Positions 1-64,000 of a stretch of DNA of 64,000 nt are shown here, one piece after another. How positions within the stretch are numbered: position 1 is the stretch's first letter; every line of letters starts with the position of its first letter. The position numbers were made by a program, and so were the translations under genes. The stretch is from a virus, in the IMG/VR virus record IMGVR_UViG_3300043466_001817, positions 30,096 through 94,095 of that record. One strand, written 5' to 3'. The notes under the pieces were generated by a model. The model saw only the letters and a list, made by a program, of their open reading frames with translations. It ran no database searches and was not told the origin of the DNA.

Positions 1-1
1 G

Positions 2-1126
2 GATGAACAAGGAAATTTAAATCCACAAGCATCTTATGAAAACTTCCAACAACAAATAATCAAGGCATCAAAGAGCCTTTTCAAGAAAGAATCAACGGGT
101 GAGTCTTCCCCATTGTTAAATGCAATTTCAACTTCAATTTTGGGTGCATATCTAAGAGGAGATGGATTAAAGAAACCACAAGAGCAACCAACACACGTAT
201 TGACTGCAAACGGTGTATTTCCACTATCTCCAGATTATATTTCAGAAATTTCCAAAACAGCGATAATTAGTGTTAAAAAAAATGACAATCCAATAAACAG
301 TGAAAACTTGACATCTTACAATAAAAATGCTGGATCTATATTGGCAAAGTATAGAACTATAGTTGAAGCAAAAGAACAAAAAACTCCAAGTTTGAAAGAA
401 TTGGTAGTTGATAAAGATAAAATAAATCCATTACAAATGGTTGCATCTGATTTGGTCAATTCGTATAACTTCGATTTCAATGCAAGTTTGATTCCAGGAT
501 TTAGTCCAAAGGATCTAAATGCTGTTGAATACAACTATGTAAAAATTGATAACAAGCAAGTAAAGATTCCTGTAGTAAGAGCATCAAAAATAGCAAGCGA
601 TTTGGTCGCAGAAGATGCAATAATTTTAAATGATCTTATTATTGAAGCATTGACAAATAATTTTGTTCTTTCTTCACTTGTTCAAAATCGACTGATTGAT
701 TCTGTAGAGGCATCATTGTTACAAACACCAACTGTTCTTTTAGAACAAAATGGTTATGACCCAAATGATATATTGGCCACAATTTATCATAATAGTTTAG
801 AAAGGTTGAACGAAGATCCAACTCTTCTTGTTTACAGTTTATATTCTATTCAAGAAGAAGCTGCCCGTGATTATAAGAAAGAATATAGAAATTATCACGG
901 AAAACCAAAACAACGCAAAGAGCGTGCTGCCAGAACTCGTGCAAGAGAACTAATGAAGAAAAAAGGCAGAGTTCGTAAAGGTGACGGCAAGGATATAGAT
1001 CATAAAAAGCCTTTGAGATCCGGTGGTTCAAACGGTATAAATAATTTACGTGTCCGTGAAAAATCAGATAATAGATCTGACAATGGACACAAAAAAGGCG
1101 AGAAGCAGAACAAGGATTGGAAATGA
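2..1126 (+). CDS. HNH-like structural/unknown protein, 5' partial
   Basis: The reading frame is open to the left edge, so the true start lies outside the window. About 375 residues are visible. Most of the protein is not recognised. The C-terminal 80 residues are very basic (RKERAARTRAR and KKKGRVRKGDGKDIDHKKPL) and carry an HNH-like DIDHKKPLRSGGSNGINNLRV-type segment also seen in marine T4-like phage proteins. It overlaps the next gene by an ATGA, so the two are translationally coupled. A nuclease function is possible but the protein may be a virion component. Confidence 0.75.
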   Translation, partial: DEQGNLNPQASYENFQQQIIKASKSLFKKESTGESSPLLNAISTSILGAYLRGDGLKKPQEQPTHVLTANGVFPLSPDYISEISKTAIISVKKNDNPINSENLTSYNKNAGSILAKYRTIVEAKEQKTPSLKELVVDKDKINPLQMVASDLVNSYNFDFNASLIPGFSPKDLNAVEYNYVKIDNKQVKIPVVRASKIASDLVAEDAIILNDLIIEALTNNFVLSSLVQNRLIDSVEASLLQTPTVLLEQNGYDPNDILATIYHNSLERLNEDPTLLVYSLYSIQEEAARDYKKEYRNYHGKPKQRKERAARTRARELMKKKGRVRKGDGKDIDHKKPLRSGGSNGINNLRVREKSDNRSDNGHKKGEKQNKDWK

Positions 1127-2268
1127 CCTCTAAAACAGTACAAGTTATTCTAGAAAAAGTGTATGAAAAGTCTGGTTTAGGTAAATGGTTCAATAAAGAA
1201 TCTGCTGGCGGTGGTCCGGGATGGGATCGTTATAATACCAAAGGCGAGAGAGTTGGCAAGTGTGGTGATGCTGATGAAGGTGATCCTTATTCTGCTTGCT
1301 TGAGCAGACAAAAAGCAGATAAATTGGGCAAAGATGGAATATCTTCTTTCGTTCGTCGCAAGAGAGCAGCACAAAAGAAGGCAGGAAGAGGTAAGAAGGG
1401 AACTTCTGAAAAAAAGGGAAAGAAACCAATCTTTGTAAAAACCGGGGCATCTGAAGTAAAGGAATCATTTGATACTTTTATTGCAGAAAGTGTATCTGGT
1501 GTATTTAAAATGGAATATTCACCAATTGAGGCAAAAGATCTTTTGCCGTGTGATTTAATCATAAATGAATCTGGTCAAGTTTTTGAAGTAGATTCTTTAG
1601 AATTGAATGAACAAAATTGGATTGTAACCATGTCTGATGAATATGGTCAACAACATCAAGAAACATTTTTACCAGAAACAACAATGGGATTCATTGACAA
1701 TCTGGAAGAATTGATGGAAGAAGAATGTGGTGAACAACTTGAACTATTTGAAGATGATAAGAAGAAAGTCAAGTTGAATAAGATCATGCGTGGAGATGTC
1801 AAGAAGTACAAGGTTTATGTAAAAAATGACAAAGGCAATGTAGTCAAAGTAAACTTTGGTGATCCAAACATGGAAATCAAGAGAGATGATCCTGCACGCA
1901 GAAAGAACTTCCGTGCTCGCCACAACTGCGATAATCCAGGACCAAGATGGAAGGCTCGTTATTGGGCTTGCAAGACATGGAGTTCACAAACAGTAACTTC
2001 AATGTTGAAGGAAGGCGTAGATCTCACAGAAGAAAAGAAAAACAAACCAAAGAGTTCTAAAAAGTGGAATTCTTGCATTGCCCAAGCCAAGGCAAAGTTT
2101 GATGTATATCCAAGTGCATATGCCAATGCATGGGCCGCCAAATGCTATAAAGGCAAGGGTGGAAAGTGGAAGAAAGTAAATGAAGGAGTGGTTCAAGATA
2201 TCCTTGAATCATTTGAAAATTTAGAGTATAACCCAAATCTTTGGGGTCACCTAGACAATTCTAAATAA
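1123..2268 (+). CDS. Lys/Arg-rich phage protein with possible prohead-protease sites
   Basis: 381 aa. The ATG at 1123 overlaps the upstream stop as ATGA and follows GGATTGGAA. Visible parts: an N-terminal KWFNKESAGGGPGWDRYN segment, a central acidic domain (about residues 120-220), then a basic Cys/Trp-containing segment (FRARHNCDNPGPRWKARYWACK) and a WNSCIAQAKAKFDVYPSAYA segment. I believe these modules recur in T4-like marine phages but give them no function. An ESFDTFIAES site matches the (I/L)-x-E cleavage pattern of T4 gp21 protease, suggesting a head-internal protein. The C-terminal YNPNLW echoes YHQELNPELW in the nucleotidyltransferase at 10567. Confidence 0.8.
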   Translation: MTSKTVQVILEKVYEKSGLGKWFNKESAGGGPGWDRYNTKGERVGKCGDADEGDPYSACLSRQKADKLGKDGISSFVRRKRAAQKKAGRGKKGTSEKKGKKPIFVKTGASEVKESFDTFIAESVSGVFKMEYSPIEAKDLLPCDLIINESGQVFEVDSLELNEQNWIVTMSDEYGQQHQETFLPETTMGFIDNLEELMEEECGEQLELFEDDKKKVKLNKIMRGDVKKYKVYVKNDKGNVVKVNFGDPNMEIKRDDPARRKNFRARHNCDNPGPRWKARYWACKTWSSQTVTSMLKEGVDLTEEKKNKPKSSKKWNSCIAQAKAKFDVYPSAYANAWAAKCYKGKGGKWKKVNEGVVQDILESFENLEYNPNLWGHLDNSK

Positions 2269-2278
2269 AAGGGAAGCC

Positions 2279-2839
2279 ATGAAATTCAAACAACTATTAT
2301 CAAAAATTGAATCGCTACAAGAAAATGCACCAGAACAAACTTTTGGTGGCGGTCTCTACATTGGAGATCCGAATGCCCCAAAAAATCAAAGTCCACTCAC
2401 CAACAAAGGAACTTTTAATCTAAAACTTCCTTACTCAGTTGATGCAATCAATGCAATGTTGGCTGCAATGTCATCTAAAGATTACATTGATCCATCTGAA
2501 ATGTTGGGTGTAGTAAAGCAAAAATTAAATCACTTTGGTTTAGATTTCTGCACAAAAAGACAAAATGAATTGTTTAGCGGTGATGGTTTGACCCAATTCC
2601 CACTAGTTCAATATGGTAGCACACAATTGGGCGTCTATGGTCAAAATCCATATGATGATATCAATGTAAAGGGATTCAAGCAAGGTGATGGAATCACAGA
2701 AAAGTTAGGACACGGACTATCTTTGACTGTCAGCATCCAAAAGAATCCAAATGGCTTAAGAAGAATGAACATGATTATCGTACCATCAGAGAGCGATCCA
2801 GAGATCGCAGGTGAATCTGACTGTGGCTGTATGCACTGA
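2279..2839 (+). CDS. Hypothetical protein, Cys-containing C-terminus
   Basis: 186 aa, 10 bp after the previous gene, with GGGAAGCC before the ATG. It begins MKFKQLLSKIESLQEN, a weak relative of the MKxFKQFLxE leader carried by several proteins in this window, with LQE as a possible cleavage site. It ends in a CGCMH cysteine cluster. No family recognised. Position suggests the same late operon as its neighbours. Confidence 0.8.
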   Translation: MKFKQLLSKIESLQENAPEQTFGGGLYIGDPNAPKNQSPLTNKGTFNLKLPYSVDAINAMLAAMSSKDYIDPSEMLGVVKQKLNHFGLDFCTKRQNELFSGDGLTQFPLVQYGSTQLGVYGQNPYDDINVKGFKQGDGITEKLGHGLSLTVSIQKNPNGLRRMNMIIVPSESDPEIAGESDCGCMH

Positions 2840-2846
2840 TAAACTA

Positions 2847-3242
2847 ATGAAAGATAAACTAACCTTGACAGAAGATAATTTTTTAGATTTCTGTCAAGGT
2901 TGTTATTTTAATCCAGAATGCTCTGGAAAAAATGAATTTGTAGATGATTTGAAGAGAATAAAGTACATAAAGAGACTTTTGCAGAAGATTCATAAACATA
3001 AAACTTTGAAATCAATAAGAGAAAGATTGATTTTAAACCATCTCATAATTTTGAGAAATGTATTCGGTGAGGAAAATTCCTGCCGAATTTTATTTTTTAA
3101 ACTTGAGCCAAAATTGCATTCTTATTTGAAATCTTTTCTGGTTTATCTTGAATTCAGTGTCAAGAACGTTCCAGAAGTAAATTATTCATTATTGAATACA
3201 GATCCCAGAGTTGACAGAAAACTCTCTTTGGCTGAAAACTAA
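2847..3242 (+). CDS. Conserved T4-like phage hypothetical
   Basis: 131 aa from ATG 2847, chosen over an upstream in-frame ATG at 2811 that would overlap the previous gene by 29 bp. The start region LTEDNFLDFCQGCYFNPEC followed by DDLKRIKYIKRLL and RERLILNHLIILRNVFG matches, from memory, a small conserved protein of T4-like marine phages. Function unknown. Leu/Lys-rich and probably globular helical. Confidence 0.75.
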   Translation: MKDKLTLTEDNFLDFCQGCYFNPECSGKNEFVDDLKRIKYIKRLLQKIHKHKTLKSIRERLILNHLIILRNVFGEENSCRILFFKLEPKLHSYLKSFLVYLEFSVKNVPEVNYSLLNTDPRVDRKLSLAEN

Positions 3243-3246
3243 ATAT
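3239..3246 (+). promoter_or_regulatory. Late promoter octamer CTAAATAT
   Basis: TAAATA core 6 bp upstream of ATG 3252, overlapping the previous stop codon. Same arrangement as other T4-like late promoters in this window. Confidence 0.5.
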
Positions 3247-3251
3247 TTTTG

Positions 3252-5102
3252 ATGCTTTCCAGTAATCTAGTATCCTCGTTTTACTTCAATAACTTTGCAG
3301 CAGCAATTTCTGAGCCATTCACATCTTTAAATGCATATCGTGCAGGGGTCATAGACCAAGATGGGAACATTCTAAAGCCAGAAAGCAGCATAGATCCATT
3401 TGAATATTTGGTAATAAAATTAAAGAAGATCATTGCTGAACTTCCTTATGGTGTGACCAAATCAAAATTAAGTTCATACATTCCTGCTCTTCAATATTTT
3501 TCTGAAGAAGCAGCATCATTTGGTATTGATAAAGAACAAATGGACCTATTGATTGAGGGATTCATAACAGTAGAATCAAACGGAAATGCCAGTTATCTTG
3601 AATTGAAAGAAGACATGGCCTCGGGGAACTTAGGCGGGCCTGCTTCATCACCGACTCAAAATACTGGCTCTGTAACTGGTTTTGATCCACCTCTTGGCGG
3701 AATGTTCAGAAGAAAGCCACAACAATCTGTATTGGGATTTGAGAAGCAATCATGTGAGATGTATGATGTATGCCCAGAAGATTTTGATCTATACTCAAAT
3801 CCAAATATAAAATCTTGGGATGAAATTGAAGATAGTCCAACAAAGAGATTGATGCAAAGATCTCAAAGAAGAAATGGTGGATCAACAATCGTTATTCGTG
3901 ATATTGGATCCAATCGTTATCATAAATTAAATTTGGCTCCAAGAAACATTTCAAAGATGTTTGAGGATGTAGATTTGTCAATATTTAAAACTGTATTATC
4001 TGAAGAACAAGCAGCAACAGTTGCATTTCAAGATAATTCGTCTCAAAGAGAAACAAACGTGGCAGTTCAAACAAATAATCAGGAAAGAAGAGAATTAAAA
4101 AACCCTCAACATGTAAAAAAAATGGCTGAAGGCCATTTATTAAACATAATGGGAACTATTAAATCTCAATCAAAAAATGAAGCATTGAGAAGTCATGCTG
4201 CTTTACATGAAATTCGAACAAGAATGGCAATGACTTTAATTGGTATGCATGATTCTGCTTTAGATGATGAAGGTTCAAGACAAGGAATTGCACAAGATTA
4301 TTTTGAACAAATATCAGAGCCGTCATACGTTAGCAAAGCCATAAGTGCTCCCGGAAAAGATTTTATAGCATATTCCAGAAATGCTCGTAAAAATGAATCA
4401 GGAAAATATGAATTTGTAGCAGGTGAAACTAAACATAGACCATCTGGAAGAATATCAATTCCAACTAAACCAATTTTAAGTGCTTATGATACAGATATTG
4501 ACAGAGAAATAGCACAAACTACATTTGAACGCGGACATTCATTTTCTGAACGTGGATCTGGATCTTCTTCGATAAGACCTACTGGAAAAACTAAAGAATT
4601 GTGGAATGTAATTGCACAAGAACCAATTAAAAAATTAATGGGAGGTCTTGCAGAAACAGAAATAGGAAGAGGAACTATACCACACTCATTGAGTGTGTCT
4701 GGTGGATTTAATCCAGTATTAGTACATGGTTCTGGTGTATTAGATTTTGCCCATTATCTAGCAACTCATAAATCTAAACAAGGGAATGTTGGTATTAGAA
4801 CTATAAGACCTACTAGTTCACCATCAAGAGTTCAAACGGAATTTGGTGATGTTAAAATTCCTGAACAGATGGCTCACTTATTAGACTCGGTTCGCAAACA
4901 AAATCAAAGACAAATAATTGTAGACGACAAGCACATTAAACATCTAAGAAATAGAATGTTAGGTGATAATCCTACAGAAGAGCATAAATCCGATGTAGAT
5001 GCTATAATTGGAGACTGGACAAAAGAAATGTCATTAGGTGGTTTCTATAAACCAAACAGAGAAATTGCTCTAACAGGATCACAAATATCCGAAGTACTAT
5101 AA
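3252..5102 (+). CDS. Large hypothetical phage protein
   Basis: 616 aa. ATG 3252 is preferred to the TTG three bases upstream. The N-terminal 120 residues (SFYFNNFAAAISEPFTSLNAYRAG...) resemble a conserved helical segment of T4-like phage proteins. A Gly/Pro-rich linker follows at about residue 125-155, then a basic Ser/Arg-rich region. There is no catalytic motif I recognise. It ends one base before the convergent minus-strand gene at 5103, which marks the end of this late block. Confidence 0.8.
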   Translation: MLSSNLVSSFYFNNFAAAISEPFTSLNAYRAGVIDQDGNILKPESSIDPFEYLVIKLKKIIAELPYGVTKSKLSSYIPALQYFSEEAASFGIDKEQMDLLIEGFITVESNGNASYLELKEDMASGNLGGPASSPTQNTGSVTGFDPPLGGMFRRKPQQSVLGFEKQSCEMYDVCPEDFDLYSNPNIKSWDEIEDSPTKRLMQRSQRRNGGSTIVIRDIGSNRYHKLNLAPRNISKMFEDVDLSIFKTVLSEEQAATVAFQDNSSQRETNVAVQTNNQERRELKNPQHVKKMAEGHLLNIMGTIKSQSKNEALRSHAALHEIRTRMAMTLIGMHDSALDDEGSRQGIAQDYFEQISEPSYVSKAISAPGKDFIAYSRNARKNESGKYEFVAGETKHRPSGRISIPTKPILSAYDTDIDREIAQTTFERGHSFSERGSGSSSIRPTGKTKELWNVIAQEPIKKLMGGLAETEIGRGTIPHSLSVSGGFNPVLVHGSGVLDFAHYLATHKSKQGNVGIRTIRPTSSPSRVQTEFGDVKIPEQMAHLLDSVRKQNQRQIIVDDKHIKHLRNRMLGDNPTEEHKSDVDAIIGDWTKEMSLGGFYKPNREIALTGSQISEVL

Positions 5103-5324
5103 TTACTCCTGAATAAACTGCTGACCTTCATTCATATTGTTTTTGCCTACTGCTTCTCTTGCTTCTCTGACAATTTTGTCGTTACAATCATTAAATCCAC
5201 TTTTGTATTCATAGAACATGGTATCTGACCAGTCTACTGGCTTTACATAAGGACGGTCTTTGCCAGCATATCTGTCATTCCAGCCCATATTGTAATGCTT
5301 GCCGGGGATATATCCTTCGTTCAT
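5103..5324 (-). CDS. Small hypothetical protein
   Basis: 73 aa, Asp/Tyr/Trp-rich start (MNEGYIPGKHYNMGWNDRYAGK). It overlaps the upstream gene by 4 bp (ATGA-type) with AAAGGATG as ribosome site, so it is the last gene of a minus-strand operon running 6640 to 5103. Function unknown. Confidence 0.75.
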   Translation of the reverse strand: MNEGYIPGKHYNMGWNDRYAGKDRPYVKPVDWSDTMFYEYKSGFNDCNDKIVREAREAVGKNNMNEGQQFIQE

Positions 5325-5734
5325 TTTTCATCCTTTGGAAAATCTGTAATGAATGGATTCATGCTGTTGAGAATCTTGTCAAGAGTTTTGACATAAGCAT
5401 ACTGTTCAGTGATGTTAAGATAACCACGAATCTCTAGTAGTCTCTGATAATCATCAGGCATGATTACAGTTCTTGAGACCTTCATGTTTGGATTTTGACG
5501 AGGCCGTCTCTTATTGTTCATTGGCCTCTTGTTTTGAGAATCAATATTTCCAAACATCTTCATGATGTCATCATATGACATGTAGTTAGATGCGTTGTCT
5601 TTCTGCATCTTATTCCAGTCTTCCCACATGTTCTTAAACTTATCGTTGAATGGTCCCATATAGAAAAAGCCATCATCTGGACGCTCAGGACCAAAGTTTT
5701 CAAAATCATCGTTGTTTGAATTATTGTCTCTCAT
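5321..5734 (-). CDS. Hypothetical protein
   Basis: 137 aa from the ATG at 5734, which has AAAGGATAACA just upstream; the frame extends further upstream but that start is unlikely. Asn/Asp/Met-rich first half, a basic RRPRQNPN linker, then a helical C-terminal half. It overlaps the genes on both sides. Not recognised. Confidence 0.75.
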   Translation of the reverse strand: MRDNNSNNDDFENFGPERPDDGFFYMGPFNDKFKNMWEDWNKMQKDNASNYMSYDDIMKMFGNIDSQNKRPMNNKRRPRQNPNMKVSRTVIMPDDYQRLLEIRGYLNITEQYAYVKTLDKILNSMNPFITDFPKDEK

Positions 5735-6041
5735 TGTTATCCTTTTGGTTGATGTCGAAGAACTGCTCGTACAGTACCTTGCCACGATTGTCTGTGACAG
5801 ATAGGTATCTGATATGGCGCTCCACTGCGTCAGTAATGCTCAGTGCGTCGTTTGGACCAAATGAGATGTGCTTGATCCAAGCAGGATTCCCACCGATGGA
5901 GATCCGAACTTCATGACCATCTGCATTGGTTCCGAAGAAATCAAATGAAAAATTATCACCAGTAAAGTAAGTGAAGAAGCAATCGACATCATCGTACTTC
6001 TTGCGGACCTGATCTAAGGTCAATGTATTTGACTTAACCAT
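5721..6041 (-). CDS. Hypothetical protein
   Basis: 106 aa with a mixed alpha/beta look, overlapping both neighbours (8 and 14 bp) in the minus-strand operon. No motif recognised. Confidence 0.75.
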   Translation of the reverse strand: MVKSNTLTLDQVRKKYDDVDCFFTYFTGDNFSFDFFGTNADGHEVRISIGGNPAWIKHISFGPNDALSITDAVERHIRYLSVTDNRGKVLYEQFFDINQKDNNERQ

Positions 6042-6207
6042 TTGGTAGTCTCTTTAGCTTGACTGATAGAGGAAGTTGGCCAATCTCGTCAAGCTTACGA
6101 AGAGTTCCAACCTTAGCGTTCATGAGTTCCCGTGCACGAACACGCTTCTTGCGCTCATGACGACGCTTGTTCTTACGACTTAGAATACGCTGTTTTGAAT
6201 TAGGCAT
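6034..6207 (-). CDS. Small strongly basic protein
   Basis: 57 aa (MPNSKQRILSRKNKRRHER...) with many Arg/Lys residues, so it may bind nucleic acid. AAGGAG lies 11 bp upstream of the chosen ATG; an upstream in-frame GTG sits too close to that site. It overlaps the next gene by 8 bp. Confidence 0.7.
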   Translation of the reverse strand: MPNSKQRILSRKNKRRHERKKRVRARELMNAKVGTLRKLDEIGQLPLSVKLKRLPNG

Positions 6208-6229
6208 AAAAATATACACTCCTTATTAT

Positions 6230-6640
6230 TTATTCGTCAATTAGGTTGAGTCTGGATTCAATATCATCAAGACGATCATTGATCTCAAGGATATTATCGT
6301 TTTGCTGGGCCTTGATCTGTTGTTCAAGACTTCTTATAATTTTGTTCTGAAGTTCCAGTGCATCTGCATAATACTTCAGATTAGACTCCATAGTCTTAAT
6401 TTTTTGCCACAAACCATTGATTTGCTCGGTGAGTTTATGGCTCATGCTTTCATCATAGGTATAATTGTAACTCTTATTCATGGTCTTATTTTTCCAATCA
6501 ATTTCAGACATATCAAGTTTTACTGGTTTAGTTTTATAAGCCGCTTTTTTAATTTCTTCTTTTATAACAGATTCTATTTCAATATCAATATCGGCTAGAA
6601 GATCTTCTTCAAGAATTGGATCAGTTTGATTTTTATCCAT
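6230..6640 (-). CDS. Coiled-coil early protein
   Basis: 136 aa starting MDKNQTDPILEED. The start is fixed by promoter geometry: TATACT, six bases, then this ATG, which implies a leaderless mRNA. An acidic N-terminus is followed by long heptad-like stretches (residues about 70-136) typical of a coiled coil. First gene of the operon running down to 5103. Function unknown. Confidence 0.75.
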   Translation of the reverse strand: MDKNQTDPILEEDLLADIDIEIESVIKEEIKKAAYKTKPVKLDMSEIDWKNKTMNKSYNYTYDESMSHKLTEQINGLWQKIKTMESNLKYYADALELQNKIIRSLEQQIKAQQNDNILEINDRLDDIESRLNLIDE

Positions 6641-6646
6641 GCACAT

Positions 6647-6674
6647 AGTATACACTGTAATCAGCAGTTGTCAA
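6647..6674 (-). promoter_or_regulatory. Early promoter, leaderless
   Basis: TTGACA - 16 bp - TATACT, then 6 bp to ATG 6640. The -35 box overlaps the T-tract of the terminator just upstream. Confidence 0.8.
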
Positions 6675-6697
6675 ATAACAACACCCCTTTCGGGGTG
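6672..6697 (-). terminator. Rho-independent terminator of tmRNA unit
   Basis: CACCCC-GAAA-GGGGTG hairpin followed by TTGTTATTT on the minus strand, directly downstream of the permuted tmRNA. Confidence 0.75.
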
Positions 6698-6699
6698 CG

Positions 6700-7012
6700 G
6701 GTCGATTCAGATGCGGGAGACCAAACCCCACTGCTTCAAGCAGCCATTGCCATAGGTGCGGCAATCAATTTTTGCAACGGTTTATTTACGACACTTGTTA
6801 CCCGTGTCGGGCATCTCCTTCTTCAATACTCTGCGCCAATCGAAGCCAGTTCAGCCCCTAGATCCCGAAGCCTAGGACTTCGGGGATTGCCCCCTGCAAG
6901 AGGACTTGACTCGCCATCTCTAATAGATTTGCAGAATCTATTTCGGTTAGGCTAATGGAGCCGAGGGGAATCGAACCCCTGTGTTGTTCGCATTTCTATC
7001 CGATATCAACAA
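6700..7012 (-). ncRNA. ssrA: Circularly permuted (two-piece) tmRNA
   Basis: Transcribed on the minus strand in permuted order. First comes the 3' acceptor piece (about 7012-6956) with T-arm AGGGG-TTCGATT-CCCCT and acceptor half CGGCTCCA; CCA is not encoded. A 97-nt spacer (6955-6859) with a CCCGAAG/CTTCGGG hairpin follows. The coding piece then starts at 6858 with GGGGCTGAACTGGCTTCGAT, the classic tmRNA 5' end, which pairs with CGGCTCC (with wobbles). The coding piece has a PK1-type pseudoknot (GCCC-GACAC-GGGT with downstream GTGTC) and a tag frame ending IAAPMAMAA with stop at 6738-6736. The resume codon is not certain. Expected role: ribosome rescue together with host SmpB. Confidence 0.8.
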
Positions 7013-7019
7013 TACCAAT

Positions 7020-7091
7020 TAGGTAGAATGGATTTGAACCATCAACCTTCTCGACCCAAACGAGACGCGCTACCAAATTGCGCTACTACCT
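7020..7091 (-). tRNA. tRNA-Pro(UGG)
   Basis: 72 nt cloverleaf. Acceptor AGGTAGT/TCTACCT has one U-U mismatch. The anticodon loop TTTGGGT in a TCTCG/CGAGA stem gives anticodon UGG. T-arm ATGGTTCAAATCCAT. No encoded CCA. It lies 8 nt upstream of the tmRNA acceptor piece, probably in one transcript. Confidence 0.85.
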
Positions 7092-7109
7092 AGTACAAAC
7101 TTATTTAGA

Positions 7110-7186
7110 CAGTGATATGGGACTTGAACCCATTATCCAGCTTTGTCGGTCAATTTTAATAGACCGTTTTACGCTGGTACATCTCT
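7110..7186 (-). tRNA. Degenerate tRNA or tRNA-like element
   Basis: A clean T-arm (ATGGG-TTCAAGT-CCCAT) and a possible acceptor stem (AGAGATG/TATCACT, one mismatch) are present. The middle does not fold as a normal D-arm plus anticodon arm: CGGTC/GACCG encloses a 10-nt loop, and CCAGC/GCTGG pairs around it. No amino acid assigned. It may be a tRNA relic or a processing signal. Confidence 0.35.
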
Positions 7187-7188
7187 TG

Positions 7189-7830
7189 TCAAGACTGCTT
7201 GTTCCCACCAAGCGGATCACTGGTTTTTTCTATATCGTAATAATATTTGTCATCATCACCACTAAGAATCCATCTATCGCTTTTATCTTCGCATCTATAA
7301 ATTTTATCATCAACTTTGTAATCTGGATTTTCTGGAAATGGTTTAGTCGTGAAAGACATTTCTTTCCAAAAAATTCTATTGTTTGGTTGTAAGGTATAAT
7401 TTCCATTATCAAGTTCAATCATATGAAGGCATTTGTATTGACTTGGTTCATCGCTGTAAGGGTTGTCATACCAATCAAATGTCATCATATAATTTCCCCA
7501 ACAACTAGTTTTATCTTTAAAAATTACTTTTGCCCTTGCTCCATTTAAGTAATCATAAGAAATTACAGTTGACTTAATTGAAAAGCAATCCCATAGTTGA
7601 AGCAAATCCAATTGCTGAATTTCACATGGTTTGCTGCAAAGTTTATTAATTGGAACTCTACTTCTTATTGTTCCATTATCAAGCATCACATTAAATAACA
7701 TTGCTCTGCTTGGGCTTGATTGAGCTCCAAACACAGTTACCTTTTCATATTCACCTTTAAAATTTTTATCTTGATAAAGATGTTCTTTTCTTAATAAACA
7801 ATAAAAGTGTGGTATGTTAAGATTATACAT
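7189..7830 (-). CDS. Conserved hypothetical phage protein
   Basis: 213 aa from ATG 7830, only 3 nt after the 3' end of tRNA-Tyr; the frame continues upstream into the tRNA so an earlier start is excluded. MYNLNIPHFYCLLRKEHLY, then a largely beta-strand protein with many aromatic residues (LQLWDCFS, MTFDWYDNPY, NRIFWKE). I recall similar proteins in T4-like cyanophages, function unknown. tRNA 3' processing would leave an almost leaderless mRNA. Confidence 0.8.
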   Translation of the reverse strand: MYNLNIPHFYCLLRKEHLYQDKNFKGEYEKVTVFGAQSSPSRAMLFNVMLDNGTIRSRVPINKLCSKPCEIQQLDLLQLWDCFSIKSTVISYDYLNGARAKVIFKDKTSCWGNYMMTFDWYDNPYSDEPSQYKCLHMIELDNGNYTLQPNNRIFWKEMSFTTKPFPENPDYKVDDKIYRCEDKSDRWILSGDDDKYYYDIEKTSDPLGGNKQS

Positions 7831-7833
7831 GAA

Positions 7834-7916
7834 TGCGAGCGGAGGGATTCGAACCTTCGTAGACAAAAGTCAGCAGATTTACAGTCTGCCCTCGTTGACC
7901 GCTTGAGTACACTCGC
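7834..7916 (-). tRNA. tRNA-Tyr(GUA)
   Basis: 83 nt class II tRNA. Acceptor GCGAGTG/CGCTCGC, anticodon loop CTGTAAA in a GCAGA/TCTGC stem, long variable arm, T-arm with TTCGAAT. Discriminator A, no CCA encoded. Confidence 0.92.
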
Positions 7917-7941
7917 TTAAATCGGGCATTGAATCCTTTTT

Positions 7942-8050
7942 CCAGCCCTGATCAAGGTCTGGGAAGTATAATGCTAGCCCTGCGCGTTCTTCTACGGTAT
8001 CCCGCGCCCCACCGCTGATTGCTGCAGGGTATCAGTTATCCCGAGCAGCT
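7942..8050 (-). ncRNA. Structured leader RNA upstream of tRNA-Tyr (candidate)
   Basis: Between two genes on the minus strand lie three strong hairpins: GCTGC...GCAGC containing GGG/CCC, GCGCG...CGCGC, and CCAG-CCTTGATCAGG-CTGG. GC content is well above the surrounding sequence. No ORF and no known RNA family recognised. It could be a separate small RNA or a leader processed from tRNA-Tyr. Confidence 0.35.
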
Positions 8051-8062
8051 TAATAGTTCTGA

Positions 8063-8197
8063 TTATTTAGTCTTCTTTTTTGAATTTTTCTTGGATTTCT
8101 TCTTACCAAAAATTGCTTCAAAATTTTTACCATATTGTTCCATATTTACAGGGCGGGGAGAACTTCCTTTGCCTGCACCATGTGATCCATAATCCAT
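8063..8197 (-). CDS. Small Lys-rich protein
   Basis: 44 aa (MDYGSHGAGKGSSPRPVN...KKKSKKNSKKKTK). The start has CATAAT six bases upstream and TTGACA 16 bp beyond, so the mRNA is leaderless. The basic tail could bind nucleic acid. Not recognised. Confidence 0.6.
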   Translation of the reverse strand: MDYGSHGAGKGSSPRPVNMEQYGKNFEAIFGKKKSKKNSKKKTK

Positions 8198-8203
8198 GCC
8201 ACC

Positions 8204-8231
8204 ATTATGGCACGTAGAAATGCTTTGTCAA
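8204..8231 (-). promoter_or_regulatory. Early promoter, leaderless
   Basis: TTGACA - 16 bp - CATAAT, then 6 bp to ATG 8197. Confidence 0.7.
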
Positions 8232-8239
8232 CTAAATAT
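8232..8239 (+). promoter_or_regulatory. Late promoter octamer CTAAATAT
   Basis: TAAATA core 4 bp before ATG 8244, back to back with the early promoter on the other strand. The spacing to the start codon is unusually short. Confidence 0.4.
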
Positions 8240-8243
8240 TCAT

Positions 8244-9011
8244 ATGAAGAACAATAAAGGCTATTACAGTTGGATCCACTCTATGAAAAACGCTGCCTTG
8301 GAATCTCACTTCAAGGGTCGTGAAATGATCAATGAAGCTAAAAAAAGAACAGATGATAATTCTGATTCCGAAGATAGATATGATCCAAAAATTGCCGCTG
8401 AATTGGCCAAATTAAGACAAGAAAGAGCCGGGCAATTTACTTCAGAACTAGAAAGATCTAGACGTGCAGAAGAAGCCCAAAAAGCAGAAGCTATGCGTCC
8501 ATTATCTTTAGATGTAGAAGGGGCCGAAGAACTTCCAGATGTAGGCATACAGGCTCATAGAAGAGCCATGCGAAAAGATTTAGGAGTAGAAGATTTAAAT
8601 GGTGATGGAGTAAAAGATGCCAATGATGTTGTTGCTGATGGACAAGACGGCGTAATGGGCAATCAAAGAATTCCTGCTGGATTACCAAAAGCCCAGTGGG
8701 CAGCGGCCAGAGGCATTCAAGGCACCAAAGGATTGGGAGAAATTCCAGGAACCCATCAAGCATTGAGAGATCTCACATTGGCTTTGGATATGAGATCAAA
8801 GGGTGAACACGGAGAGCTTTCAAAGTATCACAAACAATTATTAAAGATTCACGATCAAGCCGCAAGAGATGCTTCAATTTCTAGAGAAAGAAATGTAAGA
8901 GCCGATGCTGCTGCAGAGCATGCAGATGAAATGCTAGGAGCAGGACATGGCCCGCTAGGTCTCAGATTTGAAAGTGTCAATCAAAAGATTTCAAGATTGT
9001 TGAATGGCTGA
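8244..9011 (+). CDS. Hypothetical helical protein
   Basis: 255 aa from ATG 8244 (MKNNKGYYSWIHSMKNAAL). Highly charged and helical, with an NGDGVKDANDV stretch at about residue 115 that resembles an EF-hand/dockerin-type calcium loop (DxNxDGxxD). The C-terminal half is rich in Ala and His. Likely a late, possibly packaged protein. Not recognised. Confidence 0.75.
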   Translation: MKNNKGYYSWIHSMKNAALESHFKGREMINEAKKRTDDNSDSEDRYDPKIAAELAKLRQERAGQFTSELERSRRAEEAQKAEAMRPLSLDVEGAEELPDVGIQAHRRAMRKDLGVEDLNGDGVKDANDVVADGQDGVMGNQRIPAGLPKAQWAAARGIQGTKGLGEIPGTHQALRDLTLALDMRSKGEHGELSKYHKQLLKIHDQAARDASISRERNVRADAAAEHADEMLGAGHGPLGLRFESVNQKISRLLNG

Positions 9012-9218
9012 TCAGAGATCTGGATAACCGATCTCTCTAGACCACTCCCATTCTTCCCATAACAATTTAGCAAATTCGTCGTCAGGGTCATGACGACGAA
9101 TTTCTATTTCTGCGATACCTTCAGCACAAATGTGAGCATCCATTTCCCACGAAAACCAACGCCACACATCCGGCTGCAGGATCTTGTTAGTGATCAGGCA
9201 GCGGACTTCTTTTGACAT
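9012..9218 (-). CDS. Small acidic Trp-rich protein
   Basis: 68 aa, Trp-rich (VWRWFSWEMD, LLWEEWEWSRE). Starts one base after the stop of the upstream minus gene. The stop abuts the convergent gene at 9011. Function unknown. Confidence 0.7.
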   Translation of the reverse strand: MSKEVRCLITNKILQPDVWRWFSWEMDAHICAEGIAEIEIRRHDPDDEFAKLLWEEWEWSREIGYPDL

Positions 9219-9219
9219 G

Positions 9220-9468
9220 TTAATTCAATGTAAATGCAGTGCAACCAGCGGGTAGTGCTGCTGGTAGACCAAAAGGCTCTATTGGAAGGATATTTGGACC
9301 TTGTGGAAAGGTCAATGCTGTTTGGAATGTATTTCCGCTTCTATTTACAAAATAAAACGTAACTCCAGCAGCGGTGGCGCCAGTATTATTTACTAGAACG
9401 CCTTTGCACTTTAAAATTTTTGATCCATCTAAAGTTATTGGGTTTAATGAAAAGTATTTGTCGTACAT
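9220..9468 (-). CDS. Small putative virion protein
   Basis: 82 aa, beta-rich with no charged clusters (GATAAGVTFYFVNRSGN...). Preceded by a late promoter octamer, so probably structural (decoration or fibre-associated). No homologue recognised. Confidence 0.7.
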   Translation of the reverse strand: MYDKYFSLNPITLDGSKILKCKGVLVNNTGATAAGVTFYFVNRSGNTFQTALTFPQGPNILPIEPFGLPAALPAGCTAFTLN

Positions 9469-9475
9469 GTTACAA

Positions 9476-9483
9476 ATATTTAG
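9476..9483 (-). promoter_or_regulatory. Late promoter octamer CTAAATAT
   Basis: TAAATA core 7 bp upstream of ATG 9468 on the minus strand. Confidence 0.55.
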
Positions 9484-9503
9484 TAATAGATAAATACTTT
9501 AAA

Positions 9504-9575
9504 TGCGGCTGGAGGGAATCGAACCCTCGTGACGGGTTTGGAAAACCCGCGTAATGGCCGTTATACGACAGCCGC
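9504..9575 (-). tRNA. tRNA-Gly(UCC)
   Basis: 72 nt. Acceptor GCGGCTG/CAGCCGC, anticodon loop TTTCCAA in a CGGGT/ACCCG stem, T-arm GAGGGTTCGATTCCCTC, discriminator A. No CCA encoded. Confidence 0.92.
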
Positions 9576-9587
9576 AGAAAGACAAAT

Positions 9588-9782
9588 ATGAAAAAGATCA
9601 ATGAAGGTAATCTTTATAATGTTGAAACAAGTGAACCTAAAAAAGACAGAAGTAGCGAACTAGACAGTGTTACTAAAGTAATGATGGATCAATTTTGGGA
9701 GGCTATGGGCAGACAGGGAGTAACCCCAAAAAAAGCCAAAATGATAGCCAAACAAACTTTTGCATCAGACATCAACACCTAG
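9588..9782 (+). CDS. Small hypothetical protein
   Basis: 64 aa (MKKINEGNLYN...), charged, with a helical C-terminus. Converges with and overlaps the 3' end of the minus gene at 9765 by 18 bp. INEG could be a prohead-protease site. No promoter of either class is obvious. Confidence 0.55.
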   Translation: MKKINEGNLYNVETSEPKKDRSSELDSVTKVMMDQFWEAMGRQGVTPKKAKMIAKQTFASDINT

Positions 9783-9971
9783 AGCAAATTTTATCTTATT
9801 CATCTTATTTGCATCGAAATGCTCATCAAATTGCTTGATGAGTTTTTCTTTCATCTGGCAAAATTTATTGTATTCTTTGGTAGAAGCCTGATCATCGGTT
9901 TCCATTCTACCAAGACGATACATAACATGCCCGTACTCATAAATCAGTTCTTCCAATTCACTGTTATTCAT
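9765..9971 (-). CDS. Small helical early protein
   Basis: 68 aa from ATG 9971 (MNNSELEELIYEYGHVMYRLG). The start is set by TATAAT followed by exactly six bases. Predicted all-helical. Function unknown. Confidence 0.75.
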   Translation of the reverse strand: MNNSELEELIYEYGHVMYRLGRMETDDQASTKEYNKFCQMKEKLIKQFDEHFDANKMNKIKFALGVDV

Positions 9972-9977
9972 GCTAGT

Positions 9978-10005
9978 ATTATAACACAAGTAAAACAATA
10001 GTCAA
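9978..10005 (-). promoter_or_regulatory. Early promoter, leaderless
   Basis: TTGACT - 16 bp - TATAAT, then 6 bp to ATG 9971. Confidence 0.85.
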
Positions 10006-10006
10006 A

Positions 10007-10014
10007 TATAAATA
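10007..10014 (+). promoter_or_regulatory. Late promoter TATAAATA
   Basis: Exact T4 late consensus 5 bp upstream of ATG 10020, divergent from the early promoter next to it. Confidence 0.7.
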
Positions 10015-10019
10015 TCTAC

Positions 10020-10490
10020 ATGGTAAACAAAGACAAGAAATTTATTATCAATGAAGGCCGCGCAATCACCAATGGCAAATTTGCTTATGGTGGCTTCCCA
10101 CGTATATTAAAAGAATCCAATTCATATGGATCTACACACATTGAAATGTTTGATGACATCATGGCCGGCAATGATCAAAAAGCCAAAGATTTAATTAAAA
10201 AAATTGATGCTGCGAGAGGAACCGGCCCTACTTTAGATGATGTCACACACAGCCTAGAATTACATAAGCATCTTTTGAGCACTCTAGGAGAAAATCACCC
10301 ACACGTCCGTGGTCTAAGCAACGGATTAAAGGATATCTACGATACTGCTCTAGAGTTTGAAAAGAATCCATCAGGAATTTCACAAAAAGATCGTGAAGAT
10401 TATGCCAAATCAGTTGACATGATGAAAAATGATAAACATGCCAACACACTATCTTGGATGATGGACTATATGGATCCCAATTACATGTAA
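10020..10490 (+). CDS. Hypothetical, possibly head-internal protein
   Basis: 156 aa. The N-terminus (MVNKDKKFIINEGRA) carries I-N-E before Gly, matching the T4 gp21 cleavage pattern, as in the MKxFKQFLxE proteins. The rest is helical and charged (HKHLLSTLGENHPHVRGLSNGLKDIYD). Own late promoter and a strong terminator downstream, so it is a single-gene unit. Confidence 0.75.
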   Translation: MVNKDKKFIINEGRAITNGKFAYGGFPRILKESNSYGSTHIEMFDDIMAGNDQKAKDLIKKIDAARGTGPTLDDVTHSLELHKHLLSTLGENHPHVRGLSNGLKDIYDTALEFEKNPSGISQKDREDYAKSVDMMKNDKHANTLSWMMDYMDPNYM

Positions 10491-10525
10491 AATTAAATAC
10501 CCCTGAGATCGTATCTCAAGGCCGA

Positions 10526-10554
10526 CAACCCCGAGCGCTCGGGGTTGTTTCTTT
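10526..10554 (+). terminator. Rho-independent terminator
   Basis: Near-perfect hairpin CAACCCCGAG/CTCGGGGTTG followed by TTTCTTT. The T-tract runs straight into the next late promoter. Confidence 0.85.
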
Positions 10555-10561
10555 ATAAATA
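10554..10561 (+). promoter_or_regulatory. Late promoter TATAAATA
   Basis: Exact consensus 5 bp upstream of ATG 10567. Confidence 0.7.
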
Positions 10562-10566
10562 TTTCT

Positions 10567-11424
10567 ATGCTTAAACATGTTGGTGATAAATGGTATGTTC
10601 TTGATTCAACTGGCAAAAAAGTTTTAGGCAAGCATGCCTCGAAAGCCAAAGCAGTTGCACAACTACAAGCAATTGAAATTTCAAAAGAAGAAAGAAATGA
10701 ATCAAGGATAATGTCTTTCGGAGATTATCTCAAAGAAGGGTTATCTACTTTGGAATATCACCAAGAACTCAATCCTGAACTCTGGGATGGAAATGAGTTA
10801 AAACAAGAAGTTAAAGACAAACTAATTGAGATTGGGAAAACTTGGGTTGAATGGGCAAATATTCCGATTGAAGCCGTTAAAGATTTAATTTTGGTAGGTG
10901 GAAATGCAAACTTTAATTACACACCAAAGTCGGATATTGATGTTCATATTCTCATTGATGTTGATGAGATTCCAAACTGCCCAGATTTTATTGATGATTA
11001 TCTAAAAGACAAGAAACAACTTTGGTCTCTAACACACGACATCAAAGTTCATGGTCATGATGTAGAAATTTATGCTCAAGACATGAACGATGGGTTTGTT
11101 CAAGATCAAGGAGTTTATAGTCTTACAAAAGATGAATGGTTAGTAGAACCAATTCATAAAGAAGTAAGCCTAGATGATCCTCATGTTAGCAAAAAGGTTC
11201 AAGATTACATTGGACAAATTGATGCATTAATTGCATCAAATGCAGAAGATAAATCATTTGAAAAGTTGAAAAATAAGTTTAAAAATATGAGACAATCAGA
11301 TATCAAAAAAGCCGGAGAATTTTCTCACGGCAATTTGATATTCAAAGAACTCAGAAATCTTGGTTATCTTGACCGAATGAATGACTATATCAAGTCAAAG
11401 CAAGATGAACGCTTGAGTTTATGA
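10567..11424 (+). CDS. Predicted nucleotidyltransferase with targeting-like segment
   Basis: 285 aa. Residues 1-40 form a small domain (DKWYVLDSTGKKVLGKHASKAKA). A segment IMSFGDYLKEG at about residue 50 fits the capsid-targeting pattern with L-K-E before Gly. The main domain (about 80-200) has GGNANFNYTPKSDIDVHILID, matching the GG/S-x-D-x-D catalytic signature of minimal nucleotidyltransferases (polymerase beta fold), with a third acidic position plausible in HDVEIYAQD. Late promoter. Substrate unknown; it may modify a host RNA or protein. Confidence 0.75.
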   Translation: MLKHVGDKWYVLDSTGKKVLGKHASKAKAVAQLQAIEISKEERNESRIMSFGDYLKEGLSTLEYHQELNPELWDGNELKQEVKDKLIEIGKTWVEWANIPIEAVKDLILVGGNANFNYTPKSDIDVHILIDVDEIPNCPDFIDDYLKDKKQLWSLTHDIKVHGHDVEIYAQDMNDGFVQDQGVYSLTKDEWLVEPIHKEVSLDDPHVSKKVQDYIGQIDALIASNAEDKSFEKLKNKFKNMRQSDIKKAGEFSHGNLIFKELRNLGYLDRMNDYIKSKQDERLSL

Positions 11425-11568
11425 TTCTAGATATCCACTGTCTATGGCCATGCACCATAAACCATAAAGAATGATGCCGACCCCTACGGATGTAAAAGTC
11501 ATCAGGAATAAGCAGAAATGCCAATTTTTAATTACAAAATCTATAAATTCTTTTATCGATTCTAGCAT
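11419..11568 (-). CDS. Small single-pass membrane protein
   Basis: 49 aa (MLESIKEFIDFVIKNW...), with a hydrophobic segment HFCLFLMTFTSVGVGIILYGLWCM forming one transmembrane helix. Start set by TATAAT plus six bases. Its stop overlaps the stop of the convergent gene. Could act at the host membrane early in infection. Confidence 0.65.
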   Translation of the reverse strand: MLESIKEFIDFVIKNWHFCLFLMTFTSVGVGIILYGLWCMAIDSGYLES

Positions 11569-11574
11569 AGGATA

Positions 11575-11580
11575 ATTATA
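11575..11580 (-). promoter_or_regulatory. Early -10 box, leaderless
   Basis: TATAAT six bases upstream of ATG 11568. The -35 region is poor. Confidence 0.5.
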
Positions 11581-11605
11581 TAGATTTCCTATGGTTTAGA
11601 AATGG

Positions 11606-11860
11606 TTAATTTCTCTCAACAAATTCAACCCAATCTTGCTTGACCAAATGGTTTCCCTGATAGCCATCTTTAATTTTTGACACATCCCACCAGATGGTAT
11701 CACCAACCTGGATATCCTCAGTTAGTTTATCTCCAATAGCAAGAACCTGTGCTGGGATAATTTTTGAAGTTGATTTTTCAGTATAAATGATGCCCGCTTC
11801 ACTGGTCTTTTGACCACCGATCAAAGCCTTAGCCAATATCCATTTTCCAATAGGTTTCAT
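11606..11860 (-). CDS. GroES-like co-chaperonin (T4 gp31 analogue)
   Basis: 84 aa. It matches the Cpn10 layout: PIGKWILAKAL start, a mobile-loop segment KTSEAGIIYTEKS, a PAQVLAIGDK strand, VGDTIWWD, and HLVKQDWVEFV at the end. The family caps GroEL; T4 gp31 replaces GroES to fold the major capsid protein, which is the likely role here. AAAGGAAAAAC precedes the ATG. It overlaps the upstream gene by 4 bp. Shorter than bacterial GroES (about 97 aa). Confidence 0.85.
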   Translation of the reverse strand: MKPIGKWILAKALIGGQKTSEAGIIYTEKSTSKIIPAQVLAIGDKLTEDIQVGDTIWWDVSKIKDGYQGNHLVKQDWVEFVERN

Positions 11861-12054
11861 GTTTTTCCTTTTATATCAAAAGTTTCATTTTTCCACATTT
11901 TTATTTGGTCTACTCGGAAATGTCTAATAGTGGAATCCGAAAGAACAACACACCAAACATCATTTTCAAAAGTTCCACCATCACGAATATAAATTGCGTA
12001 TCCATCTCCCAAAGGGGTTAACACTGGAATTGGATTTTTAAATTCGTGAAACAT
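11857..12054 (-). CDS. Small hypothetical protein
   Basis: 65 aa, beta-rich (TPLGDGYAIYIRDGGTFENDVWCVVLSDSTIRHFRVDQI), with an SH3-like look. It starts 11 nt after the 3' end of tRNA-Gln, so it is probably co-transcribed with the tRNA, and is coupled to the GroES-like gene by a 4-bp overlap. Confidence 0.75.
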   Translation of the reverse strand: MFHEFKNPIPVLTPLGDGYAIYIRDGGTFENDVWCVVLSDSTIRHFRVDQIKMWKNETFDIKGKT

Positions 12055-12065
12055 AATATTAAAAC

Positions 12066-12136
12066 TGGAGGTGAGAGATTTGAACTCCCGACATCAAGGA
12101 CCAAAGCCTTGCGTTCTACCAACTGAACTAACCTCC
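12066..12136 (-). tRNA. tRNA-Gln(UUG)
   Basis: 71 nt. Anticodon loop CTTTGGT in a CAAGG/CCTTG stem, T-arm GGGAGTTCAAATCTCTC, acceptor GGAGGTT/..CCTCC, discriminator A. No CCA encoded. The stop codon of the upstream HNH gene lies inside its acceptor stem. Confidence 0.9.
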
Positions 12137-12637
12137 ACTATTTCTTCCTGCAAATGTATCTGTTTGTGAATGACAATTAGGACACAAAAATCTAAGATTA
12201 TCTATTCTATTATCGTTATGTATTCCATTTTTATGATCTAATTGTAATGTTATTGATTTTTTATTCCATATATCTTGCAACCCACATTCATCACATTTAT
12301 AATCTAAAAGTTTTTCTTTAACTAATCTTTTTTTCAATATTTGTCTATTGTTATAGCATGAATTTTTTACAAGTATTTTTTTTAGATCTAAAGGAGTTCT
12401 AGCTCCTTTGGGTCTATTTTTATTAGAACCTCTTCCTTCTGGAATATGAGAATAATCAATTTTATCCTCTAATAATCTAGTCTTAAGAGTTTTTACATTT
12501 CCGCCTTTGTTTAATAAATTAAATTTGGAAAGTATACAAGAAAAAGTATCACATGATAAAACAATTTTAATTAATTCTTTTTTACTTATTTTCCAAATTG
12601 GGGATCTTCTATTTCTCACACAAGTATTTAGTATCAC
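12128..12637 (-). CDS. HNH homing endonuclease
   Basis: 169 aa from GTG 12637 (a GTG at 12619 is an alternative). The N-terminal domain KKELIKIVLSCDTFSCILSKF...GGNVKTLKTRL is the helical DNA-binding module usual in phage HNH homing enzymes. The C-terminal HNH has CDECG...LQLDHKNGIHNDNRIDNLRFLCPNCHSQT, with the two CxxC zinc ligands and the DH...N...H core. Its stop lies in the tRNA-Gln acceptor stem. A free-standing mobile gene is likely, cutting a homing site in related phages. Confidence 0.88.
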   Translation of the reverse strand: MILNTCVRNRRSPIWKISKKELIKIVLSCDTFSCILSKFNLLNKGGNVKTLKTRLLEDKIDYSHIPEGRGSNKNRPKGARTPLDLKKILVKNSCYNNRQILKKRLVKEKLLDYKCDECGLQDIWNKKSITLQLDHKNGIHNDNRIDNLRFLCPNCHSQTDTFAGRNSGG

Positions 12638-12651
12638 AAATATTTTAACAT

Positions 12652-13218
12652 TTATTGTGATACTGTAGAATGAATTTTAGCGCAGTAATTATTCATAATA
12701 ATTGAACTTGCACAACCAACATTGATGCTTCTCACAGAGCCATACTGCGGAATGTAAAGAATGTCATCACACATATTTATCACGTCTTTCGGAATGCCGA
12801 TTTGCTCCTGGCCAAACACAAAGACGTAATGGTTTGCAGGATCAAACTCGTAAGCATTTACATCTTTAGCATCATGTACATTGTCCACGCCAATTACTTT
12901 AATGGCCTTACCAACCCCATCCGGGCCAGCAAGCGATGCAACATAGTCGGCCAGTGAATCAATATCTCGTACATGCTTGAAATTAGTGTAGTGATGGGTT
13001 CCAACAGTCCCACGACGATCATATTTTTTATTACCGTAGACGACAACTTCCTTCGCAAGAAATGCGTTAGCGTTTCTAATGACGGTAGCAATATTGAAAT
13101 CGTTACCAATGTTGCAACATACCACAGAAAAATTATGACGTTTGCTGTCAAGATCTGCAATAATAGCATCGTGGTTCCAATAGTGGTAATAGTCGATAAG
13201 GTTGCGAGTCTCGGTCAT
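12652..13218 (-). CDS. SpoU/TrmH-family RNA 2'-O-methyltransferase
   Basis: 188 aa SPOUT enzyme. Motif 1 is NIGNDFNIATVIRNANAF, motif 2 FVFGQEQIGIPKDVI, motif 3 IPQYGSVRSINVGCASSII. These build the trefoil-knot S-adenosylmethionine site and supply the catalytic Arg and Glu. Family members methylate ribose in tRNA (position 18 or 34) or 23S rRNA. With many phage tRNAs nearby, tRNA is a likely target, but the exact base cannot be told. Leaderless promoter. Confidence 0.88.
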   Translation of the reverse strand: MTETRNLIDYYHYWNHDAIIADLDSKRHNFSVVCCNIGNDFNIATVIRNANAFLAKEVVVYGNKKYDRRGTVGTHHYTNFKHVRDIDSLADYVASLAGPDGVGKAIKVIGVDNVHDAKDVNAYEFDPANHYVFVFGQEQIGIPKDVINMCDDILYIPQYGSVRSINVGCASSIIMNNYCAKIHSTVSQ

Positions 13219-13225
13219 TGGTTAT

Positions 13226-13253
13226 AGTATACATCAAGAACGGGAAGAGTCAA
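13226..13253 (-). promoter_or_regulatory. Early promoter, leaderless
   Basis: TTGACT - 16 bp - TATACT, then 7 bp to ATG 13218. Confidence 0.85.
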
Positions 13254-14367
13254 CCATTGCAATGCGTTCTCCGATCCATTCCATGCAGTTCACGGCCATG
13301 CTGTTGCCAAGCGCCCTGTAGCGAGGACCATCGGGACATTCATCAGCAGACTTGTTCTTCCAAGGAATGCTAGTGTAGTTATCAGGGAAGCCCTGAAGCC
13401 TCTCACATTCAATTGGAGTCAATCTACGAACAGACATGGACTGGACAACCGCAGTGGTTGCACGGGTATCACCGGAATCAAAAATATTTTGCGTAGGTGC
13501 GACATCACCTTCAACCCAAGTCTCATCATCTGTGTTAGACTGGGCTCTCTTTGATTTGGTGAACGGTACGGGTATGTATGCACCATGCCCATCCAATTCA
13601 GTATGAGATCTCACACCGCGAGTGCCAAGAGTTCCAGAAACCTCCTGGGCCACCATAGCAAAGCCATCTGCCCTGCTGTAATCGTGGCAGGTAGTTTCAA
13701 GACACGGGGCTATTTCGTGGCTTGTGACGCAATTGCTTGAAGTGCTTTCTCCAGAACCAAAGGCAATCTCCTCGCCCTTCTTTCTGCGCGACGCAGAATC
13801 CCGGAGCACGCTTTGGCGCTCAAAAAGAACCTTGGCTGCACTGGTTGTGTCTCCAAGACATCCGACAACGAACACACGTCTCCGTCTTTGCGGGACGGCG
13901 TTCGGATGCCGTTGTGTTCTGACCCATTGAGAGTCAAGGACTCTGTAGGACCACCCATACCCCAGTTGCCCCAGCGCCCCGAGGAAGGAACCAAAATCCC
14001 TTCCTCCGTTGGATGACAGGACTCCGGGGACATTTTCCCAGACAATCCATCTAGGCCGTAGACGTTTAGCGATCTCAAGGTAGGTAAGCATGAGGCCACC
14101 TCTTGGGTCTTTAAGACCTCCTCTGAGTCCTGCAACTGAAAAAGATTGACAGGGGGTTCCCCCGACGAGTAGGTCGATGTCGCCTTCTTTGAGGTTCCAC
14201 GTTTCATATTTTGTCATGTCTCCTAGGTTTGGAACATTTGGGTAGTGATGTGCGAGAACAGCAGATGGAAATGGTTCAATGTCGCTAAATGCAACCGGCG
14301 TCCATCCAAGAGGATGCCACGCCACAGTTGCTGCTTCAATTCCACTGCAAACTGAAAGATATCTCAT
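13234..14367 (-). CDS. DNA (cytosine-5-)-methyltransferase
   Basis: 377 aa C5-methylase. Motif I LSVCSGIEAATVAW, motif IV GGTPCQSFSVAG with the catalytic PCQ cysteine, motif VI WENVPGV, motif VIII QRRRRVFVVG, a variable target-recognition region (about 200-310), and motifs IX-X RRLTPIECERLQGFPDNYT and RYRALGNSMAVNCMEW. All catalytic motifs are intact. It would methylate a short DNA target and probably protects phage DNA from restriction. No cognate nuclease nearby. It starts 2 bp after the upstream gene, so it is in an operon with the nucleotidyltransferase. Confidence 0.93.
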   Translation of the reverse strand: MRYLSVCSGIEAATVAWHPLGWTPVAFSDIEPFPSAVLAHHYPNVPNLGDMTKYETWNLKEGDIDLLVGGTPCQSFSVAGLRGGLKDPRGGLMLTYLEIAKRLRPRWIVWENVPGVLSSNGGRDFGSFLGALGQLGYGWSYRVLDSQWVRTQRHPNAVPQRRRRVFVVGCLGDTTSAAKVLFERQSVLRDSASRRKKGEEIAFGSGESTSSNCVTSHEIAPCLETTCHDYSRADGFAMVAQEVSGTLGTRGVRSHTELDGHGAYIPVPFTKSKRAQSNTDDETWVEGDVAPTQNIFDSGDTRATTAVVQSMSVRRLTPIECERLQGFPDNYTSIPWKNKSADECPDGPRYRALGNSMAVNCMEWIGERIAMVDSSRS

Positions 14368-14368
14368 T

Positions 14369-14809
14369 TTAGTCTTTTTGCCAGTTGTTCAGAATCCAAC
14401 TTGAAGAGTTCTTCTTATCTTCTCCACCGACACCGAACATGAATGAAAGATTAATATCATGATAATCCATCTCAGGAATGTTTTTTCCGTTCCTATCTCC
14501 GCCGTTGGCGAAGATAATGTGAGCATCGGGATACATCATTCTGACTTTATGAATAGCATCCTTTGCGCTGCCATCGTCATCATTGAATTCAATGACTTCA
14601 TCAACACCCTTGATGTGCTTGATGATCGTGGCTCTTTCATTGAACGGCAAGAAACTCTTGCCCTTCTTTCTTACGAGCCATGCGTCGGAATTGACACCAA
14701 CGATTAGATAGGTTCCATGACTACGAGCAGCAGCAATGTATGCAATGTGTCCGCTGTGAATGGGATCAAAGCCACCAGTAATCAAAACAATAGTCATGTT
14801 CTTGCTCAT
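14369..14809 (-). CDS. Cytidylyltransferase-like nucleotidyltransferase
   Basis: 146 aa from ATG 14809, with TTGGAG 8 bp upstream. GGFDPIHSGHIAYI is the HxGH signature of the cytidylyltransferase/HldE-C family, and FLPFNERATIIKHIKGVDEV follows as expected. Such enzymes move AMP or CMP to a sugar-phosphate, pantetheine-phosphate or NMN. The missing ISSTxIR end is replaced by NSSSWILNNW, so the substrate is unclear. Downstream of tRNA-Glu. Confidence 0.8.
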   Translation of the reverse strand: MSKNMTIVLITGGFDPIHSGHIAYIAAARSHGTYLIVGVNSDAWLVRKKGKSFLPFNERATIIKHIKGVDEVIEFNDDDGSAKDAIHKVRMMYPDAHIIFANGGDRNGKNIPEMDYHDINLSFMFGVGGEDKKNSSSWILNNWQKD

Positions 14810-14821
14810 GTAAATCTCCAA

Positions 14822-14895
14822 TGACCCCACCGAGAATCGAACTCGGAGTCTTCTCCTTGAAAGGGAGACGATTTAGCCACTTAATCTATGGGGCC
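14822..14895 (-). tRNA. tRNA-Glu(UUC)
   Basis: 74 nt. Acceptor GGCCCCA/TGGGGTC, anticodon loop CTTTCAA in a TCTCC/GGAGA stem, T-arm CCGAGTTCGATTCTCGG. No CCA encoded. Confidence 0.92.
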
Positions 14896-14901
14896 TTTAT
14901 A

Positions 14902-15345
14902 TTATTTAATGCGCTTTCTTCCGTATGCAAACGCAGAAGCAATCACAATCAAAGCTGCGCCAGCAGGAGAAGGACAATCGTTTCCACGACCACACTGATT
15001 TGGATCTATTCCACCGAAAGGCATCGTGATGCTTTCAATGCGATCATGCTGCACAGGAATGGCAAAGTCCTGATTCACCATCTGAATGGTGCAAACAAGA
15101 TTGTTATGGTTGTAGATCTTGTATATCCAATAGCCATCAGCCTTGCCCATGAATAGATTGTTACCGACAATCGACGCAGGAACCGTAGGAGGATTGATTG
15201 CCTCCGTGGTAGGCGTAGGCATTGTGTATGCCGTATCAAAGGTCAGAGGATTGTCGAAGTGTTCACCGAGGTAAGTAGAACCCTGATAAACGGAACGGTC
15301 AATAACCTGACCGGGCATATAAAGAGTAGACACAGAAGTAAGCAT
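14902..15345 (-). CDS. Early protein with PEP-CTERM-like tail
   Basis: 147 aa. Mostly beta-like and polar. The last 24 residues (CPSPAGAALIVIASAFAYGRKR) form a hydrophobic helix flanked by a Pro-containing motif and Arg/Lys, like a PEP-CTERM/tail-anchor signal. No N-terminal signal peptide. Leaderless early promoter. It could anchor in the host inner membrane. No family recognised. Confidence 0.75.
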   Translation of the reverse strand: MLTSVSTLYMPGQVIDRSVYQGSTYLGEHFDNPLTFDTAYTMPTPTTEAINPPTVPASIVGNNLFMGKADGYWIYKIYNHNNLVCTIQMVNQDFAIPVQHDRIESITMPFGGIDPNQCGRGNDCPSPAGAALIVIASAFAYGRKRIK

Positions 15346-15351
15346 GGTTGT

Positions 15352-15379
15352 ATTATATCCTGTCCAATAACAAAGTCAA
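15352..15379 (-). promoter_or_regulatory. Early promoter, leaderless
   Basis: TTGACT - 16 bp - TATAAT, then 6 bp to ATG 15345. Confidence 0.88.
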
Positions 15380-15380
15380 A

Positions 15381-15719
15381 TTATTCCATATCGGTTTTGC
15401 GGTGCAAATTATTATTATCGTTTGCTTCCTGAACCATATCATTCAGGCCAAGTTCTTCATCAAGCATTGCCAACCTGTCCATAGCCTGTTGACGCTTCAT
15501 CATTTCAATTCTAGCCGGTGTGCGGAACTTCTTCATGAAGTCACATTTGCAATGTTCAAACTCACGGTCGTCTGCGTGAATGAGAAGCCCGTCCCACTCA
15601 TCACACCAATGCCATCCGTTGGCAACTTCTTCTGCGGTCAGAATGACATTCTCATCGCCATCAAAAGGCTGCATGAGGTAGTTCCAACGCTCTTCAGACA
15701 TTCCGTGTTTATTAAACAT
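15381..15719 (-). CDS. Hypothetical protein with His/Cys motifs
   Basis: 112 aa from ATG 15719, which overlaps the upstream stop by 8 bp. NGWHWCDEWDGLLIHADDREFEHCKCDF contains His/Cys pairs that may bind metal. The C-terminus is charged and helical. Third gene or later of the 16736-15381 operon. Not recognised. Confidence 0.7.
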   Translation of the reverse strand: MFNKHGMSEERWNYLMQPFDGDENVILTAEEVANGWHWCDEWDGLLIHADDREFEHCKCDFMKKFRTPARIEMMKRQQAMDRLAMLDEELGLNDMVQEANDNNNLHRKTDME

Positions 15720-16092
15720 TATCGTTCTCCTCAATATCAAACTTTGGCGGTACTGCCTTGCCTTTGGAAACAACTACGCCGTTCAGCGTCTTGACGACTG
15801 GTGCGTTCTTGAAGCAGTCCCATCCACGCAACTCGGCCTCTTCCTTGGCAGTCGTTGCTCCATCCATCTCAACCCATTCGCACACTTCTAGTCTTGCCTC
15901 GTCGCGCTCGGCAGTAAGTTCAATAATCTTTTCAGAGCGCATATCACACATATGAATACGCTCGGTCAATTCATCACGAAGAAGTTCCATGTACTCATAC
16001 GCCTCACAGATATCCCGCAGAACATCAGGGGGAAGATCGGTGCGCTTGCTATGGCAGCGCAGGCGGTAGTCTATGGGTTCGTAGTCGGGCAT
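15712..16092 (-). CDS. Helical hypothetical protein
   Basis: 126 aa. The middle (about residues 25-75) is a long charged helix likely to be a coiled coil (YMELLRDELTERIHMCDMRSEKIIEL). Coupled by TAATG to the small membrane gene upstream. Function unknown. Confidence 0.75.
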   Translation of the reverse strand: MPDYEPIDYRLRCHSKRTDLPPDVLRDICEAYEYMELLRDELTERIHMCDMRSEKIIELTAERDEARLEVCEWVEMDGATTAKEEAELRGWDCFKNAPVVKTLNGVVVSKGKAVPPKFDIEENDNV

Positions 16093-16259
16093 TACTTACC
16101 AACCGTAATGGTGATCTTTTGAGCAATTGTAATCGCAAAGAGCATCATAGTGATTGCACAGGTAACCATCGTAGCAACAAATGCCACATCTCCAAAAAGT
16201 CTGAGAATCTTGGTGTTGGTATCAGAATCGGTCTTGGTGTTATTCTTTTTCGTAGCCAT
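16092..16259 (-). CDS. Small membrane protein
   Basis: 55 aa (MATKKNNTKTDSD...). A basic, polar N-terminus is followed by a long hydrophobic stretch (VAFVATMVTCAITMMLFAITIA) forming one transmembrane helix. AAAGGAAAACAAC precedes the ATG; TAATG couples it to the next gene. Confidence 0.65.
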   Translation of the reverse strand: MATKKNNTKTDSDTNTKILRLFGDVAFVATMVTCAITMMLFAITIAQKITITVGK

Positions 16260-16276
16260 GTTGTTTTCCTTTTGTA

Positions 16277-16468
16277 TTAGATTGCGTTAGCCAAATCACC
16301 GAGATCATCCGAGATCTGGTAGAGCCTGTCCGAGATCTGATTTGGATTAATGTCTCCACTCTGAACTTCAGAGGCCAAATCATCAACGAGTGCAATGATC
16401 TCGTCAATCGCGTCCGTAACAGAAATGCTCTTCACAACGATCTTCTTGTTCTTATTCTTGGTAGCCAT
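16277..16468 (-). CDS. Small acidic helical protein
   Basis: 63 aa from ATG 16468 (MATKNKNKKIVVKS...), starting 1 bp after the upstream stop. The start MATK(K/N)N is shared with the next gene at 16259, hinting at duplication of the 5' end. The C-terminal half is acidic and amphipathic (DAIDEIIALVDDLASEV). Confidence 0.65.
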   Translation of the reverse strand: MATKNKNKKIVVKSISVTDAIDEIIALVDDLASEVQSGDINPNQISDRLYQISDDLGDLANAI

Positions 16469-16469
16469 A

Positions 16470-16736
16470 TTAGTCTCCGAGGTATTCCTTTTGAGTGTAA
16501 CGAGTAATGCTCTTGATCTTACCGTACCGACGACGGGCACAAGCAACGATACGCTTGTATTCCTTCGCGGTGCAGTAGAAGTGTACATCAAAAGCGTTCT
16601 TTGTCAAGTGAGTTCCCGAACCATAGAACATCTCCGGGTAACGCTTTTCCAATCCGTTAGAAATCTGAAAATAGTTTCCACGGTTGTAATTGAAGTAGTA
16701 GTGGTACTTGGTTTCTTTCTTGGTCTTGGTCATCAT
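16470..16736 (-). CDS. Small basic early protein
   Basis: 88 aa. The ATG at 16736 is chosen because it lies exactly six bases after TATACT; an upstream in-frame ATG abuts the -10 box and cannot be transcribed from it. Tyr/Lys-rich (KYHYYFNYNRGNYF), ending in an Arg-rich stretch. May bind nucleic acid. First gene of the operon running to 15381. Confidence 0.7.
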   Translation of the reverse strand: MMTKTKKETKYHYYFNYNRGNYFQISNGLEKRYPEMFYGSGTHLTKNAFDVHFYCTAKEYKRIVACARRRYGKIKSITRYTQKEYLGD

Positions 16737-16742
16737 ATGCAT

Positions 16743-16770
16743 AGTATATCTCCAGTTAGAGGTTAGTCAA
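16743..16770 (-). promoter_or_regulatory. Early promoter, leaderless
   Basis: TTGACT - 16 bp - TATACT, then 6 bp to ATG 16736. Confidence 0.85.
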
Positions 16771-16771
16771 G

Positions 16772-17020
16772 TCAATCGTTTGAAGGTTGAACAGTATTTT
16801 TCTTTGCTGCCTTGTAGACCTGCTGTTCACCGATCCACTCCGATGCTTTAACCATCCAATTTGCAAACTTAAATGCCATCACGGGACTGTGAATTTGAGC
16901 TTTGGAAGGAGTGTAGATGGTCAAGTTTTTGTGGTAAATTTTTACACATCGTTCGCCGTTACCATACTCATGACATTCGGCAATGAAGGTCTTATAGACA
17001 AACGGTGCGGGAGTATCCAT
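16772..17020 (-). CDS. Small hypothetical protein
   Basis: 82 aa, starting at a TAATG overlap with the upstream gene. No motif recognised. Confidence 0.7.
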   Translation of the reverse strand: MDTPAPFVYKTFIAECHEYGNGERCVKIYHKNLTIYTPSKAQIHSPVMAFKFANWMVKASEWIGEQQVYKAAKKNTVQPSND

Positions 17021-17256
17021 TACAGTCGCTCCATGAAGTCCCGGTCGTCATCCTGATCGAAGAGAGGCATATCCATTTCATCCTCCGTCCAATCGGTATA
17101 ATCGACGCTAGTCTCACCCACTTGGTGCAGGCGGTAGTACTCCCACACATTATCAGAGGTGGGATTCCACTCCCACAGAAGGCCACGCATGACCTTGATC
17201 TTCTCGTTGAGGCGGACAATTTCGGCCTGGAGTTCGTTGATCTCGTTGCTGTTCAT
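17020..17256 (-). CDS. Small early protein with N-terminal coiled coil
   Basis: 78 aa. Residues 1-30 (MNSNEINELQAEIVRLNEKIKVMRG) form heptads; the C-terminus is very acidic (FDQDDDRDFMERL). Leaderless promoter. First gene of a two-gene unit. Confidence 0.75.
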   Translation of the reverse strand: MNSNEINELQAEIVRLNEKIKVMRGLLWEWNPTSDNVWEYYRLHQVGETSVDYTDWTEDEMDMPLFDQDDDRDFMERL

Positions 17257-17262
17257 GCCCAG

Positions 17263-17290
17263 AGTATAGCACGGGGATTGGGAGAGTCAA
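17263..17290 (-). promoter_or_regulatory. Early promoter, leaderless
   Basis: TTGACT - 16 bp - TATACT, then 6 bp to ATG 17256. Confidence 0.88.
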
Positions 17291-17300
17291 GAGAACTCGC

Positions 17301-17308
17301 CATAAATA
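17301..17308 (+). promoter_or_regulatory. Late promoter CATAAATA
   Basis: Late octamer 5 bp upstream of ATG 17314. Confidence 0.6.
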
Positions 17309-17313
17309 GTTTC

Positions 17314-17667
17314 ATGAGTGAAACACAACATGAAGTCGGAATCAGACCTTGGGGATCATACAAAGTTTTGGCAGAAGAACCCAAGACAAAAGTAAAAATT
17401 ATTACCGTAAAGCCAAAGGGCAAGTTGAGCCTGCAATATCACCACTACCGCCAAGAACATTGGTATGTGGTTCAGGGGAAAGGTAAACTCACCCTCGGCA
17501 ACTCTTTCTGGACTCTCAATCCCGGAGATCATGCGGACATCCCCCTCGGAATGCAACACAGGATTGAAAATATTGGTGAAGAAGATTTAATTTTTGTAGA
17601 AGTTCAAACCGGTCAAAGTTTTGATGAGAATGATATTGTAAGAGTTGAAGATGATTATGGTAGATAA
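17314..17667 (+). CDS. Cupin, mannose-6-phosphate isomerase type II-like
   Basis: 117 aa. RPWGSYKVL, then SLQYHHYRQEHWYVVQGKGKLTLG and the second cupin motif LNPGDHADIPLGMQHRIENIG match the C-terminal isomerase domain of ManC-type proteins, with metal ligands H-x-H, E and H present. It would interconvert mannose-6-phosphate and fructose-6-phosphate or bind another sugar phosphate. Late promoter. The start at 17314 is used because the longer frame lacks initiation signals. Confidence 0.85.
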   Translation: MSETQHEVGIRPWGSYKVLAEEPKTKVKIITVKPKGKLSLQYHHYRQEHWYVVQGKGKLTLGNSFWTLNPGDHADIPLGMQHRIENIGEEDLIFVEVQTGQSFDENDIVRVEDDYGR

Positions 17668-17670
17668 ATA
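17663..17670 (+). promoter_or_regulatory. Late promoter GATAAATA
   Basis: Late octamer 5 bp upstream of ATG 17676, overlapping the cupin stop codon. Confidence 0.6.
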
Positions 17671-17675
17671 ATGGT

Positions 17676-19769
17676 ATGCTGAGATTCAAATCATACCTAG
17701 TCGAAGACTTTGACGTACAAATTTTAATTCTTGAAGGAAAAGCCCAACACCAAGTTGTTAAACAGTTTGGGCCAAAAATTTTAGAACTAATGCAAAGAGA
17801 TCAGGGGAGACTCGGTGAGGCTGGCGATCTTCCAGGAACTTTGCATTATGAAAAAATCAAAGATCAAGAAGGACATGGAACACCAGAACACATGTCCAAT
17901 TACATTTTAAAGCACATGGGGATTCCCGAAGCCCCAAGTTATTTGAATATCAGCAAACCAGAAGATGCAAATACTTGGAATCAGCATGTAAATTGGATGT
18001 TGACAAGATATGCTCAAGGCGGACAAGGAGTTGGTAAGGGTGGTATTCAAAGATTAGAAGATATTCAATATAGAGCATTACCAGCATTGGCCAAATTTCA
18101 CAAATTGACCAAAGAAGGAAAATTAAATGCATCTTCTTTGGCAAAGTGGAAGCATTTGACTGACATGGAAGATGCTTTGCAAAATGCAGATCCATTGAAT
18201 GCAGAAGGCGTAGATCCAGATGAATACACAGTTCATGGTGAAAATGAGCATTGGACGGTTGTAACTCCACATACGGCAGAAGCAGCATGTTCATTGGGCC
18301 ACGGAACAAACTGGTGTACTACATCGGGGGCTTTTGAGCAATATAATGAACAGGGCCCATTACACATTGCAATTCCAAAGAAACCATCACATAAAAATGA
18401 GAAATATCAATTACATATAGAATCAAATCAATTCATGGATGAAGGTGATGAGCCAGTTTCAAAAGAACAGTTCTTGAATACACATAAATCAAGACCATTC
18501 CCAACAAGTATTTCTGCACCTGCAAAAACTAAGTTTAATCTTTCTGCAGAACATTTCAATGAAGAAGAAATGGATCATATACTTAAAACAAACACTACAG
18601 CGGCACTTCGCATTGGTCTAGGCGAACATATTAGCAAACCACGTGTAATGGAATACTTAAAAACTTCAAGACCTCGTGATATTGATAATGTAGCAAGAGT
18701 ACTTAGTCAAACAAAACATATTCAAAAAGAAGATGTTGATTATATTTTCAATAATTTTAAAGGACATCACTCTGGTACAGGCGAATTTGGCCCACATGTC
18801 ATTAATGCATTTTTGGGTAAAAACTTTGTTGATATGCTTCCTGGTCACAAAGGAAAAACAAATTATGATGAGCATATTACACCAGAACATTTAAAAAATG
18901 CATATGAGTATTCAATATCTAAAGATGCAGATTTTGAAACTGCAAAGAAACTTAAAGAAAAAATAACAAGTCACCCAAATGTACCAGAAGATGTTCTTGA
19001 ACATGCTCGTTCAATTAGAAACCATTCAGCATATGCAAATCCAAGAACTACAGCAAAACAAATTGAACAATTTTTTGAAGAAGAAAAAGCAAATCCAAAT
19101 AAAGAAACTCATAATGCTAGAAATACAATGGTTTTACAAAATGCTGTAAGAAATCCAAATTTCCCACAGCATATGTTTGAATCAATAATTAATTACGACC
19201 AACTTCCAAAGAGACAATCGACTTATTCATTACGATTTGATAATCGTAATGAATACGATTTTCATGGAATAAATGTATTCGATGCAGAAATGAAACAATT
19301 AAGAAATTCTGTACTTCAAAATCCTTCATTGTCGGATAAACACATACACAAAGTTCTTGATACTCCATCATTGTTTAAAACTGAAAACGAGCATGCAGAT
19401 GCACTGAGATCAATAATTTTTAATCCTTCAGCGACACCAAAACATATAGTAAAAGCAATAGAAACCGCACCAGTGGATATAAACAGTTCTTCAGTTAAAA
19501 AGAACAAACACAGTTTTACTCATACTGTTCTTGACAAATACAATGCCCAAAGTAAAGGAGTCGTTCCTGAAGAAGTTTTTGATGCTCTTGTACGAAATGA
19601 AACTGGGATGTATGGAACTCTTGGTTCTTTAATAAAACACAGTCAATTTACTGATAAACATGCTGATGAATTGATGAAAAAATTTGAAGGAAATCAATTT
19701 GTTCAAGATGAAATTATCAAACAAATGAATTCAAAAAAACAGCAGCCAATAACCCCGAGCCAATACTGA
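17676..19769 (+). CDS. Large putative packaged protein with WCT motif
   Basis: 697 aa. Begins MLRFKSYLVED, a variant of the capsid-targeting leader (L-V-E). Residues about 180-270 form a domain with HWTVVTPHTAEAACSLGHGTNWCTTSG and GPLHIAI, which I recall in phage proteins of unknown function. Beyond residue 290 it is repetitive: short units built around NP(N/S)xPxxxxxxI appear several times. The C-terminus ends ITPSQY, matching VTPSHY and VTQSHY in two downstream genes. Possibly an internal head protein delivered with DNA, in the role T4 Alt plays. Confidence 0.8.
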   Translation: MLRFKSYLVEDFDVQILILEGKAQHQVVKQFGPKILELMQRDQGRLGEAGDLPGTLHYEKIKDQEGHGTPEHMSNYILKHMGIPEAPSYLNISKPEDANTWNQHVNWMLTRYAQGGQGVGKGGIQRLEDIQYRALPALAKFHKLTKEGKLNASSLAKWKHLTDMEDALQNADPLNAEGVDPDEYTVHGENEHWTVVTPHTAEAACSLGHGTNWCTTSGAFEQYNEQGPLHIAIPKKPSHKNEKYQLHIESNQFMDEGDEPVSKEQFLNTHKSRPFPTSISAPAKTKFNLSAEHFNEEEMDHILKTNTTAALRIGLGEHISKPRVMEYLKTSRPRDIDNVARVLSQTKHIQKEDVDYIFNNFKGHHSGTGEFGPHVINAFLGKNFVDMLPGHKGKTNYDEHITPEHLKNAYEYSISKDADFETAKKLKEKITSHPNVPEDVLEHARSIRNHSAYANPRTTAKQIEQFFEEEKANPNKETHNARNTMVLQNAVRNPNFPQHMFESIINYDQLPKRQSTYSLRFDNRNEYDFHGINVFDAEMKQLRNSVLQNPSLSDKHIHKVLDTPSLFKTENEHADALRSIIFNPSATPKHIVKAIETAPVDINSSSVKKNKHSFTHTVLDKYNAQSKGVVPEEVFDALVRNETGMYGTLGSLIKHSQFTDKHADELMKKFEGNQFVQDEIIKQMNSKKQQPITPSQY

Positions 19770-19770
19770 T

Positions 19771-20283
19771 ATGAAAAATTTTAAACAATTTATCATCGAA
19801 GCCAACGAACTGGCAAGAATCGAACACAAAAAATCGCCAGCTCACCACTCACACCCAATGGGTCAATTTTTGCAATTCATGCGTGATGAACTTCCAAACA
19901 TTCAAGTGGATGATTCTGTAGCGCATGGAATGTACAAGAAAGAATTGGATTCTTATCTTGATACATTGATGGGAGAAGATCCAAAACATTTTGATAATCT
20001 TCACAAGGAACTCACCACCGACGAAGAAGATGGAAGCACCAGAAGAAGAGATTTGTTTGATGTTCTTCTCCATGTTACTGGAGAGGCAAAGGAAAGAGCA
20101 TATAAAAAACTTGTTCAAGTACACAACCCAAGAGCATGGGAGACTCATCTTGATGATTTAAACGATGTCAGAGAAAGAGTCAAGAACCACATTGACGAGA
20201 AGGCTTCGGCAATGATAAAGTCAAGAACAAAAGATAATCCAAAATTCAGTCATATCGAATCTACAACCGATATAGAAATTTGA
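19771..20283 (+). CDS. Packaged-protein candidate with capsid-targeting leader
   Basis: 170 aa. MKNFKQFIIEA is a near match to the T4 internal-protein targeting peptide MKTYQEFIxEA, with I-I-E before Ala as the expected gp21-type cleavage site. The mature part is helical and charged. It starts 1 bp after the upstream stop at a conserved junction. Confidence 0.8.
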   Translation: MKNFKQFIIEANELARIEHKKSPAHHSHPMGQFLQFMRDELPNIQVDDSVAHGMYKKELDSYLDTLMGEDPKHFDNLHKELTTDEEDGSTRRRDLFDVLLHVTGEAKERAYKKLVQVHNPRAWETHLDDLNDVRERVKNHIDEKASAMIKSRTKDNPKFSHIESTTDIEI

Positions 20284-20290
20284 GGATAAC

Positions 20291-20929
20291 ATGAAAAGTT
20301 TTAAACAATTTCTAACTGAAGAAGCAGAAGAATCTTTTGATGGTGGAAAGCCATTCAAAAGCAGAATCATTCGCAGACCAACAGCACAATCAATAGACCC
20401 GGCTTTCAGAGCCCTTGATCTATCGACTGAATATGCAAATTTTCCATCTGACCAATCGGCTACCGAGAGATATGTCAATGTAGCCAAAGAAATTCATAAA
20501 CTTGGGTCAAGTGAAAATAAAAATGAAAGAGAATATTACAACTGGTGGATGGATGTTGTTGAAGATCCAGGATTAAGGAACAGGGACAAAATCAGAGAAT
20601 TAAGAAAAATTTCTGGATATTTGGTAGCAGCCAAGCGCGGAGAACTGTTCCCAGCAACAATCACACAGGACGCAACAGAGTTGAAACCAAGAAAATTAAA
20701 CTTACCCACAACCCTTTTCAAAGATCCAGAACAAAGAAAGAAGCCGGGTGGAAAATTAGTTCCTCTTTCTGGCGAAGCAGAGGAACTTCACACAGCATTG
20801 GGTAACATACCCCATTACAGAGAAGTTCTTGAAAGACCAGAGCAAACCACCATCATTCCATCAGCATCGGTCAAGAGCAAAATTTTGGATATTACCAGAC
20901 CATTCCATGTAACCCCAAGCCATTATTGA
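20291..20929 (+). CDS. Packaged-protein candidate with capsid-targeting leader
   Basis: 212 aa. Leader MKSFKQFLTEEA with L-T-E. GAGGATAAC precedes the ATG. The mature part is basic and not recognised. C-terminus ends HVTPSHY, the motif shared with neighbouring cassettes. Confidence 0.8.
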   Translation: MKSFKQFLTEEAEESFDGGKPFKSRIIRRPTAQSIDPAFRALDLSTEYANFPSDQSATERYVNVAKEIHKLGSSENKNEREYYNWWMDVVEDPGLRNRDKIRELRKISGYLVAAKRGELFPATITQDATELKPRKLNLPTTLFKDPEQRKKPGGKLVPLSGEAEELHTALGNIPHYREVLERPEQTTIIPSASVKSKILDITRPFHVTPSHY

Positions 20930-20930
20930 T

Positions 20931-21410
20931 ATGAAAAATTTTAAACAATTTTTAGCAGAGAGAAATTTTAGCCCGACCGACAACGATGAAGTAAGCGATG
21001 TGGATTTCTATGGGGAACACACAAAATTATCCCCTGAAGATTACGGAAATTTTATCAAATCTTTGACTGATAAGTTTGCTACGATAGAAAAAGATTTCAA
21101 TGATTCTCCCCTTTCCCGTGAAGATTATGATTATCTACGTGATATGCAGGGGGGACACCAAAGAGAACTTGATTACCACATAACAAACCCACATATCACG
21201 GATGAACATTTACATCATGCCGTTCCTCATTTGTTGAATCACAATTTCAAGAGTACAGTAGAAAATTTAGATATTCCGTGGTCTGTAATGAAACCCCATG
21301 CAGAGATGGCGATGGTGGCTTTCCCCGACAAGAAGAATATTAGAGCATTCAATGCCAGAGAAGAAATTGAAAAGGGTAAGGCTCCCTCTGTAACCCAAAG
21401 CCATTATTGA
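20931..21410 (+). CDS. Packaged-protein candidate with capsid-targeting leader
   Basis: 159 aa. Leader MKNFKQFLAERN with L-A-E. The mature part is acidic and His-rich (YHITNPHITDEHLHHAVPHLLNH), related in style to the repeat units of the 697-aa protein. C-terminus SVTQSHY. Confidence 0.8.
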   Translation: MKNFKQFLAERNFSPTDNDEVSDVDFYGEHTKLSPEDYGNFIKSLTDKFATIEKDFNDSPLSREDYDYLRDMQGGHQRELDYHITNPHITDEHLHHAVPHLLNHNFKSTVENLDIPWSVMKPHAEMAMVAFPDKKNIRAFNAREEIEKGKAPSVTQSHY

Positions 21411-21411
21411 T

Positions 21412-21633
21412 ATGAAAAATTTTAAACAATTTATCACAGAAAATTATGATGTCTACCTAGACATGCCCCATACCAAAAAATTCAGGGCTCTTATCACAAT
21501 GGTAGACAAGGATGGGAAGGAACACAATTTTCCAATAGGATCAGATGATAATGTCAGAGAGGCAGCACATAAGACAATCAAAGGGCTATCTGACAAAGGA
21601 TTCACCCTTAAGGATGTAGAATACGAATTTTAA
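21412..21633 (+). CDS. Small packaged-protein candidate with leader
   Basis: 73 aa. Leader MKNFKQFITEN with I-T-E; cleavage would leave about 63 residues. The body (KKFRALITMVDKDGKEHNFPIGSDDNVREAAHKTI) looks like a small alpha/beta domain. Last cassette of the array. Confidence 0.75.
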   Translation: MKNFKQFITENYDVYLDMPHTKKFRALITMVDKDGKEHNFPIGSDDNVREAAHKTIKGLSDKGFTLKDVEYEF

Positions 21634-21636
21634 ACG

Positions 21637-21644
21637 GATAAATA
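21637..21644 (+). promoter_or_regulatory. Late promoter GATAAATA
   Basis: Late octamer 5 bp upstream of ATG 21650. Confidence 0.6.
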
Positions 21645-21649
21645 ACTTT

Positions 21650-22093
21650 ATGAACTACCTAACAAATTATTACAAAAATTTATGCGAACAACTAGAAATG
21701 CAACTTGCCCTATTGGAAGCCAAAGTAAAGGATTCCAAGAAGAAGAGCAAGGGCAAGAAACTTGACCCAGTAGGCAAGGAAGATGGTGACATCGACAATG
21801 ATGGTGATGAGGATGAAACTGATGGATACCTAGCCAACCGTCGTAAGGCAATCGGTAAGGCAATGAAAAATAAAAAGAAAGTTGTCAAGGAAGAAACTTC
21901 AACAGGAGTAGAGGGAGACTACGAAGGGGAGATGTCAAAAGGGGAACTCCAATACACAATTCAAAATGCCCAAGAAATTTTAGATCAACTCAAGGATGAT
22001 GATGAACTAGAAGCATGGGTACAGAGCAAGATTACAAAGGCTTCTGACTATATTTCTACAGTAAAAGATTATATGGCTGGTAGGAATAAGTAA
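21650..22093 (+). CDS. Protein with MNYLTNYYKNL leader
   Basis: 147 aa. The first 11 residues MNYLTNYYKNL are identical to the start of the protein encoded at 35587-35045. A basic KKKSKGKK stretch and an acidic EDGDIDNDGDEDETDG stretch follow, then a helical C-terminal domain. The leader may be a second targeting signal (L-L-E at residue 21-23). Late promoter. Confidence 0.75.
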   Translation: MNYLTNYYKNLCEQLEMQLALLEAKVKDSKKKSKGKKLDPVGKEDGDIDNDGDEDETDGYLANRRKAIGKAMKNKKKVVKEETSTGVEGDYEGEMSKGELQYTIQNAQEILDQLKDDDELEAWVQSKITKASDYISTVKDYMAGRNK

Positions 22094-22562
22094 GGGGGTA
22101 ATACGAGGGATAGAGTAAGGAAGATTGGGTAAAAAATATTGAAGAATTTTAAGAAAATTTGGAGTTAGACCCACACTCTCTAACACCCTTTAAACCTCTT
22201 ATAAGCCATCCAGAGCCCGTCCAGCGCACAAAAGGCCCCCGGAGTCATGTCCGAGGGCCTTGTCTCTAATAGCCTTATAGGCGGTCAAGCAATTACTATC
22301 AAGATTTTGACAAATTTTAGAGAATTTTTGACAATATTAGCACAACCCTGTCCAGAGTTCTCCATACCGTCCGCCATATGAGCAATGTAAGGGTTCTTAT
22401 CGACAATATCTTTAATTATTTTGACACTTGGGCTACATGCCGTCCGAGCACCGTCCAGATAACGTCCAGGGCCCGTACCGTCCGAGAATATATTAAAATT
22501 TTTGAGAATATTATAACCTACCTACCTAGGGGCCCTACACCCTGATAGTAGATAAAAAAATT
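22094..22562. other. Gene-poor intergenic region with GTCC repeats
   Basis: No convincing gene. AT-rich stretches alternate with many short GTCCAG/CCGTCCG motifs (at least ten), which recur beside the hairpin elements further right. A half copy of the CTACTATCAGG motif lies at about 22541-22552 on the minus strand. Confidence 0.5.
22232..22261. terminator. Possible terminator hairpin
   Basis: AAGGCCC...GGGCCTT hairpin with TTTT on its minus-strand side; it could end either the late array or the minus unit. Confidence 0.45.
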
Positions 22563-22799
22563 TTAGATTCTTCCAGATCCCGTCCCGCTGGATCCCGTCC
22601 ACAAATTTTCAATAATTCTTGGAACGTCTGATATCTGAACAATTCCCAGACCCACCAGCGCACCGATAACCGTGGCGCTCACGAGTCCGATAACCCCCAC
22701 AGTTCTCCAGAGAACAGCCCAGACGAGTCCGATAACCCCCCATGCCCCATAACTAGATCTACGGTACACACTAGGGCGATAGGGGGTTATCGGTCGCAT
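22563..22799 (-). CDS. Small membrane protein
   Basis: 78 aa from ATG 22799 (MRPITPYRPSVYRRSS). Two hydrophobic stretches (VIGLVWAVLW and VIGLVSATVIGALVGLGIV), so one or two transmembrane helices. Its DNA contains a direct repeat of about 17 bp (gagtccgataaccccc) that encodes the repeated GVIGLV. Early promoter with a 12-nt leader. Confidence 0.65.
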   Translation of the reverse strand: MRPITPYRPSVYRRSSYGAWGVIGLVWAVLWRTVGVIGLVSATVIGALVGLGIVQISDVPRIIENLWTGSSGTGSGRI

Positions 22800-22811
22800 G
22801 AACAGTCCCCT

Positions 22812-22839
22812 AGTATACACCACAGGACCCATAAGTCAA
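22812..22839 (-). promoter_or_regulatory. Early promoter
   Basis: TTGACT - 16 bp - TATACT. Twelve bp separate the -10 box from ATG 22799, longer than at the leaderless genes. Confidence 0.8.
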
Positions 22840-22930
22840 GTAATGGCAAGGACTTACGATCCAGTGAAGACGTCCAGTTCTCTGGAGAAATGAATTAAAT
22901 TTAATACCGTCCAGCCCGTCCCGTCCGCGA

Positions 22931-22995
22931 CTACTATCAGGGAGCGCAAATATTATGCAAAAAATCAAAGTTCCTCTGAGGAACTTTGATAGTAG
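22931..22995 (-). repeat. CTACTATCA hairpin element, copy 1
   Basis: On the minus strand: CTACTATCA, arm AAGTTCC, loop, arm GGAACTT, TGAT, AT-rich spacer, then CCTGATAGTAG. It lies downstream of the CobT-like gene, after a separate terminator. Confidence 0.85.
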
Positions 22996-23007
22996 CCGGT
23001 ATGTATA

Positions 23008-23053
23008 CAATAGAACAACCCCCGGGCCTGGCTCTCTCCTTCCAGTCCGGGGG
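23008..23053 (-). terminator. Terminator of CobT-like gene
   Basis: CCCCCGG...CCGGGGG hairpin followed by TTGTTCTATT on the minus strand. Confidence 0.7.
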
Positions 23054-23071
23054 CGTTCCTACGGGGATTAC

Positions 23072-25174
23072 TTACTTGCAGGGCAAGCTGTAGATGGCTT
23101 CCGTCCCCCGCTTGAGGGGCTGGCCCGCCACGATGTCCACATACCGGGAGAGGAACACGCGGCTACCGCTGCGCTTCGCCATCGTCTTGACGAAGGTGTT
23201 CTTGACCTTCGTGAAGGTTCCGCTGTCCACGATGGCATCCTCGTCCTTGACGATCTTCGGGGTCTTGACGAGGAAGTACGCATCGTACCCGTGGAAGATC
23301 TCGTCGTGGACAACGATGCAGCCGTCCTTGTACGCCTCCTTCGCAGCAGCGAACCGGGGAGAGGCGGCGAGGTTCTGATACGAACCCCTCTCCTTCGCGG
23401 CCACGCAGTACTGGTAGAAGAACGATTCGGTCAGGGCGTTGGGGCCAACCATCATCCCGACGAGGCGGGCGTTGAACTTCTCACGCAGGGAGTGCAGCAT
23501 GATGCCGACGATCTCGTTGCCCAAGCACGAAGTCATCTCGCGGGAAGGCATCCGGGTGATCGTTCCCGTGATGTTGTTCTGCACCGTCAGCACCCCGTCC
23601 TGACCGACGCTGTACATGGAGTAGATATCGTCGCCCTTCGCGCCACGGATGCCGATGCCGTTGGGCGAACCGTCCGTGATGTGCATGAGCGTGGGGATCT
23701 GAATGTTGTTGGCCTTGATCCACTCCGCGACGAACTGGGACGCGATGGCGACGGCCTCCACCGTGGGCGTACCGCCCAACCGGATCGCAGCGGGCCGCTT
23801 GTTCTGAACGATGGACTCGTAGAGGTAGGCCATGACCTTCTCGCGCTTGTCCGCACCGTCCCGCGACGAGGCAATGTTGATGAGGCGGGCCTCGTTGAGC
23901 GTGAGGGTGTTCATCTGCTGTCCGACGATCTTCGGCTCAAACATCCTGCTGAAGTCGCTGTAGTACTTCGTGGGGTTCTTCTTGCGCCACTCATCGAACT
24001 TGCCGCCGTGGAACGCGGCCTGATTCACTTCGGTGTAGCCGAACACCTCAAAGGGGATCTTCGCCTTCTCGCAGAACCAAACCAACTGGCAGACCTGAAG
24101 GAAGCAGTCCGACAGAGAGTGCTGCATCGACCCGCTGAAGTCCATGAGGAACACGATGCCGTGGTTCTTGCCGTCCTGCTTGACGATCTTGGAAAGGAAG
24201 ATATCGTCGTGGGTGCGGTACTGGTGGAGGCGGTCAAGGTTCAACTGGCCCGTCTGCTTGGGCCGCTCCTTGCGGATCGCGTCCGCTGCCTTGCGGCGCT
24301 CAAACTGCATGACGAGCTGCCGAACGAACGAATCGGAGTCCTTGACGAACTGGCGGTAGCCGGTCAGATCGACCTGCGGGTACGAGGTCTGCTTCTCAAA
24401 CTCGTCAAAGATGTAATCCGTGGGGACGATGGCAGCGTTGACATCCTCCAACATGGGGATGACAACCGTGGGCGAGTGAACCTTCGGGCCGGACTTCTTG
24501 CCGTGGCCCGCGATGTCAGTCTCCACGATCCCGTCCTGCATGGCTTCGGTGCCGATCGCGTCGGCCTGACCCTGCTGCTGCTCTGCCTTCTCGCGGGCAG
24601 CCTGCATCTGCGGCGACTGGTAGATGATCTTGGCGAGGGCGATGCACTCCTCGAAAGTCTCGCAACCATCGACCGCATCCACGATGGCCTGCTCGTTCTC
24701 GTCCATCGGAACGGTGACGAAACCGGGAACGCCCCACTTGAAGTGGATGTTCACCTTGTTGACGATGTTCGCGTCGGTCAAGTCCATCTTGGCGATGCCG
24801 AACATATCCAAGTCGTTGATCTCCTTGTAGCCCAAGAAGAAGTCGCGGCGGGTGCCGGGGAACTTGTCCTTCATCTTCTTCTCAATGCGGACATCCTCAA
24901 TGACATTGGCGATGCGCTGAAGCAACTCGATGTTGAACCCCTCCGCTTCGGCCTGATCGAACAGCACCTTCGACTGCTCGTAGGGAGTCCACAGGGCGTG
25001 GCTGATCTCATGGGCGACGAGCATGGTCTGCACCGTTTCGGAAACCTTCCAGACGGGCATGACGAGGTGGCGGTTCTCAACATCGAACGACGCGGTGGCG
25101 GCGTTGGCATCGAAGGAGAACGAAATGTTTTCGGAGGCGAGGGCGCGAGCGAAGATGGAGAGAGAAGTGTTCAT
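23072..25174 (-). CDS. CobT-like VWA-domain protein
   Basis: 700 aa from ATG 25174, six bases after TACAAT. The N-terminal half holds VAHEISHALWTPYEQ (a zinc-peptidase-like HExxH) and IANVIEDVRIEKKM. The C-terminal third is a von Willebrand A domain with an intact MIDAS: DFSGSMQ, TPTVEAV and HITDGSPNG. This is the layout of CobT-type partners of CobS AAA ATPases, known in T4-like marine phages. The pair may remodel a protein or insert a metal; true cobalamin synthesis is unlikely because no other Cob genes are present. Confidence 0.88.
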   Translation of the reverse strand: MNTSLSIFARALASENISFSFDANAATASFDVENRHLVMPVWKVSETVQTMLVAHEISHALWTPYEQSKVLFDQAEAEGFNIELLQRIANVIEDVRIEKKMKDKFPGTRRDFFLGYKEINDLDMFGIAKMDLTDANIVNKVNIHFKWGVPGFVTVPMDENEQAIVDAVDGCETFEECIALAKIIYQSPQMQAAREKAEQQQGQADAIGTEAMQDGIVETDIAGHGKKSGPKVHSPTVVIPMLEDVNAAIVPTDYIFDEFEKQTSYPQVDLTGYRQFVKDSDSFVRQLVMQFERRKAADAIRKERPKQTGQLNLDRLHQYRTHDDIFLSKIVKQDGKNHGIVFLMDFSGSMQHSLSDCFLQVCQLVWFCEKAKIPFEVFGYTEVNQAAFHGGKFDEWRKKNPTKYYSDFSRMFEPKIVGQQMNTLTLNEARLINIASSRDGADKREKVMAYLYESIVQNKRPAAIRLGGTPTVEAVAIASQFVAEWIKANNIQIPTLMHITDGSPNGIGIRGAKGDDIYSMYSVGQDGVLTVQNNITGTITRMPSREMTSCLGNEIVGIMLHSLREKFNARLVGMMVGPNALTESFFYQYCVAAKERGSYQNLAASPRFAAAKEAYKDGCIVVHDEIFHGYDAYFLVKTPKIVKDEDAIVDSGTFTKVKNTFVKTMAKRSGSRVFLSRYVDIVAGQPLKRGTEAIYSLPCK

Positions 25175-25180
25175 GCGCTC

Positions 25181-25208
25181 ATTGTAGCAGGTCTGTAGGT
25201 GAATGCAA
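25181..25208 (-). promoter_or_regulatory. Early promoter, leaderless
   Basis: TTGCAT - 16 bp - TACAAT, then 6 bp to ATG 25174. Confidence 0.8.
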
Positions 25209-25270
25209 CTACTAGGATCGGAAAATGGCAATTCTTTTTTGCGTCCGATAAGGGACCGGCCCCGTCCAGG

Positions 25271-25339
25271 CTACTATCAGGCCGTCAAGCAAATAACACA
25301 AAATTCTCAAAGATTCCTCAGAGGAATCTTTGATAGTAG
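25271..25339 (-). repeat. CTACTATCA hairpin element, copy 2
   Basis: Same layout as copy 1, with inner arms AAGATTCC/GGAATCTT. Downstream of the gene at 25400. Confidence 0.85.
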
Positions 25340-25350
25340 CCCCTGCCTGG

Positions 25351-25384
25351 AAGATCCCCTGCCCCTTTCGGAGCAGGGGATCTT
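25351..25384 (-). terminator. Terminator-like hairpin
   Basis: AAGATCCCCTGC/GCAGGGGATCTT, a 12-bp stem 16 bp after the stop at 25400. No clear T-tract follows. Confidence 0.55.
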
Positions 25385-25399
25385 GTCCTCTGAACAGCA

Positions 25400-25621
25400 T
25401 CAGACCGTGGCCGGTGCGATCAGGGAGGTCAGGTCGTAGACCCCCTTGCTGACCGCGCTCTTGTGATCCTTCAGCACCCAAGTGGGGATGCCCTTCATGT
25501 TGATCGCCTGGGCGACGGCCAGCAGGTCGGCCTTGCTGAAGCTGTCGGTGGGGCGGTTGTGAACCTCCGCGTAGTGCTTGGCGGCGGCGACGAAACGGTT
25601 GCGCTTATTGAGGTACGGCAT
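25400..25621 (-). CDS. Small hypothetical in AAA operon
   Basis: 73 aa. Basic N-terminus (MPYLNKRNRFVAAAKHYAEVHNR) and a short LLAVAQAINMKGIPTWVLKD segment with a winged-helix feel. AAGGAG precedes the ATG and it follows the ATPase gene by 18 bp, so it is part of the same operon. Confidence 0.75.
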   Translation of the reverse strand: MPYLNKRNRFVAAAKHYAEVHNRPTDSFSKADLLAVAQAINMKGIPTWVLKDHKSAVSKGVYDLTSLIAPATV

Positions 25622-25639
25622 TGTCAGAATCTCCTTGTG

Positions 25640-26902
25640 TTAGGCGTTGAGAGCGTAGGAAGTGTCAGTCGGGGCAGCGACAGGCTGCGCCTTCTTGTCC
25701 GCACCCTCCGGCATCGGCAGGATGGTGGGGTCGATCTTGGTGTAGAGGTCGAAGAAAGCCTTCTGCGTGGCGGGGTCGAACCGCGTCAGCGTCAACTTGA
25801 TCGCCTTCTCCTTGTCCGCGAAGATGGCGAACGCCTTGCAGACCTCCTCCAAGCGGCGGGTCGTGATGATGTCATCCAAGCCGCCCTCCTTGAAGCCCAA
25901 GCGGATCGTTTCCGCCCACTTGGTGAGGTACTGGGCGAACTCCTTGTCCTCGCGCCCGTAAGCCTTCATCTTGCGGATGATGATGCGGGCCTCCACGGTG
26001 CGATCCGCGTAGTCCTGCTCAAACCAGTACGAGAAGCGGTCGAGGAAAGCCTCGTTCATCACTCGCGTCCCGACGAAGCGGTCGGACTCGCCCTTGCCCT
26101 TCGTGTTGGCGGTGGCGACGGCGTTGAAGCCGACAGACGGGCGGACATACTGCCCGATCTTCTTGAGGTAGATGCCCTTGCCCTCAAGGACGGGCTGGAG
26201 GCACATCATCCGCTCCGAACCCAAGTCGATCTCGTCCAACAGCAGGATGGCACCCTTCTGCATGGCCTGAACGACGGGGCCGTAGACGAACTTGGTTTCG
26301 CCGTTGACGAGGCGGAAGCCGCCCAACAGATCGTCCTCGTCGGTTTCGGAGGTGATGTTGACGCGGACGCACTCGCGGGCGTTGGCCGCGCAGATCTGCT
26401 CAATCATCGTGGTCTTGCCGTTGCCCGACAGACCCGTGATGTAGATGGGCGCGAACTGCTTGGAGGCGAGGATGGTGGCGATGGTGTCGTAGTGGCCCCA
26501 CGGAACGAAGGTGTCGTTCTTGGAGGGAACGAGCGAGACATCGGACATGGGGAGGACGAGGTTGAAGTTGTTGGTGTTGCTGTTCATGGGCGTAATCTTA
26601 TCACAAGTTTCGGTCGGAGTCAAGTCCACGGAAGGAAGATTCTCAACAATCTTTTGGGGAAATTCGAGGTTCAGGCGGGCACCGGCCACTTCGACTTCGG
26701 GGATGCTGTACAGGCCGCGACCCAGGCGACGAGCCTGATCAGTCACGAGCCAAGCGGGCAGGCACGAGTACGAGACCCGGTGCGTCTGCTTGCAGAGGTT
26801 GAGTGCGGTCAGGCACTCGTCACGGGTGAAAGAGGTGCGAAGCCCGAACGACAGGGCGAGGGATTCGAGGAAGTGCTGCTTACGAAGATCGATGCTGTTC
26901 AT
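25640..26902 (-). CDS. CobS/MoxR-type AAA ATPase with N-terminal extension
   Basis: 420 aa from ATG 26902, six bases after TACAAT. Residues 1-105 are an extension with helix-turn-helix character (TRDECLTALNLCKQTHRVSYSCLPAWLV). The AAA core follows: Walker A GLSGNGKTT, Walker B ILLLDEIDLG, sensor AVATANTKGKG and arginine finger region RVMNEAFLDRFSYWF. In-frame at ATG 26587 (MNSNTNNFNLVLP) there is a second promoter, so a shorter 315-aa form is likely made. Likely partner of the CobT-like protein next door. Confidence 0.88.
   Translation of the reverse strand: MNSIDLRKQHFLESLALSFGLRTSFTRDECLTALNLCKQTHRVSYSCLPAWLVTDQARRLGRGLYSIPEVEVAGARLNLEFPQKIVENLPSVDLTPTETCDKITPMNSNTNNFNLVLPMSDVSLVPSKNDTFVPWGHYDTIATILASKQFAPIYITGLSGNGKTTMIEQICAANARECVRVNITSETDEDDLLGGFRLVNGETKFVYGPVVQAMQKGAILLLDEIDLGSERMMCLQPVLEGKGIYLKKIGQYVRPSVGFNAVATANTKGKGESDRFVGTRVMNEAFLDRFSYWFEQDYADRTVEARIIIRKMKAYGREDKEFAQYLTKWAETIRLGFKEGGLDDIITTRRLEEVCKAFAIFADKEKAIKLTLTRFDPATQKAFFDLYTKIDPTILPMPEGADKKAQPVAAPTDTSYALNA
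26595..26623 (-). promoter_or_regulatory. Internal early promoter inside AAA gene
   Basis: TTGACT - 17 bp - TAAGAT, then 7 bp to in-frame ATG 26587, the usual start position for the AAA core. Confidence 0.7.
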
Positions 26903-26908
26903 GAGAAC

Positions 26909-26936
26909 ATTGTAATCTATGAGGCGAAGATTGCAA
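26909..26936 (-). promoter_or_regulatory. Early promoter, leaderless
   Basis: TTGCAA - 16 bp - TACAAT, then 6 bp to ATG 26902. Confidence 0.75.
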
Positions 26937-27015
26937 GACCAATCTTCCATTATTCTCAAGATTGTCTCCAGGTCCGATAACCGGCCCCAGAGTCTGGTGC
27001 TGTCCGTTCTGTCCA

Positions 27016-27083
27016 CTACTATCAGGGAAATAATATAATATCTCGGAAAAAATCAAAGACCGCCTGGCGGTCTTTGATAGTAG
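27016..27083 (-). repeat. CTACTATCA hairpin element, copy 3
   Basis: Inner arms AAGACCGCC/GGCGGTCTT. Lies between the terminator of the 27159 gene and the promoter of the AAA gene. Confidence 0.85.
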
Positions 27084-27086
27084 TGG

Positions 27087-27119
27087 CAAATAAAAACCCC
27101 CAGCCTAGCAACTGGGGGT
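27087..27119 (-). terminator. Rho-independent terminator
   Basis: ACCCCCAG/CTGGGGGT hairpin followed by TTTTATTTG on the minus strand. Confidence 0.85.
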
Positions 27120-27158
27120 CGGAGGAACATCCTCCTTGAAGAAAGAAACGAACCTGAA

Positions 27159-27503
27159 TCAGCCCTTCAGGTACTCCGAAGCCGGGCCACTCTTGCAGCA
27201 GCCGGTACCATCGTTGTAGTAGGACTTCTTGCAGTCCTTGTTCTCGTTGTGGCACTTCTCCCACAGAACATCAACCTCGCGGTGCAGTTGCTCACGGGAG
27301 CCTTCCATCTCGCGCTTGAGTTCCGCAATCTTCTCGTTGCAGGAACGACCGCAGGCAAGCACCTCGTCAATTACATACCGCTCGCTGGCCTCCGTGTAGG
27401 TACGGATGCTGCGAATCTTGTTGTCGATGTAGTTCTTGACGATCAGGCCGCAAGCAAGCACACCGAAGGCGACGGCAAAGATCAAAGCGTAGTTCTCGTT
27501 CAT
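27159..27503 (-). CDS. Membrane-anchored Cys-rich protein
   Basis: 114 aa. N-terminal transmembrane helix (YALIFAVAFGVLACGLIV), then a charged coiled-coil region and a Cys-rich end (CHNENKDCKKSYYNDGTGCCK). Probably anchored in the inner membrane. AAGGAG 6 bp before the ATG, with a 24-nt leader. Confidence 0.7.
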   Translation of the reverse strand: MNENYALIFAVAFGVLACGLIVKNYIDNKIRSIRTYTEASERYVIDEVLACGRSCNEKIAELKREMEGSREQLHREVDVLWEKCHNENKDCKKSYYNDGTGCCKSGPASEYLKG

Positions 27504-27527
27504 CTGAATCTCCTTGTTGTTGGTGGT

Positions 27528-27555
27528 ATTATACCACCTGGTTGTGGGTTGTCAA
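27528..27555 (-). promoter_or_regulatory. Early promoter
   Basis: TTGACA - 16 bp - TATAAT. Unlike most, it gives a 24-nt leader with AAGGAG. Confidence 0.85.
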
Positions 27556-27562
27556 GTCTGAA

Positions 27563-27646
27563 TAGGACGGGTGAGATTCGAACTCACGGTGCATAAAGCG
27601 GGCAATTATAAGTCGCCTGCTGCTCTCCATCGCAGCACGCCGTCCT
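27563..27646 (-). tRNA. tRNA with UAU anticodon and long variable region
   Basis: 84 nt. Acceptor AGGACGG/CCGTCCT, D-arm GCTG/CAGC, anticodon stem GGCGA/TTGCC with loop CTTATAA (anticodon UAU, Ile AUA codon), a 13-nt variable region, T-arm GTGAGTTCGAATCTCAC, discriminator A. A long variable region is normal for Leu, Ser and Tyr tRNAs, not Ile, so the amino acid is uncertain. Confidence 0.75.
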
Positions 27647-27757
27647 GTGTGAAGCCTTTTTACGGATGCTCCTTTGTCCGTGCATTCGCAGAATGCCTCT
27701 GTGCGGTTTTATGACTACCGCCAAAACTTATAATATAATCTGCATTGTGTTTCTCAA
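27647..27757 (-). ncRNA. Structured tRNA leader (candidate)
   Basis: Transcript region between an early promoter and the UAU tRNA. Three hairpins: GCGGT/ACCGC, GCATTC/GAATGC and ACGGA/TCCGT. No gene longer than a 9-codon frame. Similar in style to the hairpin-rich leader of tRNA-Tyr. Confidence 0.35.
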
Positions 27758-27763
27758 TAGTGC

Positions 27764-27791
27764 ATTGTAGCACCTCTTTGTTCTGTGTCAA
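27764..27791 (-). promoter_or_regulatory. Early promoter for UAU tRNA unit
   Basis: TTGACA - 16 bp - TACAAT. Six bp downstream is a TTG opening a 9-codon frame. Confidence 0.75.
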
Positions 27792-27793
27792 GG

Positions 27794-27867
27794 CGTTTCC
27801 GGGGGGACTCGAACCCTCAACCTGCCGCTTAGAAGGCGGCTGCTCTATCCGGTTGAGCTACGGAAAC
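27794..27867 (-). tRNA. tRNA-Arg(UCU)
   Basis: 74 nt. Acceptor GTTTCCG/CGGAAAC, anticodon loop CTTCTAA in a GCCGC/GCGGC stem, T-arm GAGGGTTCGAGTCCCCC, discriminator G. No CCA encoded. Confidence 0.92.
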
Positions 27868-27960
27868 ATTCGGAAGGAGTACTCTACGGTCTAGGGAATC
27901 CCATTTTCCGACTTTTCGTCCTTCCTTATTGGATGAACTTGAAGAAGTCCATCTCGTTAG
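27868..27960 (-). other. Spacer between tRNA-Leu and tRNA-Arg
   Basis: 93 nt with only an 8-codon frame (ATG GAC TTC TTC...). No other feature seen. Confidence 0.3.
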
Positions 27961-28045
27961 TGGGATTGGTGGGACTTGAACCCACAAGACTTTTGAGGTC
28001 GGCAGATTTTGAGTCTGCTGCGTATGCCGATTCCGCCACAATCCC
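27961..28045 (-). tRNA. tRNA-Leu(CAA)
   Basis: 85 nt class II tRNA. Acceptor GGGATTG/CAATCCC, anticodon loop CTCAAAA in a GCAGA/TCTGC stem, long variable arm, T-arm GTGGGTTCAAGTCCCAC, discriminator A. Confidence 0.93.
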
Positions 28046-28054
28046 GATGCGCCC

Positions 28055-28083
28055 ATTATATCACACTATGGGCGGGTTGTCAA
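28055..28083 (-). promoter_or_regulatory. Promoter for tRNA-Leu
   Basis: TTGACA - 17 bp - TATAAT, about 9 bp before the tRNA 5' end. Confidence 0.85.
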
Positions 28084-28336
28084 CCCTATCTTCTAGGGAG
28101 AATTTTTCTTCAATTTCCTCGAAGAATTCCGAATTGGCTCGGACCACCTGCTCATGGAGCCGGTCAACGTTGAGGCATTGGGCTGCGTTGTCCACCTCAT
28201 CGAAGTACTGATTGATCAGTTCCTTCGGCGGGTTGCCGTTGCCATGGAGAATGTGTTCCATGATGCGGTCTGCGACAATGACCACGCGGTCATAAGCCTG
28301 GAGCGAGCTGATGTAGTGCTGTTCTGAAATCTTCAT
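28061..28336 (-). CDS. Small helical protein
   Basis: 91 aa from ATG 28336 with AGGAGG 6 bp upstream; 14 nt after tRNA-Lys, so co-transcribed with it. All-helical prediction (YISSLQAYDRVVIVADRIMEHIL). Its 3' end overlaps the -35 region of the tRNA-Leu promoter. Confidence 0.75.
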   Translation of the reverse strand: MKISEQHYISSLQAYDRVVIVADRIMEHILHGNGNPPKELINQYFDEVDNAAQCLNVDRLHEQVVRANSEFFEEIEEKFSLEDRVDNPPIV

Positions 28337-28350
28337 AGTGTCCTCCTGAA

Positions 28351-28423
28351 TGCCTCCGGTGGGGTTCGAACCCACGACCAATAGATTAAAAGTCTACTGC
28401 GCTACCAACTGCGCTACAGAGGC
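28351..28423 (-). tRNA. tRNA-Lys(UUU)
   Basis: 73 nt. Acceptor GCCTCTG/CGGAGGC, anticodon loop CTTTTAA in a GTAGA/TCTAT stem, T-arm GTGGGTTCGAACCCCAC, discriminator A. Confidence 0.92.
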
Positions 28424-28432
28424 GAGATGCCC

Positions 28433-28461
28433 ATTATATCCGATGGGCGCGGTGAAGTCAA
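28433..28461 (-). promoter_or_regulatory. Promoter for tRNA-Lys
   Basis: TTGACT - 17 bp - TATAAT, just upstream of the tRNA. Confidence 0.85.
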
Positions 28462-28462
28462 G

Positions 28463-28858
28463 TCAGTCCTTGTCGTTGTTTCCCAGTTCCTCTTCGATGT
28501 CGTTGATGTACTCCCGCCGGTCGTGGGGGAAGTGCTTGCGCTCCAACTCGCCCGCGAACTCGTCGTAGGTCATGGACATCATGTCGCCCAAGAGCATCAT
28601 GAACGCCGCGTCACCTGCCGTGACATCCTTCGGACGCTCGTTGCGCTCCTTCGCATCCGCGAGTTCCTGGGTCGCGTAGGCCATCGCAGCGGAGGCGACG
28701 AGGCGGAGCTTCTGATCCTTGAAGAAGGTCGGGTTCCGCATCACCAGTTCCACGAGGCTGTAGATCACCTCGTGGATGCTGGGCTTGAACTGCTCCATCA
28801 TGGGGTGCGGCTCGTTGTTGTCGAAGAAGTTGCTGAAGTTGTTCGTCGGGTCAGGCAT
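28463..28858 (-). CDS. Hypothetical early protein
   Basis: 131 aa. Asn/Asp/Phe-rich start, helical body and acidic end (YINDIEEELGNNDKD). Overlaps the upstream gene by 8 bp. High GC like the rest of the block. Not recognised. Confidence 0.75.
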   Translation of the reverse strand: MPDPTNNFSNFFDNNEPHPMMEQFKPSIHEVIYSLVELVMRNPTFFKDQKLRLVASAAMAYATQELADAKERNERPKDVTAGDAAFMMLLGDMMSMTYDEFAGELERKHFPHDRREYINDIEEELGNNDKD

Positions 28859-29081
28859 TGTTGGCTTCCTTGATCTGTGCGTGAAGGTTGAGGATGAACT
28901 CGTACTCGTCGTCGGTGGTCATGTCGGGGTCGGCCATCTTGGTCAGCATCACATACGCTGACCCCATTCGCATCACCTTCTCCGGGTCGGTGTCCCAGTC
29001 CGGGTTAGCGAAGATGAAGTCGGAGATGCTGTTCAGCAGGTCGCTGACATTGCAGGTGGTGGGCTTCTTGGGCTTGTTCAT
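28851..29081 (-). CDS. Small early protein
   Basis: 76 aa (MNKPKKPTTCNVSDLLNSISDF...), helical, with an acidic middle. Leaderless promoter. First gene of a two-gene unit with 28463. Confidence 0.75.
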   Translation of the reverse strand: MNKPKKPTTCNVSDLLNSISDFIFANPDWDTDPEKVMRMGSAYVMLTKMADPDMTTDDEYEFILNLHAQIKEANNA

Positions 29082-29087
29082 GGTGGT

Positions 29088-29116
29088 ATTGTACCGAAGT
29101 CAGAGGGGGCTGTCAA
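29088..29116 (-). promoter_or_regulatory. Early promoter, leaderless
   Basis: TTGACA - 17 bp - TACAAT, then 6 bp to ATG 29081. Confidence 0.8.
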
Positions 29117-29429
29117 GCAGGGAATAGTCGATATTCGAAACAGAAACCTCGAGGCCCCAATGCTCCAAAGTTTTCTTCATATCGTCCACGAAAGTCAACT
29201 GGAGCATCGGGTCGCAGTCGAAGTTGAGACAGGCGGTGATCATGCAGAACTCGTTCGCAATGTCGAACTGGAAGGTGGGGTTCTGTCCACGGGTCACGGC
29301 GTACCTATCGTCCGCAAAGTTCCATGCATGAAGGTAAGCGTTCGACATCTCCTTGAGGCGCATGGTAGCCCAAGACCGGCTCCGTGCCGTCTTGTGCATA
29401 ACGACGGTGATGTTGCTGTAGAGTGCCAT
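29100..29429 (-). CDS. Hypothetical early protein
   Basis: 109 aa alpha/beta protein, starting at TGATG overlap with the upstream gene. Its last codons overlap the next promoter. Not recognised. Confidence 0.75.
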   Translation of the reverse strand: MALYSNITVVMHKTARSRSWATMRLKEMSNAYLHAWNFADDRYAVTRGQNPTFQFDIANEFCMITACLNFDCDPMLQLTFVDDMKKTLEHWGLEVSVSNIDYSLLDSPL

Positions 29430-29666
29430 CAGTCGAAGTCCTCGTCATCCACGAAGTCAGATGCGTCGAAGTCGCTCATCTCCGGGATGTCATCGTCGTG
29501 TTCGGTGTAGTCATCGTCCGCGTCGTAGAGGCCGATCATGCGGCGAGCCTCCGCTTCGCTGTAGCCTTCGGCCATCAACTCTTCGATGGCCTCCTCGTCG
29601 GTCATCTCCTCAATGGCGTGGTCGTACTGATCGTCGGTGTTGTCGAAGTCGTTGTCAATGTCCATG
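29429..29666 (-). CDS. Highly acidic small protein
   Basis: 78 aa from ATG 29666. About 40 percent Asp/Glu, with a UBA-like helical patch (EEAIEELMAEGYSEAEARRMIGL). Such charge is typical of DNA-mimic or anti-restriction proteins, but nothing more specific supports that here. Leaderless promoter. Confidence 0.75.
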
Positions 29667-29672
29667 CGCGCA

Positions 29673-29700
29673 GTATAGCCTATACCGGCGGGGATGCAAG
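29673..29700 (-). promoter_or_regulatory. Early promoter, leaderless
   Basis: TTGCAT - 16 bp - TATACT, then 6 bp to ATG 29666. Confidence 0.8.
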
Positions 29701-29759
29701 CGGTAGCATCCAAGAAAACGAAATATATTTTGCGTCCCATAACGTCCAGGTGGTCCGGG

Positions 29760-29822
29760 CTACTATCAGGCGGCGGCCGGTCCTATAAGAAATCAAAAAT
29801 GCCTGGGCATTTTTGATAGTAG
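29760..29822 (-). repeat. CTACTATCA hairpin element, copy 4
   Basis: Inner arms AAAAATGCC/GGCATTTTT; a T-run follows the hairpin on the minus strand. Confidence 0.85.
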
Positions 29823-29823
29823 T

Positions 29824-29857
29824 CAAATAAAATGCCCCACCTTGAAGAAGGTGGGGC
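29824..29857 (-). terminator. Rho-independent terminator
   Basis: GCCCCACCTT/AAGGTGGGGC hairpin followed by ATTTTATTTG on the minus strand, immediately before element copy 4. Confidence 0.85.
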
Positions 29858-29963
29858 GTGGGAGCTACCGTCCAAACTCCCGCGTTTCTCCGCACAGCGC
29901 TGTACGGATCTTTTTTATGCCGCTTGTGGCCACACAGGGCATCCGGTTTTGATGGTTTGGGCG

Positions 29964-30197
29964 TTAGTCCTTGAACTCGCATCCCGTCACGACATAGCGA
30001 AGTCCGCCAAGCGTGAAGGTCAGGGTGAACGCGCAGAAGTACATCACGCCAGCGCAGAAGAGTCCGACTGCGTTGAGCAGCCACGAAATGTCGTTGGGGG
30101 CGAGGAATGCGTAGGTAAAGATCATCGGGAGGAACCACGCCGCAATCAGGACGAGGGCACCGATGAAACGGTCGATGTAGGAGGTGGTGAGGTTCAT
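29964..30197 (-). CDS. Small membrane protein, two helices
   Basis: 77 aa with two transmembrane segments (FIGALVLIAAWFLPMIFTYAFL and WLLNAVGLFCAGVMYFCAFTLTF). Leaderless promoter. An early inner-membrane protein of unknown role. Confidence 0.75.
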   Translation of the reverse strand: MNLTTSYIDRFIGALVLIAAWFLPMIFTYAFLAPNDISWLLNAVGLFCAGVMYFCAFTLTFTLGGLRYVVTGCEFKD

Positions 30198-30203
30198 GGG
30201 AGT

Positions 30204-30232
30204 ATTGTACCTGGGTTGCAGGCGAATGTCAA
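30204..30232 (-). promoter_or_regulatory. Early promoter, leaderless
   Basis: TTGACA - 17 bp - TACAAT, then 6 bp to ATG 30197. Confidence 0.85.
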
Positions 30233-30528
30233 GCCCAGTTCAGCATCTTCTCCGTCTTGGGCGAGAATCCCATGATCCCGGTGATCTTGTCCTCACCGAT
30301 CAGGATCCAGTCCTTCTTGGTGATGTCGAAGGCGCAGATGTAGCCTTCGGTGGTGTGACGGAGGCCCTTCGGCAGATTGCCGCCGAGGTGACGGATGAAG
30401 GTCGCGTCCGTAGTGACCTCACGGGCAGCGGGAGTGCCGTCCTTCTTCGTGAAAGTGACCATCACGGTGTCGTTGTTGGAGAGCGAAACGCGGAGGACGG
30501 TAGCGAGAGGCAGGTCGGTGGTGTTCAT
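30229..30528 (-). CDS. Hypothetical early protein
   Basis: 99 aa, beta-rich, Thr-rich N-terminal half (TVLRVSLSNNDTVMVTFTKKDG). Leaderless promoter. Its stop overlaps the -35 box of the next unit. Not recognised. Confidence 0.75.
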   Translation of the reverse strand: MNTTDLPLATVLRVSLSNNDTVMVTFTKKDGTPAAREVTTDATFIRHLGGNLPKGLRHTTEGYICAFDITKKDWILIGEDKITGIMGFSPKTEKMLNWA

Positions 30529-30534
30529 GTGAGT

Positions 30535-30562
30535 ATTGTAGCCGGTTGGGGGTGAAAGTCAA
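30535..30562 (-). promoter_or_regulatory. Early promoter, leaderless
   Basis: TTGACT - 16 bp - TACAAT, then 6 bp to ATG 30528. Confidence 0.85.
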
Positions 30563-30638
30563 GAGGGAAAGAAAGATTTTTTGGTGGTTTCGGGAGGGGG
30601 CGGTAACTCAACCCCCTCCCATCATGCACCACCATGAT

Positions 30639-31040
30639 TTACTGGATCAGGTCCTGCGCGGTGGGGACGCCCTGCTTCTCGAACTTCTCCGCTTCGGCCT
30701 GGAGGATCTCGAAGAACAACTTCGGGCACTTCATCTGCAAGGCGGTGATGTTCTCACCGTTGTCCCCCGCGAGGATCGCGTCCCCGACGAGCGGCTGCTT
30801 GCAGATGATGGAGGCGCGGGTGTTGAAGCGCGGGTTGTCGATGCACAGACCCTCCTCATCGATCCACATCATCGAATCCTCGATGTGGTTCAGCGGGACG
30901 CTGATCGGCTGCACGAGGCGGCACGACATGATCGGGTACATCGACTCCAACGGGTTGTCGGCGTTCAGTTCCACGACGCGGACGGGCTGGTTGATGTCGG
31001 CGGGGATCAGGATGGCGGGGATGGTGGTGATGTTCGACAC
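30639..31040 (-). CDS. DUF3846-like protein
   Basis: 133 aa from GTG 31040 with GGCAGGAG upstream. The pattern ILIPADINQPVRVVEL, a central MMWIDEEGLCIDNPRFNTRAS and GDAILAGDN fits the DUF3846 family found in many phages and plasmids. Function unknown. Has a 43-nt leader, unlike its leaderless neighbours. Confidence 0.75.
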   Translation of the reverse strand: MSNITTIPAILIPADINQPVRVVELNADNPLESMYPIMSCRLVQPISVPLNHIEDSMMWIDEEGLCIDNPRFNTRASIICKQPLVGDAILAGDNGENITALQMKCPKLFFEILQAEAEKFEKQGVPTAQDLIQ

Positions 31041-31083
31041 GGTGGTGACTCCTGCCCCTGTGGGGCAACTGGGTGATACGCGA

Positions 31084-31111
31084 ATTGTAGCAGGTTGGCT
31101 GGCGATTGCAA
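31084..31111 (-). promoter_or_regulatory. Early promoter with leader
   Basis: TTGCAA - 16 bp - TACAAT, giving a leader of about 40 nt with a CCCC/GGGG hairpin and GGCAGGAG. Confidence 0.7.
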
Positions 31112-31187
31112 GTAGGTAGGTCGCGATTCGAAAGATTTATTTCTTTCCTCGTACCGGCCACAGGGCTCGAGCCCGTCCAGGTGGGCG

Positions 31188-31245
31188 CTACTATCAGGCG
31201 GCGTCCAATAAAATCAGAGGGCCCTAGAGGGCCCTCTGATAGTAG
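31188..31245 (-). repeat. CTACTATCA hairpin element, copy 5
   Basis: Inner arms GAGGGCCC/GGGCCCTC, then TGATTTTATTGGAC and CCTGATAGTAG on the minus strand. Confidence 0.85.
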
Positions 31246-31254
31246 CCCGAGGGG

Positions 31255-31277
31255 CTGGCTCAAACTTCTCGAGCCAG
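31255..31277 (-). terminator. Possible terminator hairpin
   Basis: CTGGCTC/GAGCCAG hairpin overlapping the stop of the 31260 gene; no T-tract. Confidence 0.35.
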
Positions 31278-31400
31278 TTCCCTCTTTCCCTCCCTCCGCG
31301 CCATCCGAGGGTCGCGGCTCTTCTTGCCCCAAGTCTTGGGGCGGAGCCGGATGCCTTCACGGAAAGCGTCGTGGACGAACTTGCCTGGGCGGTGCTTCAT
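31260..31400 (-). CDS. Small highly basic protein
   Basis: 46 aa (MKHRPGKFVHDAFREGIRLRP...), about one third Arg/Lys. ATGA overlap with the upstream gene and GAGGAGACACG before it. Probably binds nucleic acid or ribosome. Confidence 0.65.
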   Translation of the reverse strand: MKHRPGKFVHDAFREGIRLRPKTWGKKSRDPRMARREGKRELAREV

Positions 31401-31642
31401 CGTGTCTCCTCTAGGTCGATCAGGGCGGAATCAATCTTGATCTGAAGGCGGCGAATCGTGTCGCGCTCCGCCTTCGCTTCAGCGTAGAACGCATCATGAG
31501 CTGCGGTTTCCCGGTAGGTGTTCATTTCACGCAGCACATCCACCATAGCGGTGAACATGAAACGGGAAATAATTTCCATTTCGCGCTTCGACAATTCCAC
31601 CTGCATGGCGGGCTTGCGAATTGGCTTGAGGGTGGTGATCAT
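31397..31642 (-). CDS. Small helical early protein
   Basis: 81 aa. Basic first 20 residues and a long charged helix in the second half (AEAKAERDTIRRLQIKIDSALIDL). Leaderless promoter. First gene of a two-gene unit. Confidence 0.75.
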   Translation of the reverse strand: MITTLKPIRKPAMQVELSKREMEIISRFMFTAMVDVLREMNTYRETAAHDAFYAEAKAERDTIRRLQIKIDSALIDLEETR

Positions 31643-31648
31643 GGTGGT

Positions 31649-31677
31649 ATCTTACCTTCCTGTCCTGTCCCTGTCAA
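31649..31677 (-). promoter_or_regulatory. Early promoter, leaderless
   Basis: TTGACA - 17 bp - TAAGAT, then 6 bp to ATG 31642. Confidence 0.8.
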
Positions 31678-31691
31678 TAGGGTAGGGCGGA

Positions 31692-32312
31692 TTACTCCGC
31701 CTTTCCCCTGATGATGATCCACAGAAGCGCCTGCATGTCGGCGGCGGGCATGTTCCACGAATCGGCCATGAGCCGAACGGCAGCGGCGATGGCACGGTAC
31801 TCAACGGCGCTGGGCGCATCCTTCGGCTGGCCAGCGTACTTCGACTTCGGCCCGTAGGTGAGGCCGGCAGCGCGGCACATCCAAATGTCGATCACGACCG
31901 CATCGGGGTCGCCGCCGATGGCACGGGCGAACGCGTTCGTCTTCGGCCCGCGCAGGCCGTCGAAGCCTTCGCGCTGGCAACGGTCCGCAGCGTCCAGCGC
32001 CGAACGCAGGCCCGCAGGGCGCTGGCCCATAGCGTACTCGGCGGCCTTGCGCTTGTTGAGCGCCCAAGTAACGCGGGGCGAGAATGCCGACACGACGCTA
32101 GCGGACACTTCGAGCGTCCACGACGGCGCGATGGTGCAGAGCGATTCCGCGAACGCGTTCGCGTCGCAGTACCATGTGCCCGCCCGCTTGATGTCGGCGG
32201 GCGTGGCCGACGCCAGCAGGGTACGGAAGCGGCCTTCGGCCTCAACGCGGACGGCGGACATGCGGGCGAGGGTAGCGGCGGACGGCTGACGGGTGGTGGT
32301 GGTGGTGATCAT
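31692..32312 (-). CDS. Conserved phage protein, possible glycosylase-like fold
   Basis: 206 aa, Ala-rich, about 65 percent GC DNA. The core SPRVTWALNKRKAAEYA ... LRGPKTNAFARAIGGDPDAVVIDIWMCRAAG resembles a helical family seen in actinophages. The GPKTNAFA...D layout recalls helix-hairpin-helix glycosylases, but no catalytic call is justified. Leaderless promoter. Confidence 0.75.
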   Translation of the reverse strand: MITTTTTRQPSAATLARMSAVRVEAEGRFRTLLASATPADIKRAGTWYCDANAFAESLCTIAPSWTLEVSASVVSAFSPRVTWALNKRKAAEYAMGQRPAGLRSALDAADRCQREGFDGLRGPKTNAFARAIGGDPDAVVIDIWMCRAAGLTYGPKSKYAGQPKDAPSAVEYRAIAAAVRLMADSWNMPAADMQALLWIIIRGKAE

Positions 32313-32318
32313 GCGGTA

Positions 32319-32346
32319 ATTGTAACCGAATGGCTACAGAATGCAA
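32319..32346 (-). promoter_or_regulatory. Early promoter, leaderless
   Basis: TTGCAT - 16 bp - TACAAT, then 6 bp to ATG 32312. Confidence 0.8.
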
Positions 32347-32422
32347 TAGGGTAGCCCGCTGAAACGCAAAGAATAATTATTCATCGCGGTGCATAGTTAT
32401 GCAGGGCGTCCAGGTCGTCCGG

Positions 32423-32475
32423 CTACTATCAGGCCGTCCAATAAAATCAAGATCGCCGGGCGATCTTGATAGTAG
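32423..32475 (-). repeat. CTACTATCA hairpin element, copy 6
   Basis: Shortest copy. Inner arms AAGATCGCC/GGCGATCTT, then TGATTTTATTGGAC and CCTGATAGTAG. Confidence 0.85.
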
Positions 32476-32479
32476 CCCA

Positions 32480-32509
32480 CAAACAACCTAGCCCCGAGCT
32501 AATCGGGGC
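32480..32509 (-). terminator. Rho-independent terminator
   Basis: GCCCCGA/TCGGGGC hairpin followed by TAGGTTGTTTG on the minus strand. Confidence 0.7.
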
Positions 32510-32547
32510 AGGGACGAATCCTCTTCGGTTGTAAGAGCACCACCTCT

Positions 32548-32814
32548 TTAGTCTGTGGCCGGTGCGAGTGCCGCCTCCTGTCCGACGCGGATTCCTGCGC
32601 GGAATGCGTGGATCAGTTCCAGCAGTTCCCGCTTGCTGCGGTAGCCGGGGAAGATGGCGATGCAGGCTCCGTGGGGGCCGACGAGTTGCTGTAGTTGCCA
32701 TCCGCCGTATGCGCCCTGGAGGTAGTACGCACCTGGCGTGGCAGCGGTCGCCCCGACGAGTTGGTTCAGGACGCGGGTGGCGGCTTCAAGGTCGCGGATC
32801 GTGGTGTGCTTCAT
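32548..32814 (-). CDS. Small conserved phage protein
   Basis: 88 aa from ATG 32814. DLEAATRVLNQLVG ... AYYLQGAYGGWQLQQL ... YRSKRELLELIHAFRAGIRVG is a layout I recall in many phage genomes, function unknown. Near-leaderless promoter (7 bp). Confidence 0.75.
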   Translation of the reverse strand: MKHTTIRDLEAATRVLNQLVGATAATPGAYYLQGAYGGWQLQQLVGPHGACIAIFPGYRSKRELLELIHAFRAGIRVGQEAALAPATD

Positions 32815-32821
32815 AGTGTGA

Positions 32822-32850
32822 ACCTTACTGTATCGGGGGGCGGGAATCAA
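32822..32850 (-). promoter_or_regulatory. Early promoter, near-leaderless
   Basis: TTGATT - 17 bp - TAAGGT, then 7 bp to ATG 32814. Weak match. Confidence 0.55.
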
Positions 32851-32903
32851 GGGGGCAGGAAAGATTTTTTACTTTCTTTCCTGCCCCCCACCGGGGGCTT
32901 GGG

Positions 32904-33308
32904 TTAGATGGTCACGGAGCGGAGGGGGCGCGTCGGGGCGCGGTCGGCCTGCTTCGAGGCCGTGTCGCGTCCGTCGATCCAGTTAGCCGCAGCGAGGAGG
33001 CCGTAGGCGACGGCCCGCATCTCGTTCGCGGTGCAGGAGCAGCCCGCCCGCTCATCGAAGGCACCGAAGAGGTTGAACGACGCCATCCGGTGGTTGGGCG
33101 ACGAGAGGACGCGGACGGCGTAGGGGCCGACCGGGATCATGAACGCCGCAGCCGACTCGTGGTCGAAGCGGATGCGGGTGTAGTTGCTGCGGTTGCTGAT
33201 CGTGCAGTCGCTGATGCGGTTCTCGCGCTCGTTGCTGCGGAGGTTGTCAACGGAGCGCGACGGGCTGAACACGATGTCGGTGGCGCAGGAGAAGGTGGTG
33301 GTGGTCAT
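32904..33308 (-). CDS. Hypothetical early protein
   Basis: 134 aa from ATG 33308, with AGGAG 9 bp upstream; second gene after 33341. Thr/Ser/Arg-rich. It holds two Cys (GCSC). Not recognised. Confidence 0.7.
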   Translation of the reverse strand: MTTTTFSCATDIVFSPSRSVDNLRSNERENRISDCTISNRSNYTRIRFDHESAAAFMIPVGPYAVRVLSSPNHRMASFNLFGAFDERAGCSCTANEMRAVAYGLLAAANWIDGRDTASKQADRAPTRPLRSVTI

Positions 33309-33340
33309 GGTAGATGCTCCTAGTGAGAGGGGTGCGATTG

Positions 33341-33532
33341 TCAAGCGGTAACGCAAGATTCTGCGCGAAACTTTGCCTTGCTCCAGCGCGGGTCGGCATC
33401 GTACCCGTTGGTGAGGAGCAGGTAGCGGAACTCCTCAATGGCCTGGGCCTTGGAGTCAGCGCGAACCGTGGTGGAGTGAATGATGCCGCCGAGGGTGCAG
33501 GTGACGCGGAAGAGTTGGGTGGTGCTGTTCAT
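33341..33532 (-). CDS. Small early protein
   Basis: 63 aa. Beta-hairpin-like N-terminus then a helix (KAQAIEEFRYLLL); typical of small phage proteins of unknown function. Leaderless promoter. Confidence 0.75.
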   Translation of the reverse strand: MNSTTQLFRVTCTLGGIIHSTTVRADSKAQAIEEFRYLLLTNGYDADPRWSKAKFRAESCVTA

Positions 33533-33538
33533 GCGTGT

Positions 33539-33566
33539 ATGGTAGCGAATCTACAATGGAAGTCAA
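33539..33566 (-). promoter_or_regulatory. Early promoter, leaderless
   Basis: TTGACT - 16 bp - TACCAT, then 6 bp to ATG 33532. The -35 lies in the left arm of the inverted repeat. Confidence 0.75.
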
Positions 33567-33649
33567 TACCCTTTCTCAAATATTTCTCGAGCGCCCCCAG
33601 GCGACCGATAACCTACCGGCAGAAATATTTGAGAAAGGGTATTGACTTC
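33559..33649. repeat. 29-bp perfect inverted repeat between divergent promoters
   Basis: Arms 33559-33587 and 33621-33649 are exact reverse complements around a GC-rich 33-bp centre. Each arm contains the TTGACT -35 box and the A/T-rich sequence upstream of it, so both divergent promoters share identical upstream DNA. It marks the point where transcription direction switches. Confidence 0.9.
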
Positions 33650-33669
33650 GATAGCAAACTTGCTACCAT
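33642..33669 (+). promoter_or_regulatory. Early promoter, leaderless
   Basis: TTGACT - 16 bp - TACCAT, then 6 bp to ATG 33676. Confidence 0.75.
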
Positions 33670-33675
33670 TAGCGC

Positions 33676-33894
33676 ATGGACACCACCCACACCGATTCGC
33701 CCGACAACTTCCCCTGCCAGTGCCACCTGTCGAAGTACGCCTACGAGGACGCGCTCTGCCCCGAGTGCGAGGAGCGGGAGCGGCAGCTCGAAGCCCAGGT
33801 GGAGGCCGAAGCGCTGCGCGCCGAGGCCATGGAGGAGAGGGACTGGGACGCCGATAACGATTGGCTCGCCTCAGCGGGCTGGGGCGAGATGTGA
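33676..33894 (+). CDS. Small acidic protein with Cys pairs
   Basis: 72 aa. CQCH at the N-terminus and CPEC form a likely zinc site (CxC-H ... CPxC). A Glu/Ala-rich helix follows, ending in an acidic Trp-containing tail (DWDADNDWLASAGW). Leaderless, high GC. Confidence 0.7.
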   Translation: MDTTHTDSPDNFPCQCHLSKYAYEDALCPECEERERQLEAQVEAEALRAEAMEERDWDADNDWLASAGWGEM

Positions 33895-33930
33895 GCCCCA
33901 AATAAATCTTCAAACTTCCACCGGCCACCC

Positions 33931-33959
33931 TTGACATGGGGTGGTCGGTGTGCTAATAT
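33931..33959 (+). promoter_or_regulatory. Early promoter, leaderless
   Basis: TTGACA - 17 bp - TAATAT, then 6 bp to ATG 33966. Confidence 0.75.
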
Positions 33960-33965
33960 GCGCGC

Positions 33966-34133
33966 ATGATCACCACCGACGGTAACGATGAAACCCCCCG
34001 CAAGTACACCGATGGCGAGTACCGGCTGCGGCCCGAGTACCAGGAGGAGCAACACAGCGCCTGTTGGGAGGACCGCTACGGGCCCGACTACGATGACTGC
34101 GACGAGGGCCCTGACTGGGAGGGCGATGACTGA
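33966..34133 (+). CDS. Small acidic protein
   Basis: 55 aa (MITTDGNDETPRKYTDGEYRL...), ending in a run of Asp/Glu. The first residues resemble those of the next gene (TTxxEETPR). Leaderless. Confidence 0.6.
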   Translation: MITTDGNDETPRKYTDGEYRLRPEYQEEQHSACWEDRYGPDYDDCDEGPDWEGDD

Positions 34134-34171
34134 GCCCAGGAAATAAATCGTCAAATTTCCACCGCTACCCC

Positions 34172-34200
34172 TTGCAACCGAGGGGGCGGTGTGCTATCAT
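34172..34200 (+). promoter_or_regulatory. Early promoter, leaderless
   Basis: TTGCAA - 17 bp - TATCAT, then 6 bp to ATG 34207. Confidence 0.75.
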
Positions 34201-34206
34201 ACGCGT

Positions 34207-34353
34207 ATGGAAAGCACCACCAACATCGAAGAAACCCCCCGCACCCCGATGGTCATCAATCTGGCCAAGCGCAACGCGAATCCCGATGAGGAGCGGGAAT
34301 TCGCGGAGGGACCGGATGAGGACACCTACTGGGACTGGTACTGGGGCCAGTAA
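34207..34353 (+). CDS. Small acidic Trp-rich protein
   Basis: 48 aa (MESTTNIEETPRTPM...TYWDWYWGQ). Followed by a strong terminator. The three small plus-strand genes here have similar upstream regions and acidic tails, so they may have arisen by duplication. Confidence 0.6.
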   Translation: MESTTNIEETPRTPMVINLAKRNANPDEEREFAEGPDEDTYWDWYWGQ

Positions 34354-34363
34354 CCCCCCAGGC

Positions 34364-34402
34364 ACTCAGAGGCCCCCGCAAGGGGGCCTCTGAGTTTATT
34401 TG
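34364..34402 (+). terminator. Rho-independent terminator
   Basis: 14-bp hairpin ACTCAGAGGCCCCC/GGGGGCCTCTGAGT with loop GCAA, then TTATTTG. Confidence 0.9.
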
Positions 34403-34422
34403 ATAATCTTTCCAACCGGCCC

Positions 34423-34451
34423 TTGACAGCATGGGTCGGTTGTGCTATAGG
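34423..34451 (+). promoter_or_regulatory. Promoter without a following ORF
   Basis: TTGACA - 17 bp - TATAGG. No start codon follows at the usual distance; the next sequence is a G-run and a structured stretch. Confidence 0.6.
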
Positions 34452-34457
34452 CAGGGG

Positions 34458-34625
34458 GGGGGTAGGGGTGCCCAAGGAGTCTGACGGAAGTTGCAGCAAA
34501 GGTTCGTTTGGTGCAAGGGGGGTGGGGTCTCAGCGCCGTGTCCAAACAGTATTTTGGGTCCCCTTTGGGATTTGGAACGTTCGAGGGGCCAGCACCCACC
34601 CCCTCTAATATTCTTTAAATTTTCT
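34458..34625 (+). ncRNA. Candidate structured small RNA
   Basis: About 165 nt from the promoter above to an AT-rich tail. The 5' G-rich segment (GGGGGGGTAGGGGTG) can pair with CACCCACCCCC near the 3' end, giving a long closing stem. TCCAAA/TTTGGA and other pairs lie inside. A closed long hairpin is 6S-like in outline, but there is no sequence match I recognise. Oddly, no coding frame of note. Confidence 0.4.
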
Positions 34626-34766
34626 CAAATATTTTCAAATATATTCAAAGTTCCTCAAATATTCTCAAAGTCATCTGTCCACTCAATTTAAAAACGACCC
34701 CCTACCTCTAAAAACCATGTATGGTCAAAAAAATTTTTGGGCGCAAAAAGGCTCTAAAAGGTTCAC

Positions 34767-34774
34767 TATAAATA
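34767..34774 (+). promoter_or_regulatory. Late promoter TATAAATA
   Basis: Exact consensus, 18 bp before ATG 34793. Confidence 0.7.
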
Positions 34775-34792
34775 TTCTTTTAAGGAGATATC

Positions 34793-34963
34793 ATGTTAGG
34801 AAAAATTAAAAAGTTTGTTAAGTCCGTATCATCCACCACTTGGATGATCATCGCTGTTGGAGTTGTTGCATTCGTTATTCTAAGCCTTTCCAACTGCCAC
34901 GGAAAGCCTCATAAGAAGCATGGTGAGGCAAAGGCTCATGTAGAGGCTCCTGCTGCTCAGTGA
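34793..34963 (+). CDS. Small late membrane protein (possible holin/spanin-type)
   Basis: 56 aa. Basic N-terminus, one transmembrane helix (WMIIAVGVVAFVILSL) and a following Cys, then a polar His/Lys-rich tail ending in Ala/Pro. AAGGAG before the ATG. A late single-pass protein could serve in lysis, but the evidence is only topology. Confidence 0.65.
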   Translation: MLGKIKKFVKSVSSTTWMIIAVGVVAFVILSLSNCHGKPHKKHGEAKAHVEAPAAQ

Positions 34964-34992
34964 GCCTATAAGTCAATCTAGGACCAATAAAA

Positions 34993-35022
34993 AAGGGATC
35001 CAGAAATGGATCCCTTCTTTTT
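34993..35022 (+). terminator. Rho-independent terminator
   Basis: AAGGGATCC/GGATCCCTT hairpin followed by CTTTTT. Confidence 0.85.
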
Positions 35023-35044
35023 ATCTAAAAATTTGTATTAAATT

Positions 35045-35587
35045 TTATTTTTTCTTCTTTGATTCTTCTTCTCTTTTGATTGAACCAAGAACTCTATCCC
35101 ATACGAGTTCTTGTGCGTGGGGATGAATTTCTCCACTTGGCGTACCAAGATCAATTACATCTTCATTTCCCCAGTGTGGATTGCCTTTCTCCGGGTAGAT
35201 TACGGGTGGCATGAATTCGGGACCAATTTTTTCAATTGCATCCTTTACACTTGTAAATGGATTTTTTGTAAAATATTTATCAGTAGTCAATTTCTTGAAC
35301 ATGTCTTCTTTGGATTTTTTTTTGTCGTAACTGTGAGATCCAAGATTACGATCAACGTGAGGAGCAACGTCTGAGTGATGTCTTGCAATCAAATCTGAAA
35401 TTTGATTATGTAGTTGCATTGCTTGTTGCCCTGCTGCAACTTCTGCTGAACTACCAGTTTTATCGGCATCTGGACCGTCAAAATTATCTGGTGTTAGATT
35501 TGCGTTTTCAACCAATCTTTGGAGATGATTGACTCTTTGTTGTAGTTGTTCGGATAGATTCTTGTAGTAATTTGTTAAGTAGTTCAT
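35045..35587 (-). CDS. Protein with MNYLTNYYKNL leader
   Basis: 180 aa. First 11 residues match the protein at 21650; RLVEN at about residue 25 has L-V-E. The rest is charged with His patches and a Lys-rich end (EEESKKKK). Probably a head-associated late protein. Confidence 0.75.
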   Translation of the reverse strand: MNYLTNYYKNLSEQLQQRVNHLQRLVENANLTPDNFDGPDADKTGSSAEVAAGQQAMQLHNQISDLIARHHSDVAPHVDRNLGSHSYDKKKSKEDMFKKLTTDKYFTKNPFTSVKDAIEKIGPEFMPPVIYPEKGNPHWGNEDVIDLGTPSGEIHPHAQELVWDRVLGSIKREEESKKKK

Positions 35588-35592
35588 AAATT

Positions 35593-35600
35593 TATTTATT
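35593..35600 (-). promoter_or_regulatory. Late promoter AATAAATA
   Basis: Late octamer 5 bp before ATG 35587 on the minus strand. Confidence 0.55.
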
Positions 35601-35799
35601 CCTGTTCTAATGTCTGTGCGTGTTCCATTTCAGATTTAACAGAAGACTTTGCTTGTCTTGAAATTTGTTCAGTCTTCTTTGTGTCTTTTGACACCGTTAC
35701 AGCATCTCTTCTGGCTTTTTTTTCTAAAAACTCCGGGTCGGATGTTGTTGATCCCTCTGGGACCACTTGTTCGCGTAAATAATCTTTAAAAGATTTCAT
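35596..35799 (-). CDS. Small packaged-protein candidate with leader
   Basis: 67 aa. Leader MKSFKDYLREQ with L-R-E, related to MKxFKQFLxE. Cleavage would leave about 57 charged residues, like the small T4 internal proteins. A PEFLEKKARRD helix follows. Confidence 0.7.
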   Translation of the reverse strand: MKSFKDYLREQVVPEGSTTSDPEFLEKKARRDAVTVSKDTKKTEQISRQAKSSVKSEMEHAQTLEQE

Positions 35800-35817
35800 T
35801 TTTGTCTATTTCTTTTA

Positions 35818-37131
35818 TTATGATCTTTTGCCCAAAGTCAATATGTCATTTATTGTATTTTGTAGACCTTTACCTAAATTTTTTGGGGGAGGTTGAATTC
35901 CCATCCATTCAATTTGATCATTGCCATATTGATTTTGGACTTGGTTCATTACTTGTGGCATTGATCCGGGCATGATTGCAGTTCTTTGTGTTGGAACTTG
36001 TTGTGGTTGTTGTTGAACAACTGATAGGTTTTTATTGACATTTTCCATTCCACCAGATGGAACGATTGTTTGCTTTTGTGCCACTTGATTTTGTGGTCCT
36101 TGCTTTTGAGCTACTTGATTGTTCCAAGCATTGATCTCTTCTGGAGATTGACCTCTCATTCCAAAAGCACCCCAATTTTGTTGTTGTGGTTGTGCTGCTG
36201 GGGCGGGTGTTTGTTGTTGAGCAGGTGCCGGTTGTTGTGTCGGTACAACTCTTTCAGTTGGAGACTTCCAATATTCTCCTTCGACTGGTTCTGGTTGCTG
36301 TGGTTGTGTTTTTACACGAGCAGGCGCAGTGTTTTGTGATTTGTTTTGATATGCTGGCAAGTAACTTTGTACATAACCGCTCTGGTCCATTTGATAGACG
36401 CCACCGGGTTGCATTGCTTGTTGATTAAATTGCGCTGGACTTGGACGATTTGATACAGAAACATTTCCGGGCATGTATGTTGCTGGGTTGTTTGGGTCAC
36501 CCATTGGAATTGTTTCTTGACTCAATCTTGTACCAGATTGTTTTCCTGCAACTTTAAGATAGTCTTGAATATCACTTTCTGGTGTGACTCCAGTATTCTT
36601 TGCTGGGGCGGTAGGAGTAACATTTGAAGGAAGCCCTCTTCTGATATCATCAAGGGCCTTCATTATTCCACCAGAATATTGAGCGTACTTGTTTGGTTTT
36701 GTTCCTGTGCCTGCTTTGGTGAAATCAAATCCTTGAGTTGGTACGTTGGGAGTTACGCCTCTTCTGACATCATCAATGGCTTTCATGATTCCACCAGCCA
36801 TTTGTGCAAATTGATTTGGTTTTGTACCTGTGCCTGCTTGAGTAAAATTAAAACCTTGATTTGCTGAAGGAGCAGCGGACGCAGCAGGTGCCTGAGCAGT
36901 GTTCTGCGGCGACATATTAAACAAATTCATTATTGTATTTTGAAGATTTCCTTGTTGCTGTGCCGCAGGAGGATTTTGCAATTGATTCATTATGCTTGGC
37001 ATAGAACCGGGCATAATTGGTGTTCTGCCAGAAGATTTTTTCTTATCTTCGTTCAATTCATTTTTAATTTGATGCAATTTTGCGGCAGCATCATGGATAT
37101 TGTTTGAAAAAATTAAATGGTCATTAAACAT
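35818..37131 (-). CDS. Gln/Pro-rich repeat protein
   Basis: 437 aa, low complexity. A tandem repeat of about 39 residues occurs twice (NFTQAGTGTKPNQFAQMAGG and DFTKAGTGTKPNKYAQYSGG, residues about 95-170). A second repeat brackets the protein: RTPIMPGSMPSIMNQ near the start and RTAIMPGSMPQVMNQ near the end, each with LQNTI(M/N) downstream. The middle is Gln/Pro/Ala-rich and likely unstructured. Late promoter. Could be a scaffold or internal protein. Confidence 0.75.
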   Translation of the reverse strand: MFNDHLIFSNNIHDAAAKLHQIKNELNEDKKKSSGRTPIMPGSMPSIMNQLQNPPAAQQQGNLQNTIMNLFNMSPQNTAQAPAASAAPSANQGFNFTQAGTGTKPNQFAQMAGGIMKAIDDVRRGVTPNVPTQGFDFTKAGTGTKPNKYAQYSGGIMKALDDIRRGLPSNVTPTAPAKNTGVTPESDIQDYLKVAGKQSGTRLSQETIPMGDPNNPATYMPGNVSVSNRPSPAQFNQQAMQPGGVYQMDQSGYVQSYLPAYQNKSQNTAPARVKTQPQQPEPVEGEYWKSPTERVVPTQQPAPAQQQTPAPAAQPQQQNWGAFGMRGQSPEEINAWNNQVAQKQGPQNQVAQKQTIVPSGGMENVNKNLSVVQQQPQQVPTQRTAIMPGSMPQVMNQVQNQYGNDQIEWMGIQPPPKNLGKGLQNTINDILTLGKRS

Positions 37132-37136
37132 GCAAA

Positions 37137-37144
37137 TATTTATA
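37137..37144 (-). promoter_or_regulatory. Late promoter TATAAATA
   Basis: Exact consensus 5 bp before ATG 37131 on the minus strand. Confidence 0.7.
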
Positions 37145-38135
37145 CATTTGCATGTTCTTTGCTCCCTGAAAAATTAATAAACTTTACATCAGTCTGTTCT
37201 TTGATGTAGTATTTGATGAAATCTTTCATGACCACAATATCCTCAAAATTTACCAATGCCCCCTCATATTTCAGCCGGAATGTTCCGACACTCTCAAGCA
37301 CATCACACTTGTTGATATAAAGTTCTGTGCAACCTGAAAGTTTAATGGCAGCGATAAGTTTATCCAAATTTAGCCAGTTCACCAGACGCTTGCGCCCAGT
37401 TGTCGAACCAAATTCCTGACCTTCCTCAATTATCTGGTTGAGGATCTTGTCTTCCCACAGCGACTCTGGAAAGAGTGGATCAACACCACTCTTGGTGTCA
37501 TAGATCTTGGCGACACCGATCAGTCGTTCGATCTTTTTTGGCGAGAAGCCGAGCGAGCAGGCACTATAAGGCATAGTTGAACTGCTGGTGACATATGGAT
37601 AATCTCCGTGATCAATGTCAAGCCAGACACTTTGAGCGCCTTCACAAAGGATGCGGCCTTTGAGTTCTCCGTCCCAAAGGAAATTTTGCGAAAAAACATC
37701 CTCGGCCCGTTTCCCTTTTCGAAGCATCTTATCAGCATAGCAAGGAGCGATGCCTTGACCAGTTGTTCCAAGTTTACCTTTTAGGTTGTTCAAATCATAT
37801 TCGATGTGATCATCTGTAATGATATGGGCCTTTGGAGAAACTTTTACAAGTCCGATGTCAAATCCGTTTTTGTTCAAGTAACTGAGTTCTTGATAAAATT
37901 TATCAACATGAAGAACACAACCGGGACCAATAATTGATGGCTTATCTTGAAAAATACCACACGGAATAATGTGTGTCTTGTATTTTACATTGTTGATCCA
38001 GACCGTATGACCTGCGTTGGGACCGCCATTCCAACGACAAACCATATCGTAGTCTTTAGCAATTGCGTTCGAGATCTTTCCCTTGCCCTCGTCACCCCAA
38101 GCAAGGCCGTAAATAATATCAACAGATTTAATCAT
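37140..38135 (-). CDS. purA: Adenylosuccinate synthetase family (PurA-like)
   Basis: 331 aa from ATG 38135. Bacterial PurA is about 430 aa; this short form is like archaeal PurA and phage PurZ. Motifs: WGDEGKGK P-loop with the catalytic Asp kept, GGPNAGHT with the catalytic His, GTTGQGIAPCYADK, CEGAQSVWLDIDHGDYPYVTSS, EFGSTTGRKR (aspartate loop) and NKCDVL (base recognition, GTP type). The reaction is IMP + Asp + GTP to adenylosuccinate. PurZ of 2-aminoadenine phages has Ser in place of the Asp; it does not here, so ordinary PurA or a PurZ0-like variant fits better. Lies downstream of tRNA-Asn. Confidence 0.9.
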   Translation of the reverse strand: MIKSVDIIYGLAWGDEGKGKISNAIAKDYDMVCRWNGGPNAGHTVWINNVKYKTHIIPCGIFQDKPSIIGPGCVLHVDKFYQELSYLNKNGFDIGLVKVSPKAHIITDDHIEYDLNNLKGKLGTTGQGIAPCYADKMLRKGKRAEDVFSQNFLWDGELKGRILCEGAQSVWLDIDHGDYPYVTSSSTMPYSACSLGFSPKKIERLIGVAKIYDTKSGVDPLFPESLWEDKILNQIIEEGQEFGSTTGRKRLVNWLNLDKLIAAIKLSGCTELYINKCDVLESVGTFRLKYEGALVNFEDIVVMKDFIKYYIKEQTDVKFINFSGSKEHANV

Positions 38136-38148
38136 AAAAAGTTCCAAA

Positions 38149-38221
38149 CTCTCCGAACTGGATTCGAACCAGTGACATGAAAGTTAACAGCTTTCCGCTC
38201 TACCTACTGAGCTATCGGAGA
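38149..38221 (-). tRNA. tRNA-Asn(GUU)
   Basis: 73 nt. Acceptor TCTCCGA/TCGGAGA, anticodon loop CTGTTAA in a GAAAG/CTTTC stem, T-arm CTGGTTCGAATCCAG, discriminator G. Expressed with PurA from the palindromic late promoter or from elsewhere. Confidence 0.9.
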
Positions 38222-38224
38222 AGG

Positions 38225-38238
38225 TATAAATATTTATA
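38225..38238. promoter_or_regulatory. Palindromic bidirectional late promoter
   Basis: TATAAATATTTATA reads as TATAAATA on both strands. It faces tRNA-Asn/PurA on the minus strand and the gene at 38238 on the plus strand. Confidence 0.7.
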
Positions 38239-38426
38239 TGGAAAGATTAGAAGATACAATACGCAAAGTTCAACAAAAATACAAGAATCGTCCAAGTCCT
38301 TTGAGTGAACAGTATACACGATCAAATGCAAATGTCAATTTTGTTCCTCAACAATCTAATCCAAATAAAGATATTAGAAGCAATTTATTGGGAAATTTTA
38401 CACCACCAAACGACACCTTTAGATAA
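38238..38426 (+). CDS. Small late protein
   Basis: 62 aa (MERLEDTIRKVQQKYKNRPS...), helical N-terminus and Asn/Pro-rich end. The ATG begins at the last base of the palindrome, so mRNA from the late promoter would start very near it. Not recognised. Confidence 0.65.
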   Translation: MERLEDTIRKVQQKYKNRPSPLSEQYTRSNANVNFVPQQSNPNKDIRSNLLGNFTPPNDTFR

Positions 38427-38433
38427 TCGAAAG

Positions 38434-38441
38434 AATAAATA
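38434..38441 (+). promoter_or_regulatory. Late promoter AATAAATA
   Basis: Late octamer 5 bp before ATG 38447. Confidence 0.6.
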
Positions 38442-38446
38442 ATTTT

Positions 38447-39967
38447 ATGGACCAACTCACTCAACTGTATAAATCCCGTGTCGAAGATCTTCAAAAACAG
38501 ATTACCATACTTGAATCAAAGTTAAAAAATATTGATAATTTGAATGAAGATACAAAAGAAAATGTAGAATTTCTTCGATCAACCGGCGGTTATGTTATTA
38601 AATATGTAAATAATAAACCAGTAGCATTATATGATAAAAAACCAGAAGATGGTGGAAAAGAAATCCCGTCTAAACAGGCTGGAGATCAACTAGTACCAAA
38701 AGAAGGCCCTCAAGGTGAGGGTGGTAAAGGCGGAGATGGTGGTGGTGAAAATAGTTGGTTAAAACATCTTGATCCATTGATTTCTGGAATAAAAAGTACA
38801 TGGTCTGGATTGCCGGATTTGGTAAAATATCCCACTGTTGGTGCGTTAATTGGTACTACAGAAATTCCTGGACTTAGAATTCCTCCAACCAGACCTGGTT
38901 TAAAATCATTAGAGTATTTTACATCATTTAAACAACCACAAGGTCTTAGACAATTATTCTCACCAGAGGGATTGCCTACTGATACCTATGTTCCACAGAG
39001 CGGAGGACTGGAGGCAAAACCTATTATAAGCGCAAAATCTTTAAACCCCATTACACTTGCATCAAGAGCGGCGGCAAAATTTAGAATTGGTAGAATGGGC
39101 GAAGAAGGATTGGAAACATTAAGATCTCAAGCAGAAGAGGTAGCAAGACAACGAGATATAGAAGCTGCAGCAAGACAAGCAGATAGATCTAGAAGTATTT
39201 TTAGACAAGCATCAACTGCTGCTAGAACAGCAGAACAAATACCACCTGGATCCAATTTAAGAGAACCTGCACTTTCAGTTGGTGGTACTGTACAACAAAC
39301 TCCATTAACACCAGCCGGGGAAACCACAGTTTCGGACGCAGTAAGGGCTAGACACGGATCAGTAGATCCAGAAGTTGAAACATTGATAGGTTCAAGGACT
39401 TTATCTTCAACTGCAAAACCCTTAACACAACAAAGTAGTTCTAGTGTACCAAAAGGTGTTAGCGTTACATCTGGTGGTGCAATTGCGTTAGAACCTCAAG
39501 ATCCAATGCAAGAACTTTTATTAAGAGCTAAAGAAGGAATAGAAATGACTGGTAAAGATGTCAAAGCCGCTGGTGCTGCTTTGCGTAGAGGTGCAACAAC
39601 CCCATTACCAGGTTCTTCAAGTGCTCTAGCATCAGGTGCTGCAAAAATGGGTGCAGGTGTTGTTGGTGCATTGGCTGGAGAATATTTACTAAAACCTGAA
39701 TTAGAAAAAGCAGGTATATTTAATGCAACAGAAAAAGGTGTTAGAAAATCATTAGAAGGAAAACCTGGATGGATGGCATCCGCTGTTGATATAGGTGCCG
39801 AGGCAGCAAAGCAAGCAGCGCAACCATTTATGATGGGTTTACCTTTATCTGCTGCAACATCAGTTGGAACGCTATCTGGTGGTGCACAAGATCGCTTTGC
39901 AAAAGAATTGAGATCTAAAGGATATAGTGAAAAAGAAATAAGCCAAATGGCTTATCCATCTTTTTAA
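38447..39967 (+). CDS. Large low-complexity late protein
   Basis: 506 aa. Starts MDQLTQLYKSRVEDLQKQITILESKL, a relative of the MNYLTNYYKNL leader family with I-L-E near residue 25. A Gly-rich stretch at about 90-105 (GEGGKGGDGGGE), Ala/Arg-rich middle, and a hydrophobic C-terminal third (AAKMGAGVVGALAGEYLL). Probably a head-internal or membrane-active protein. Confidence 0.75.
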   Translation: MDQLTQLYKSRVEDLQKQITILESKLKNIDNLNEDTKENVEFLRSTGGYVIKYVNNKPVALYDKKPEDGGKEIPSKQAGDQLVPKEGPQGEGGKGGDGGGENSWLKHLDPLISGIKSTWSGLPDLVKYPTVGALIGTTEIPGLRIPPTRPGLKSLEYFTSFKQPQGLRQLFSPEGLPTDTYVPQSGGLEAKPIISAKSLNPITLASRAAAKFRIGRMGEEGLETLRSQAEEVARQRDIEAAARQADRSRSIFRQASTAARTAEQIPPGSNLREPALSVGGTVQQTPLTPAGETTVSDAVRARHGSVDPEVETLIGSRTLSSTAKPLTQQSSSSVPKGVSVTSGGAIALEPQDPMQELLLRAKEGIEMTGKDVKAAGAALRRGATTPLPGSSSALASGAAKMGAGVVGALAGEYLLKPELEKAGIFNATEKGVRKSLEGKPGWMASAVDIGAEAAKQAAQPFMMGLPLSAATSVGTLSGGAQDRFAKELRSKGYSEKEISQMAYPSF

Positions 39968-40081
39968 TACAATCTATAGTAACCTTAAGTAAACTCTATA
40001 GTTATCTTCTATAGGGTTTATTTATTTACTTCTAAAGTTTCTTTAGAGTATATCATAAGAACCTTAAAGATCAAGAAGCAA

Positions 40082-40089
40082 TATAAATA
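40082..40089 (+). promoter_or_regulatory. Late promoter TATAAATA
   Basis: Exact consensus 5 bp before GTG 40095. The 110 bp upstream have no gene but show several CTATAG-like short repeats. Confidence 0.65.
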
Positions 40090-40094
40090 TTATT

Positions 40095-40340
40095 GTGATA
40101 TTAAATCAAGGAATTTACGGCGTAGTTATCTGGGTGACAAATTCTGATATAAAAAAATCAGAAGATGAAATAAATCAAGTTGTGCAGAAGTTGTTGGAAT
40201 TAAAAAAACAACCGTTCACTGATGTTTATGTAAAGATGCCAAGTTTGCTGTTTCAAAAGTTTTTGGATAAATTGGCAGAAAACAACATAAAGTACAAAGA
40301 AGCAGAATTCAAACACCAACAGTTCTTAATTAAGTTCTAA
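40095..40340 (+). CDS. Small late protein
   Basis: 81 aa from GTG 40095, set by late promoter spacing. Helical and Lys-rich. It overlaps the next ATG by one base. Confidence 0.65.
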   Translation: MILNQGIYGVVIWVTNSDIKKSEDEINQVVQKLLELKKQPFTDVYVKMPSLLFQKFLDKLAENNIKYKEAEFKHQQFLIKF

Positions 40341-41023
40341 TGCCTGAACTACCAAGACCACAAATACGAACCGCAAGAGATCCAGGTGTCAACACAATAG
40401 TTGAGCCTACGACTGACTTTTTTCCACAACCAACATATGCACAACTTCAAGAGTTGTTGATAAAGTCGGTAACCAAGGCAATGAAAGATGATCACATGAA
40501 TGATCAATCTTATCTTGGTCAAAAACAAAAATATGAAGGGTCTACGCACAAAATATTGAAGTATCAAAATTTAAAAGAAAAAGATCCTTTGTTTGCACAA
40601 CATATGTCAAAAATTTATGGATCCTATGAATTATTTTTAAAAGCAGTAGAAGATCAAGCAAAACAAAAAAATTTAATAGATCCAAGAAATGATAAAAAAC
40701 TTGATGTTACTATAATAACACAAAACATATATTACAAGTCTGACCACATTTCTGCACAAGAAATTATAATGGAAGCATTGAATGGAATTTGCACTGTTGA
40801 TTATTTGGATGTAGCGGGAAAAGCACAAAGATTAAATGGAACATTGCAAAAGAAACACATACTTGGAAGCCAAGTTGGAGAAAGATATCAATTTTTTGGT
40901 CCTTTGGCTGGAAAGTATGGTGAAAAAATTGTTTTGTGGAACATAAACAAACAAAAATGGTCTTCGTTTTATTTGAGCAATACTGTAAGATTTGTCAAAG
41001 ACGACACAATTGATCTAGAATAA
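40340..41023 (+). CDS. Hypothetical late protein
   Basis: 227 aa. Pro-rich N-terminus, then a helical, Lys/Gln-rich central region and a beta-rich end. Directly coupled to the gene before. No motif recognised. Confidence 0.75.
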   Translation: MPELPRPQIRTARDPGVNTIVEPTTDFFPQPTYAQLQELLIKSVTKAMKDDHMNDQSYLGQKQKYEGSTHKILKYQNLKEKDPLFAQHMSKIYGSYELFLKAVEDQAKQKNLIDPRNDKKLDVTIITQNIYYKSDHISAQEIIMEALNGICTVDYLDVAGKAQRLNGTLQKKHILGSQVGERYQFFGPLAGKYGEKIVLWNINKQKWSSFYLSNTVRFVKDDTIDLE

Positions 41024-41026
41024 ATA
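41019..41026 (+). promoter_or_regulatory. Late promoter AATAAATA
   Basis: Late octamer 6 bp before ATG 41033. Confidence 0.55.
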
Positions 41027-41032
41027 GTATTG

Positions 41033-41206
41033 ATGGCAGAGGAATCAAAAAACCTCGACCACATGTATGCCGTACTCTTCCGTGAGTCAAAGATTATTCT
41101 TAGTAAGTACGAAGCTTATTTGCGTGAACAGATAACATCTAAAGAACTTGCACAATGCATGTTGAGTTTGAAAGATGCTATCAAAAGAATAGAAAATAAG
41201 AATTGA
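41033..41206 (+). CDS. Small helical protein
   Basis: 57 aa (MAEESKNLDHMYAVLFRES...), all-helical. Its stop lies inside the -35 box of the GMP reductase promoter. Confidence 0.65.
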   Translation: MAEESKNLDHMYAVLFRESKIILSKYEAYLREQITSKELAQCMLSLKDAIKRIENKN

Positions 41207-41230
41207 CAATCATATAACAAGTGTCATAAT
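41203..41230 (+). promoter_or_regulatory. Early promoter for GMP reductase
   Basis: TTGACA - 16 bp - CATAAT, leader of 9 nt containing AGGTGG. Confidence 0.75.
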
Positions 41231-41239
41231 AGGTGGCTT

Positions 41240-42277
41240 ATGTTTTTACATGAAGATATTAAATTGGATTATTCCGACGTATTGATTGTTCCACAATCAT
41301 CAAAAGTTTCTTCTCGTAAGGAAGTTGATCTTACGGTTGAAACTGTTTTTAATTGTGGAAGAACTTGGAAAGGAGTTCCAATCATGGCATCAAACATGTC
41401 AACGATTGGAACTCACGCTATGGCAAAGGCATTGTATCAACATAAGATGGTTACATGCCTCCGCAAAGGCGGGACATATTATGAAGTTCTTATTAGAGAA
41501 ATGCCAGAGATTGAACCTTATGTAACTCTTACTCTTGGTATGGATAAAGAGAGTATGTTGTATATTGATACGGCTGAAATCAAAGATCCAACTTTTGTTT
41601 GCTTGGATGTTGCAAATGGTTACATGGAAAAGTTTGCTGATTTTGTAAATAAGGTGAGGAACAAATGGAAAACATCAATTCTAATAGCGGGAAATGTGGT
41701 AACACCGGAGGGGATGGAACTGTTGGCCAAGGCTGGATCAGACCTCATAAAGGTTGGAATCGGGTCAGGGTCAATGTGCTTGACCCGGAGAGTGGCGGGA
41801 GTGGGTTATCCTCAACTGTCCGCAGTAGCGGAGTGTGCCCAAGCAGGAGCAGAACTTGGGGTTGGGGTCGTCGCTGATGGTGGAGTTGTACACCCCGGTG
41901 ATTTTGCTAAGTCTTTTGTGGCTGGGACTGCATTTGTCATGGCTGGAGGCGCATTTGCAGGCCATGACGAGTGTGGAGGTGAAATACGACACGCCAATCA
42001 TAACTCATCACTCACGATGCTTCATTATGGTATGTCCAGTAAAACCGCAAATGAAAGATACAATGGCGGCCTCAAGGATTACCGTGCTTCCGAGGGCCGC
42101 ACTGTGGAAGTACCTTATCGTGGATCTATACATCACACCGTTCAGGAAATTCTTGGTGGAATTCGTTCAGCGTGTTCGTATGTTGGTGCATTTAACTTGA
42201 CAGAATTGTATGCACATGGTAAACTGGTCAGAGTAAATAACCAACTCAACACTATTTTTGAACAGAACGAAATATGA
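41240..42277 (+). CDS. guaC: GMP reductase (IMPDH/GMPR family)
   Basis: 345 aa (bacterial GuaC about 347). LDYSDVLIVPQ start, VPIMASNMSTIGT, IAGNVVTPEGMELLAKAGSDLIKVGIG, then GSGSMCLTRRVAGVGYPQLSA with the catalytic Cys, VVADGG, FVMAGGAFAGHDE, YGMSSKTANERYNGGLKDYRASEG (GMPR flap) and ILGGIRSACSYVG. No CBS domain, and the YGM-S-A signature favours GMP reductase over IMP dehydrogenase. Reaction: GMP + NADPH to IMP + NH3. With PurA it turns GMP into AMP precursor. Confidence 0.93.
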   Translation: MFLHEDIKLDYSDVLIVPQSSKVSSRKEVDLTVETVFNCGRTWKGVPIMASNMSTIGTHAMAKALYQHKMVTCLRKGGTYYEVLIREMPEIEPYVTLTLGMDKESMLYIDTAEIKDPTFVCLDVANGYMEKFADFVNKVRNKWKTSILIAGNVVTPEGMELLAKAGSDLIKVGIGSGSMCLTRRVAGVGYPQLSAVAECAQAGAELGVGVVADGGVVHPGDFAKSFVAGTAFVMAGGAFAGHDECGGEIRHANHNSSLTMLHYGMSSKTANERYNGGLKDYRASEGRTVEVPYRGSIHHTVQEILGGIRSACSYVGAFNLTELYAHGKLVRVNNQLNTIFEQNEI

Positions 42278-42831
42278 ACATTTTTGTTGTTGACGAAGAT
42301 CCTATCATTGCCGCCGAAATGCTTTGCGACAAGCACTGCATCAAGATGATTCTTGAGTCTTGCCAGTTGCTTTCTACTGCCCATCATGTGTGTGATGGTC
42401 AGCAAGTTCAAATTACTGGTAAGCGCACTTACACGACTTATGATTGCAAGAAGCCCAACTTGCTAAAGGCTACGATGATCAATCATCCGTGCACTATTTG
42501 GGCTCGTGCTTCTCGTGACAATTACTTGTGGCTTTGGAAGCACGCTTATGCTATGTGCAAAGAGTATACTCGTCGTTATGGCAAAGTTCACAAATTGGAA
42601 GCATTGTTGGTCGGTGATCTTTATAATCCTCCCAAGCACATCCCTAAGGGCAAATTGACTCCTTTTGCACAAGCCATGCCCGATGATTGTCGTGATGCAA
42701 ATGCTGTTATTGCATATCGTAAGTATTACATCACTGCTAAGGTTGATATTGCAAAGTGGAAAATGAACAACGCTCCGACTTGGTATACGGAGCGTTGTGT
42801 AGATATTATTAAAGAACCTATTCCGTTTTAA
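42274..42831 (+). CDS. Conserved T4-like phage protein
   Basis: 185 aa, 4-bp overlap with GMP reductase. NIFVVDEDPIIAAEMLCDKHCIKMILESCQLLSTAH, NHPCTIWARASRDNYLWLWKHAYAMCKEYTRRYGKVHK and PKGKLTPFAQAMPDDCR are strong blocks that I recall from many T4-like phages, sometimes annotated as pyrimidine-dimer glycosylase-like; I cannot confirm an activity. Confidence 0.8.
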   Translation: MNIFVVDEDPIIAAEMLCDKHCIKMILESCQLLSTAHHVCDGQQVQITGKRTYTTYDCKKPNLLKATMINHPCTIWARASRDNYLWLWKHAYAMCKEYTRRYGKVHKLEALLVGDLYNPPKHIPKGKLTPFAQAMPDDCRDANAVIAYRKYYITAKVDIAKWKMNNAPTWYTERCVDIIKEPIPF

Positions 42832-43710
42832 TTATTTTGGTATTTTAATTTTTTGTCCAACTTGAATTTTATTTGGATCTTTAATATTATTTGTACCAAT
42901 AATAGTTTTTAATTTTTCTGGATCATTTCCCGCTATTTTTGTTAAAGTATCACCTTTTTGTATAGTATATTCTGTTTCTTGTTTATCATTATTGGTTGAT
43001 GTTGATTTAAAAGCATTTCCCAATTCATATGGTCTTTGCAATATTTCACCAACCGGTTTTATTTGCTCAACTGAAGCATATGGTTTTAATTTTACACCAG
43101 TAGAAGTGGTTTCTTGTTTTTTATTTGATGGAAATCCATGAGTCCAAAGATCTGCTTCTTCTTGTCTTCTTGTAACAAGTCCGGCAAGAACTTTTTTACC
43201 AGATTTATTATATAATTTCATAGTTTCTGGTACTTTATCCCATTCTTTATTTTTTAATACAGTTGTTATTTTTTCAAAATCTTTATCTCCATAAAAATTT
43301 TGACCAAGATTATAAGCAAAACTTAATAAAGATGCCTGTTGACCAGAATGCATATCATCCCATCCAGGAATTTTTTCCATTTGGGGAGTAATAACTTTAT
43401 CTATTGAAACGTTTATTAACTCCTCAGCTTTTTCTTTTGTTATTGGATCTCCAACTTTAATTGGTTTGCCTGTATCTGGATAAACAAATGTTGTACCATG
43501 ACCAACAACAATAACATCTTTTTTTTGTTTTTGTGTAGCATCTTTATCTATTTCTGCTACGGGTCTAAATCCTTCTTTTTTCTTCATAAGATCTACAATA
43601 TAACTTCTTGCTTCTGGTTTTGGTGGAGCGGCAAGAGCAGCTGATGCAATTCCAGATGTTGCAATTTGGGCTATATTATTTTCATTTAAAAATTGTTTAA
43701 AAGTTTTCAT
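42832..43710 (-). CDS. Lysozyme (GH24) with capsid-targeting leader and LysM
   Basis: 292 aa. Leader MKTFKQFLNEN with L-N-E, the same as the packaged-protein candidates. An Ala-rich hydrophobic patch follows (ATSGIASAALAAPP). Residues about 38-190 are a T4/P22-type lysozyme: MKKKEGFRP with the catalytic Glu, VVGHGTTF, the muramidase core DDMHSGQQASLLSFAYNLGQNF and LVTRRQEEADLW. A C-terminal LysM (about 245-292: YTIQKGDTLTKIAGNDPEKL...IQVGQKIKIP) would bind peptidoglycan. It may be a virion-packaged lysin rather than, or as well as, the endolysin. Confidence 0.9.
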   Translation of the reverse strand: MKTFKQFLNENNIAQIATSGIASAALAAPPKPEARSYIVDLMKKKEGFRPVAEIDKDATQKQKKDVIVVGHGTTFVYPDTGKPIKVGDPITKEKAEELINVSIDKVITPQMEKIPGWDDMHSGQQASLLSFAYNLGQNFYGDKDFEKITTVLKNKEWDKVPETMKLYNKSGKKVLAGLVTRRQEEADLWTHGFPSNKKQETTSTGVKLKPYASVEQIKPVGEILQRPYELGNAFKSTSTNNDKQETEYTIQKGDTLTKIAGNDPEKLKTIIGTNNIKDPNKIQVGQKIKIPK

Positions 43711-43717
43711 TTGTTAT

Positions 43718-43745
43718 TTGCCATCCATAAAACTAGTGTTATAAT
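43718..43745 (+). promoter_or_regulatory. Early promoter
   Basis: TTGCCA - 16 bp - TATAAT, leader of 21 nt with AAAGGA. Confidence 0.65.
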
Positions 43746-43766
43746 AAACCCATATAAAGGAAACAT

Positions 43767-44078
43767 ATGAACGTAAAAGTATTTAGATTAAACTCCGGCG
43801 AAGAAATTCTTGCACGATTTGAAGAGTCCGCAACACATTGGACCTTAAAAGATCCTGCAGTACTAATTCCAATGCAAAAAGGTGCAATTGGAATGATGCC
43901 TTGGATGATGTATACTAAGGCTTCAACCGGAATTCAAATTCCAAAAACTTTTGTGGCGTTTACTGTTGAGCCTCTTGAAGAACTGAAGGCTCAGTACGAT
44001 TCTAACCTCAATAACGGACTCGTCACTCCTTCCAAGACCGTTGAATCGGCGTCGAAGCTGAAGCTGACGATGGATTAA
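43767..44078 (+). CDS. Lsm-like phage protein
   Basis: 103 aa. FRLNSGEEILARFEE...HWTLKDPAVLIPMQ...GMMPWMMYT...IPKTFVAFTVEPLEELKAQY fits small Hfq/Lsm-like (SH3-barrel) proteins common in T4-like marine phages. RNA binding is plausible but unproven. Confidence 0.7.
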   Translation: MNVKVFRLNSGEEILARFEESATHWTLKDPAVLIPMQKGAIGMMPWMMYTKASTGIQIPKTFVAFTVEPLEELKAQYDSNLNNGLVTPSKTVESASKLKLTMD

Positions 44079-44079
44079 A

Positions 44080-44454
44080 TTGGACATAGATACGATTAAC
44101 AAGATTTACCTCCCCATTGCCAAGCCTCTTTCGATGGCTATGGAGAGGCAAAAAAAGCACATCTCGTTGGTTCTGTACAAGCGCAAGGTTATTGCGGTGG
44201 GTCAAAACATTTTTAAGACCCACCCCAGTACCTTGCGTTTGGGTTATAGAACGGCTGACATGCACTCTGAACTAGATGCATTCCGCAAAGTTCCTAAAAA
44301 TTTGCGTGGTGAAAAGTTGGTTCTAATTAATTTTAGATTCAACCGTTTTGGTCATTTTAGAAATTCTAAGCCTTGCCCTGTTTGTTCTAAGTGGTGTTCT
44401 GAGGTATTTCACAAAATTTATTATACCACTGATGAGGGTCTAGAAATGCTCTAA
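44080..44454 (+). CDS. Cytidine/deoxycytidylate deaminase-like protein
   Basis: 124 aa from TTG 44080 (ATG 44134 is possible). The zinc-deaminase signature is present: MHSELDAF (H-x-E) and KPCPVCSKWC (PCxxC). Such enzymes convert (d)CMP, cytidine or related bases to uracil forms. It is shorter than T4 dCMP deaminase (193 aa), and the middle INFRFNRFGHFRN strand is typical of the fold. Follows the Lsm-like gene by 1 bp. Confidence 0.75.
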   Translation: MDIDTINKIYLPIAKPLSMAMERQKKHISLVLYKRKVIAVGQNIFKTHPSTLRLGYRTADMHSELDAFRKVPKNLRGEKLVLINFRFNRFGHFRNSKPCPVCSKWCSEVFHKIYYTTDEGLEML

Positions 44455-44458
44455 ATAT
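44451..44458 (+). promoter_or_regulatory. Late promoter CTAAATAT
   Basis: TAAATA core 16 bp before ATG 44475, overlapping the deaminase stop. Confidence 0.5.
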
Positions 44459-44474
44459 AGAGCGAGGTCTGTGA

Positions 44475-47400
44475 ATGCCAAAAAAAGGTTGTTGTTCTTG
44501 TAATGTAACTAGTTGCTGTGCTCAACATAATTACACCAATAATGTTGCCATGATTGGTGATTTATTAGTTGATGATGAATTTAAAATTAATGCTGAGGGT
44601 GAAATTGAACGAGATGATCAAGGTGACCCTATTTTAATAGAAAAATGTCAAGTATCACCAATACATAAAGATGATGAATTAATATTATTTCAAAGACCAT
44701 TTGTAAATGGTTTTTTTGGAGATAATTCTACAAGAGTATATAATAATGGTCAAAATGGAAATTGTAAATGTTTTTATGGTTATTCAACTTACAGACCACA
44801 AAGAACTAGAACTATAAGACAAAAATACAAATATATTGGTTGTCAATGGACTTGGTATCCACCAAAATTTTTATTTAATTATGATCAAAATATACCTCAG
44901 TGTGGCATAGCAGCACAAAAAAATCCAACAGACCCATTACCTTTTTATGCAAATTGTTTTGATTTTACTGTTGGATTAGGAAATGCCGGAAATGTTTCTG
45001 CTGGTTTTGCAGATGAAACAAATATGTGTCCATTGTGTACACAAATAAATCCAATGGTTACAAATTCAGACTTGAGAGACAATCAAGGAAATTATATTTT
45101 TAACATTTGGGGAGATGTTGAAAGCGGTAGGCCGCAAGTATCTTCTTTTTATGGAATAAAACCAATTGCTGGTGGAAATGGTTGGAGCACACAATTTATT
45201 TCAAGTTTATATCCTGGCCATGGAATAAATATAGGTTATTCATGCTGTACTTGTACAAATGAAAATCCAAATGTTACAGTAATAAGACCAGAAGCAGGAA
45301 CAAGTTGTTGGATGAAATCCTCTGTTCCAGTAGTTGATGGTGAGTGTTTAAATTTAAATGTTGTTAGAAGTAATGTAAACAATCAAAATAATCAGGAGCC
45401 ACCATTATATAAAGATGGCGGTATTTTTTATTCTACTTTTGAAAATAGAATTAATGGGAGATTAGCAAAAGCAGAAATTAATGAATCTTCAACATTTATA
45501 ATGGGGCAGGGAACAGATCCAGCATATTTTGTAGATAATAGATCTTTACCGGGTATTTCATACATACCATCATCTGGCGGATATTCACAAAATAATTGCA
45601 CATATTGTTCATTAAGCCCATATTTGAGAGACCTTGCACACAATCAATATACTTGGGCCTATGATTTATTTTGTGCAGGAAGAGTTGAAGGGGGTCCAGC
45701 AAAAACTTATAATTTTCCTTTAAGTTTTATAAAAACTGGAATGTGGAATTTGAATCCCTCTTCAGGAGAAGGTTTAAAACAAGAAAAAATAAATGGTGGC
45801 TCAACTGATGCTGATTCTGAAATGGAACAGTGGACTGAAGTTTTAGGAGAACATACTTTTTATAGCCAATTAGTTGGCATGGTTCAACTAGAACACTATT
45901 GGGAATATACTGGTGTAAATAAATCAGATTTAGATGCAGCAGTTAAAACAATCCCATATGGGATACAACCCGGTGGAGATGTGCAAAATAGATGGAACTA
46001 TTGGCTACAAAGAACAACTCCCAGAATGTTTGTTTTAAAATCTTCTGCAACTCCATTATTTATTTTTGATTTAGTTTATGCAGATAGATTAGGTATATTT
46101 AAAGCATTTGCCGATCCAGATCAGAGTGCAACTCAACCAGATGGCAATTCAGTCGATCCACCTACAATGACTATTGCTAAATTTTTAGCATATTTTAGTA
46201 CATTTTCAAATTCATACTCATTTATGGGAAATACTCCAATAGATGGAAGAGGTAGAGCACAATATCCGCCCGGATGTGATAAAGGTTATAAGCATGTAAG
46301 GATAGTTAAAGAAATTTTAGATGCTATGTCTGAAGCCGGTATAATTGGAACTAGAGATCACAGACAAGCCATATACAATGAAATAAAACAAATTATAGAG
46401 ACTGGAATTGAAAATGGAAGAAATGGAGCATATTATAAACCATGGGCACCAGGAAATTCGGTGTTTGTAACGCCATCTGATTTTGATAAATTATATGCAA
46501 AATATTACACACCTTATCAGAGAATGTGTACTCCAAAAGAAATGTTTCCAGAAGAAGGAGACACTGGGCTAGGATTATTTGGACCAATAAGAAAAATTAT
46601 ACCACCTTCATATTTGACTTTTCCAGATTTAAAGTGGAATGCAAGTGATTGGAAAAATAATCATGATGGTGAACAGCCACCAGCACAACCTCCATTTTTA
46701 TATATGGCAAATACAGTAGATCCAGATGATATTTTCAATGAAAAAAATATACCTATTGTAAATTGCAGAACTGGTGGGAATCTTGGAGATAAAGAAAGAA
46801 AAAGAAAAATACAAAATCTTCAATTTTCAAAATATTATGGTAATGGATATTACAATGTGGATTCTCCTGATTATGTAAATAGTCAATTATTTTTTAGAGC
46901 AATTCCCGGTAGGTGGTCATTTGTAAAATGGGCATCGATGACAACTATGAATGAATGGTGTAACCGCCAAACAAATCCATGTAGTGCATATGAAATATAC
47001 GGAGCCGGATCACCACCATCTACTGGAGAGCCCGGTTATCTTTGGCATTCTGAAGGTGTTCGTACAATTTTATACAATTATGGTGATGATTTATTTGGAA
47101 ACGGATATCCTGGAATGTGTAATGGAATAAATCCAAAATTGATAACACCAAGACCAATTCAAGGGTCCCCTCCCGGTACAAATTGTGGAGACAATACCAC
47201 AGATCAAATAAACACTTCTGTATACAGAACATCAAGTGCAAATTGTGGATTCCAGTCAATAGCATGGGATGCCAGTGGAGCACCGAGCACAGTTAGATGT
47301 ACTCCTGTTTGTACGCCACCAAATGATTCCTGCTGCAACAGAGAAGTATTTTATTGTGGTTGTGAGTGCTCTGCAATAAAAGATTGTGCAAATCAAAATA

Positions 47401-48398
47401 TTGCAGTAAATGGAAATAGCAATTGGAATTCAAATTTAACATGTGAACAATTATTTGGTAGATCTTGTTGTCAATGTATTGGGAGAGATCCAGAAGAAAA
47501 TCTAACAGTTCAGGAATATATTGATCTATTAACTGGTCCTGAAAGAAAATGCGAAACTTGCGGTGATGATTGTAATTTTGGTTGTCCAGATGAAACACAA
47601 CAACCATTTACATTTACCGATAATATTGAAACTGTCAAAGATGACGATGATTTGAACAAATTATTACCACCAGAATCTGTAGCAGATGACAGAGATTATA
47701 TTTTTAAAGGTCTTTTTGGTAGCGGTGACCCAAATATTCCTAGTATAGGAGATGGTGAAAGTGGTGGTGGACAAAATCCATGTGAAGTAACTGGCTGTGA
47801 TAATATTGAAACTGGTCCACAATTAGGCGTCGGAGCATGTGATCCAAATTGTGGATATAATGGAATTGCATATGACAAACTTGCATTTGTATTGCAACAA
47901 AATAATTATAACTGGAGTAAAAATCCAATTACTAGTGATGGAGATGATTGTCCTCTATGCACGTGCTCTGGATATAATACTTGCTATGTAAGGTTTGCTG
48001 GAAAAGTTCAAAATTATTTACCAAATGCACAAACTGGATTTTATGAACCACAAGAGAGTAATGACGGAAATCTATTTGATACTGGACCAATAAACATGGA
48101 AACACCCATTCATTTAGTTCCAACTAGTATTGATGGTGGTGCGGGTAAAGCGGCGGTAGCGTGGCTATCGTGCAGTGATTATAATACTTGTGGTGACCCA
48201 GCAAGCAAACCATGTGTATGCAATACTCAAATTAGTTTTAATGATTTATTATGTCCGGGTGCTGTTGCCAAAGCATATACCCTTGGTCCCGATTGCAATA
48301 TTGGAAATAGATGGTGTGGGTATTATCGTTCAGGTAGAGTCATACTCGGTGAAATTAAAATTAGTGATGTGCTAGATCAAAATTATGAATATGTTTAA
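44475..48398 (+). CDS. Giant Cys-rich virion protein
   Basis: 1307 aa with about 60 Cys, unusual for a phage. N-terminus MPKKGCCSCNVTSCCAQHN; Cys clusters recur throughout (CTCTNEN, CCNREVFYCGCECSA, CQCIGRDPEEN, CETCGDDCNFGC, CPLCTCSGYNTC). Rich in Asn, Gly, Tyr and Pro, weakly charged. Probably an extracellular tail or fibre protein stabilised by metal or disulfides, perhaps a host-receptor binder. Late promoter. Family unknown. Confidence 0.8.
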   Translation: MPKKGCCSCNVTSCCAQHNYTNNVAMIGDLLVDDEFKINAEGEIERDDQGDPILIEKCQVSPIHKDDELILFQRPFVNGFFGDNSTRVYNNGQNGNCKCFYGYSTYRPQRTRTIRQKYKYIGCQWTWYPPKFLFNYDQNIPQCGIAAQKNPTDPLPFYANCFDFTVGLGNAGNVSAGFADETNMCPLCTQINPMVTNSDLRDNQGNYIFNIWGDVESGRPQVSSFYGIKPIAGGNGWSTQFISSLYPGHGINIGYSCCTCTNENPNVTVIRPEAGTSCWMKSSVPVVDGECLNLNVVRSNVNNQNNQEPPLYKDGGIFYSTFENRINGRLAKAEINESSTFIMGQGTDPAYFVDNRSLPGISYIPSSGGYSQNNCTYCSLSPYLRDLAHNQYTWAYDLFCAGRVEGGPAKTYNFPLSFIKTGMWNLNPSSGEGLKQEKINGGSTDADSEMEQWTEVLGEHTFYSQLVGMVQLEHYWEYTGVNKSDLDAAVKTIPYGIQPGGDVQNRWNYWLQRTTPRMFVLKSSATPLFIFDLVYADRLGIFKAFADPDQSATQPDGNSVDPPTMTIAKFLAYFSTFSNSYSFMGNTPIDGRGRAQYPPGCDKGYKHVRIVKEILDAMSEAGIIGTRDHRQAIYNEIKQIIETGIENGRNGAYYKPWAPGNSVFVTPSDFDKLYAKYYTPYQRMCTPKEMFPEEGDTGLGLFGPIRKIIPPSYLTFPDLKWNASDWKNNHDGEQPPAQPPFLYMANTVDPDDIFNEKNIPIVNCRTGGNLGDKERKRKIQNLQFSKYYGNGYYNVDSPDYVNSQLFFRAIPGRWSFVKWASMTTMNEWCNRQTNPCSAYEIYGAGSPPSTGEPGYLWHSEGVRTILYNYGDDLFGNGYPGMCNGINPKLITPRPIQGSPPGTNCGDNTTDQINTSVYRTSSANCGFQSIAWDASGAPSTVRCTPVCTPPNDSCCNREVFYCGCECSAIKDCANQNIAVNGNSNWNSNLTCEQLFGRSCCQCIGRDPEENLTVQEYIDLLTGPERKCETCGDDCNFGCPDETQQPFTFTDNIETVKDDDDLNKLLPPESVADDRDYIFKGLFGSGDPNIPSIGDGESGGGQNPCEVTGCDNIETGPQLGVGACDPNCGYNGIAYDKLAFVLQQNNYNWSKNPITSDGDDCPLCTCSGYNTCYVRFAGKVQNYLPNAQTGFYEPQESNDGNLFDTGPINMETPIHLVPTSIDGGAGKAAVAWLSCSDYNTCGDPASKPCVCNTQISFNDLLCPGAVAKAYTLGPDCNIGNRWCGYYRSGRVILGEIKISDVLDQNYEYV

Positions 48399-48409
48399 AG
48401 GATTTATAA

Positions 48410-48883
48410 ATGACACATAATGGTAATAAAACAGTTGTTGTAAATGGAAATATGATGGAAGTAAATATTTCCGATCTTTTAGATTTAACGGATGCAAAAC
48501 AAATGAAGATATTTAATGAAGAAAGAAAAAAAAGATTTAAACCGTCTTTTTATTGTGGGTTTGGTATTAAAAGTTTTGGTTTGGGAAATGTTATAGACAA
48601 AATAACAACTTATACTGGAATTAAAAAAATTATTAAATTAATTTTTAAAGAATGTGGTTGTGAAAAACGAAGAATTTATTTTAATAAATGGAATATATAC
48701 GTACCATATTTTTTTATTAAATTAAATTTAAAATCTTCAATAAAAGATATTGAACCAGTGCCAATGACACAGATTAAATTGTCGGATCCTAGCGATGATG
48801 GTATTAAAAATATAAAAATACCAAGATCTGTGGTAAAAAAATCAAACTCGGGATGTGGTTGCAATAAAAAATTCAATAAATAA
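48410..48883 (+). CDS. Companion of giant Cys-rich protein
   Basis: 157 aa. Lys/Ile-rich, with a CGCEKR site and a final SGCGCNKK motif. AAAGG before ATG and 11 bp after the giant gene, so it is in the same operon. May assist or modify the Cys-rich protein. Confidence 0.7.
   Translation: MTHNGNKTVVVNGNMMEVNISDLLDLTDAKQMKIFNEERKKRFKPSFYCGFGIKSFGLGNVIDKITTYTGIKKIIKLIFKECGCEKRRIYFNKWNIYVPYFFIKLNLKSSIKDIEPVPMTQIKLSDPSDDGIKNIKIPRSVVKKSNSGCGCNKKFNK
48875..48882 (+). promoter_or_regulatory. Late promoter AATAAATA
   Basis: Late octamer 5 bp before ATG 48888. Confidence 0.55.
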
Positions 48884-48887
48884 TTAT

Positions 48888-49097
48888 ATGGCTAAAGGTA
48901 AAATTAAAAACACCAAAAAAAAGCCTACTGAAAACAAGTACTATTACTTTGTTGCTCATGTAGATCCTAATGGTGATGTCATTCCCCTTTTATTGACAGA
49001 TATTGAGTTTGAAAAAGCCAAAGCAAGGGCAGAACGAAATCCTGAAGACGTCCCAGTGGATTTCATTGCTTTTACACAATGCCACAAGGATAAATAA
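48888..49097 (+). CDS. Small hypothetical protein
   Basis: 69 aa. Lys-rich first 15 residues, then a compact domain (YYYFVAHVDPNGDVIPLLLTDIEFEKAKARAERN). Start fixed by late promoter spacing. Not recognised. Confidence 0.7.
   Translation: MAKGKIKNTKKKPTENKYYYFVAHVDPNGDVIPLLLTDIEFEKAKARAERNPEDVPVDFIAFTQCHKDK
49089..49096 (+). promoter_or_regulatory. Late promoter GATAAATA
   Basis: Late octamer 7 bp before ATG 49104, overlapping the previous stop. Confidence 0.6.
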
Positions 49098-49103
49098 TTT
49101 ACC

Positions 49104-49466
49104 ATGACATGCGTACAAAAATTAATAAACTTTCAAAATGAGATTAGACTCCATCACTGGGGAACTAAATCTTATTCAGCACACAAAGCTCTAGGAAATT
49201 TATATGAAGGTCTTGATGATTTAATTGATACTTTTACTGAAACATATATTGGTGTTTATGGAAAAGAAAAAATTAAACAAATTTCAGATCTTCAACTAAA
49301 TGGTCCATACAGAACATCTGCCGAACAAGTAGTAAATTCTCTTGAAGATTATTTAATGAATGAAATTGAAAAAGAAATAGAAAAAGACCAAACATCATTG
49401 TTAAATATACGTGATGAGATGCTTGGTCTGGCCCAACAAACCAAGTATCTCCTGACGCTCACCTGA
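49104..49466 (+). CDS. DUF5856-like four-helix protein
   Basis: 120 aa. LINFQNEIRLHHWGTKSYSAHKALGNLYEGLDDLIDTFTETYIG resembles the phage family DUF5856 with a ferritin/Dps-like helical look (H-W, H, E positions). Function unknown; metal binding is possible. Confidence 0.75.
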   Translation: MTCVQKLINFQNEIRLHHWGTKSYSAHKALGNLYEGLDDLIDTFTETYIGVYGKEKIKQISDLQLNGPYRTSAEQVVNSLEDYLMNEIEKEIEKDQTSLLNIRDEMLGLAQQTKYLLTLT

Positions 49467-49480
49467 GCACAGGAGTAAAA

Positions 49481-49852
49481 ATGAAGATTTCAGAGTTAGT
49501 TTACGAAATTCGGTCTCTAGCTCGCAAGGAAACAGATCCCTTAAAGAAGGATCTGTTTTTTCAATGTGCCAAAGCACTTGAAGTGTGTGGTAATCTCGCA
49601 AAGGTTGCAGATCTCGTTGTTGCAGAGCATTACACAACACTAAAGCCAGCAGTAAATGAGTTAGATGAAATCAAATGGCCTATTGATGAAGTTACAATCA
49701 AAGGACTTGAAGATCATCTAAATGAATTAGAACGCTGCAGCATGTTGGAAAAAAATGATCGTTGGCCATATGGAGCAGACATTTTTTCTAAGTTTACTGT
49801 TCCTGTAGCAATCGAACATCTACAAAAGGAATCAGAGCAGAATAAATCTTAG
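49481..49852 (+). CDS. Helical hypothetical protein
   Basis: 123 aa, AGGAG before the ATG. The 5' part contains the hairpin GATCC...GGATC inside the coding region. It ends convergently and overlaps the minus gene by 59 bp. Not recognised. Confidence 0.75.
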   Translation: MKISELVYEIRSLARKETDPLKKDLFFQCAKALEVCGNLAKVADLVVAEHYTTLKPAVNELDEIKWPIDEVTIKGLEDHLNELERCSMLEKNDRWPYGADIFSKFTVPVAIEHLQKESEQNKS

Positions 49853-50414
49853 GTGGAATTGTTTTGTGACTTTTGACCTTCATAGTCGAAGGCATTAGTT
49901 TCATTATAATTCTGCTCTTGTAAGGACTCTTTTTGTACATCCAATATCTTCTTGTTTCTTCCATCAAGAAGTGGGTGTAGATGTAACAGTTGGCTTGCTT
50001 GGCATAATACTTGGTATCTATTGGAAGATTAAATTGCTTTATTAATTTCATAGCGCGTTTTTCACAATCGCGTTCCATAGCACGAACCAAGAAAAAAGCC
50101 CTCTTTACAGTTTGAGGGTTGTAGTCTTTTCCAAGCAACCAATTTTCTACTATTACGGAAGCTTTGTCCGATTTTCTATAAATTTGTATGTCGTTTATAT
50201 ATTGGAGGAAATGGCAATATTCATGAACTAGGGTGGATAAAAAGCCTTCCCCGTTGCCCGCCATTTTTATCAAAATTTCTCTATCGTCAAAGAATCCGGG
50301 GCACATTATGCCATTGCAGTTAACCTGCTTGCCTTTTCCAATTACCAATTTTCCACCGTATTGTTTTAAGTGATCTCTCACAAACTTTACGAACTGATTG
50401 ATTCCCTGTGCCAT
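49794..50414 (-). CDS. Putative zinc metallopeptidase
   Basis: 206 aa. STLVHEYCHFLQY contains the HExxH zinc-peptidase motif (SprT-like/minigluzincin style). NWLLGKDYNP and AMERDCEKRAMKLI follow with a Glu that may be the third ligand. GAGGAGG ribosome site and a late-type promoter. Substrate unknown. Its last 59 bp are antisense to the neighbouring gene. Confidence 0.75.
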   Translation of the reverse strand: MAQGINQFVKFVRDHLKQYGGKLVIGKGKQVNCNGIMCPGFFDDREILIKMAGNGEGFLSTLVHEYCHFLQYINDIQIYRKSDKASVIVENWLLGKDYNPQTVKRAFFLVRAMERDCEKRAMKLIKQFNLPIDTKYYAKQANCYIYTHFLMEETRRYWMYKKSPYKSRIIMKLMPSTMKVKSHKTIPPKIYSALIPFVDVRLLQEQ

Positions 50415-50432
50415 AGGACCTCCTCAGCCGTA

Positions 50433-50440
50433 TTATTTAG
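50433..50440 (-). promoter_or_regulatory. Late promoter CTAAATAA
   Basis: TAAATA core 18 bp before ATG 50414 on the minus strand. Confidence 0.5.
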
Positions 50441-50448
50441 GATAATAC

Positions 50449-50476
50449 TTGACAGTCAAGAATTGGGTGCTATATT
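50449..50476 (+). promoter_or_regulatory. Early promoter
   Basis: TTGACA - 16 bp - TATATT, with a 31-nt leader carrying AAGGAAAG. Confidence 0.8.
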
Positions 50477-50507
50477 ATAGCAACTTCTTATAAGAAAGGA
50501 AAGTGTT

Positions 50508-50744
50508 ATGGAAATTACTACTGTTGATCGTCCGACCAAGATTCAGAGAGTGTTTGATTACATGCGTTCTGGCCGTCCGCTAACGGCTGGAGAGGCACGG
50601 AAGCGTTTCCGCGTCAGCAACATGCGCGCCACGATGCATGACCTCAAGGAGGCGTTTGACCGCCTTGACAGCAACTACACCGTAGTTCGCATGACCCAGA
50701 ATGGTCGTAGCTACTACAAGGTTACTCGTAACCGCGCTCGTTAA
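50508..50744 (+). CDS. Small winged-helix DNA-binding protein
   Basis: 78 aa. RVFDYMRSGRPLTAGEARKRFRVSNMRATMHDLKEAF is a helix-turn-helix and the YTVVRMTQNGRSYYKVTRN wing follows. Basic C-terminus. Likely a transcription regulator. Single-gene early unit with its own terminator. GC richer than its late neighbours. Confidence 0.8.
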   Translation: MEITTVDRPTKIQRVFDYMRSGRPLTAGEARKRFRVSNMRATMHDLKEAFDRLDSNYTVVRMTQNGRSYYKVTRNRAR

Positions 50745-50765
50745 AATTTGTAGTTAAACATTCAA

Positions 50766-50794
50766 AAACCCTCCCATGTGGGAGGGTTTTTTTT
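50766..50794. terminator. Bidirectional terminator
   Basis: AAACCCTCCC/GGGAGGGTTT hairpin with T8 on the plus side and A-run on the other; ends both converging units. Confidence 0.85.
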
Positions 50795-52085
50795 ATAGAT
50801 ACAATTCTACTGTAAGTTGGGCTGGACCAGAGAACACACAATATAAAGTTTTTGGAAGTGATGTTCCATACAATAGTAAAATATAACTTTGATCATACCC
50901 AGGAATTCCAGATTTATAATAACCTGATATTAATTTTTGTTGTAAATTGGAATCTGTGTATATATCTACACTCCATCCTTGAAGTGATATGTGGCTTAAA
51001 TCTAATTTAAGATTTCCAGTTATTGGTGTAAACGATAAAGATGAAATAACTGATGATGTTCCTGAATATGATCTATTAGTATAAATTGCATATTTTTGTG
51101 AAAATGTTACTTGATCTACAGTAATAGAACCAGGAGCAATTGAAAAATATACGCTATTTACATATGGAAGTGTTTTATTTCCATTTAAAGCATAAGAAGA
51201 ATATTCTATACCATTATCACAATCCTGACATGAACTCCAATACGAATAATATGTATTTCCTAAAGATTGAGCTCTTAAATACGATTGATATTCATTTTGA
51301 TTTTCATAGCAGTTTTCTTTTATTAAATTAAGATCATATACGACCAATGAACCAGTATTGTTTTGTGGTTTTTCAATTATTGAAACATTTGATTCACCGC
51401 GAATATAAAAATTTAATGTTGTTGAATTTGTTTTTAAATTTTGATTTGTTAGTGTTGAACCTGTAATATACAACAATTCAGTTTCGTCTTTTAATTTTAC
51501 AGAACCGTATGTTTTTATTCTTCCTGAATTTAAAGTAGATCCTACTATTTCAACATATTCCTCAAAATTAAATGCCGAACCAAGTACCCCAGAATCTTTA
51601 AATTTTGTATTTTTTTTGTTTGGCAGAGTATTGTAGATATAATTTGCGGCGGTTGCTCCACCAGTATAGCCAATATTTAATTGTGGAACACTTAAAAAGT
51701 TTTGTTTATCAAAGAATGTGTAATTTGATATTGCAGTAAATCCAGAAGATATTGTGCCTACTATTGTTTTATAATCATTAAAATTTGAAGAGTATGAAAA
51801 AGTTCCGCCGATATATGTTCTTATATTAGCTATTTCGTCATAATATTCTGTATTTGTAAAATAAACAGTACTTCCTACAGGAAGGTTTGAAAATATTCTT
51901 TTTAAAAATACTCTATCTGAATTATTGTATGTGTCAGAATAATCTATGTAACAAGTAGAACCGTCTATCGATATTGATGGAATTGTAACAAACCAGCATT
52001 TTTGAAAACATGGGTCCATTGTTGTTCCTTGAACAACAATCCCTGTATTTGTAATGCTGCGTACTTTATTAAGAATATATGACAT
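50793..52085 (-). CDS. Putative fibre/virion protein
   Basis: 430 aa, beta-rich, Ser/Tyr/Asn-rich and poor in charge, typical of phage fibre or decoration proteins. Cys pairs at CFQKC and CQDCD. Follows the 52089 gene by 3 bp. Not recognised. Confidence 0.75.
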   Translation of the reverse strand: MSYILNKVRSITNTGIVVQGTTMDPCFQKCWFVTIPSISIDGSTCYIDYSDTYNNSDRVFLKRIFSNLPVGSTVYFTNTEYYDEIANIRTYIGGTFSYSSNFNDYKTIVGTISSGFTAISNYTFFDKQNFLSVPQLNIGYTGGATAANYIYNTLPNKKNTKFKDSGVLGSAFNFEEYVEIVGSTLNSGRIKTYGSVKLKDETELLYITGSTLTNQNLKTNSTTLNFYIRGESNVSIIEKPQNNTGSLVVYDLNLIKENCYENQNEYQSYLRAQSLGNTYYSYWSSCQDCDNGIEYSSYALNGNKTLPYVNSVYFSIAPGSITVDQVTFSQKYAIYTNRSYSGTSSVISSLSFTPITGNLKLDLSHISLQGWSVDIYTDSNLQQKLISGYYKSGIPGYDQSYILLLYGTSLPKTLYCVFSGPAQLTVELYL

Positions 52086-52088
52086 TTA

Positions 52089-53033
52089 TTACGATGCAAG
52101 GAAAGTTATAATTTGTGTTCCCGATCCTGCTTGTACCCAAATTTTATCTGTGTTTGATATATCCAAGAATATGTTATCACCGGGGTCCATTGCAAATCCA
52201 ACAGATCCGCCAGCAAAACCAGATGTATTACCTATATAGACGAAATCTGTATTTGTTGAAAGTGCTTTCAAATTTACACCTTTACTTGATGTAAATCCGG
52301 CAACGTCTAATTGCGAAGCAGAAGTTGTTGCACTTACACGATTATTTTTGAAAGAAGATGGACGAGTTATTGCAAAGCCACCAAGATCGCTTCTAAGACC
52401 TACAACCTGTCCATAAATGGCTGTCATACCGGAGAGAATTGCAACATCGTTTATGTTTGCAGTTCCACCTACGGTTACGTTTACTGCTGTTGCACCAGAA
52501 AGACCGACTACTGTTACTGTAGAAGGAATTGTTGCACTTATTGTTGCGCCGGTGATATTTACGTTCAACGCACCGTTTGTGTATGATAAAGAATTTCCGG
52601 CTTGATCGACTAGGTTTACATAAACATAAGTTAATCCAGATGGACCCCATACAGAAACAGAGTTTGTTGATTTGGAAAGTGGTACGCCACCAGTAACTTC
52701 TACTCTGTATCCGGTTGCAGTTGCAACATATATTGGAGAACTTGTAACGCCTGTTACAGTTACGGTTCCAGATACTGGAACTGGAGTTCCACCACCGATT
52801 CCTTGAACATTGATGGTTCCGGTAAATCCAGAAATTGTTGCTGTCATTCCAGCGGCTATTGTTACTGGTAATGGATTTGTAGAGTTGACCATTGTGGCAA
52901 CCGCATCAGTACCATATGCCAGTTTAATCAACTGGTAATGGCCTGTAATACCACCTGTGCCGACATAATCGGTGGCGATGCTTGCGGTTATACCAGATGT
53001 AGTGATTTGGATTGAGTCTGATGTTGCTCCCAT
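52089..53033 (-). CDS. Putative fibre/collar protein, beta-repeat
   Basis: 314 aa. Long runs of Thr/Val/Gly/Ala strands with repeats such as PVSGTVTVTGV, NVNITGATISATIPSTVTVVG and NVTVGGTANINDVAIL (spacing 15-25 residues), giving a beta-helix or fibre shaft. The C-terminal 90 residues are globular (GFAGGSVGFAMDPGDNIFLDISNTDKIWVQA). Late promoter. Confidence 0.8.
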   Translation of the reverse strand: MGATSDSIQITTSGITASIATDYVGTGGITGHYQLIKLAYGTDAVATMVNSTNPLPVTIAAGMTATISGFTGTINVQGIGGGTPVPVSGTVTVTGVTSSPIYVATATGYRVEVTGGVPLSKSTNSVSVWGPSGLTYVYVNLVDQAGNSLSYTNGALNVNITGATISATIPSTVTVVGLSGATAVNVTVGGTANINDVAILSGMTAIYGQVVGLRSDLGGFAITRPSSFKNNRVSATTSASQLDVAGFTSSKGVNLKALSTNTDFVYIGNTSGFAGGSVGFAMDPGDNIFLDISNTDKIWVQAGSGTQIITFLAS

Positions 53034-53056
53034 AGGATCCTCTAAATAGTTCTAGA

Positions 53057-53064
53057 ATATTTAG
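53057..53064 (-). promoter_or_regulatory. Late promoter CTAAATAT
   Basis: TAAATA core about 23 bp before ATG 53033; GAGGATCC lies in the leader. Confidence 0.55.
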
Positions 53065-53077
53065 GTCTAAGTAATTA

Positions 53078-53105
53078 TTGAACTTTATTATTTATGAGGT
53101 ATACT
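53078..53105 (+). promoter_or_regulatory. Early promoter, leaderless
   Basis: TTGAAC - 16 bp - TATACT, then 5 bp to ATG 53111. Confidence 0.7.
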
Positions 53106-53110
53106 GTTAT

Positions 53111-53344
53111 ATGTACATTGATGATACAGCCAAAGAAAAATTTTCAAATAAGGTTTTAGAAAGAGTAAAATCTACTAAATTACCTTTTATGGATTGTGTT
53201 TTAGAACTTTCAGAAGAAATGGGATTAGATCCATCGGCTGCTGGAAAACTTCTTACAAAACCTTTAATTGAAAAAATTCAATATGAAGCCCAAGAATTGC
53301 ATTTGATTAAAAAATCCAAATCTCGTAAGCTTCCAATTGACTAA
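53111..53344 (+). CDS. gp33-like late-transcription co-activator
   Basis: 77 aa. MYIDDTAKEKFSNKVLERVKS...FMDCVLELSEEMGLDPSAAGKLLTKPLIEKIQYEAQELHLIKK is the T4 gp33 pattern: helical, bridging RNA polymerase and the sliding clamp for late transcription. Its presence fits the many ATAAATA late promoters here. Leaderless; stop overlaps the gp32 promoter. Confidence 0.75.
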   Translation: MYIDDTAKEKFSNKVLERVKSTKLPFMDCVLELSEEMGLDPSAAGKLLTKPLIEKIQYEAQELHLIKKSKSRKLPID

Positions 53345-53364
53345 CTAAAACCGCGATATATACT
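53337..53364 (+). promoter_or_regulatory. gp32 promoter
   Basis: TTGACT - 16 bp - TATACT. The predicted transcript starts at about 53371, at the pseudoknot. Confidence 0.85.
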
Positions 53365-53370
53365 ATAGAC

Positions 53371-53404
53371 AACTATTAGGCCGAGGTAGTTCCTCGGGGA
53401 AAGA
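53371..53404 (+). promoter_or_regulatory. gp32 mRNA 5' pseudoknot (autoregulatory candidate)
   Basis: AACTA (53371-53375) pairs with the loop TAGTT (53387-53391) of the hairpin CCGAGG/CCTCGG (53381-53397), an H-type pseudoknot. A purine/AU-rich ribosome site (GGGGAAAG) follows at 53396-53403. T4 gene 32 uses a 5' pseudoknot in the same place to start cooperative gp32 binding and self-repression. Confidence 0.7.
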
Positions 53405-53411
53405 TAATACT

Positions 53412-54266
53412 ATGGGTTTTTCAGACTTTAAAAAGAAGAGTAAGAATTCAGTCGCATCCCTAACCGAGCGTCTTGACAAGATGAACTCCAAGGAGAGTTA
53501 CAAGGACGACCGTCTATGGAAGCCGGGAATTGACAAGGCAGGCAACGGATATGCCGTAATTCGCTTCCTACCGGAGATTGAGGGTGAGGATGCACCCTTT
53601 GTCGCAGTTTACAGCCACGCATTTAAAGGCAAGGGCGGCTGGCTATTCGAGAACTGCCCAACCACGCTAGGAGAGAAGTGCCCAATTTGCCAAGCCAATA
53701 CCGAACTGTGGAACAGTGGTATTGAGGATGACAAGAACATTGCTCGTAGCCGTAAGCGTAAATTGACTTACATCTCAAACATCCTTGTCCTTGAGGATCC
53801 TGCTAATCCAGAGAATAAAGGTAAAAACTTCCTCTATCAGTATGGTACCAAGATCTTTCAGAAGATCCAAGGCTTGGCCCATCCAGAATATCAAGATGAG
53901 GTTGCAGTTGATCCGTTTAACTTTTGGACTGGTGCAGACTTTAAAATCAAGATTCGCAATGTCGGCGGTTATGTAAACTATGACCGTTCGGAATTTGCAG
54001 CTCCAGCACCTCTATTTGCTGGAGATGACAAGAAGCTTGAGGAACTTTGGAAGAAGCAGTATTCTCTAAAGGAGTTTACTGACAAGAGTCAGTTCAAGAG
54101 TTACGAGGAACTACAGGCTCGTCTAAAGAAGGCAACTGGCGACGATATCCGTGCCCAGTTTACCGAGAAGACCATTGAGGATGATGTTACTGAGGACCCA
54201 GTGGCATCGGAGGAAATTGAGGAAAAGGATCCTCTAAAGTACTTCTCCGAAATGGAGAATGATTGA
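53412..54266 (+). CDS. gp32-like single-stranded DNA-binding protein
   Basis: 284 aa. N-terminal basic LAST-like region (DFKKKSKNSVASLTERL), then an OB-type core with ENCPTTLGEKCPICQANTELW, a zinc ligand set (C-H/CPxC), WKPGIDKAGNGYAVIRFLP at the front and an acidic C-terminal tail (EDPVASEEIEEKDPL...SEMEND) for protein contacts. Coats replication and recombination intermediates. Followed by a terminator. Confidence 0.93.
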   Translation: MGFSDFKKKSKNSVASLTERLDKMNSKESYKDDRLWKPGIDKAGNGYAVIRFLPEIEGEDAPFVAVYSHAFKGKGGWLFENCPTTLGEKCPICQANTELWNSGIEDDKNIARSRKRKLTYISNILVLEDPANPENKGKNFLYQYGTKIFQKIQGLAHPEYQDEVAVDPFNFWTGADFKIKIRNVGGYVNYDRSEFAAPAPLFAGDDKKLEELWKKQYSLKEFTDKSQFKSYEELQARLKKATGDDIRAQFTEKTIEDDVTEDPVASEEIEEKDPLKYFSEMEND

Positions 54267-54267
54267 G

Positions 54268-54292
54268 AAAAGCCCCGCAAGGGGCTTTTTTT
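54268..54292 (+). terminator. Rho-independent terminator
   Basis: AAAGCCCC-GCAA-GGGGCTTT hairpin followed by a T-run, just after gp32. The minus gene ends inside it. Confidence 0.9.
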
Positions 54293-54890
54293 ATGCCCAT
54301 GTAGGTCTATCCATTGCCGATTCCGATCTATCATTAAACGCTAGATTGTTTGGTGATATTGTTGGCAATTCATCGTGAACATTTTTATGATCTGTATTTA
54401 AATTTGATGATTGTTGAATATATTGTGCAACATTTTCTAATGCAGGTACAATATCTTTAGTTATTGCTTTTTGAACTTGTTTGTTTACATCGGAATGACT
54501 AATCGGAGGCTGTTGATTTAATGTTGAACTTGTAAGTTGTTGTGATGCTAAAAAATTTGACAAAGACTTAAAAGTATCATTGTTGCTATCCAAACCAGTC
54601 ATCAAGGACGATTGATTCAACATATTAAATGCTGTAGATTGATCAAACTGCAATGTTTGCGATTCTAGTGCAATTGGAGGTTGATCTTGAGATCCCATAA
54701 CATTTTTTTCAAATTGGAATGGGTTAAATGAATCTGGTTTTGAAAAATCGGAAGCAAATGGATCTATTTTAATATTTTCCGACGGCATTGCCATATCACG
54801 ATACACAGTCGGTGTAGCAATTTTATCGCTAAATGCAGTTTTTTCTGCATCAACATTTATTTGAATTTTGTTATCTTCATTTATTGCCAT
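54291..54890 (-). CDS. Hypothetical virion protein in tail module
   Basis: 199 aa, acidic, Gln/Asn/Ser-rich and largely unstructured (FDQSTAFNMLNQSSLMTG, LASQQLTSSTLNQQP). Overlaps the frameshift extension of the gp26-like gene by 10 bp. Position suggests a role with the baseplate or tail. Confidence 0.75.
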   Translation of the reverse strand: MAINEDNKIQINVDAEKTAFSDKIATPTVYRDMAMPSENIKIDPFASDFSKPDSFNPFQFEKNVMGSQDQPPIALESQTLQFDQSTAFNMLNQSSLMTGLDSNNDTFKSLSNFLASQQLTSSTLNQQPPISHSDVNKQVQKAITKDIVPALENVAQYIQQSSNLNTDHKNVHDELPTISPNNLAFNDRSESAMDRPTWA

Positions 54891-55078
54891 TGGTTATTAA
54901 TTTCTTTTTCTCTTCTAAGTTGTTCTTGTTCTTCATTAAAATCAATTAACAATTTAACATACAATTCTCTTTCCCAAAACATCATATTATCAAGGTCGGC
55001 AATACTAAGATTTAATTGTTTAAACAAATTAAAATTTGTTTTGTAATAATCAATCAAGTCAAAGTATTTTACCGCCAA
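54881..55078 (-). CDS. -1 frameshift extension of the gp26-like protein
   Basis: 65 codons with only a TTG at the left limit and no ribosome site, overlapping the gp26-like stop. The upstream gene ends at ACT-TTT-TTT-ACT, so T-TTT-TTT is a perfect slippery heptamer in the right phase; slipping -1 reads through TAC-TTG-GCG into this frame. The product adds a helical, charged tail (KYFDLIDYYKTNFNLFKQL...NEEQEQLRREKE). This is the G/GT layout of tail assembly chaperones. Confidence 0.7.
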   Translation of the reverse strand: MAVKYFDLIDYYKTNFNLFKQLNLSIADLDNMMFWERELYVKLLIDFNEEQEQLRREKEINNQWQ

Positions 55079-55731
55079 GTAAAAAAAGTTAGTGGGCCAC
55101 TTACCTCGCTTTCGTTTGATTCATTTTTAATTGTAACAAACAAGGTAGGATCTGAAGAAGCAAAACTGTTTATTTGTTTTATTACCGATAAGGGAAGATT
55201 ATCTATTAGTTTTTTAAATTCTTCTGGAACAAATTTATTAAATTCGTATATTTCATTTTCAACACATAATTTTTCTAAACATGCTTTTATATAATCTTCT
55301 TGATCAAAAGACTTCGAAGATACTATATCTTTTATAGTTGGAGTTTGTAATGTCAATATCATGCTATCATTTAATTTAATATTCAAAGTTTGAATACTGT
55401 TTTTAAATTGAATGTTATTTATGTTTATTTTTTGTGGTTTTCCATTTACAAGAAGGTTCAGTACTTCATCAACACTTTTGGATCTTATTTGTAAAAACAA
55501 ATACTCAACATCTGCTAGACACAATGATTCTATATTTTTGATATTAGAATTGTCTTTTACACAATCAATCATTGCGTTAAGAGCAAGTTTTTTATTGTCC
55601 TCTTGCAAAATAATTGATATGTTTTTGGCGTCTTTAACTCTGAAAGGATTAAACTTTACAATCTGTTTACTGTATGGCAATTCCACCTCATATGAAGGAA
55701 ATGCCATTTTTAATTTTTCAATCAACTCCAT
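55069..55731 (-). CDS. gp26-like baseplate/tail chaperone
   Basis: 220 aa. FPSYEVELPYSKQIVKFNPFRVKDAKNISIILQED matches the start of the T4 gp26/baseplate family (PF12322 type). Rest helical/charged. AGGAG before the ATG. The end carries a slippery T7 run for a -1 shift. Role inferred: hub assembly or chaperone for hub/tape-measure proteins. Confidence 0.75.
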   Translation of the reverse strand: MELIEKLKMAFPSYEVELPYSKQIVKFNPFRVKDAKNISIILQEDNKKLALNAMIDCVKDNSNIKNIESLCLADVEYLFLQIRSKSVDEVLNLLVNGKPQKININNIQFKNSIQTLNIKLNDSMILTLQTPTIKDIVSSKSFDQEDYIKACLEKLCVENEIYEFNKFVPEEFKKLIDNLPLSVIKQINSFASSDPTLFVTIKNESNESEVSGPLTFFTWR

Positions 55732-55742
55732 AAATACTCCTA

Positions 55743-56327
55743 TTACTCGATTATATAATTTCTAAAATTAAATACTACTTGTGCAGTCAAAAATTTATCA
55801 ATAGTCGCTTCATTCAATTCTATTGGCAATGCTTCTATTGGATATACCTCACTAAAAATGTAATTTCCACCAGAGACCCGCTCTCCGTTCATATCCAATA
55901 AAGAAACTTGCATCTTACAGGGTCGTACAATATCATCATAATACGGTACTGTAAATGTATTAGTTTGAAAGGCGTTGGTGGAAGAGTTTCCATAAAGTGT
56001 ATCAAACCATCTGTTTATAAACCTTAATACCCATTGATTTCCGGTTATTGGGACGGTCATTACGATTCCACCAATATATCTTGTGGACTTGGGAACCATT
56101 CTTCCGTATCCGTATCCACTTAATGCATCATATACAACATCGGTTGCTCTGCCGCCAAAAGATACGGCATTAGAAAAGAATGTTTTCTCTACAACAGAGC
56201 CACCATTAAACAATGCTTGAATTGGTTCTGATAAATTTAAAAATTTAACTTTATACCTATTTGGTCTCTGCAAACCACCGTTTGATTGTATGTAATTTTT
56301 AATTACTTCTATTGAATTATCTGCCAT
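55743..56327 (-). CDS. Tail tube protein (gp19-like)
   Basis: 194 aa. NGGLQRPNRYKVKF, a beta-rich middle, PYYDDIVRPCKMQVSLLDMNG and a final NFRNYII pattern fit the gp19/gp54 tube fold (N-terminal helix, PYY...; FP-type loops). Slightly longer than T4 gp19 (163 aa). It may instead be a gp54-like tube initiator. Overlaps the gp4-like gene by 11 bp. Confidence 0.65.
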   Translation of the reverse strand: MADNSIEVIKNYIQSNGGLQRPNRYKVKFLNLSEPIQALFNGGSVVEKTFFSNAVSFGGRATDVVYDALSGYGYGRMVPKSTRYIGGIVMTVPITGNQWVLRFINRWFDTLYGNSSTNAFQTNTFTVPYYDDIVRPCKMQVSLLDMNGERVSGGNYIFSEVYPIEALPIELNEATIDKFLTAQVVFNFRNYIIE

Positions 56328-56739
56328 TTGTGAATAGTTCTCTTTCTGTCAATAGTTTGAACTCTATGTTGTTTTTTTCACAAAATCGTTTGGCCGCTTC
56401 CCATTTTGCATTGTTTATGGCCCATGTATACTTTTCATTCTTACTTGCATTTTCTTTTAACATGGTTTGTTTTTTTGGTTTTACTTCAATTAACCATGTT
56501 TTTTTATTTCCATTGGCCACAAATTCTATTAAAAAATCTGGATAGTAGTTTTTTATCTTATTGTCAATTGGACTTATATAAGGTATGGCAATTTCTTCAA
56601 ATGCCCATTTCAAAATAGATGGATGGTCATCACAAAATTTACATACGTTTCTTTCCCATAAAGAGCGACATGTTATTTTTGTATGATCGCCAACATATTT
56701 TTGAATATTTTTGGGATTATACTTTGTTTTGTATGCCAT
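56317..56739 (-). CDS. Head completion nuclease, gp4-like
   Basis: 140 aa. NPKNIQKYVGDHTKITCRSLWERNVCKFCDDHP...WAFEEIAIPYISPIDNKIKNYYPDFLIEF...TWLIEVKPKKQT...NNAKWEAAKRFCEKNN matches T4 gp4/gp50 of cyanophages, a TnsA-like PD-(D/E)xK nuclease (E...PDF...EVKPK). Needed to complete the head before tail joining. Confidence 0.9.
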   Translation of the reverse strand: MAYKTKYNPKNIQKYVGDHTKITCRSLWERNVCKFCDDHPSILKWAFEEIAIPYISPIDNKIKNYYPDFLIEFVANGNKKTWLIEVKPKKQTMLKENASKNEKYTWAINNAKWEAAKRFCEKNNIEFKLLTERELFTNGR

Positions 56740-56746
56740 TACAAAA

Positions 56747-56754
56747 TATTTATG
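56747..56754 (-). promoter_or_regulatory. Late promoter CATAAATA
   Basis: Late octamer 7 bp before ATG 56739, divergent from the next one. Confidence 0.6.
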
Positions 56755-56759
56755 AAAAG

Positions 56760-56767
56760 CATAAATA
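56760..56767 (+). promoter_or_regulatory. Late promoter CATAAATA
   Basis: Late octamer 6 bp before ATG 56774. Confidence 0.65.
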
Positions 56768-56773
56768 TTATAA

Positions 56774-57571
56774 ATGGCTTATTATCAGTACCCAACATCA
56801 CAAGATAGCAATGAAATACCACTATGGTTAAACTTTTTTGCTGCTGAATATTCTCTTATAAACACAGAGAGAACCCGTGAATCTATAATAAGCAGAAGTT
56901 TTAATCAACTTAGACTGCCTTTACCAAAAGAACCCGGCTATAGCCTTATCCATCAGTTTGGAGAAGGTCAGAACCCAGTTGGGCCTGTCATATCTATGGC
57001 AGGAATGAAAAATAGTGGTGGTATGTCAAATTTTGGTACGTTGTTCTCCAGAGTATTGGCCCCGGTGACCTACTTTGCAGAAAGAATGTATGCCACCAGT
57101 ACCTACAGAAGATTTTCTAACGTGACAGAACTTACTATGGTGTCTGAAGCCCGTAAGTCATATTATCTGGAATACATATTTGTTCCAAAAAATGAACAAG
57201 AATCTTATAATGTTTCGGATATAATTGGTTCATTCAGAAAGTCATCATATCCAACTGTAGCAAATGGATTACCAGAAAGAACATATCCTCAAAATTTGTG
57301 GGTGTTGACATGCACGGATGCTTCTGGAACTGATTCTGGGCTATCTGCAAACTGGCTTGGTGAACCCCTTCCATGTGTTTTGAGCGGTATGTCTGTCAAG
57401 CACGCAGACATTAATGATCCAGTAGTAAGATACTTGCCGAATCTAACCTCATCCGCAATAATGGTTGGATTGAACTTTACTGAGTTTGAAACGGGATCTT
57501 ACGTACCAGATGCAAATGCAACATGGTCAAAGTCCGAAGTATCTGCATTTTATTTTGGTAATAATGAATAA
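56774..57571 (+). CDS. Tail-tube cap/initiator, gp48/gp54-like
   Basis: 265 aa. YYQYPTSQDSNEIPLWLNFFAAEYS start, tube-like middle with FSNVTELTMVSEARKSYYLEY and a final NLTSSAIMVGLNFTEFE pattern. By order (tail tube - gp4 - this - gp53) and style it is the gp48/54 baseplate-tube junction protein. Confidence 0.65.
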   Translation: MAYYQYPTSQDSNEIPLWLNFFAAEYSLINTERTRESIISRSFNQLRLPLPKEPGYSLIHQFGEGQNPVGPVISMAGMKNSGGMSNFGTLFSRVLAPVTYFAERMYATSTYRRFSNVTELTMVSEARKSYYLEYIFVPKNEQESYNVSDIIGSFRKSSYPTVANGLPERTYPQNLWVLTCTDASGTDSGLSANWLGEPLPCVLSGMSVKHADINDPVVRYLPNLTSSAIMVGLNFTEFETGSYVPDANATWSKSEVSAFYFGNNE

Positions 57572-57588
57572 TATGGAATAAAGTAACT

Positions 57589-58404
57589 ATGAAATATTTT
57601 GAAAAATTACCAAAAATAAATTATGAAACAACCGCTGGAACTTTTACAGTTACCACTCCATATGCTTATTATAAATTTGATGTTGACTCTATTCTTAAAC
57701 AGGATTATGCAATAGACGCCAAAACAACTTTATTAGAAGCTGGAGCGATGTTGTATAAAGATGCAAACTCATTTTGGTTATTTTTACTTGCAAATAAAAA
57801 AATAAATCCCTTTGATTTAGTCCCTACAAACGTTCAGATATTCAATAAACAGAGTGAAGATAAGTATACTTTTAACGTATCCGGTTCTACTGCAAATCAA
57901 TATGTTGTTTTAGGTAAACAATCTGTATTGGTAAATTATGATCCAACCAAATCAGATGGAATAACCGCAACTTATGGTGAAACTGGTCCATGGGATGTTT
58001 ATGGAGATTTTGCTCTAGTTGAAAGCACAAATGCGTATAATAAAAAAATAACGGTTAAACCAGTTAAAGGCACAAAAGGAGATCTTATTATAGGAACTTC
58101 TACAATTAGCCCACTCGTAGGATTTGATTATTCTCCAGTAGTAGAAAATTATTCAACTTCTACAAAAAGTTTAACTGCAGGAACTGCAACAAAATATACT
58201 TCAAGTAAGGCTGGTTCAATAATTCCTTCCATATCTGAAACCACAATACAAGCTATTGCAGATGAAATAATTGAATCTGGATCAACAGGAATTGATTATA
58301 CTGTTTCAGATGTGTTAATTCAAACACCAAAAACTGTAAAAGCATTTTTACCTGGTCAAGTTTCTAAGATATTTAATAACTTAATCTATATTAAATATAG
58401 TTGA
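57589..58404 (+). CDS. Baseplate wedge gp53-like
   Basis: 271 aa. MKYFEKLPKINYE..., FDVDSILKQDYAIDAKTTLLEAGAMLYKDANSFWLFLLANKKINPFDLVPTNVQIF is the gp53 signature with the WLFLLAN-x-NPF block. Binds wedges in the baseplate. C-terminal half is longer than T4 gp53 (196 aa). Confidence 0.8.
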   Translation: MKYFEKLPKINYETTAGTFTVTTPYAYYKFDVDSILKQDYAIDAKTTLLEAGAMLYKDANSFWLFLLANKKINPFDLVPTNVQIFNKQSEDKYTFNVSGSTANQYVVLGKQSVLVNYDPTKSDGITATYGETGPWDVYGDFALVESTNAYNKKITVKPVKGTKGDLIIGTSTISPLVGFDYSPVVENYSTSTKSLTAGTATKYTSSKAGSIIPSISETTIQAIADEIIESGSTGIDYTVSDVLIQTPKTVKAFLPGQVSKIFNNLIYIKYS

Positions 58405-58405
58405 T

Positions 58406-60373
58406 ATGAACGATACACGCTCAAATGCATTTCATTCTTCATTAGTTCAAATTGTGCTTGAAGACAATGATGGCGGTGAAACGGGAAATAGACCTACATT
58501 TTCTTATGACATAATGGCCAGAAATCCAGAGTGTGAATTTCACAGATTGGAAATGGAAGAAAATGTATTTGAAATATATCCTGTTGGTGCTTTAATTTTA
58601 AGAGATAAAAAAGATATATTATCTTTTATTAAGACAAATCAAGTTACAAATGTAAAATTAGTATTTCAAAATGCAACTGATAAATCATATATTAATTTAT
58701 CAGTAACTAGTACAAGTTATGTCACAAATGCGGCATCTGATACTGAGCAGAACTTTGTTTCTATAAATGTTTCAAACTACTTTTATAAGTATTCACAAAA
58801 ATCTTCTCTAATAAAAGAGTTAAACGTAAAAAAACCACAAGTCCACAAAACTAGTGATTTTATATCCAAAATTTCTAGAGAAATTTTAGATGTTAAATTT
58901 TCAAATTCAAAACCAACACTGAGAACATGCGATCCTACTGATAATTTTATATTGTATAGACCATTAAATCCAAATGGTCATCATTTAGAATCTGCATCAG
59001 ATAATACATTTCAATATTTGATGTACTTATCTACTCTTGCTACAGGTAAAGATACAAAAAATCCAAGATTCATGTTTTGGACAGAATTTGGAAATACAAT
59101 TAATTTTAAATATTTTCCTGAAACACCATTACAAGATAGACAGGCAATATTAGACAAACTAGATTCCTTTAACTTTAAATATGCAGTTTACAGCGGAGAT
59201 GTTCCACAACAAAAATTTACTGTAGATAACTCCAATGTTACTTTTAAAAAGATTTATACTATAAGCACAGATCCTGCCGATCAATATGTTTCAAAAAACT
59301 ATTATTATATAAGATCTGTTCCTAAATTTTTAGATAATAATCCCAAACCAGGAAATGCTGCAAGTACAGAATACCTAACATTATTTGTTCAAGATGATGG
59401 TCTTAAAAATAATACAGAAATAATTGCTTCTAGTGGAGCCATAAATGGAATTACTGCGGGATCGGATGAATTGCGATACGAAAGCGAATGGGGATATCAT
59501 GCAAAATACATGTCTCCAAATCATGATAACGGAAGTTTGATATCGACCGAATATGGAGTAAGCCCAAAATATGCACTATTTAATTATATGGGTGCAACTG
59601 GTTTTATGAACTATGTCGATTCTGGCCACATGTGGAAAAATATATTTGATTTTACTCCTGTTAGCCCAAACTACCCACTTCCACCAACTGGAAATCCAAA
59701 CACATTTAATTTACAAAAAATAATCGATATCAGATATCAAGTATTAAGTGGAAATAATTTTTCTAATAAAAATTTAGAACTTATAAGAAAGATTGAAAAA
59801 CAAAATTTTATCTTGTATACTTTGTGTTGTATGGGAGAAGACACAGAGGACTCTTTCTTTGCAGAATTGATACAATATAGACCAGATCAAAATGCAAAGA
59901 CTGCAGAAAACGGAAAAGGTCTTAAATTTAGATATAGATGGAAAGGTTTAAAATATACAACAAAAAATACTACGGGCAATGATGGTGGCACATACTATAC
60001 AGATGTAGAAAATTGGGAATACGATCCAAATTTGCAATCAACTGAAGGTGTTGTTATTAATGGAAAAACATATCCAGACAGCACATGGGCAATAAATTTA
60101 AATGAAAGGACTGCAGGTCTGGGAACACCAGATTATTATCCTCCCGGATGGGTTAGTTCAAATTTACCATCAGGATTTAAATATAGACCTGTTGGGGCGT
60201 ATGATACCACATTTAATCCAGAAGAGGGAACAATATCTCACATAGTTAGAATGTACAGGGTCAGTGCAGACAAACTATTGGTTGATTCTGGAGTAGAAGT
60301 TCCATATGATTTAATTGGGGCAAAGATGTATTACTTTACAGTTGAAAATATCGTAGATGGAACATGCAGTTAA
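58406..60373 (+). CDS. Baseplate hub/structural protein
   Basis: 655 aa. Beta-rich, with a long N-terminal domain (FSYDIMARNPECEFHRLEMEENVFEIYPVGALILRD) that looks like hub proteins (gp27/gpD type). The next gene carries the matching hub end. Starts 2 bp after gp53. No clear peptidoglycan hydrolase domain. Confidence 0.65.
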   Translation: MNDTRSNAFHSSLVQIVLEDNDGGETGNRPTFSYDIMARNPECEFHRLEMEENVFEIYPVGALILRDKKDILSFIKTNQVTNVKLVFQNATDKSYINLSVTSTSYVTNAASDTEQNFVSINVSNYFYKYSQKSSLIKELNVKKPQVHKTSDFISKISREILDVKFSNSKPTLRTCDPTDNFILYRPLNPNGHHLESASDNTFQYLMYLSTLATGKDTKNPRFMFWTEFGNTINFKYFPETPLQDRQAILDKLDSFNFKYAVYSGDVPQQKFTVDNSNVTFKKIYTISTDPADQYVSKNYYYIRSVPKFLDNNPKPGNAASTEYLTLFVQDDGLKNNTEIIASSGAINGITAGSDELRYESEWGYHAKYMSPNHDNGSLISTEYGVSPKYALFNYMGATGFMNYVDSGHMWKNIFDFTPVSPNYPLPPTGNPNTFNLQKIIDIRYQVLSGNNFSNKNLELIRKIEKQNFILYTLCCMGEDTEDSFFAELIQYRPDQNAKTAENGKGLKFRYRWKGLKYTTKNTTGNDGGTYYTDVENWEYDPNLQSTEGVVINGKTYPDSTWAINLNERTAGLGTPDYYPPGWVSSNLPSGFKYRPVGAYDTTFNPEEGTISHIVRMYRVSADKLLVDSGVEVPYDLIGAKMYYFTVENIVDGTCS

Positions 60374-60388
60374 TTATAGGAAATTATC

Positions 60389-61219
60389 ATGAGTGACGCA
60401 GGACAAATAAAAATAATTGGAAGTAATAAAATGAAAGCACCAATTTATCCATTGGTGTCTGTTAGTGAATATACATGTGCAAACGCTCAAATAACCAAAG
60501 GATTTACAAACGCTCCAGATAGTTTAGAATATTGTTTTGAAAAATTTCCAAAGATAAAACAAGTTGCAGAAATAATAGGAATAACATCTTCTGCTAGCCT
60601 ATGGACCGGACCAGGTAAACAATATGATCCAAATAATTTAAATGATATTTACTTACCAGATCCGTCCGAGGAGATGACTTTAGTAAAACAAAACATGGGA
60701 GACGAATGGCTTGGATGCTACTGGCCAGCACCAGATGCTCCATTTAGCACAAACTGTCCAGACATAAATTCTAGATATGAAGCATATTTAAAACTAAGAT
60801 TAAATATAGCAACATTTTGGAACACACCCAAAGAAACTCCAGTAAAAAGAAGAGAGTTTTTGGATTCTTTAAAATATGCTAGAAAACTTGATCTTGTCAT
60901 ATCAGGTGATTTAAATCTAAAAATAGGGGATATTGTATATGTAAAAGCCGACAATATAAGTGGTTACCCATATTCAACGGGCCAGTCTGTTATGAACGAT
61001 TATTATTGGGTGATGGGCGTAAAGCACACATTCACAAACAGTGGAACACATGAAACCATGATTCGTGTATCGCAAATTTTGCATACATATTACTCAAATA
61101 GCCCGAGCGGGTCTAACACAACAGTAAGTTCTAGTGCTGGTGGATTCAACTTGCCCGGGATAGGATCATCCAATCCAACCAGTCCGTTTACACCACCTGA
61201 TAACGAGATATGGGGTTGA
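60389..61219 (+). CDS. Baseplate hub component
   Basis: 276 aa, AGGAAATTATC before the ATG. The C-terminal domain GDLNLKIGDIVYVKADNISGY...DYYWVMGVKHTFTNSGTHETMIRVSQI is the hub beta-barrel end seen in gp27/gpD-type proteins; the tail is Ser/Gly/Pro-rich. Likely hub partner of the preceding gene. Confidence 0.65.
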   Translation: MSDAGQIKIIGSNKMKAPIYPLVSVSEYTCANAQITKGFTNAPDSLEYCFEKFPKIKQVAEIIGITSSASLWTGPGKQYDPNNLNDIYLPDPSEEMTLVKQNMGDEWLGCYWPAPDAPFSTNCPDINSRYEAYLKLRLNIATFWNTPKETPVKRREFLDSLKYARKLDLVISGDLNLKIGDIVYVKADNISGYPYSTGQSVMNDYYWVMGVKHTFTNSGTHETMIRVSQILHTYYSNSPSGSNTTVSSSAGGFNLPGIGSSNPTSPFTPPDNEIWG

Positions 61220-61225
61220 TAAATA
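61218..61225 (+). promoter_or_regulatory. Late promoter GATAAATA
   Basis: Late octamer 6 bp before ATG 61232. Confidence 0.6.
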
Positions 61226-61231
61226 TTTAAA

Positions 61232-61612
61232 ATGGCAACTAAAGATTTTTCAATATATTTTGAGCCATCAGTCACCACCAACAGTAAGGTAGACATATCA
61301 ACTGTTTCTGGATATAATTCCATAGTTCAACAGATACAACATGTTGCTAGAACGCAACAAAATGAATTGATTTCTGATATGAGTTTTGGATCAAAAATAT
61401 ATGACTACATATTTCAAGGAAATGTAGATAGAACTTTAATTAACATAACAATGGCGGCTGCTATACAATCAAGCATACCTAGATTGTCTAATGTTAAAGC
61501 CCAAATGTCTTATTATTCGACAGATTTGATAAAATTTGATGTTTATTTTTCAACATTTGATGGTGTCAATTTTCAGAAAAATTCTTATTGCAGCATAGAG
61601 GTCCCACTATAA
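61232..61612 (+). CDS. Baseplate wedge gp25-like
   Basis: 126 aa (T4 gp25 132). FSIYFEPSVTTNSKVDISTVSGYNSIVQQIQHVARTQQNELISDMSFGSKIYDYIFQGNV is the gp25 core with the EPR-like region; it starts tail sheath assembly. TAATG overlap with gp6. Confidence 0.88.
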   Translation: MATKDFSIYFEPSVTTNSKVDISTVSGYNSIVQQIQHVARTQQNELISDMSFGSKIYDYIFQGNVDRTLINITMAAAIQSSIPRLSNVKAQMSYYSTDLIKFDVYFSTFDGVNFQKNSYCSIEVPL

Positions 61613-62685
61613 TGGCTTATAATTTAAACGAACTTAAGGTTGCTTCTCTAGATTATTCTTATATTGTAAATTCTTTGGTTACTTTTTTAGAAAAGCAACC
61701 TGAACTAAAAGATATAGACTTTAGAAATAAAGCAAGCGCCGCCAATATGATTGTAAACATATTAGCTACTGCAACTGCTTATAATGGAATATATACACAA
61801 TTAGGTTTAAAAGAATCATTTGTGTCCACTGCATCTTTAATTGAATCTTTGGTTGGTATAGCCTCTAATAGTGGTATTTTGATTTCTCCTGTAAAATCTG
61901 CAAAATCTGTTGCAACTACAACTAAAAGCATTTCTGATTATACAAGTTTTGATGCTATAACACCGGATGGAAGTTCAATACATTTTTACAATCCAGATAC
62001 TATTGTAGGTGCTTCTGGTGGATCTAATGTCAATTTATACGCTGGTTCCGGTATAAATGTATATACAAATTGGGATTTTGAAACAGAATCAATGCTACTT
62101 CCATATACTGTAGATCCCGAGACAATAAGTCTCTATGAAATAACTGATCCTTTTAATCCAACAACAAGTCAAGTAAAATGGACAAGAGTAGAAAAATCAT
62201 TCTTATCAACAGTAGACAATCAGCAAATATTTACGGTTCAAAATTCACCGTTAGGATATTTGGTAACAACAAATTTTGCAAATGCTAAGTTACTGACAAC
62301 TAGTTCTTCTGTAATGGTAAAGGCTGTTGTTTCTGCAGGGGCAGTTGGAAACAGCGCAACAATATCTGATCCAAATTCATTGTTTTCATTTATAGGCACC
62401 CCATCTGGTGGATACAACACTTTGTCTGTGGAGGCAACACGAGCAAAAGTATTGTTTGGACTTAGCCAAGACCGTTGTGTTACTTTACGTGATTATACAA
62501 ATGCAATATTGTCGTCTTATATATCAGGAACAGACGATGAAAGTCTAATTCAAGTTAGAAATGGAGATGTTACAGGTACTGTTAACGTTTATGTTGAAGG
62601 ACTTTCTTCAGAAAATCAAACATTATTGTTGGAGTATCTATCTCAAAGGGCCCCGGCCGGAACTTCAGTGGTTTACGGACAATGA
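61612..62685 (+). CDS. Baseplate wedge gp6-like
   Basis: 357 aa from ATG 61612. MAYNLNELKVASLDYSYIVNSLVTFLEKQPELKDIDFRNKASAANMIVNILATATAYNGIY is the gp6 N-terminus; the C-terminal J-like GLSQDRCVTLRDYTNAIL domain follows. Shorter than T4 gp6 (660 aa), as in other distant T4-like phages. Forms the wedge ring. Confidence 0.88.
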   Translation: MAYNLNELKVASLDYSYIVNSLVTFLEKQPELKDIDFRNKASAANMIVNILATATAYNGIYTQLGLKESFVSTASLIESLVGIASNSGILISPVKSAKSVATTTKSISDYTSFDAITPDGSSIHFYNPDTIVGASGGSNVNLYAGSGINVYTNWDFETESMLLPYTVDPETISLYEITDPFNPTTSQVKWTRVEKSFLSTVDNQQIFTVQNSPLGYLVTTNFANAKLLTTSSSVMVKAVVSAGAVGNSATISDPNSLFSFIGTPSGGYNTLSVEATRAKVLFGLSQDRCVTLRDYTNAILSSYISGTDDESLIQVRNGDVTGTVNVYVEGLSSENQTLLLEYLSQRAPAGTSVVYGQ

Positions 62686-63305
62686 TACCATTCTTTTTTA
62701 CAAATCTTCCAGTAACTTTACAGTCTAAACTAGAAACATTCTTAAAAAGAGTGCTAGAAGCATATGGCTCTGAGTATTATAATGTTCAGGGACAATACTG
62801 GGCTGGCGATAAACTAACAGTAGAATCTTTATTTCCAGATTATATTTTAAAGGAATATGAAACCGATCCAACAAAAGTAAGAGTAATACCACTTATCAAA
62901 AATTATTTAAGATGGTTGTTTAGTATGGAATATGGTTACGGTGCTTATGTTAACTGGGAAAACATAAGAACTGGCTTATTGATGGATAGAAAACTGTTAG
63001 AGGGATTGGCAGAAGAATATTTTCCAGGTGAAGACTTTGCATCTTCGGATCTTCAAGATATTTTGCCAAATATAAGATCTTTTTCTTTATTTGCTGAACA
63101 AAATTATTTAAGAGTTAAAGGTACAACTACAGCAATAAGATATGTTTTAGTAGAACTATTAGATTTGCCATATAATACCACAACAGTGACAACATATTCT
63201 AACAATGTTATAAAGATTTATGGAACTGTTCCAGACAAATATAAGGCTTTTTTGAATAGAAACGTATATCCAGCAGGAACAACAATTATATACGAAAACG
63301 TTTGA
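62682..63305 (+). CDS. Baseplate-associated tail protein
   Basis: 207 aa, 4-bp overlap with gp6. FLKRVLEAYGSEYYNVQ, LRWLFSMEYGYGAYVNWENIRTGLLMDRKLLEGLAEEYFPG and AEQNYLRVKGTTTAIRYVLVELLDLPY. The GTTTAIRYVL block recalls P2 gpI-like tail proteins (KGTxxAI). Role in place of T4 gp7 is an inference. Confidence 0.6.
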   Translation: MIPFFFTNLPVTLQSKLETFLKRVLEAYGSEYYNVQGQYWAGDKLTVESLFPDYILKEYETDPTKVRVIPLIKNYLRWLFSMEYGYGAYVNWENIRTGLLMDRKLLEGLAEEYFPGEDFASSDLQDILPNIRSFSLFAEQNYLRVKGTTTAIRYVLVELLDLPYNTTTVTTYSNNVIKIYGTVPDKYKAFLNRNVYPAGTTIIYENV

Positions 63306-63306
63306 T

Positions 63307-63756
63307 ATGATTAAAAAAATTGTGTCTTTGGCTATGTCAATAGCCTCTAGAGGATTTGATAATAATAAAATAGATATACCAACAAAACAACTAAGAGTTG
63401 TTTCCTGTTTTGGCAACAAAGACAACATTTCAGCCTGCCATCATTTGAAAAAAAGTAAAAATTCAGATTACCACTTTTGTAGTGGTTGTGGGTGTGGAGA
63501 TAAAAACAATACTTGGCTATTAAAAAAGGATGGGGAGTATTCAAAATTGGACTACCCAGTTTTAAATTGTCCTTTAAAAATGCCTGGATTTACAAACTAC
63601 GATCCAAATTATGTTGTAAAAGAAAATAAAGACAGAAGAGAAAAAATAGAAAATATGTCTTTTGAAGATTTAAAGTTAATTCAGATTACTGTTAATTCTG
63701 ACCCGATAAAGGAGCATGATATTAATATTTTAAAGAATATGCTTAAAAATTCATAA
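63307..63756 (+). CDS. Cys-rich zinc-ribbon-like protein
   Basis: 149 aa. RVVSCFGNKDNISACHHLKKSKNSDYHFCSGCGCGDKN...YPVLNCPLKMPGF contains C-x-n-C-H and C-x-C-G-C groups likely to bind zinc; I recall this block in T4-like cyanophages beside baseplate genes. Function unknown. Confidence 0.7.
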   Translation: MIKKIVSLAMSIASRGFDNNKIDIPTKQLRVVSCFGNKDNISACHHLKKSKNSDYHFCSGCGCGDKNNTWLLKKDGEYSKLDYPVLNCPLKMPGFTNYDPNYVVKENKDRREKIENMSFEDLKLIQITVNSDPIKEHDINILKNMLKNS

Positions 63757-63759
63757 ATA
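63752..63759 (+). promoter_or_regulatory. Late promoter CATAAATA
   Basis: Late octamer 8 bp before ATG 63768. Confidence 0.6.
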
Positions 63760-63767
63760 TTTTTATC

Positions 63768-64000
63768 ATGGCCATAAACTCACGACAAGATTTTATAGAT
63801 TATTGCTTCAGGGCTCTCGGAGCGCCAGTTGTTCAGATCAATGTAGATCCACAACAAGCCGAAGATCGTTTAGACGAAGCATTAGAATACATGTATGACA
63901 GGCACTTTGATTTTAATCAAAGAGCAGTATACATACACCAAATATCCGATACCGACATTGCTAGAAAGTATTTTGACACAACCTCATTTGGTCCTGCAAT
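63768..64000 (+). CDS. Neck protein gp13-like, 3' partial
   Basis: 77 residues visible, running off the right edge. MAINSRQDFIDYCFRALGAPVVQINVDPQQAEDRLDEALEYMYDRHFD is the start typical of the gp13-type neck protein in T4-like marine phages. Confidence 0.6.
   Translation, partial: MAINSRQDFIDYCFRALGAPVVQINVDPQQAEDRLDEALEYMYDRHFDFNQRAVYIHQISDTDIARKYFDTTSFGPA

Follow-up and report, generated by a model that had tools for sequence, protein, structure and literature searches.

The distal tail fibre of the T4 type, together with its assembly partners (gp37, gp38 and gp57A), is one of the closest described systems. The locus analyzed here, from a window of 64,000 nucleotides (positions 30,096 to 94,095 of the uncultured virus record IMGVR_UViG_3300043466_001817), resembles that system in having a putative late, cassette-exchanged recognition protein (hereafter the body), a small candidate gene for a dedicated helper or tip protein directly behind it (the companion), and sharp recombination edges. 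It differs in that the body is very cysteine-rich, matches no tail-fibre profile in PHROGs or Pfam, carries a constant cysteine N-terminus rather than the conserved fibre N-terminal domain, and is followed by companion families that change with the body class. Further comparison is offered by the host recognition cluster of pelagimyophages and cyanomyophages, located between VrlC and gp14 (PMC7029224), likewise a structural region that varies among aquatic T4-like phages and in which collagen repeats occur with other binding domains. Our locus, in contrast, lies near gp32 and close to tail and baseplate genes, and the string “cystein” does not occur in the main text of that paper.

The body gene (44475–48398, + strand) encodes 1307 residues and the companion (48410–48883, + strand) 157, both open reading frames being present as an earlier note made from the sequence alone had given them. 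That note inferred the body to be a virion protein with about 60 cysteines in clusters; the exact count is 60 (4.6%), many in CC, CxC and CxxC clusters, with the highest density past residue 900 (Cys-dense C-terminal part: residues 904–1281, 47184–48317, + strand). Its description of the surroundings as otherwise cysteine-poor holds on average, the mean over 26 other genes compared near the body being 1.1% (74 of 6580 residues; binomial p-value of 60/1307 at this rate 3e-19), but not for a few of the neighbours, among them a 185-aa protein (4.9%) and a 149-aa protein (4.0%). When the body is aligned with its L002 homologue (62% identity overall), both proteins have cysteine in 58 of 65 Cys columns, which indicates that the cysteines are under constraint.

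At the start of the body lies a short motif, MPKKGCCSCNVTSCC (residues 1–15, 44475–44519, + strand), whose M..K/R..CC pattern is common to other bodies: it opens 19 of 29, and for the remaining 10 it lies in a small ORF of its own immediately upstream. Where starts were read, the first residues are Met-Lys/Arg-Cys-Cys, fused or as a separate first gene, downstream of a T4-late-promoter-like motif (motif source: PMC2984593). A total of 44 distinct N-termini with the CC motif were collected, the motif itself being a requirement of that search. The window's promoter-like copy, CTAAATA (44451–44457, + strand), differs from the exact consensus TATAAATA; it stands 24 bases ahead of the body start codon, shares bases with the preceding gene's stop codon, and recurs, equally placed and spaced, in L004 and others. 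When the motif was widened, after seeing the data, to [ACT]TAAATA within 40 nt, it was present in 18/18 one-gene loci vs. 222/9000 random windows, and the body may be expressed late.

The companion consists of a GxGDxIDxITxxTGIK...CGCEKRR...N domain followed by a CGC tail. It has five cysteines and, although described earlier as ending in GCGC, carries these residues near the end rather than at it, since the C-terminal sequence is ...SGCGCNKKFNK. It carries the small domain of PHROG 32048 (G-GD...TGIK...CGC..R..LN; E 0.024 for the window, 7e-7 and 6e-6 for class D companions). Elsewhere, a Cys-rich neighbour is absent in 27 of 28 weaker matches, the exception being L138, which hints that the body-companion pair also occurs outside the T4-like clade.

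Searches for known relatives of the window's body returned no family from PHROGs or Pfam (0 each, E up to 1), no match in 50,697 phage records (tblastn, even at E 10), and no family among PDB sequences (best profile-search E 0.46). Homology to a known enzyme, which the earlier note had set against its own adhesin proposal, was likewise not found in Pfam, PHROGs or PDB sequences. In the same phage records, no relatives were found for four further bodies (L087 of class E, L029 of class D, L069 of class B, and L138), nor for the class B companion or the 430-aa and 314-aa proteins described below. Pattern scans of cellular genomes, built from body and companion alignments and reaching sequences that keep the chosen peptides, recovered no relative. 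We also searched by fold, with nothing above chance for either a low-confidence model of residues 1–720 (pLDDT 44) or an AlphaFold2 model (mean pLDDT 66) of residues 365–705 (45567–46589, + strand), the core common to classes A and E. Searches of the open-licence PMC literature listed no paper on a cysteine-rich or RCC1 phage tail-fibre or virion family like the body; a match on RCC1 (PMC10218006) was discarded, the matched text being locus tags.

With the window's gp32, 80 related uncultured T4-like loci were collected, of which 28 have at least 6 kb upstream. In all 28, the position of the body is taken by a large Cys-rich ORF followed by a companion, and homologues of the window's body (class A) occupy this locus elsewhere. 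Bodies range from about 450 to 2491 aa and comprise class A, class E (homologues of A with an RCC1-like propeller inserted after the common core), and collagen-like, Gly-rich and short classes, with companion families that go together with these classes and switch when the class switches. A relative of class B has matches to tail-fibre PHROGs through its collagen part only, and such collagen-based matches may reflect low-complexity likeness. Overall, body and companion represent a single allele of a module that is widespread and exchanged. The sequences support the earlier suggestion of a distinct, adhesin-like and Cys-rich protein that has a partner and belongs to no known family, but the pair is not the isolated oddity that it had appeared to be.

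Exchange was evaluated in 56 pairs of distinct loci whose gp32 identity is 93% or higher: bodies were <70% identical in 44 of these pairs and <35% in 35, i.e., alleles are replaced between otherwise near-identical viruses, as for receptor-binding proteins. Between the window and its relative G001, divergence has sharp edges around two variable islands, with dS values of 1.02 (body), 0.98 (companion) and 0.88 (430-aa gene) vs. 0–0.25 for all other genes but one, and metabolic neighbours stay 98–99% identical although the body is replaced wholesale. Constant hypermutation was rejected, as the bodies in one set of closely related class E viruses keep 89–98% identity and are hardly more variable than their flanks, an observation that also tells against an exchanged host-recognition module. 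Nor does the body look like the target of a diversity-generating retroelement, judging from whole-body replacement, indels and dS near 1. A chimeric contig was also rejected: the GC-rich block at 22–34 kb matches G001 from 27.3 kb onward, its left junction lying outside G001's coverage. That near-identical viruses differ so much in their bodies suggests a host-recognition protein of a type not yet described.

Conserved spacer genes (about 69, 120, 123, 206 and 78 aa; 48890–50744; 94–100% nucleotide identity to G001), the 120-aa product of which is Dps-like (phrog_858), separate the two islands. The second island holds a 430-aa protein (50793–52085, − strand; 79% identity to G001) and is followed by a beta-rich-looking 314-aa protein (52089–53033, − strand), whose C-terminal part varies with the island between the window and G001. 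Variable genes of 437 and 506 aa were considered as fibres and rejected, appearing by eye as Pro/Gln-rich or helical internal-type proteins. Across 31 loci, co-divergence reached 0.86 for body and companion and 0.83 for body and 430-aa protein, vs. −0.05 for body and gp32, and within classes A and E that of body and 430-aa protein was higher still (rho 0.94). In the 11 loci keeping the spacer genes, however, it was just 0.20, with 0.67 for body and gp32. The 430-aa gene stands close behind the companion in many class E loci, and linkage may therefore explain part of the co-divergence.

We consider it fairly probable that body, companion and 430-aa partner together form a host-recognition (adhesin) module that is expressed late and exchanged as a cassette in this uncultured T4-like clade. 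The giant body would be made late and probably displayed on the particle as an adhesin, with the N-terminal cysteine motif as its constant, probably docking end, and the part that follows (the core of class A, the core plus propeller of class E, or a collagen-like, Gly-rich or short body) as the outer, receptor-facing region. By analogy with dedicated tail-fibre helper proteins, the companion might help its own body to fold, metallate or attach, the cysteines serving as metal ligands or disulfides, and the 430-aa protein, on the opposite strand, would likely be a structural partner.

A late-type motif, exchange and binding-type modules would suit any outward-facing protein, and the body could instead be made late yet act outside the particle, released at lysis or on the infected cell, masking receptors or holding cells together (competitor exclusion or capture of neighbouring cells), an idea related to the “sibling capture” raised for pelagimyophage curli genes (PMC7029224). 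We regard this as unlikely given that the N-terminus (MPKK-CC) is by eye unlike a signal peptide, no secretion genes were recognised next to the body, tail genes are close, and the structural-looking 430-aa partner co-diverges.

Wholesale exchange between near-identical viruses is most often a trait of host-range genes. Such exchange, here between viruses with near-identical gp32, makes it quite improbable that the body is a head or tail decoration binding particles, mucus or grazers and diversified for other reasons, even if decoration-type proteins also have collagen-like and Gly-rich modules and no body class is tied to a host here. A protein that binds or stores metal inside the cell, loaded by the companion, could account for the clustered, conserved cysteines and for a Dps-like gene two genes downstream; as neither enzyme nor metal-protein families were matched in Pfam, PHROGs or PDB sequences, and as wholesale replacement is unexpected for an intracellular protein beside such conserved metabolic genes, we give this reading very little credence.

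Returning to the host-recognition module, it is tempting to speculate, if only tentatively, on a previously undescribed tailed-phage adhesin architecture. In this view, the constant cysteine motif at the N-terminus, whether fused or made as a small protein of its own, might plug unrelated cysteine-stabilised ectodomains into one common particle socket, where a cognate companion would load or cross-link them via metal or disulfides, and ectodomain classes (propeller-bearing, collagen-like, Gly-rich) would be swapped as cassettes between otherwise near-identical viruses. Every testable locus of this clade devotes about 1.4–7.5 kb to a wholesale-replaced protein of no known family in the searched libraries. 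If this is truly a host-recognition protein, body class would provide a sequence handle on the host range of viruses that have never been grown, and the constant cysteine motif a natural test of unrelated ectodomains sharing one docking site.

In the window (bases 30096-94095 of the 94,095-base IMG/VR virus record), a plus-strand ORF of 1307 aa (44475-48398, the body) is followed by a plus-strand ORF of 157 aa (48410-48883, the companion). The earlier note had described about 60 cysteines in one large protein among Cys-poor neighbors, and the count is exactly 60 Cys in 1307 aa, against an average of 1.1% for the genes around it (74 of 6580 residues, 26 genes). The small Cys-containing partner is likewise present (5 Cys), but its GCGC is not at the very end, as the C-terminus reads SGCGCNKKFNK. 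Cysteines are conserved in 58 of 65 columns between the window body and its homologue in a relative. No match to the body was found in PHROG, Pfam, PDB sequences or phage records, nor in fold searches with two AlphaFold2 models (residues 1-720, pLDDT 44; residues 365-705, pLDDT 66), although models of such low confidence give the fold result little weight.

The genome is T4-like, with gp32 at 53412 and, between 55 and 63 kb, genes for the baseplate hub, the tail tube, head closure and the baseplate wedge; its gp32 is 51-53% identical to the 10 best annotated gp32 proteins, mostly from marine cyanophages. A scan with this gp32 yielded 80 loci, 28 of which had the 6,000 or more bases ahead of gp32 needed for testing (several are copies of one allele), the other 52 being too short for this test. 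A large Cys-rich ORF (at least 20 Cys and 2.5% Cys) occupied this place in all 28, each time followed immediately by a small companion ORF. A further scan with class A and E companions (body types defined below) added loci, and 57 of the 59 strong-companion loci gathered to that stage (E below 1e-30, at least 1,500 upstream bases) included an ORF that fits this definition; of the two misses, L023 has an ORF with 68 Cys that overlaps the companion beyond what the script permitted, and L115 has 39 Cys in 1582 aa (2.47%). Two later scans gave 51 of 53; here L193, which matches L115 in its 39 Cys in 1582 aa, was missed, as was L202, where the companion is weak and the neighboring ORF short. Overall, 49 bodies of at least 1000 aa represented 31 distinct ones.

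Body classes were assigned by eye and similarity. Class A comprises the window, L004/L015, L062/L065 and L097, while class E bodies (~1800-2491 aa) share a core homologous to A (20-28% over ~300-600 residues) with an RCC1-like propeller inserted behind it (PF25390, 4e-15 in L087). Class B is collagen-like (PF01391, 3e-5 in L069; tail-fibre PHROGs down to 2e-5), class C Gly-rich (PF12810, 9e-7 in L025), and class D short (450-720 aa; L029, L031, L040, L057). Classes A and E have one companion domain in common, with which D companions align (32 columns, 88% probability), and another type of companion, with 12-13 Cys, is common to B and C. An M..K/R..CC start lies on the body itself in 19 of 29 loci with starts read; the remaining 10 loci all belong to class E and have this start on a separate small ORF directly upstream. 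A search requiring this motif gave 44 distinct N-termini of this kind.

Against the close relative G001 (IMGVR_UViG_3300044627_002952), identity is 96-100% for most of the surrounding genes, compared with 59% for the body, 62% for the companion and 79% for a 430-aa gene (50793-52085, minus strand). Nucleotide identity falls at the body start and returns at the companion end, then drops again across the 430-aa gene and into a 314-aa gene, where its C-terminal part is affected, the two drops being separated by ~2 kb of spacer genes at 94-100%. Synonymous divergence is high in all three (dS 1.02, 0.98 and 0.88, vs. 0-0.25 elsewhere except a 506-aa gene, 0.42 over 70 alignable codons), which indicates replacement by another allele rather than fast protein change. 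Among 56 pairs, drawn from 35 distinct loci, that share at least 93% identity in gp32, bodies were <70% identical in 44 and <35% identical in 35. The window and L016, for example, have gp32 identical to rounding and bodies of class A and E (17% identity), and the window and L020 share 98% in gp32 with bodies of class A and C. In a set of closely related class E viruses, by contrast, the bodies (89-98% identical) are barely more variable than their flanks; taken with these exchange data, the locus therefore changes by replacement.

Body similarity across 31 loci was rank-correlated with that of the companion (rho 0.86) and the 430-aa protein (0.83) but not gp32 (-0.05), and likewise within A and E only (26 loci; 0.76, 0.94 and 0.09). 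Physical linkage confounds this co-divergence, since many class E loci have the 430-aa gene only a short distance downstream of the companion. In 11 loci keeping the spacer genes, the companion still followed the 430-aa protein (0.76), vs. -0.05 to 0.08 for the spacers; body against 430-aa protein gave 0.20 and body against gp32 0.67, both values governed by bodies without measurable similarity. From co-divergence, the companion would be a helper of the body, and the 430-aa protein its partner.

Late promoters read TATAAATA in T4 and NATAAATA in cyanophage S-PM2 (PMC2984593). In 12 of 29 loci, exact NATAAATA occurred no more than 100 nt from where the body starts, vs. 2.5% of random windows. 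The form [ACT]TAAATA, broadened only after inspecting these sequences, lay within 40 nt in 18/18 one-gene loci (excluding L102, a near-copy of L101) vs. 222/9000 random windows; in the window, CTAAATA (44451-44457) overlaps the stop codon of the preceding gene. Read by eye, the 10 two-gene loci carry TATAAATA or CTAAATA ahead of the small first ORF. For the companion, the motif is present in 4 of 14. Elsewhere in the window, NATAAATA stands at approximately 48875, 49089, 56754, 56760 and 61218, in each case 13-15 bases ahead of a start codon, nearer than the motif before the Cys-rich gene, perhaps giving very short leaders.

Many other phages also have the companion domain, and of 28 weaker hits with 1,500 bases available upstream, 27 lack a Cys-rich neighbor. 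The exception, L138, is an unrelated-looking phage with exonuclease and Erf-like genes, where a 38-Cys ORF starting MSSLSRKCCC has a 76-aa CGC companion directly behind (7532-9156), then 842-aa and >2180-aa proteins, both without Cys. This small domain, G-GD...TGIK...CGC..R..LN, is common in other phages (L104, L109, L113, L118 and others), mostly beside non-Cys-rich genes. In Microcystis phage Mel-JY01 (7649-8222), a Dps-like gene that is a relative of the window's 120-aa gene (29% identity) is immediately followed by one for a 62-aa protein with the companion domain; this phage also has an IMP dehydrogenase resembling the window's.

Several other window features were observed. A GC-rich block (22000-34000, GC 0.52-0.62 vs. 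~0.35 for the genome) carries tRNA genes and, on the minus strand, an AAA_5 ATPase, and is probably no assembly artefact because G001 has the part from 27.3 kb onward at 95-98% identity. A short adenylosuccinate-synthetase-like protein (37140-38147, minus strand) belongs to a family named PurZ-like by PHROG, but PDB matches favor ordinary PurA (3e-59, vs. 7e-10 for PurZ). Two more variable proteins (35818-39967), one of 437 aa for which G001 yielded no counterpart and one of 506 aa (25% identity to G001), have NATAAATA immediately ahead of their starts; they look Pro/Gln-rich or helical by eye and are perhaps internal proteins. A baseplate-wedge-like gene (57589-58404, plus strand), 89% identical to G001 between flanking genes at 100%, is perhaps a third variable spot. 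The conserved 206-aa spacer protein (49794-50414, minus strand) contains HEYCHF, which by eye resembles a metallopeptidase, and matches DUF6782 weakly (E 0.044).

The Cys-rich pair singled out by the earlier note is real and constrained, and belongs to a widespread exchanged cassette. A host-recognition module would fit this locus best: replacement occurs at a fixed place, the N-terminus stays constant while the bodies attached to it are unrelated, each companion family goes with its bodies, the modules are of types usual in proteins that bind outside the cell, and the late-type motif and nearby tail genes agree with this. The CC, CxC and CxxC clusters would suit metal binding up to lysis and disulfides from then on. 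The cassette most likely represents a new family at the sequence level, with a phage adhesin role; that role is itself of a known kind, and the architecture, as far as these searches reach, is new.
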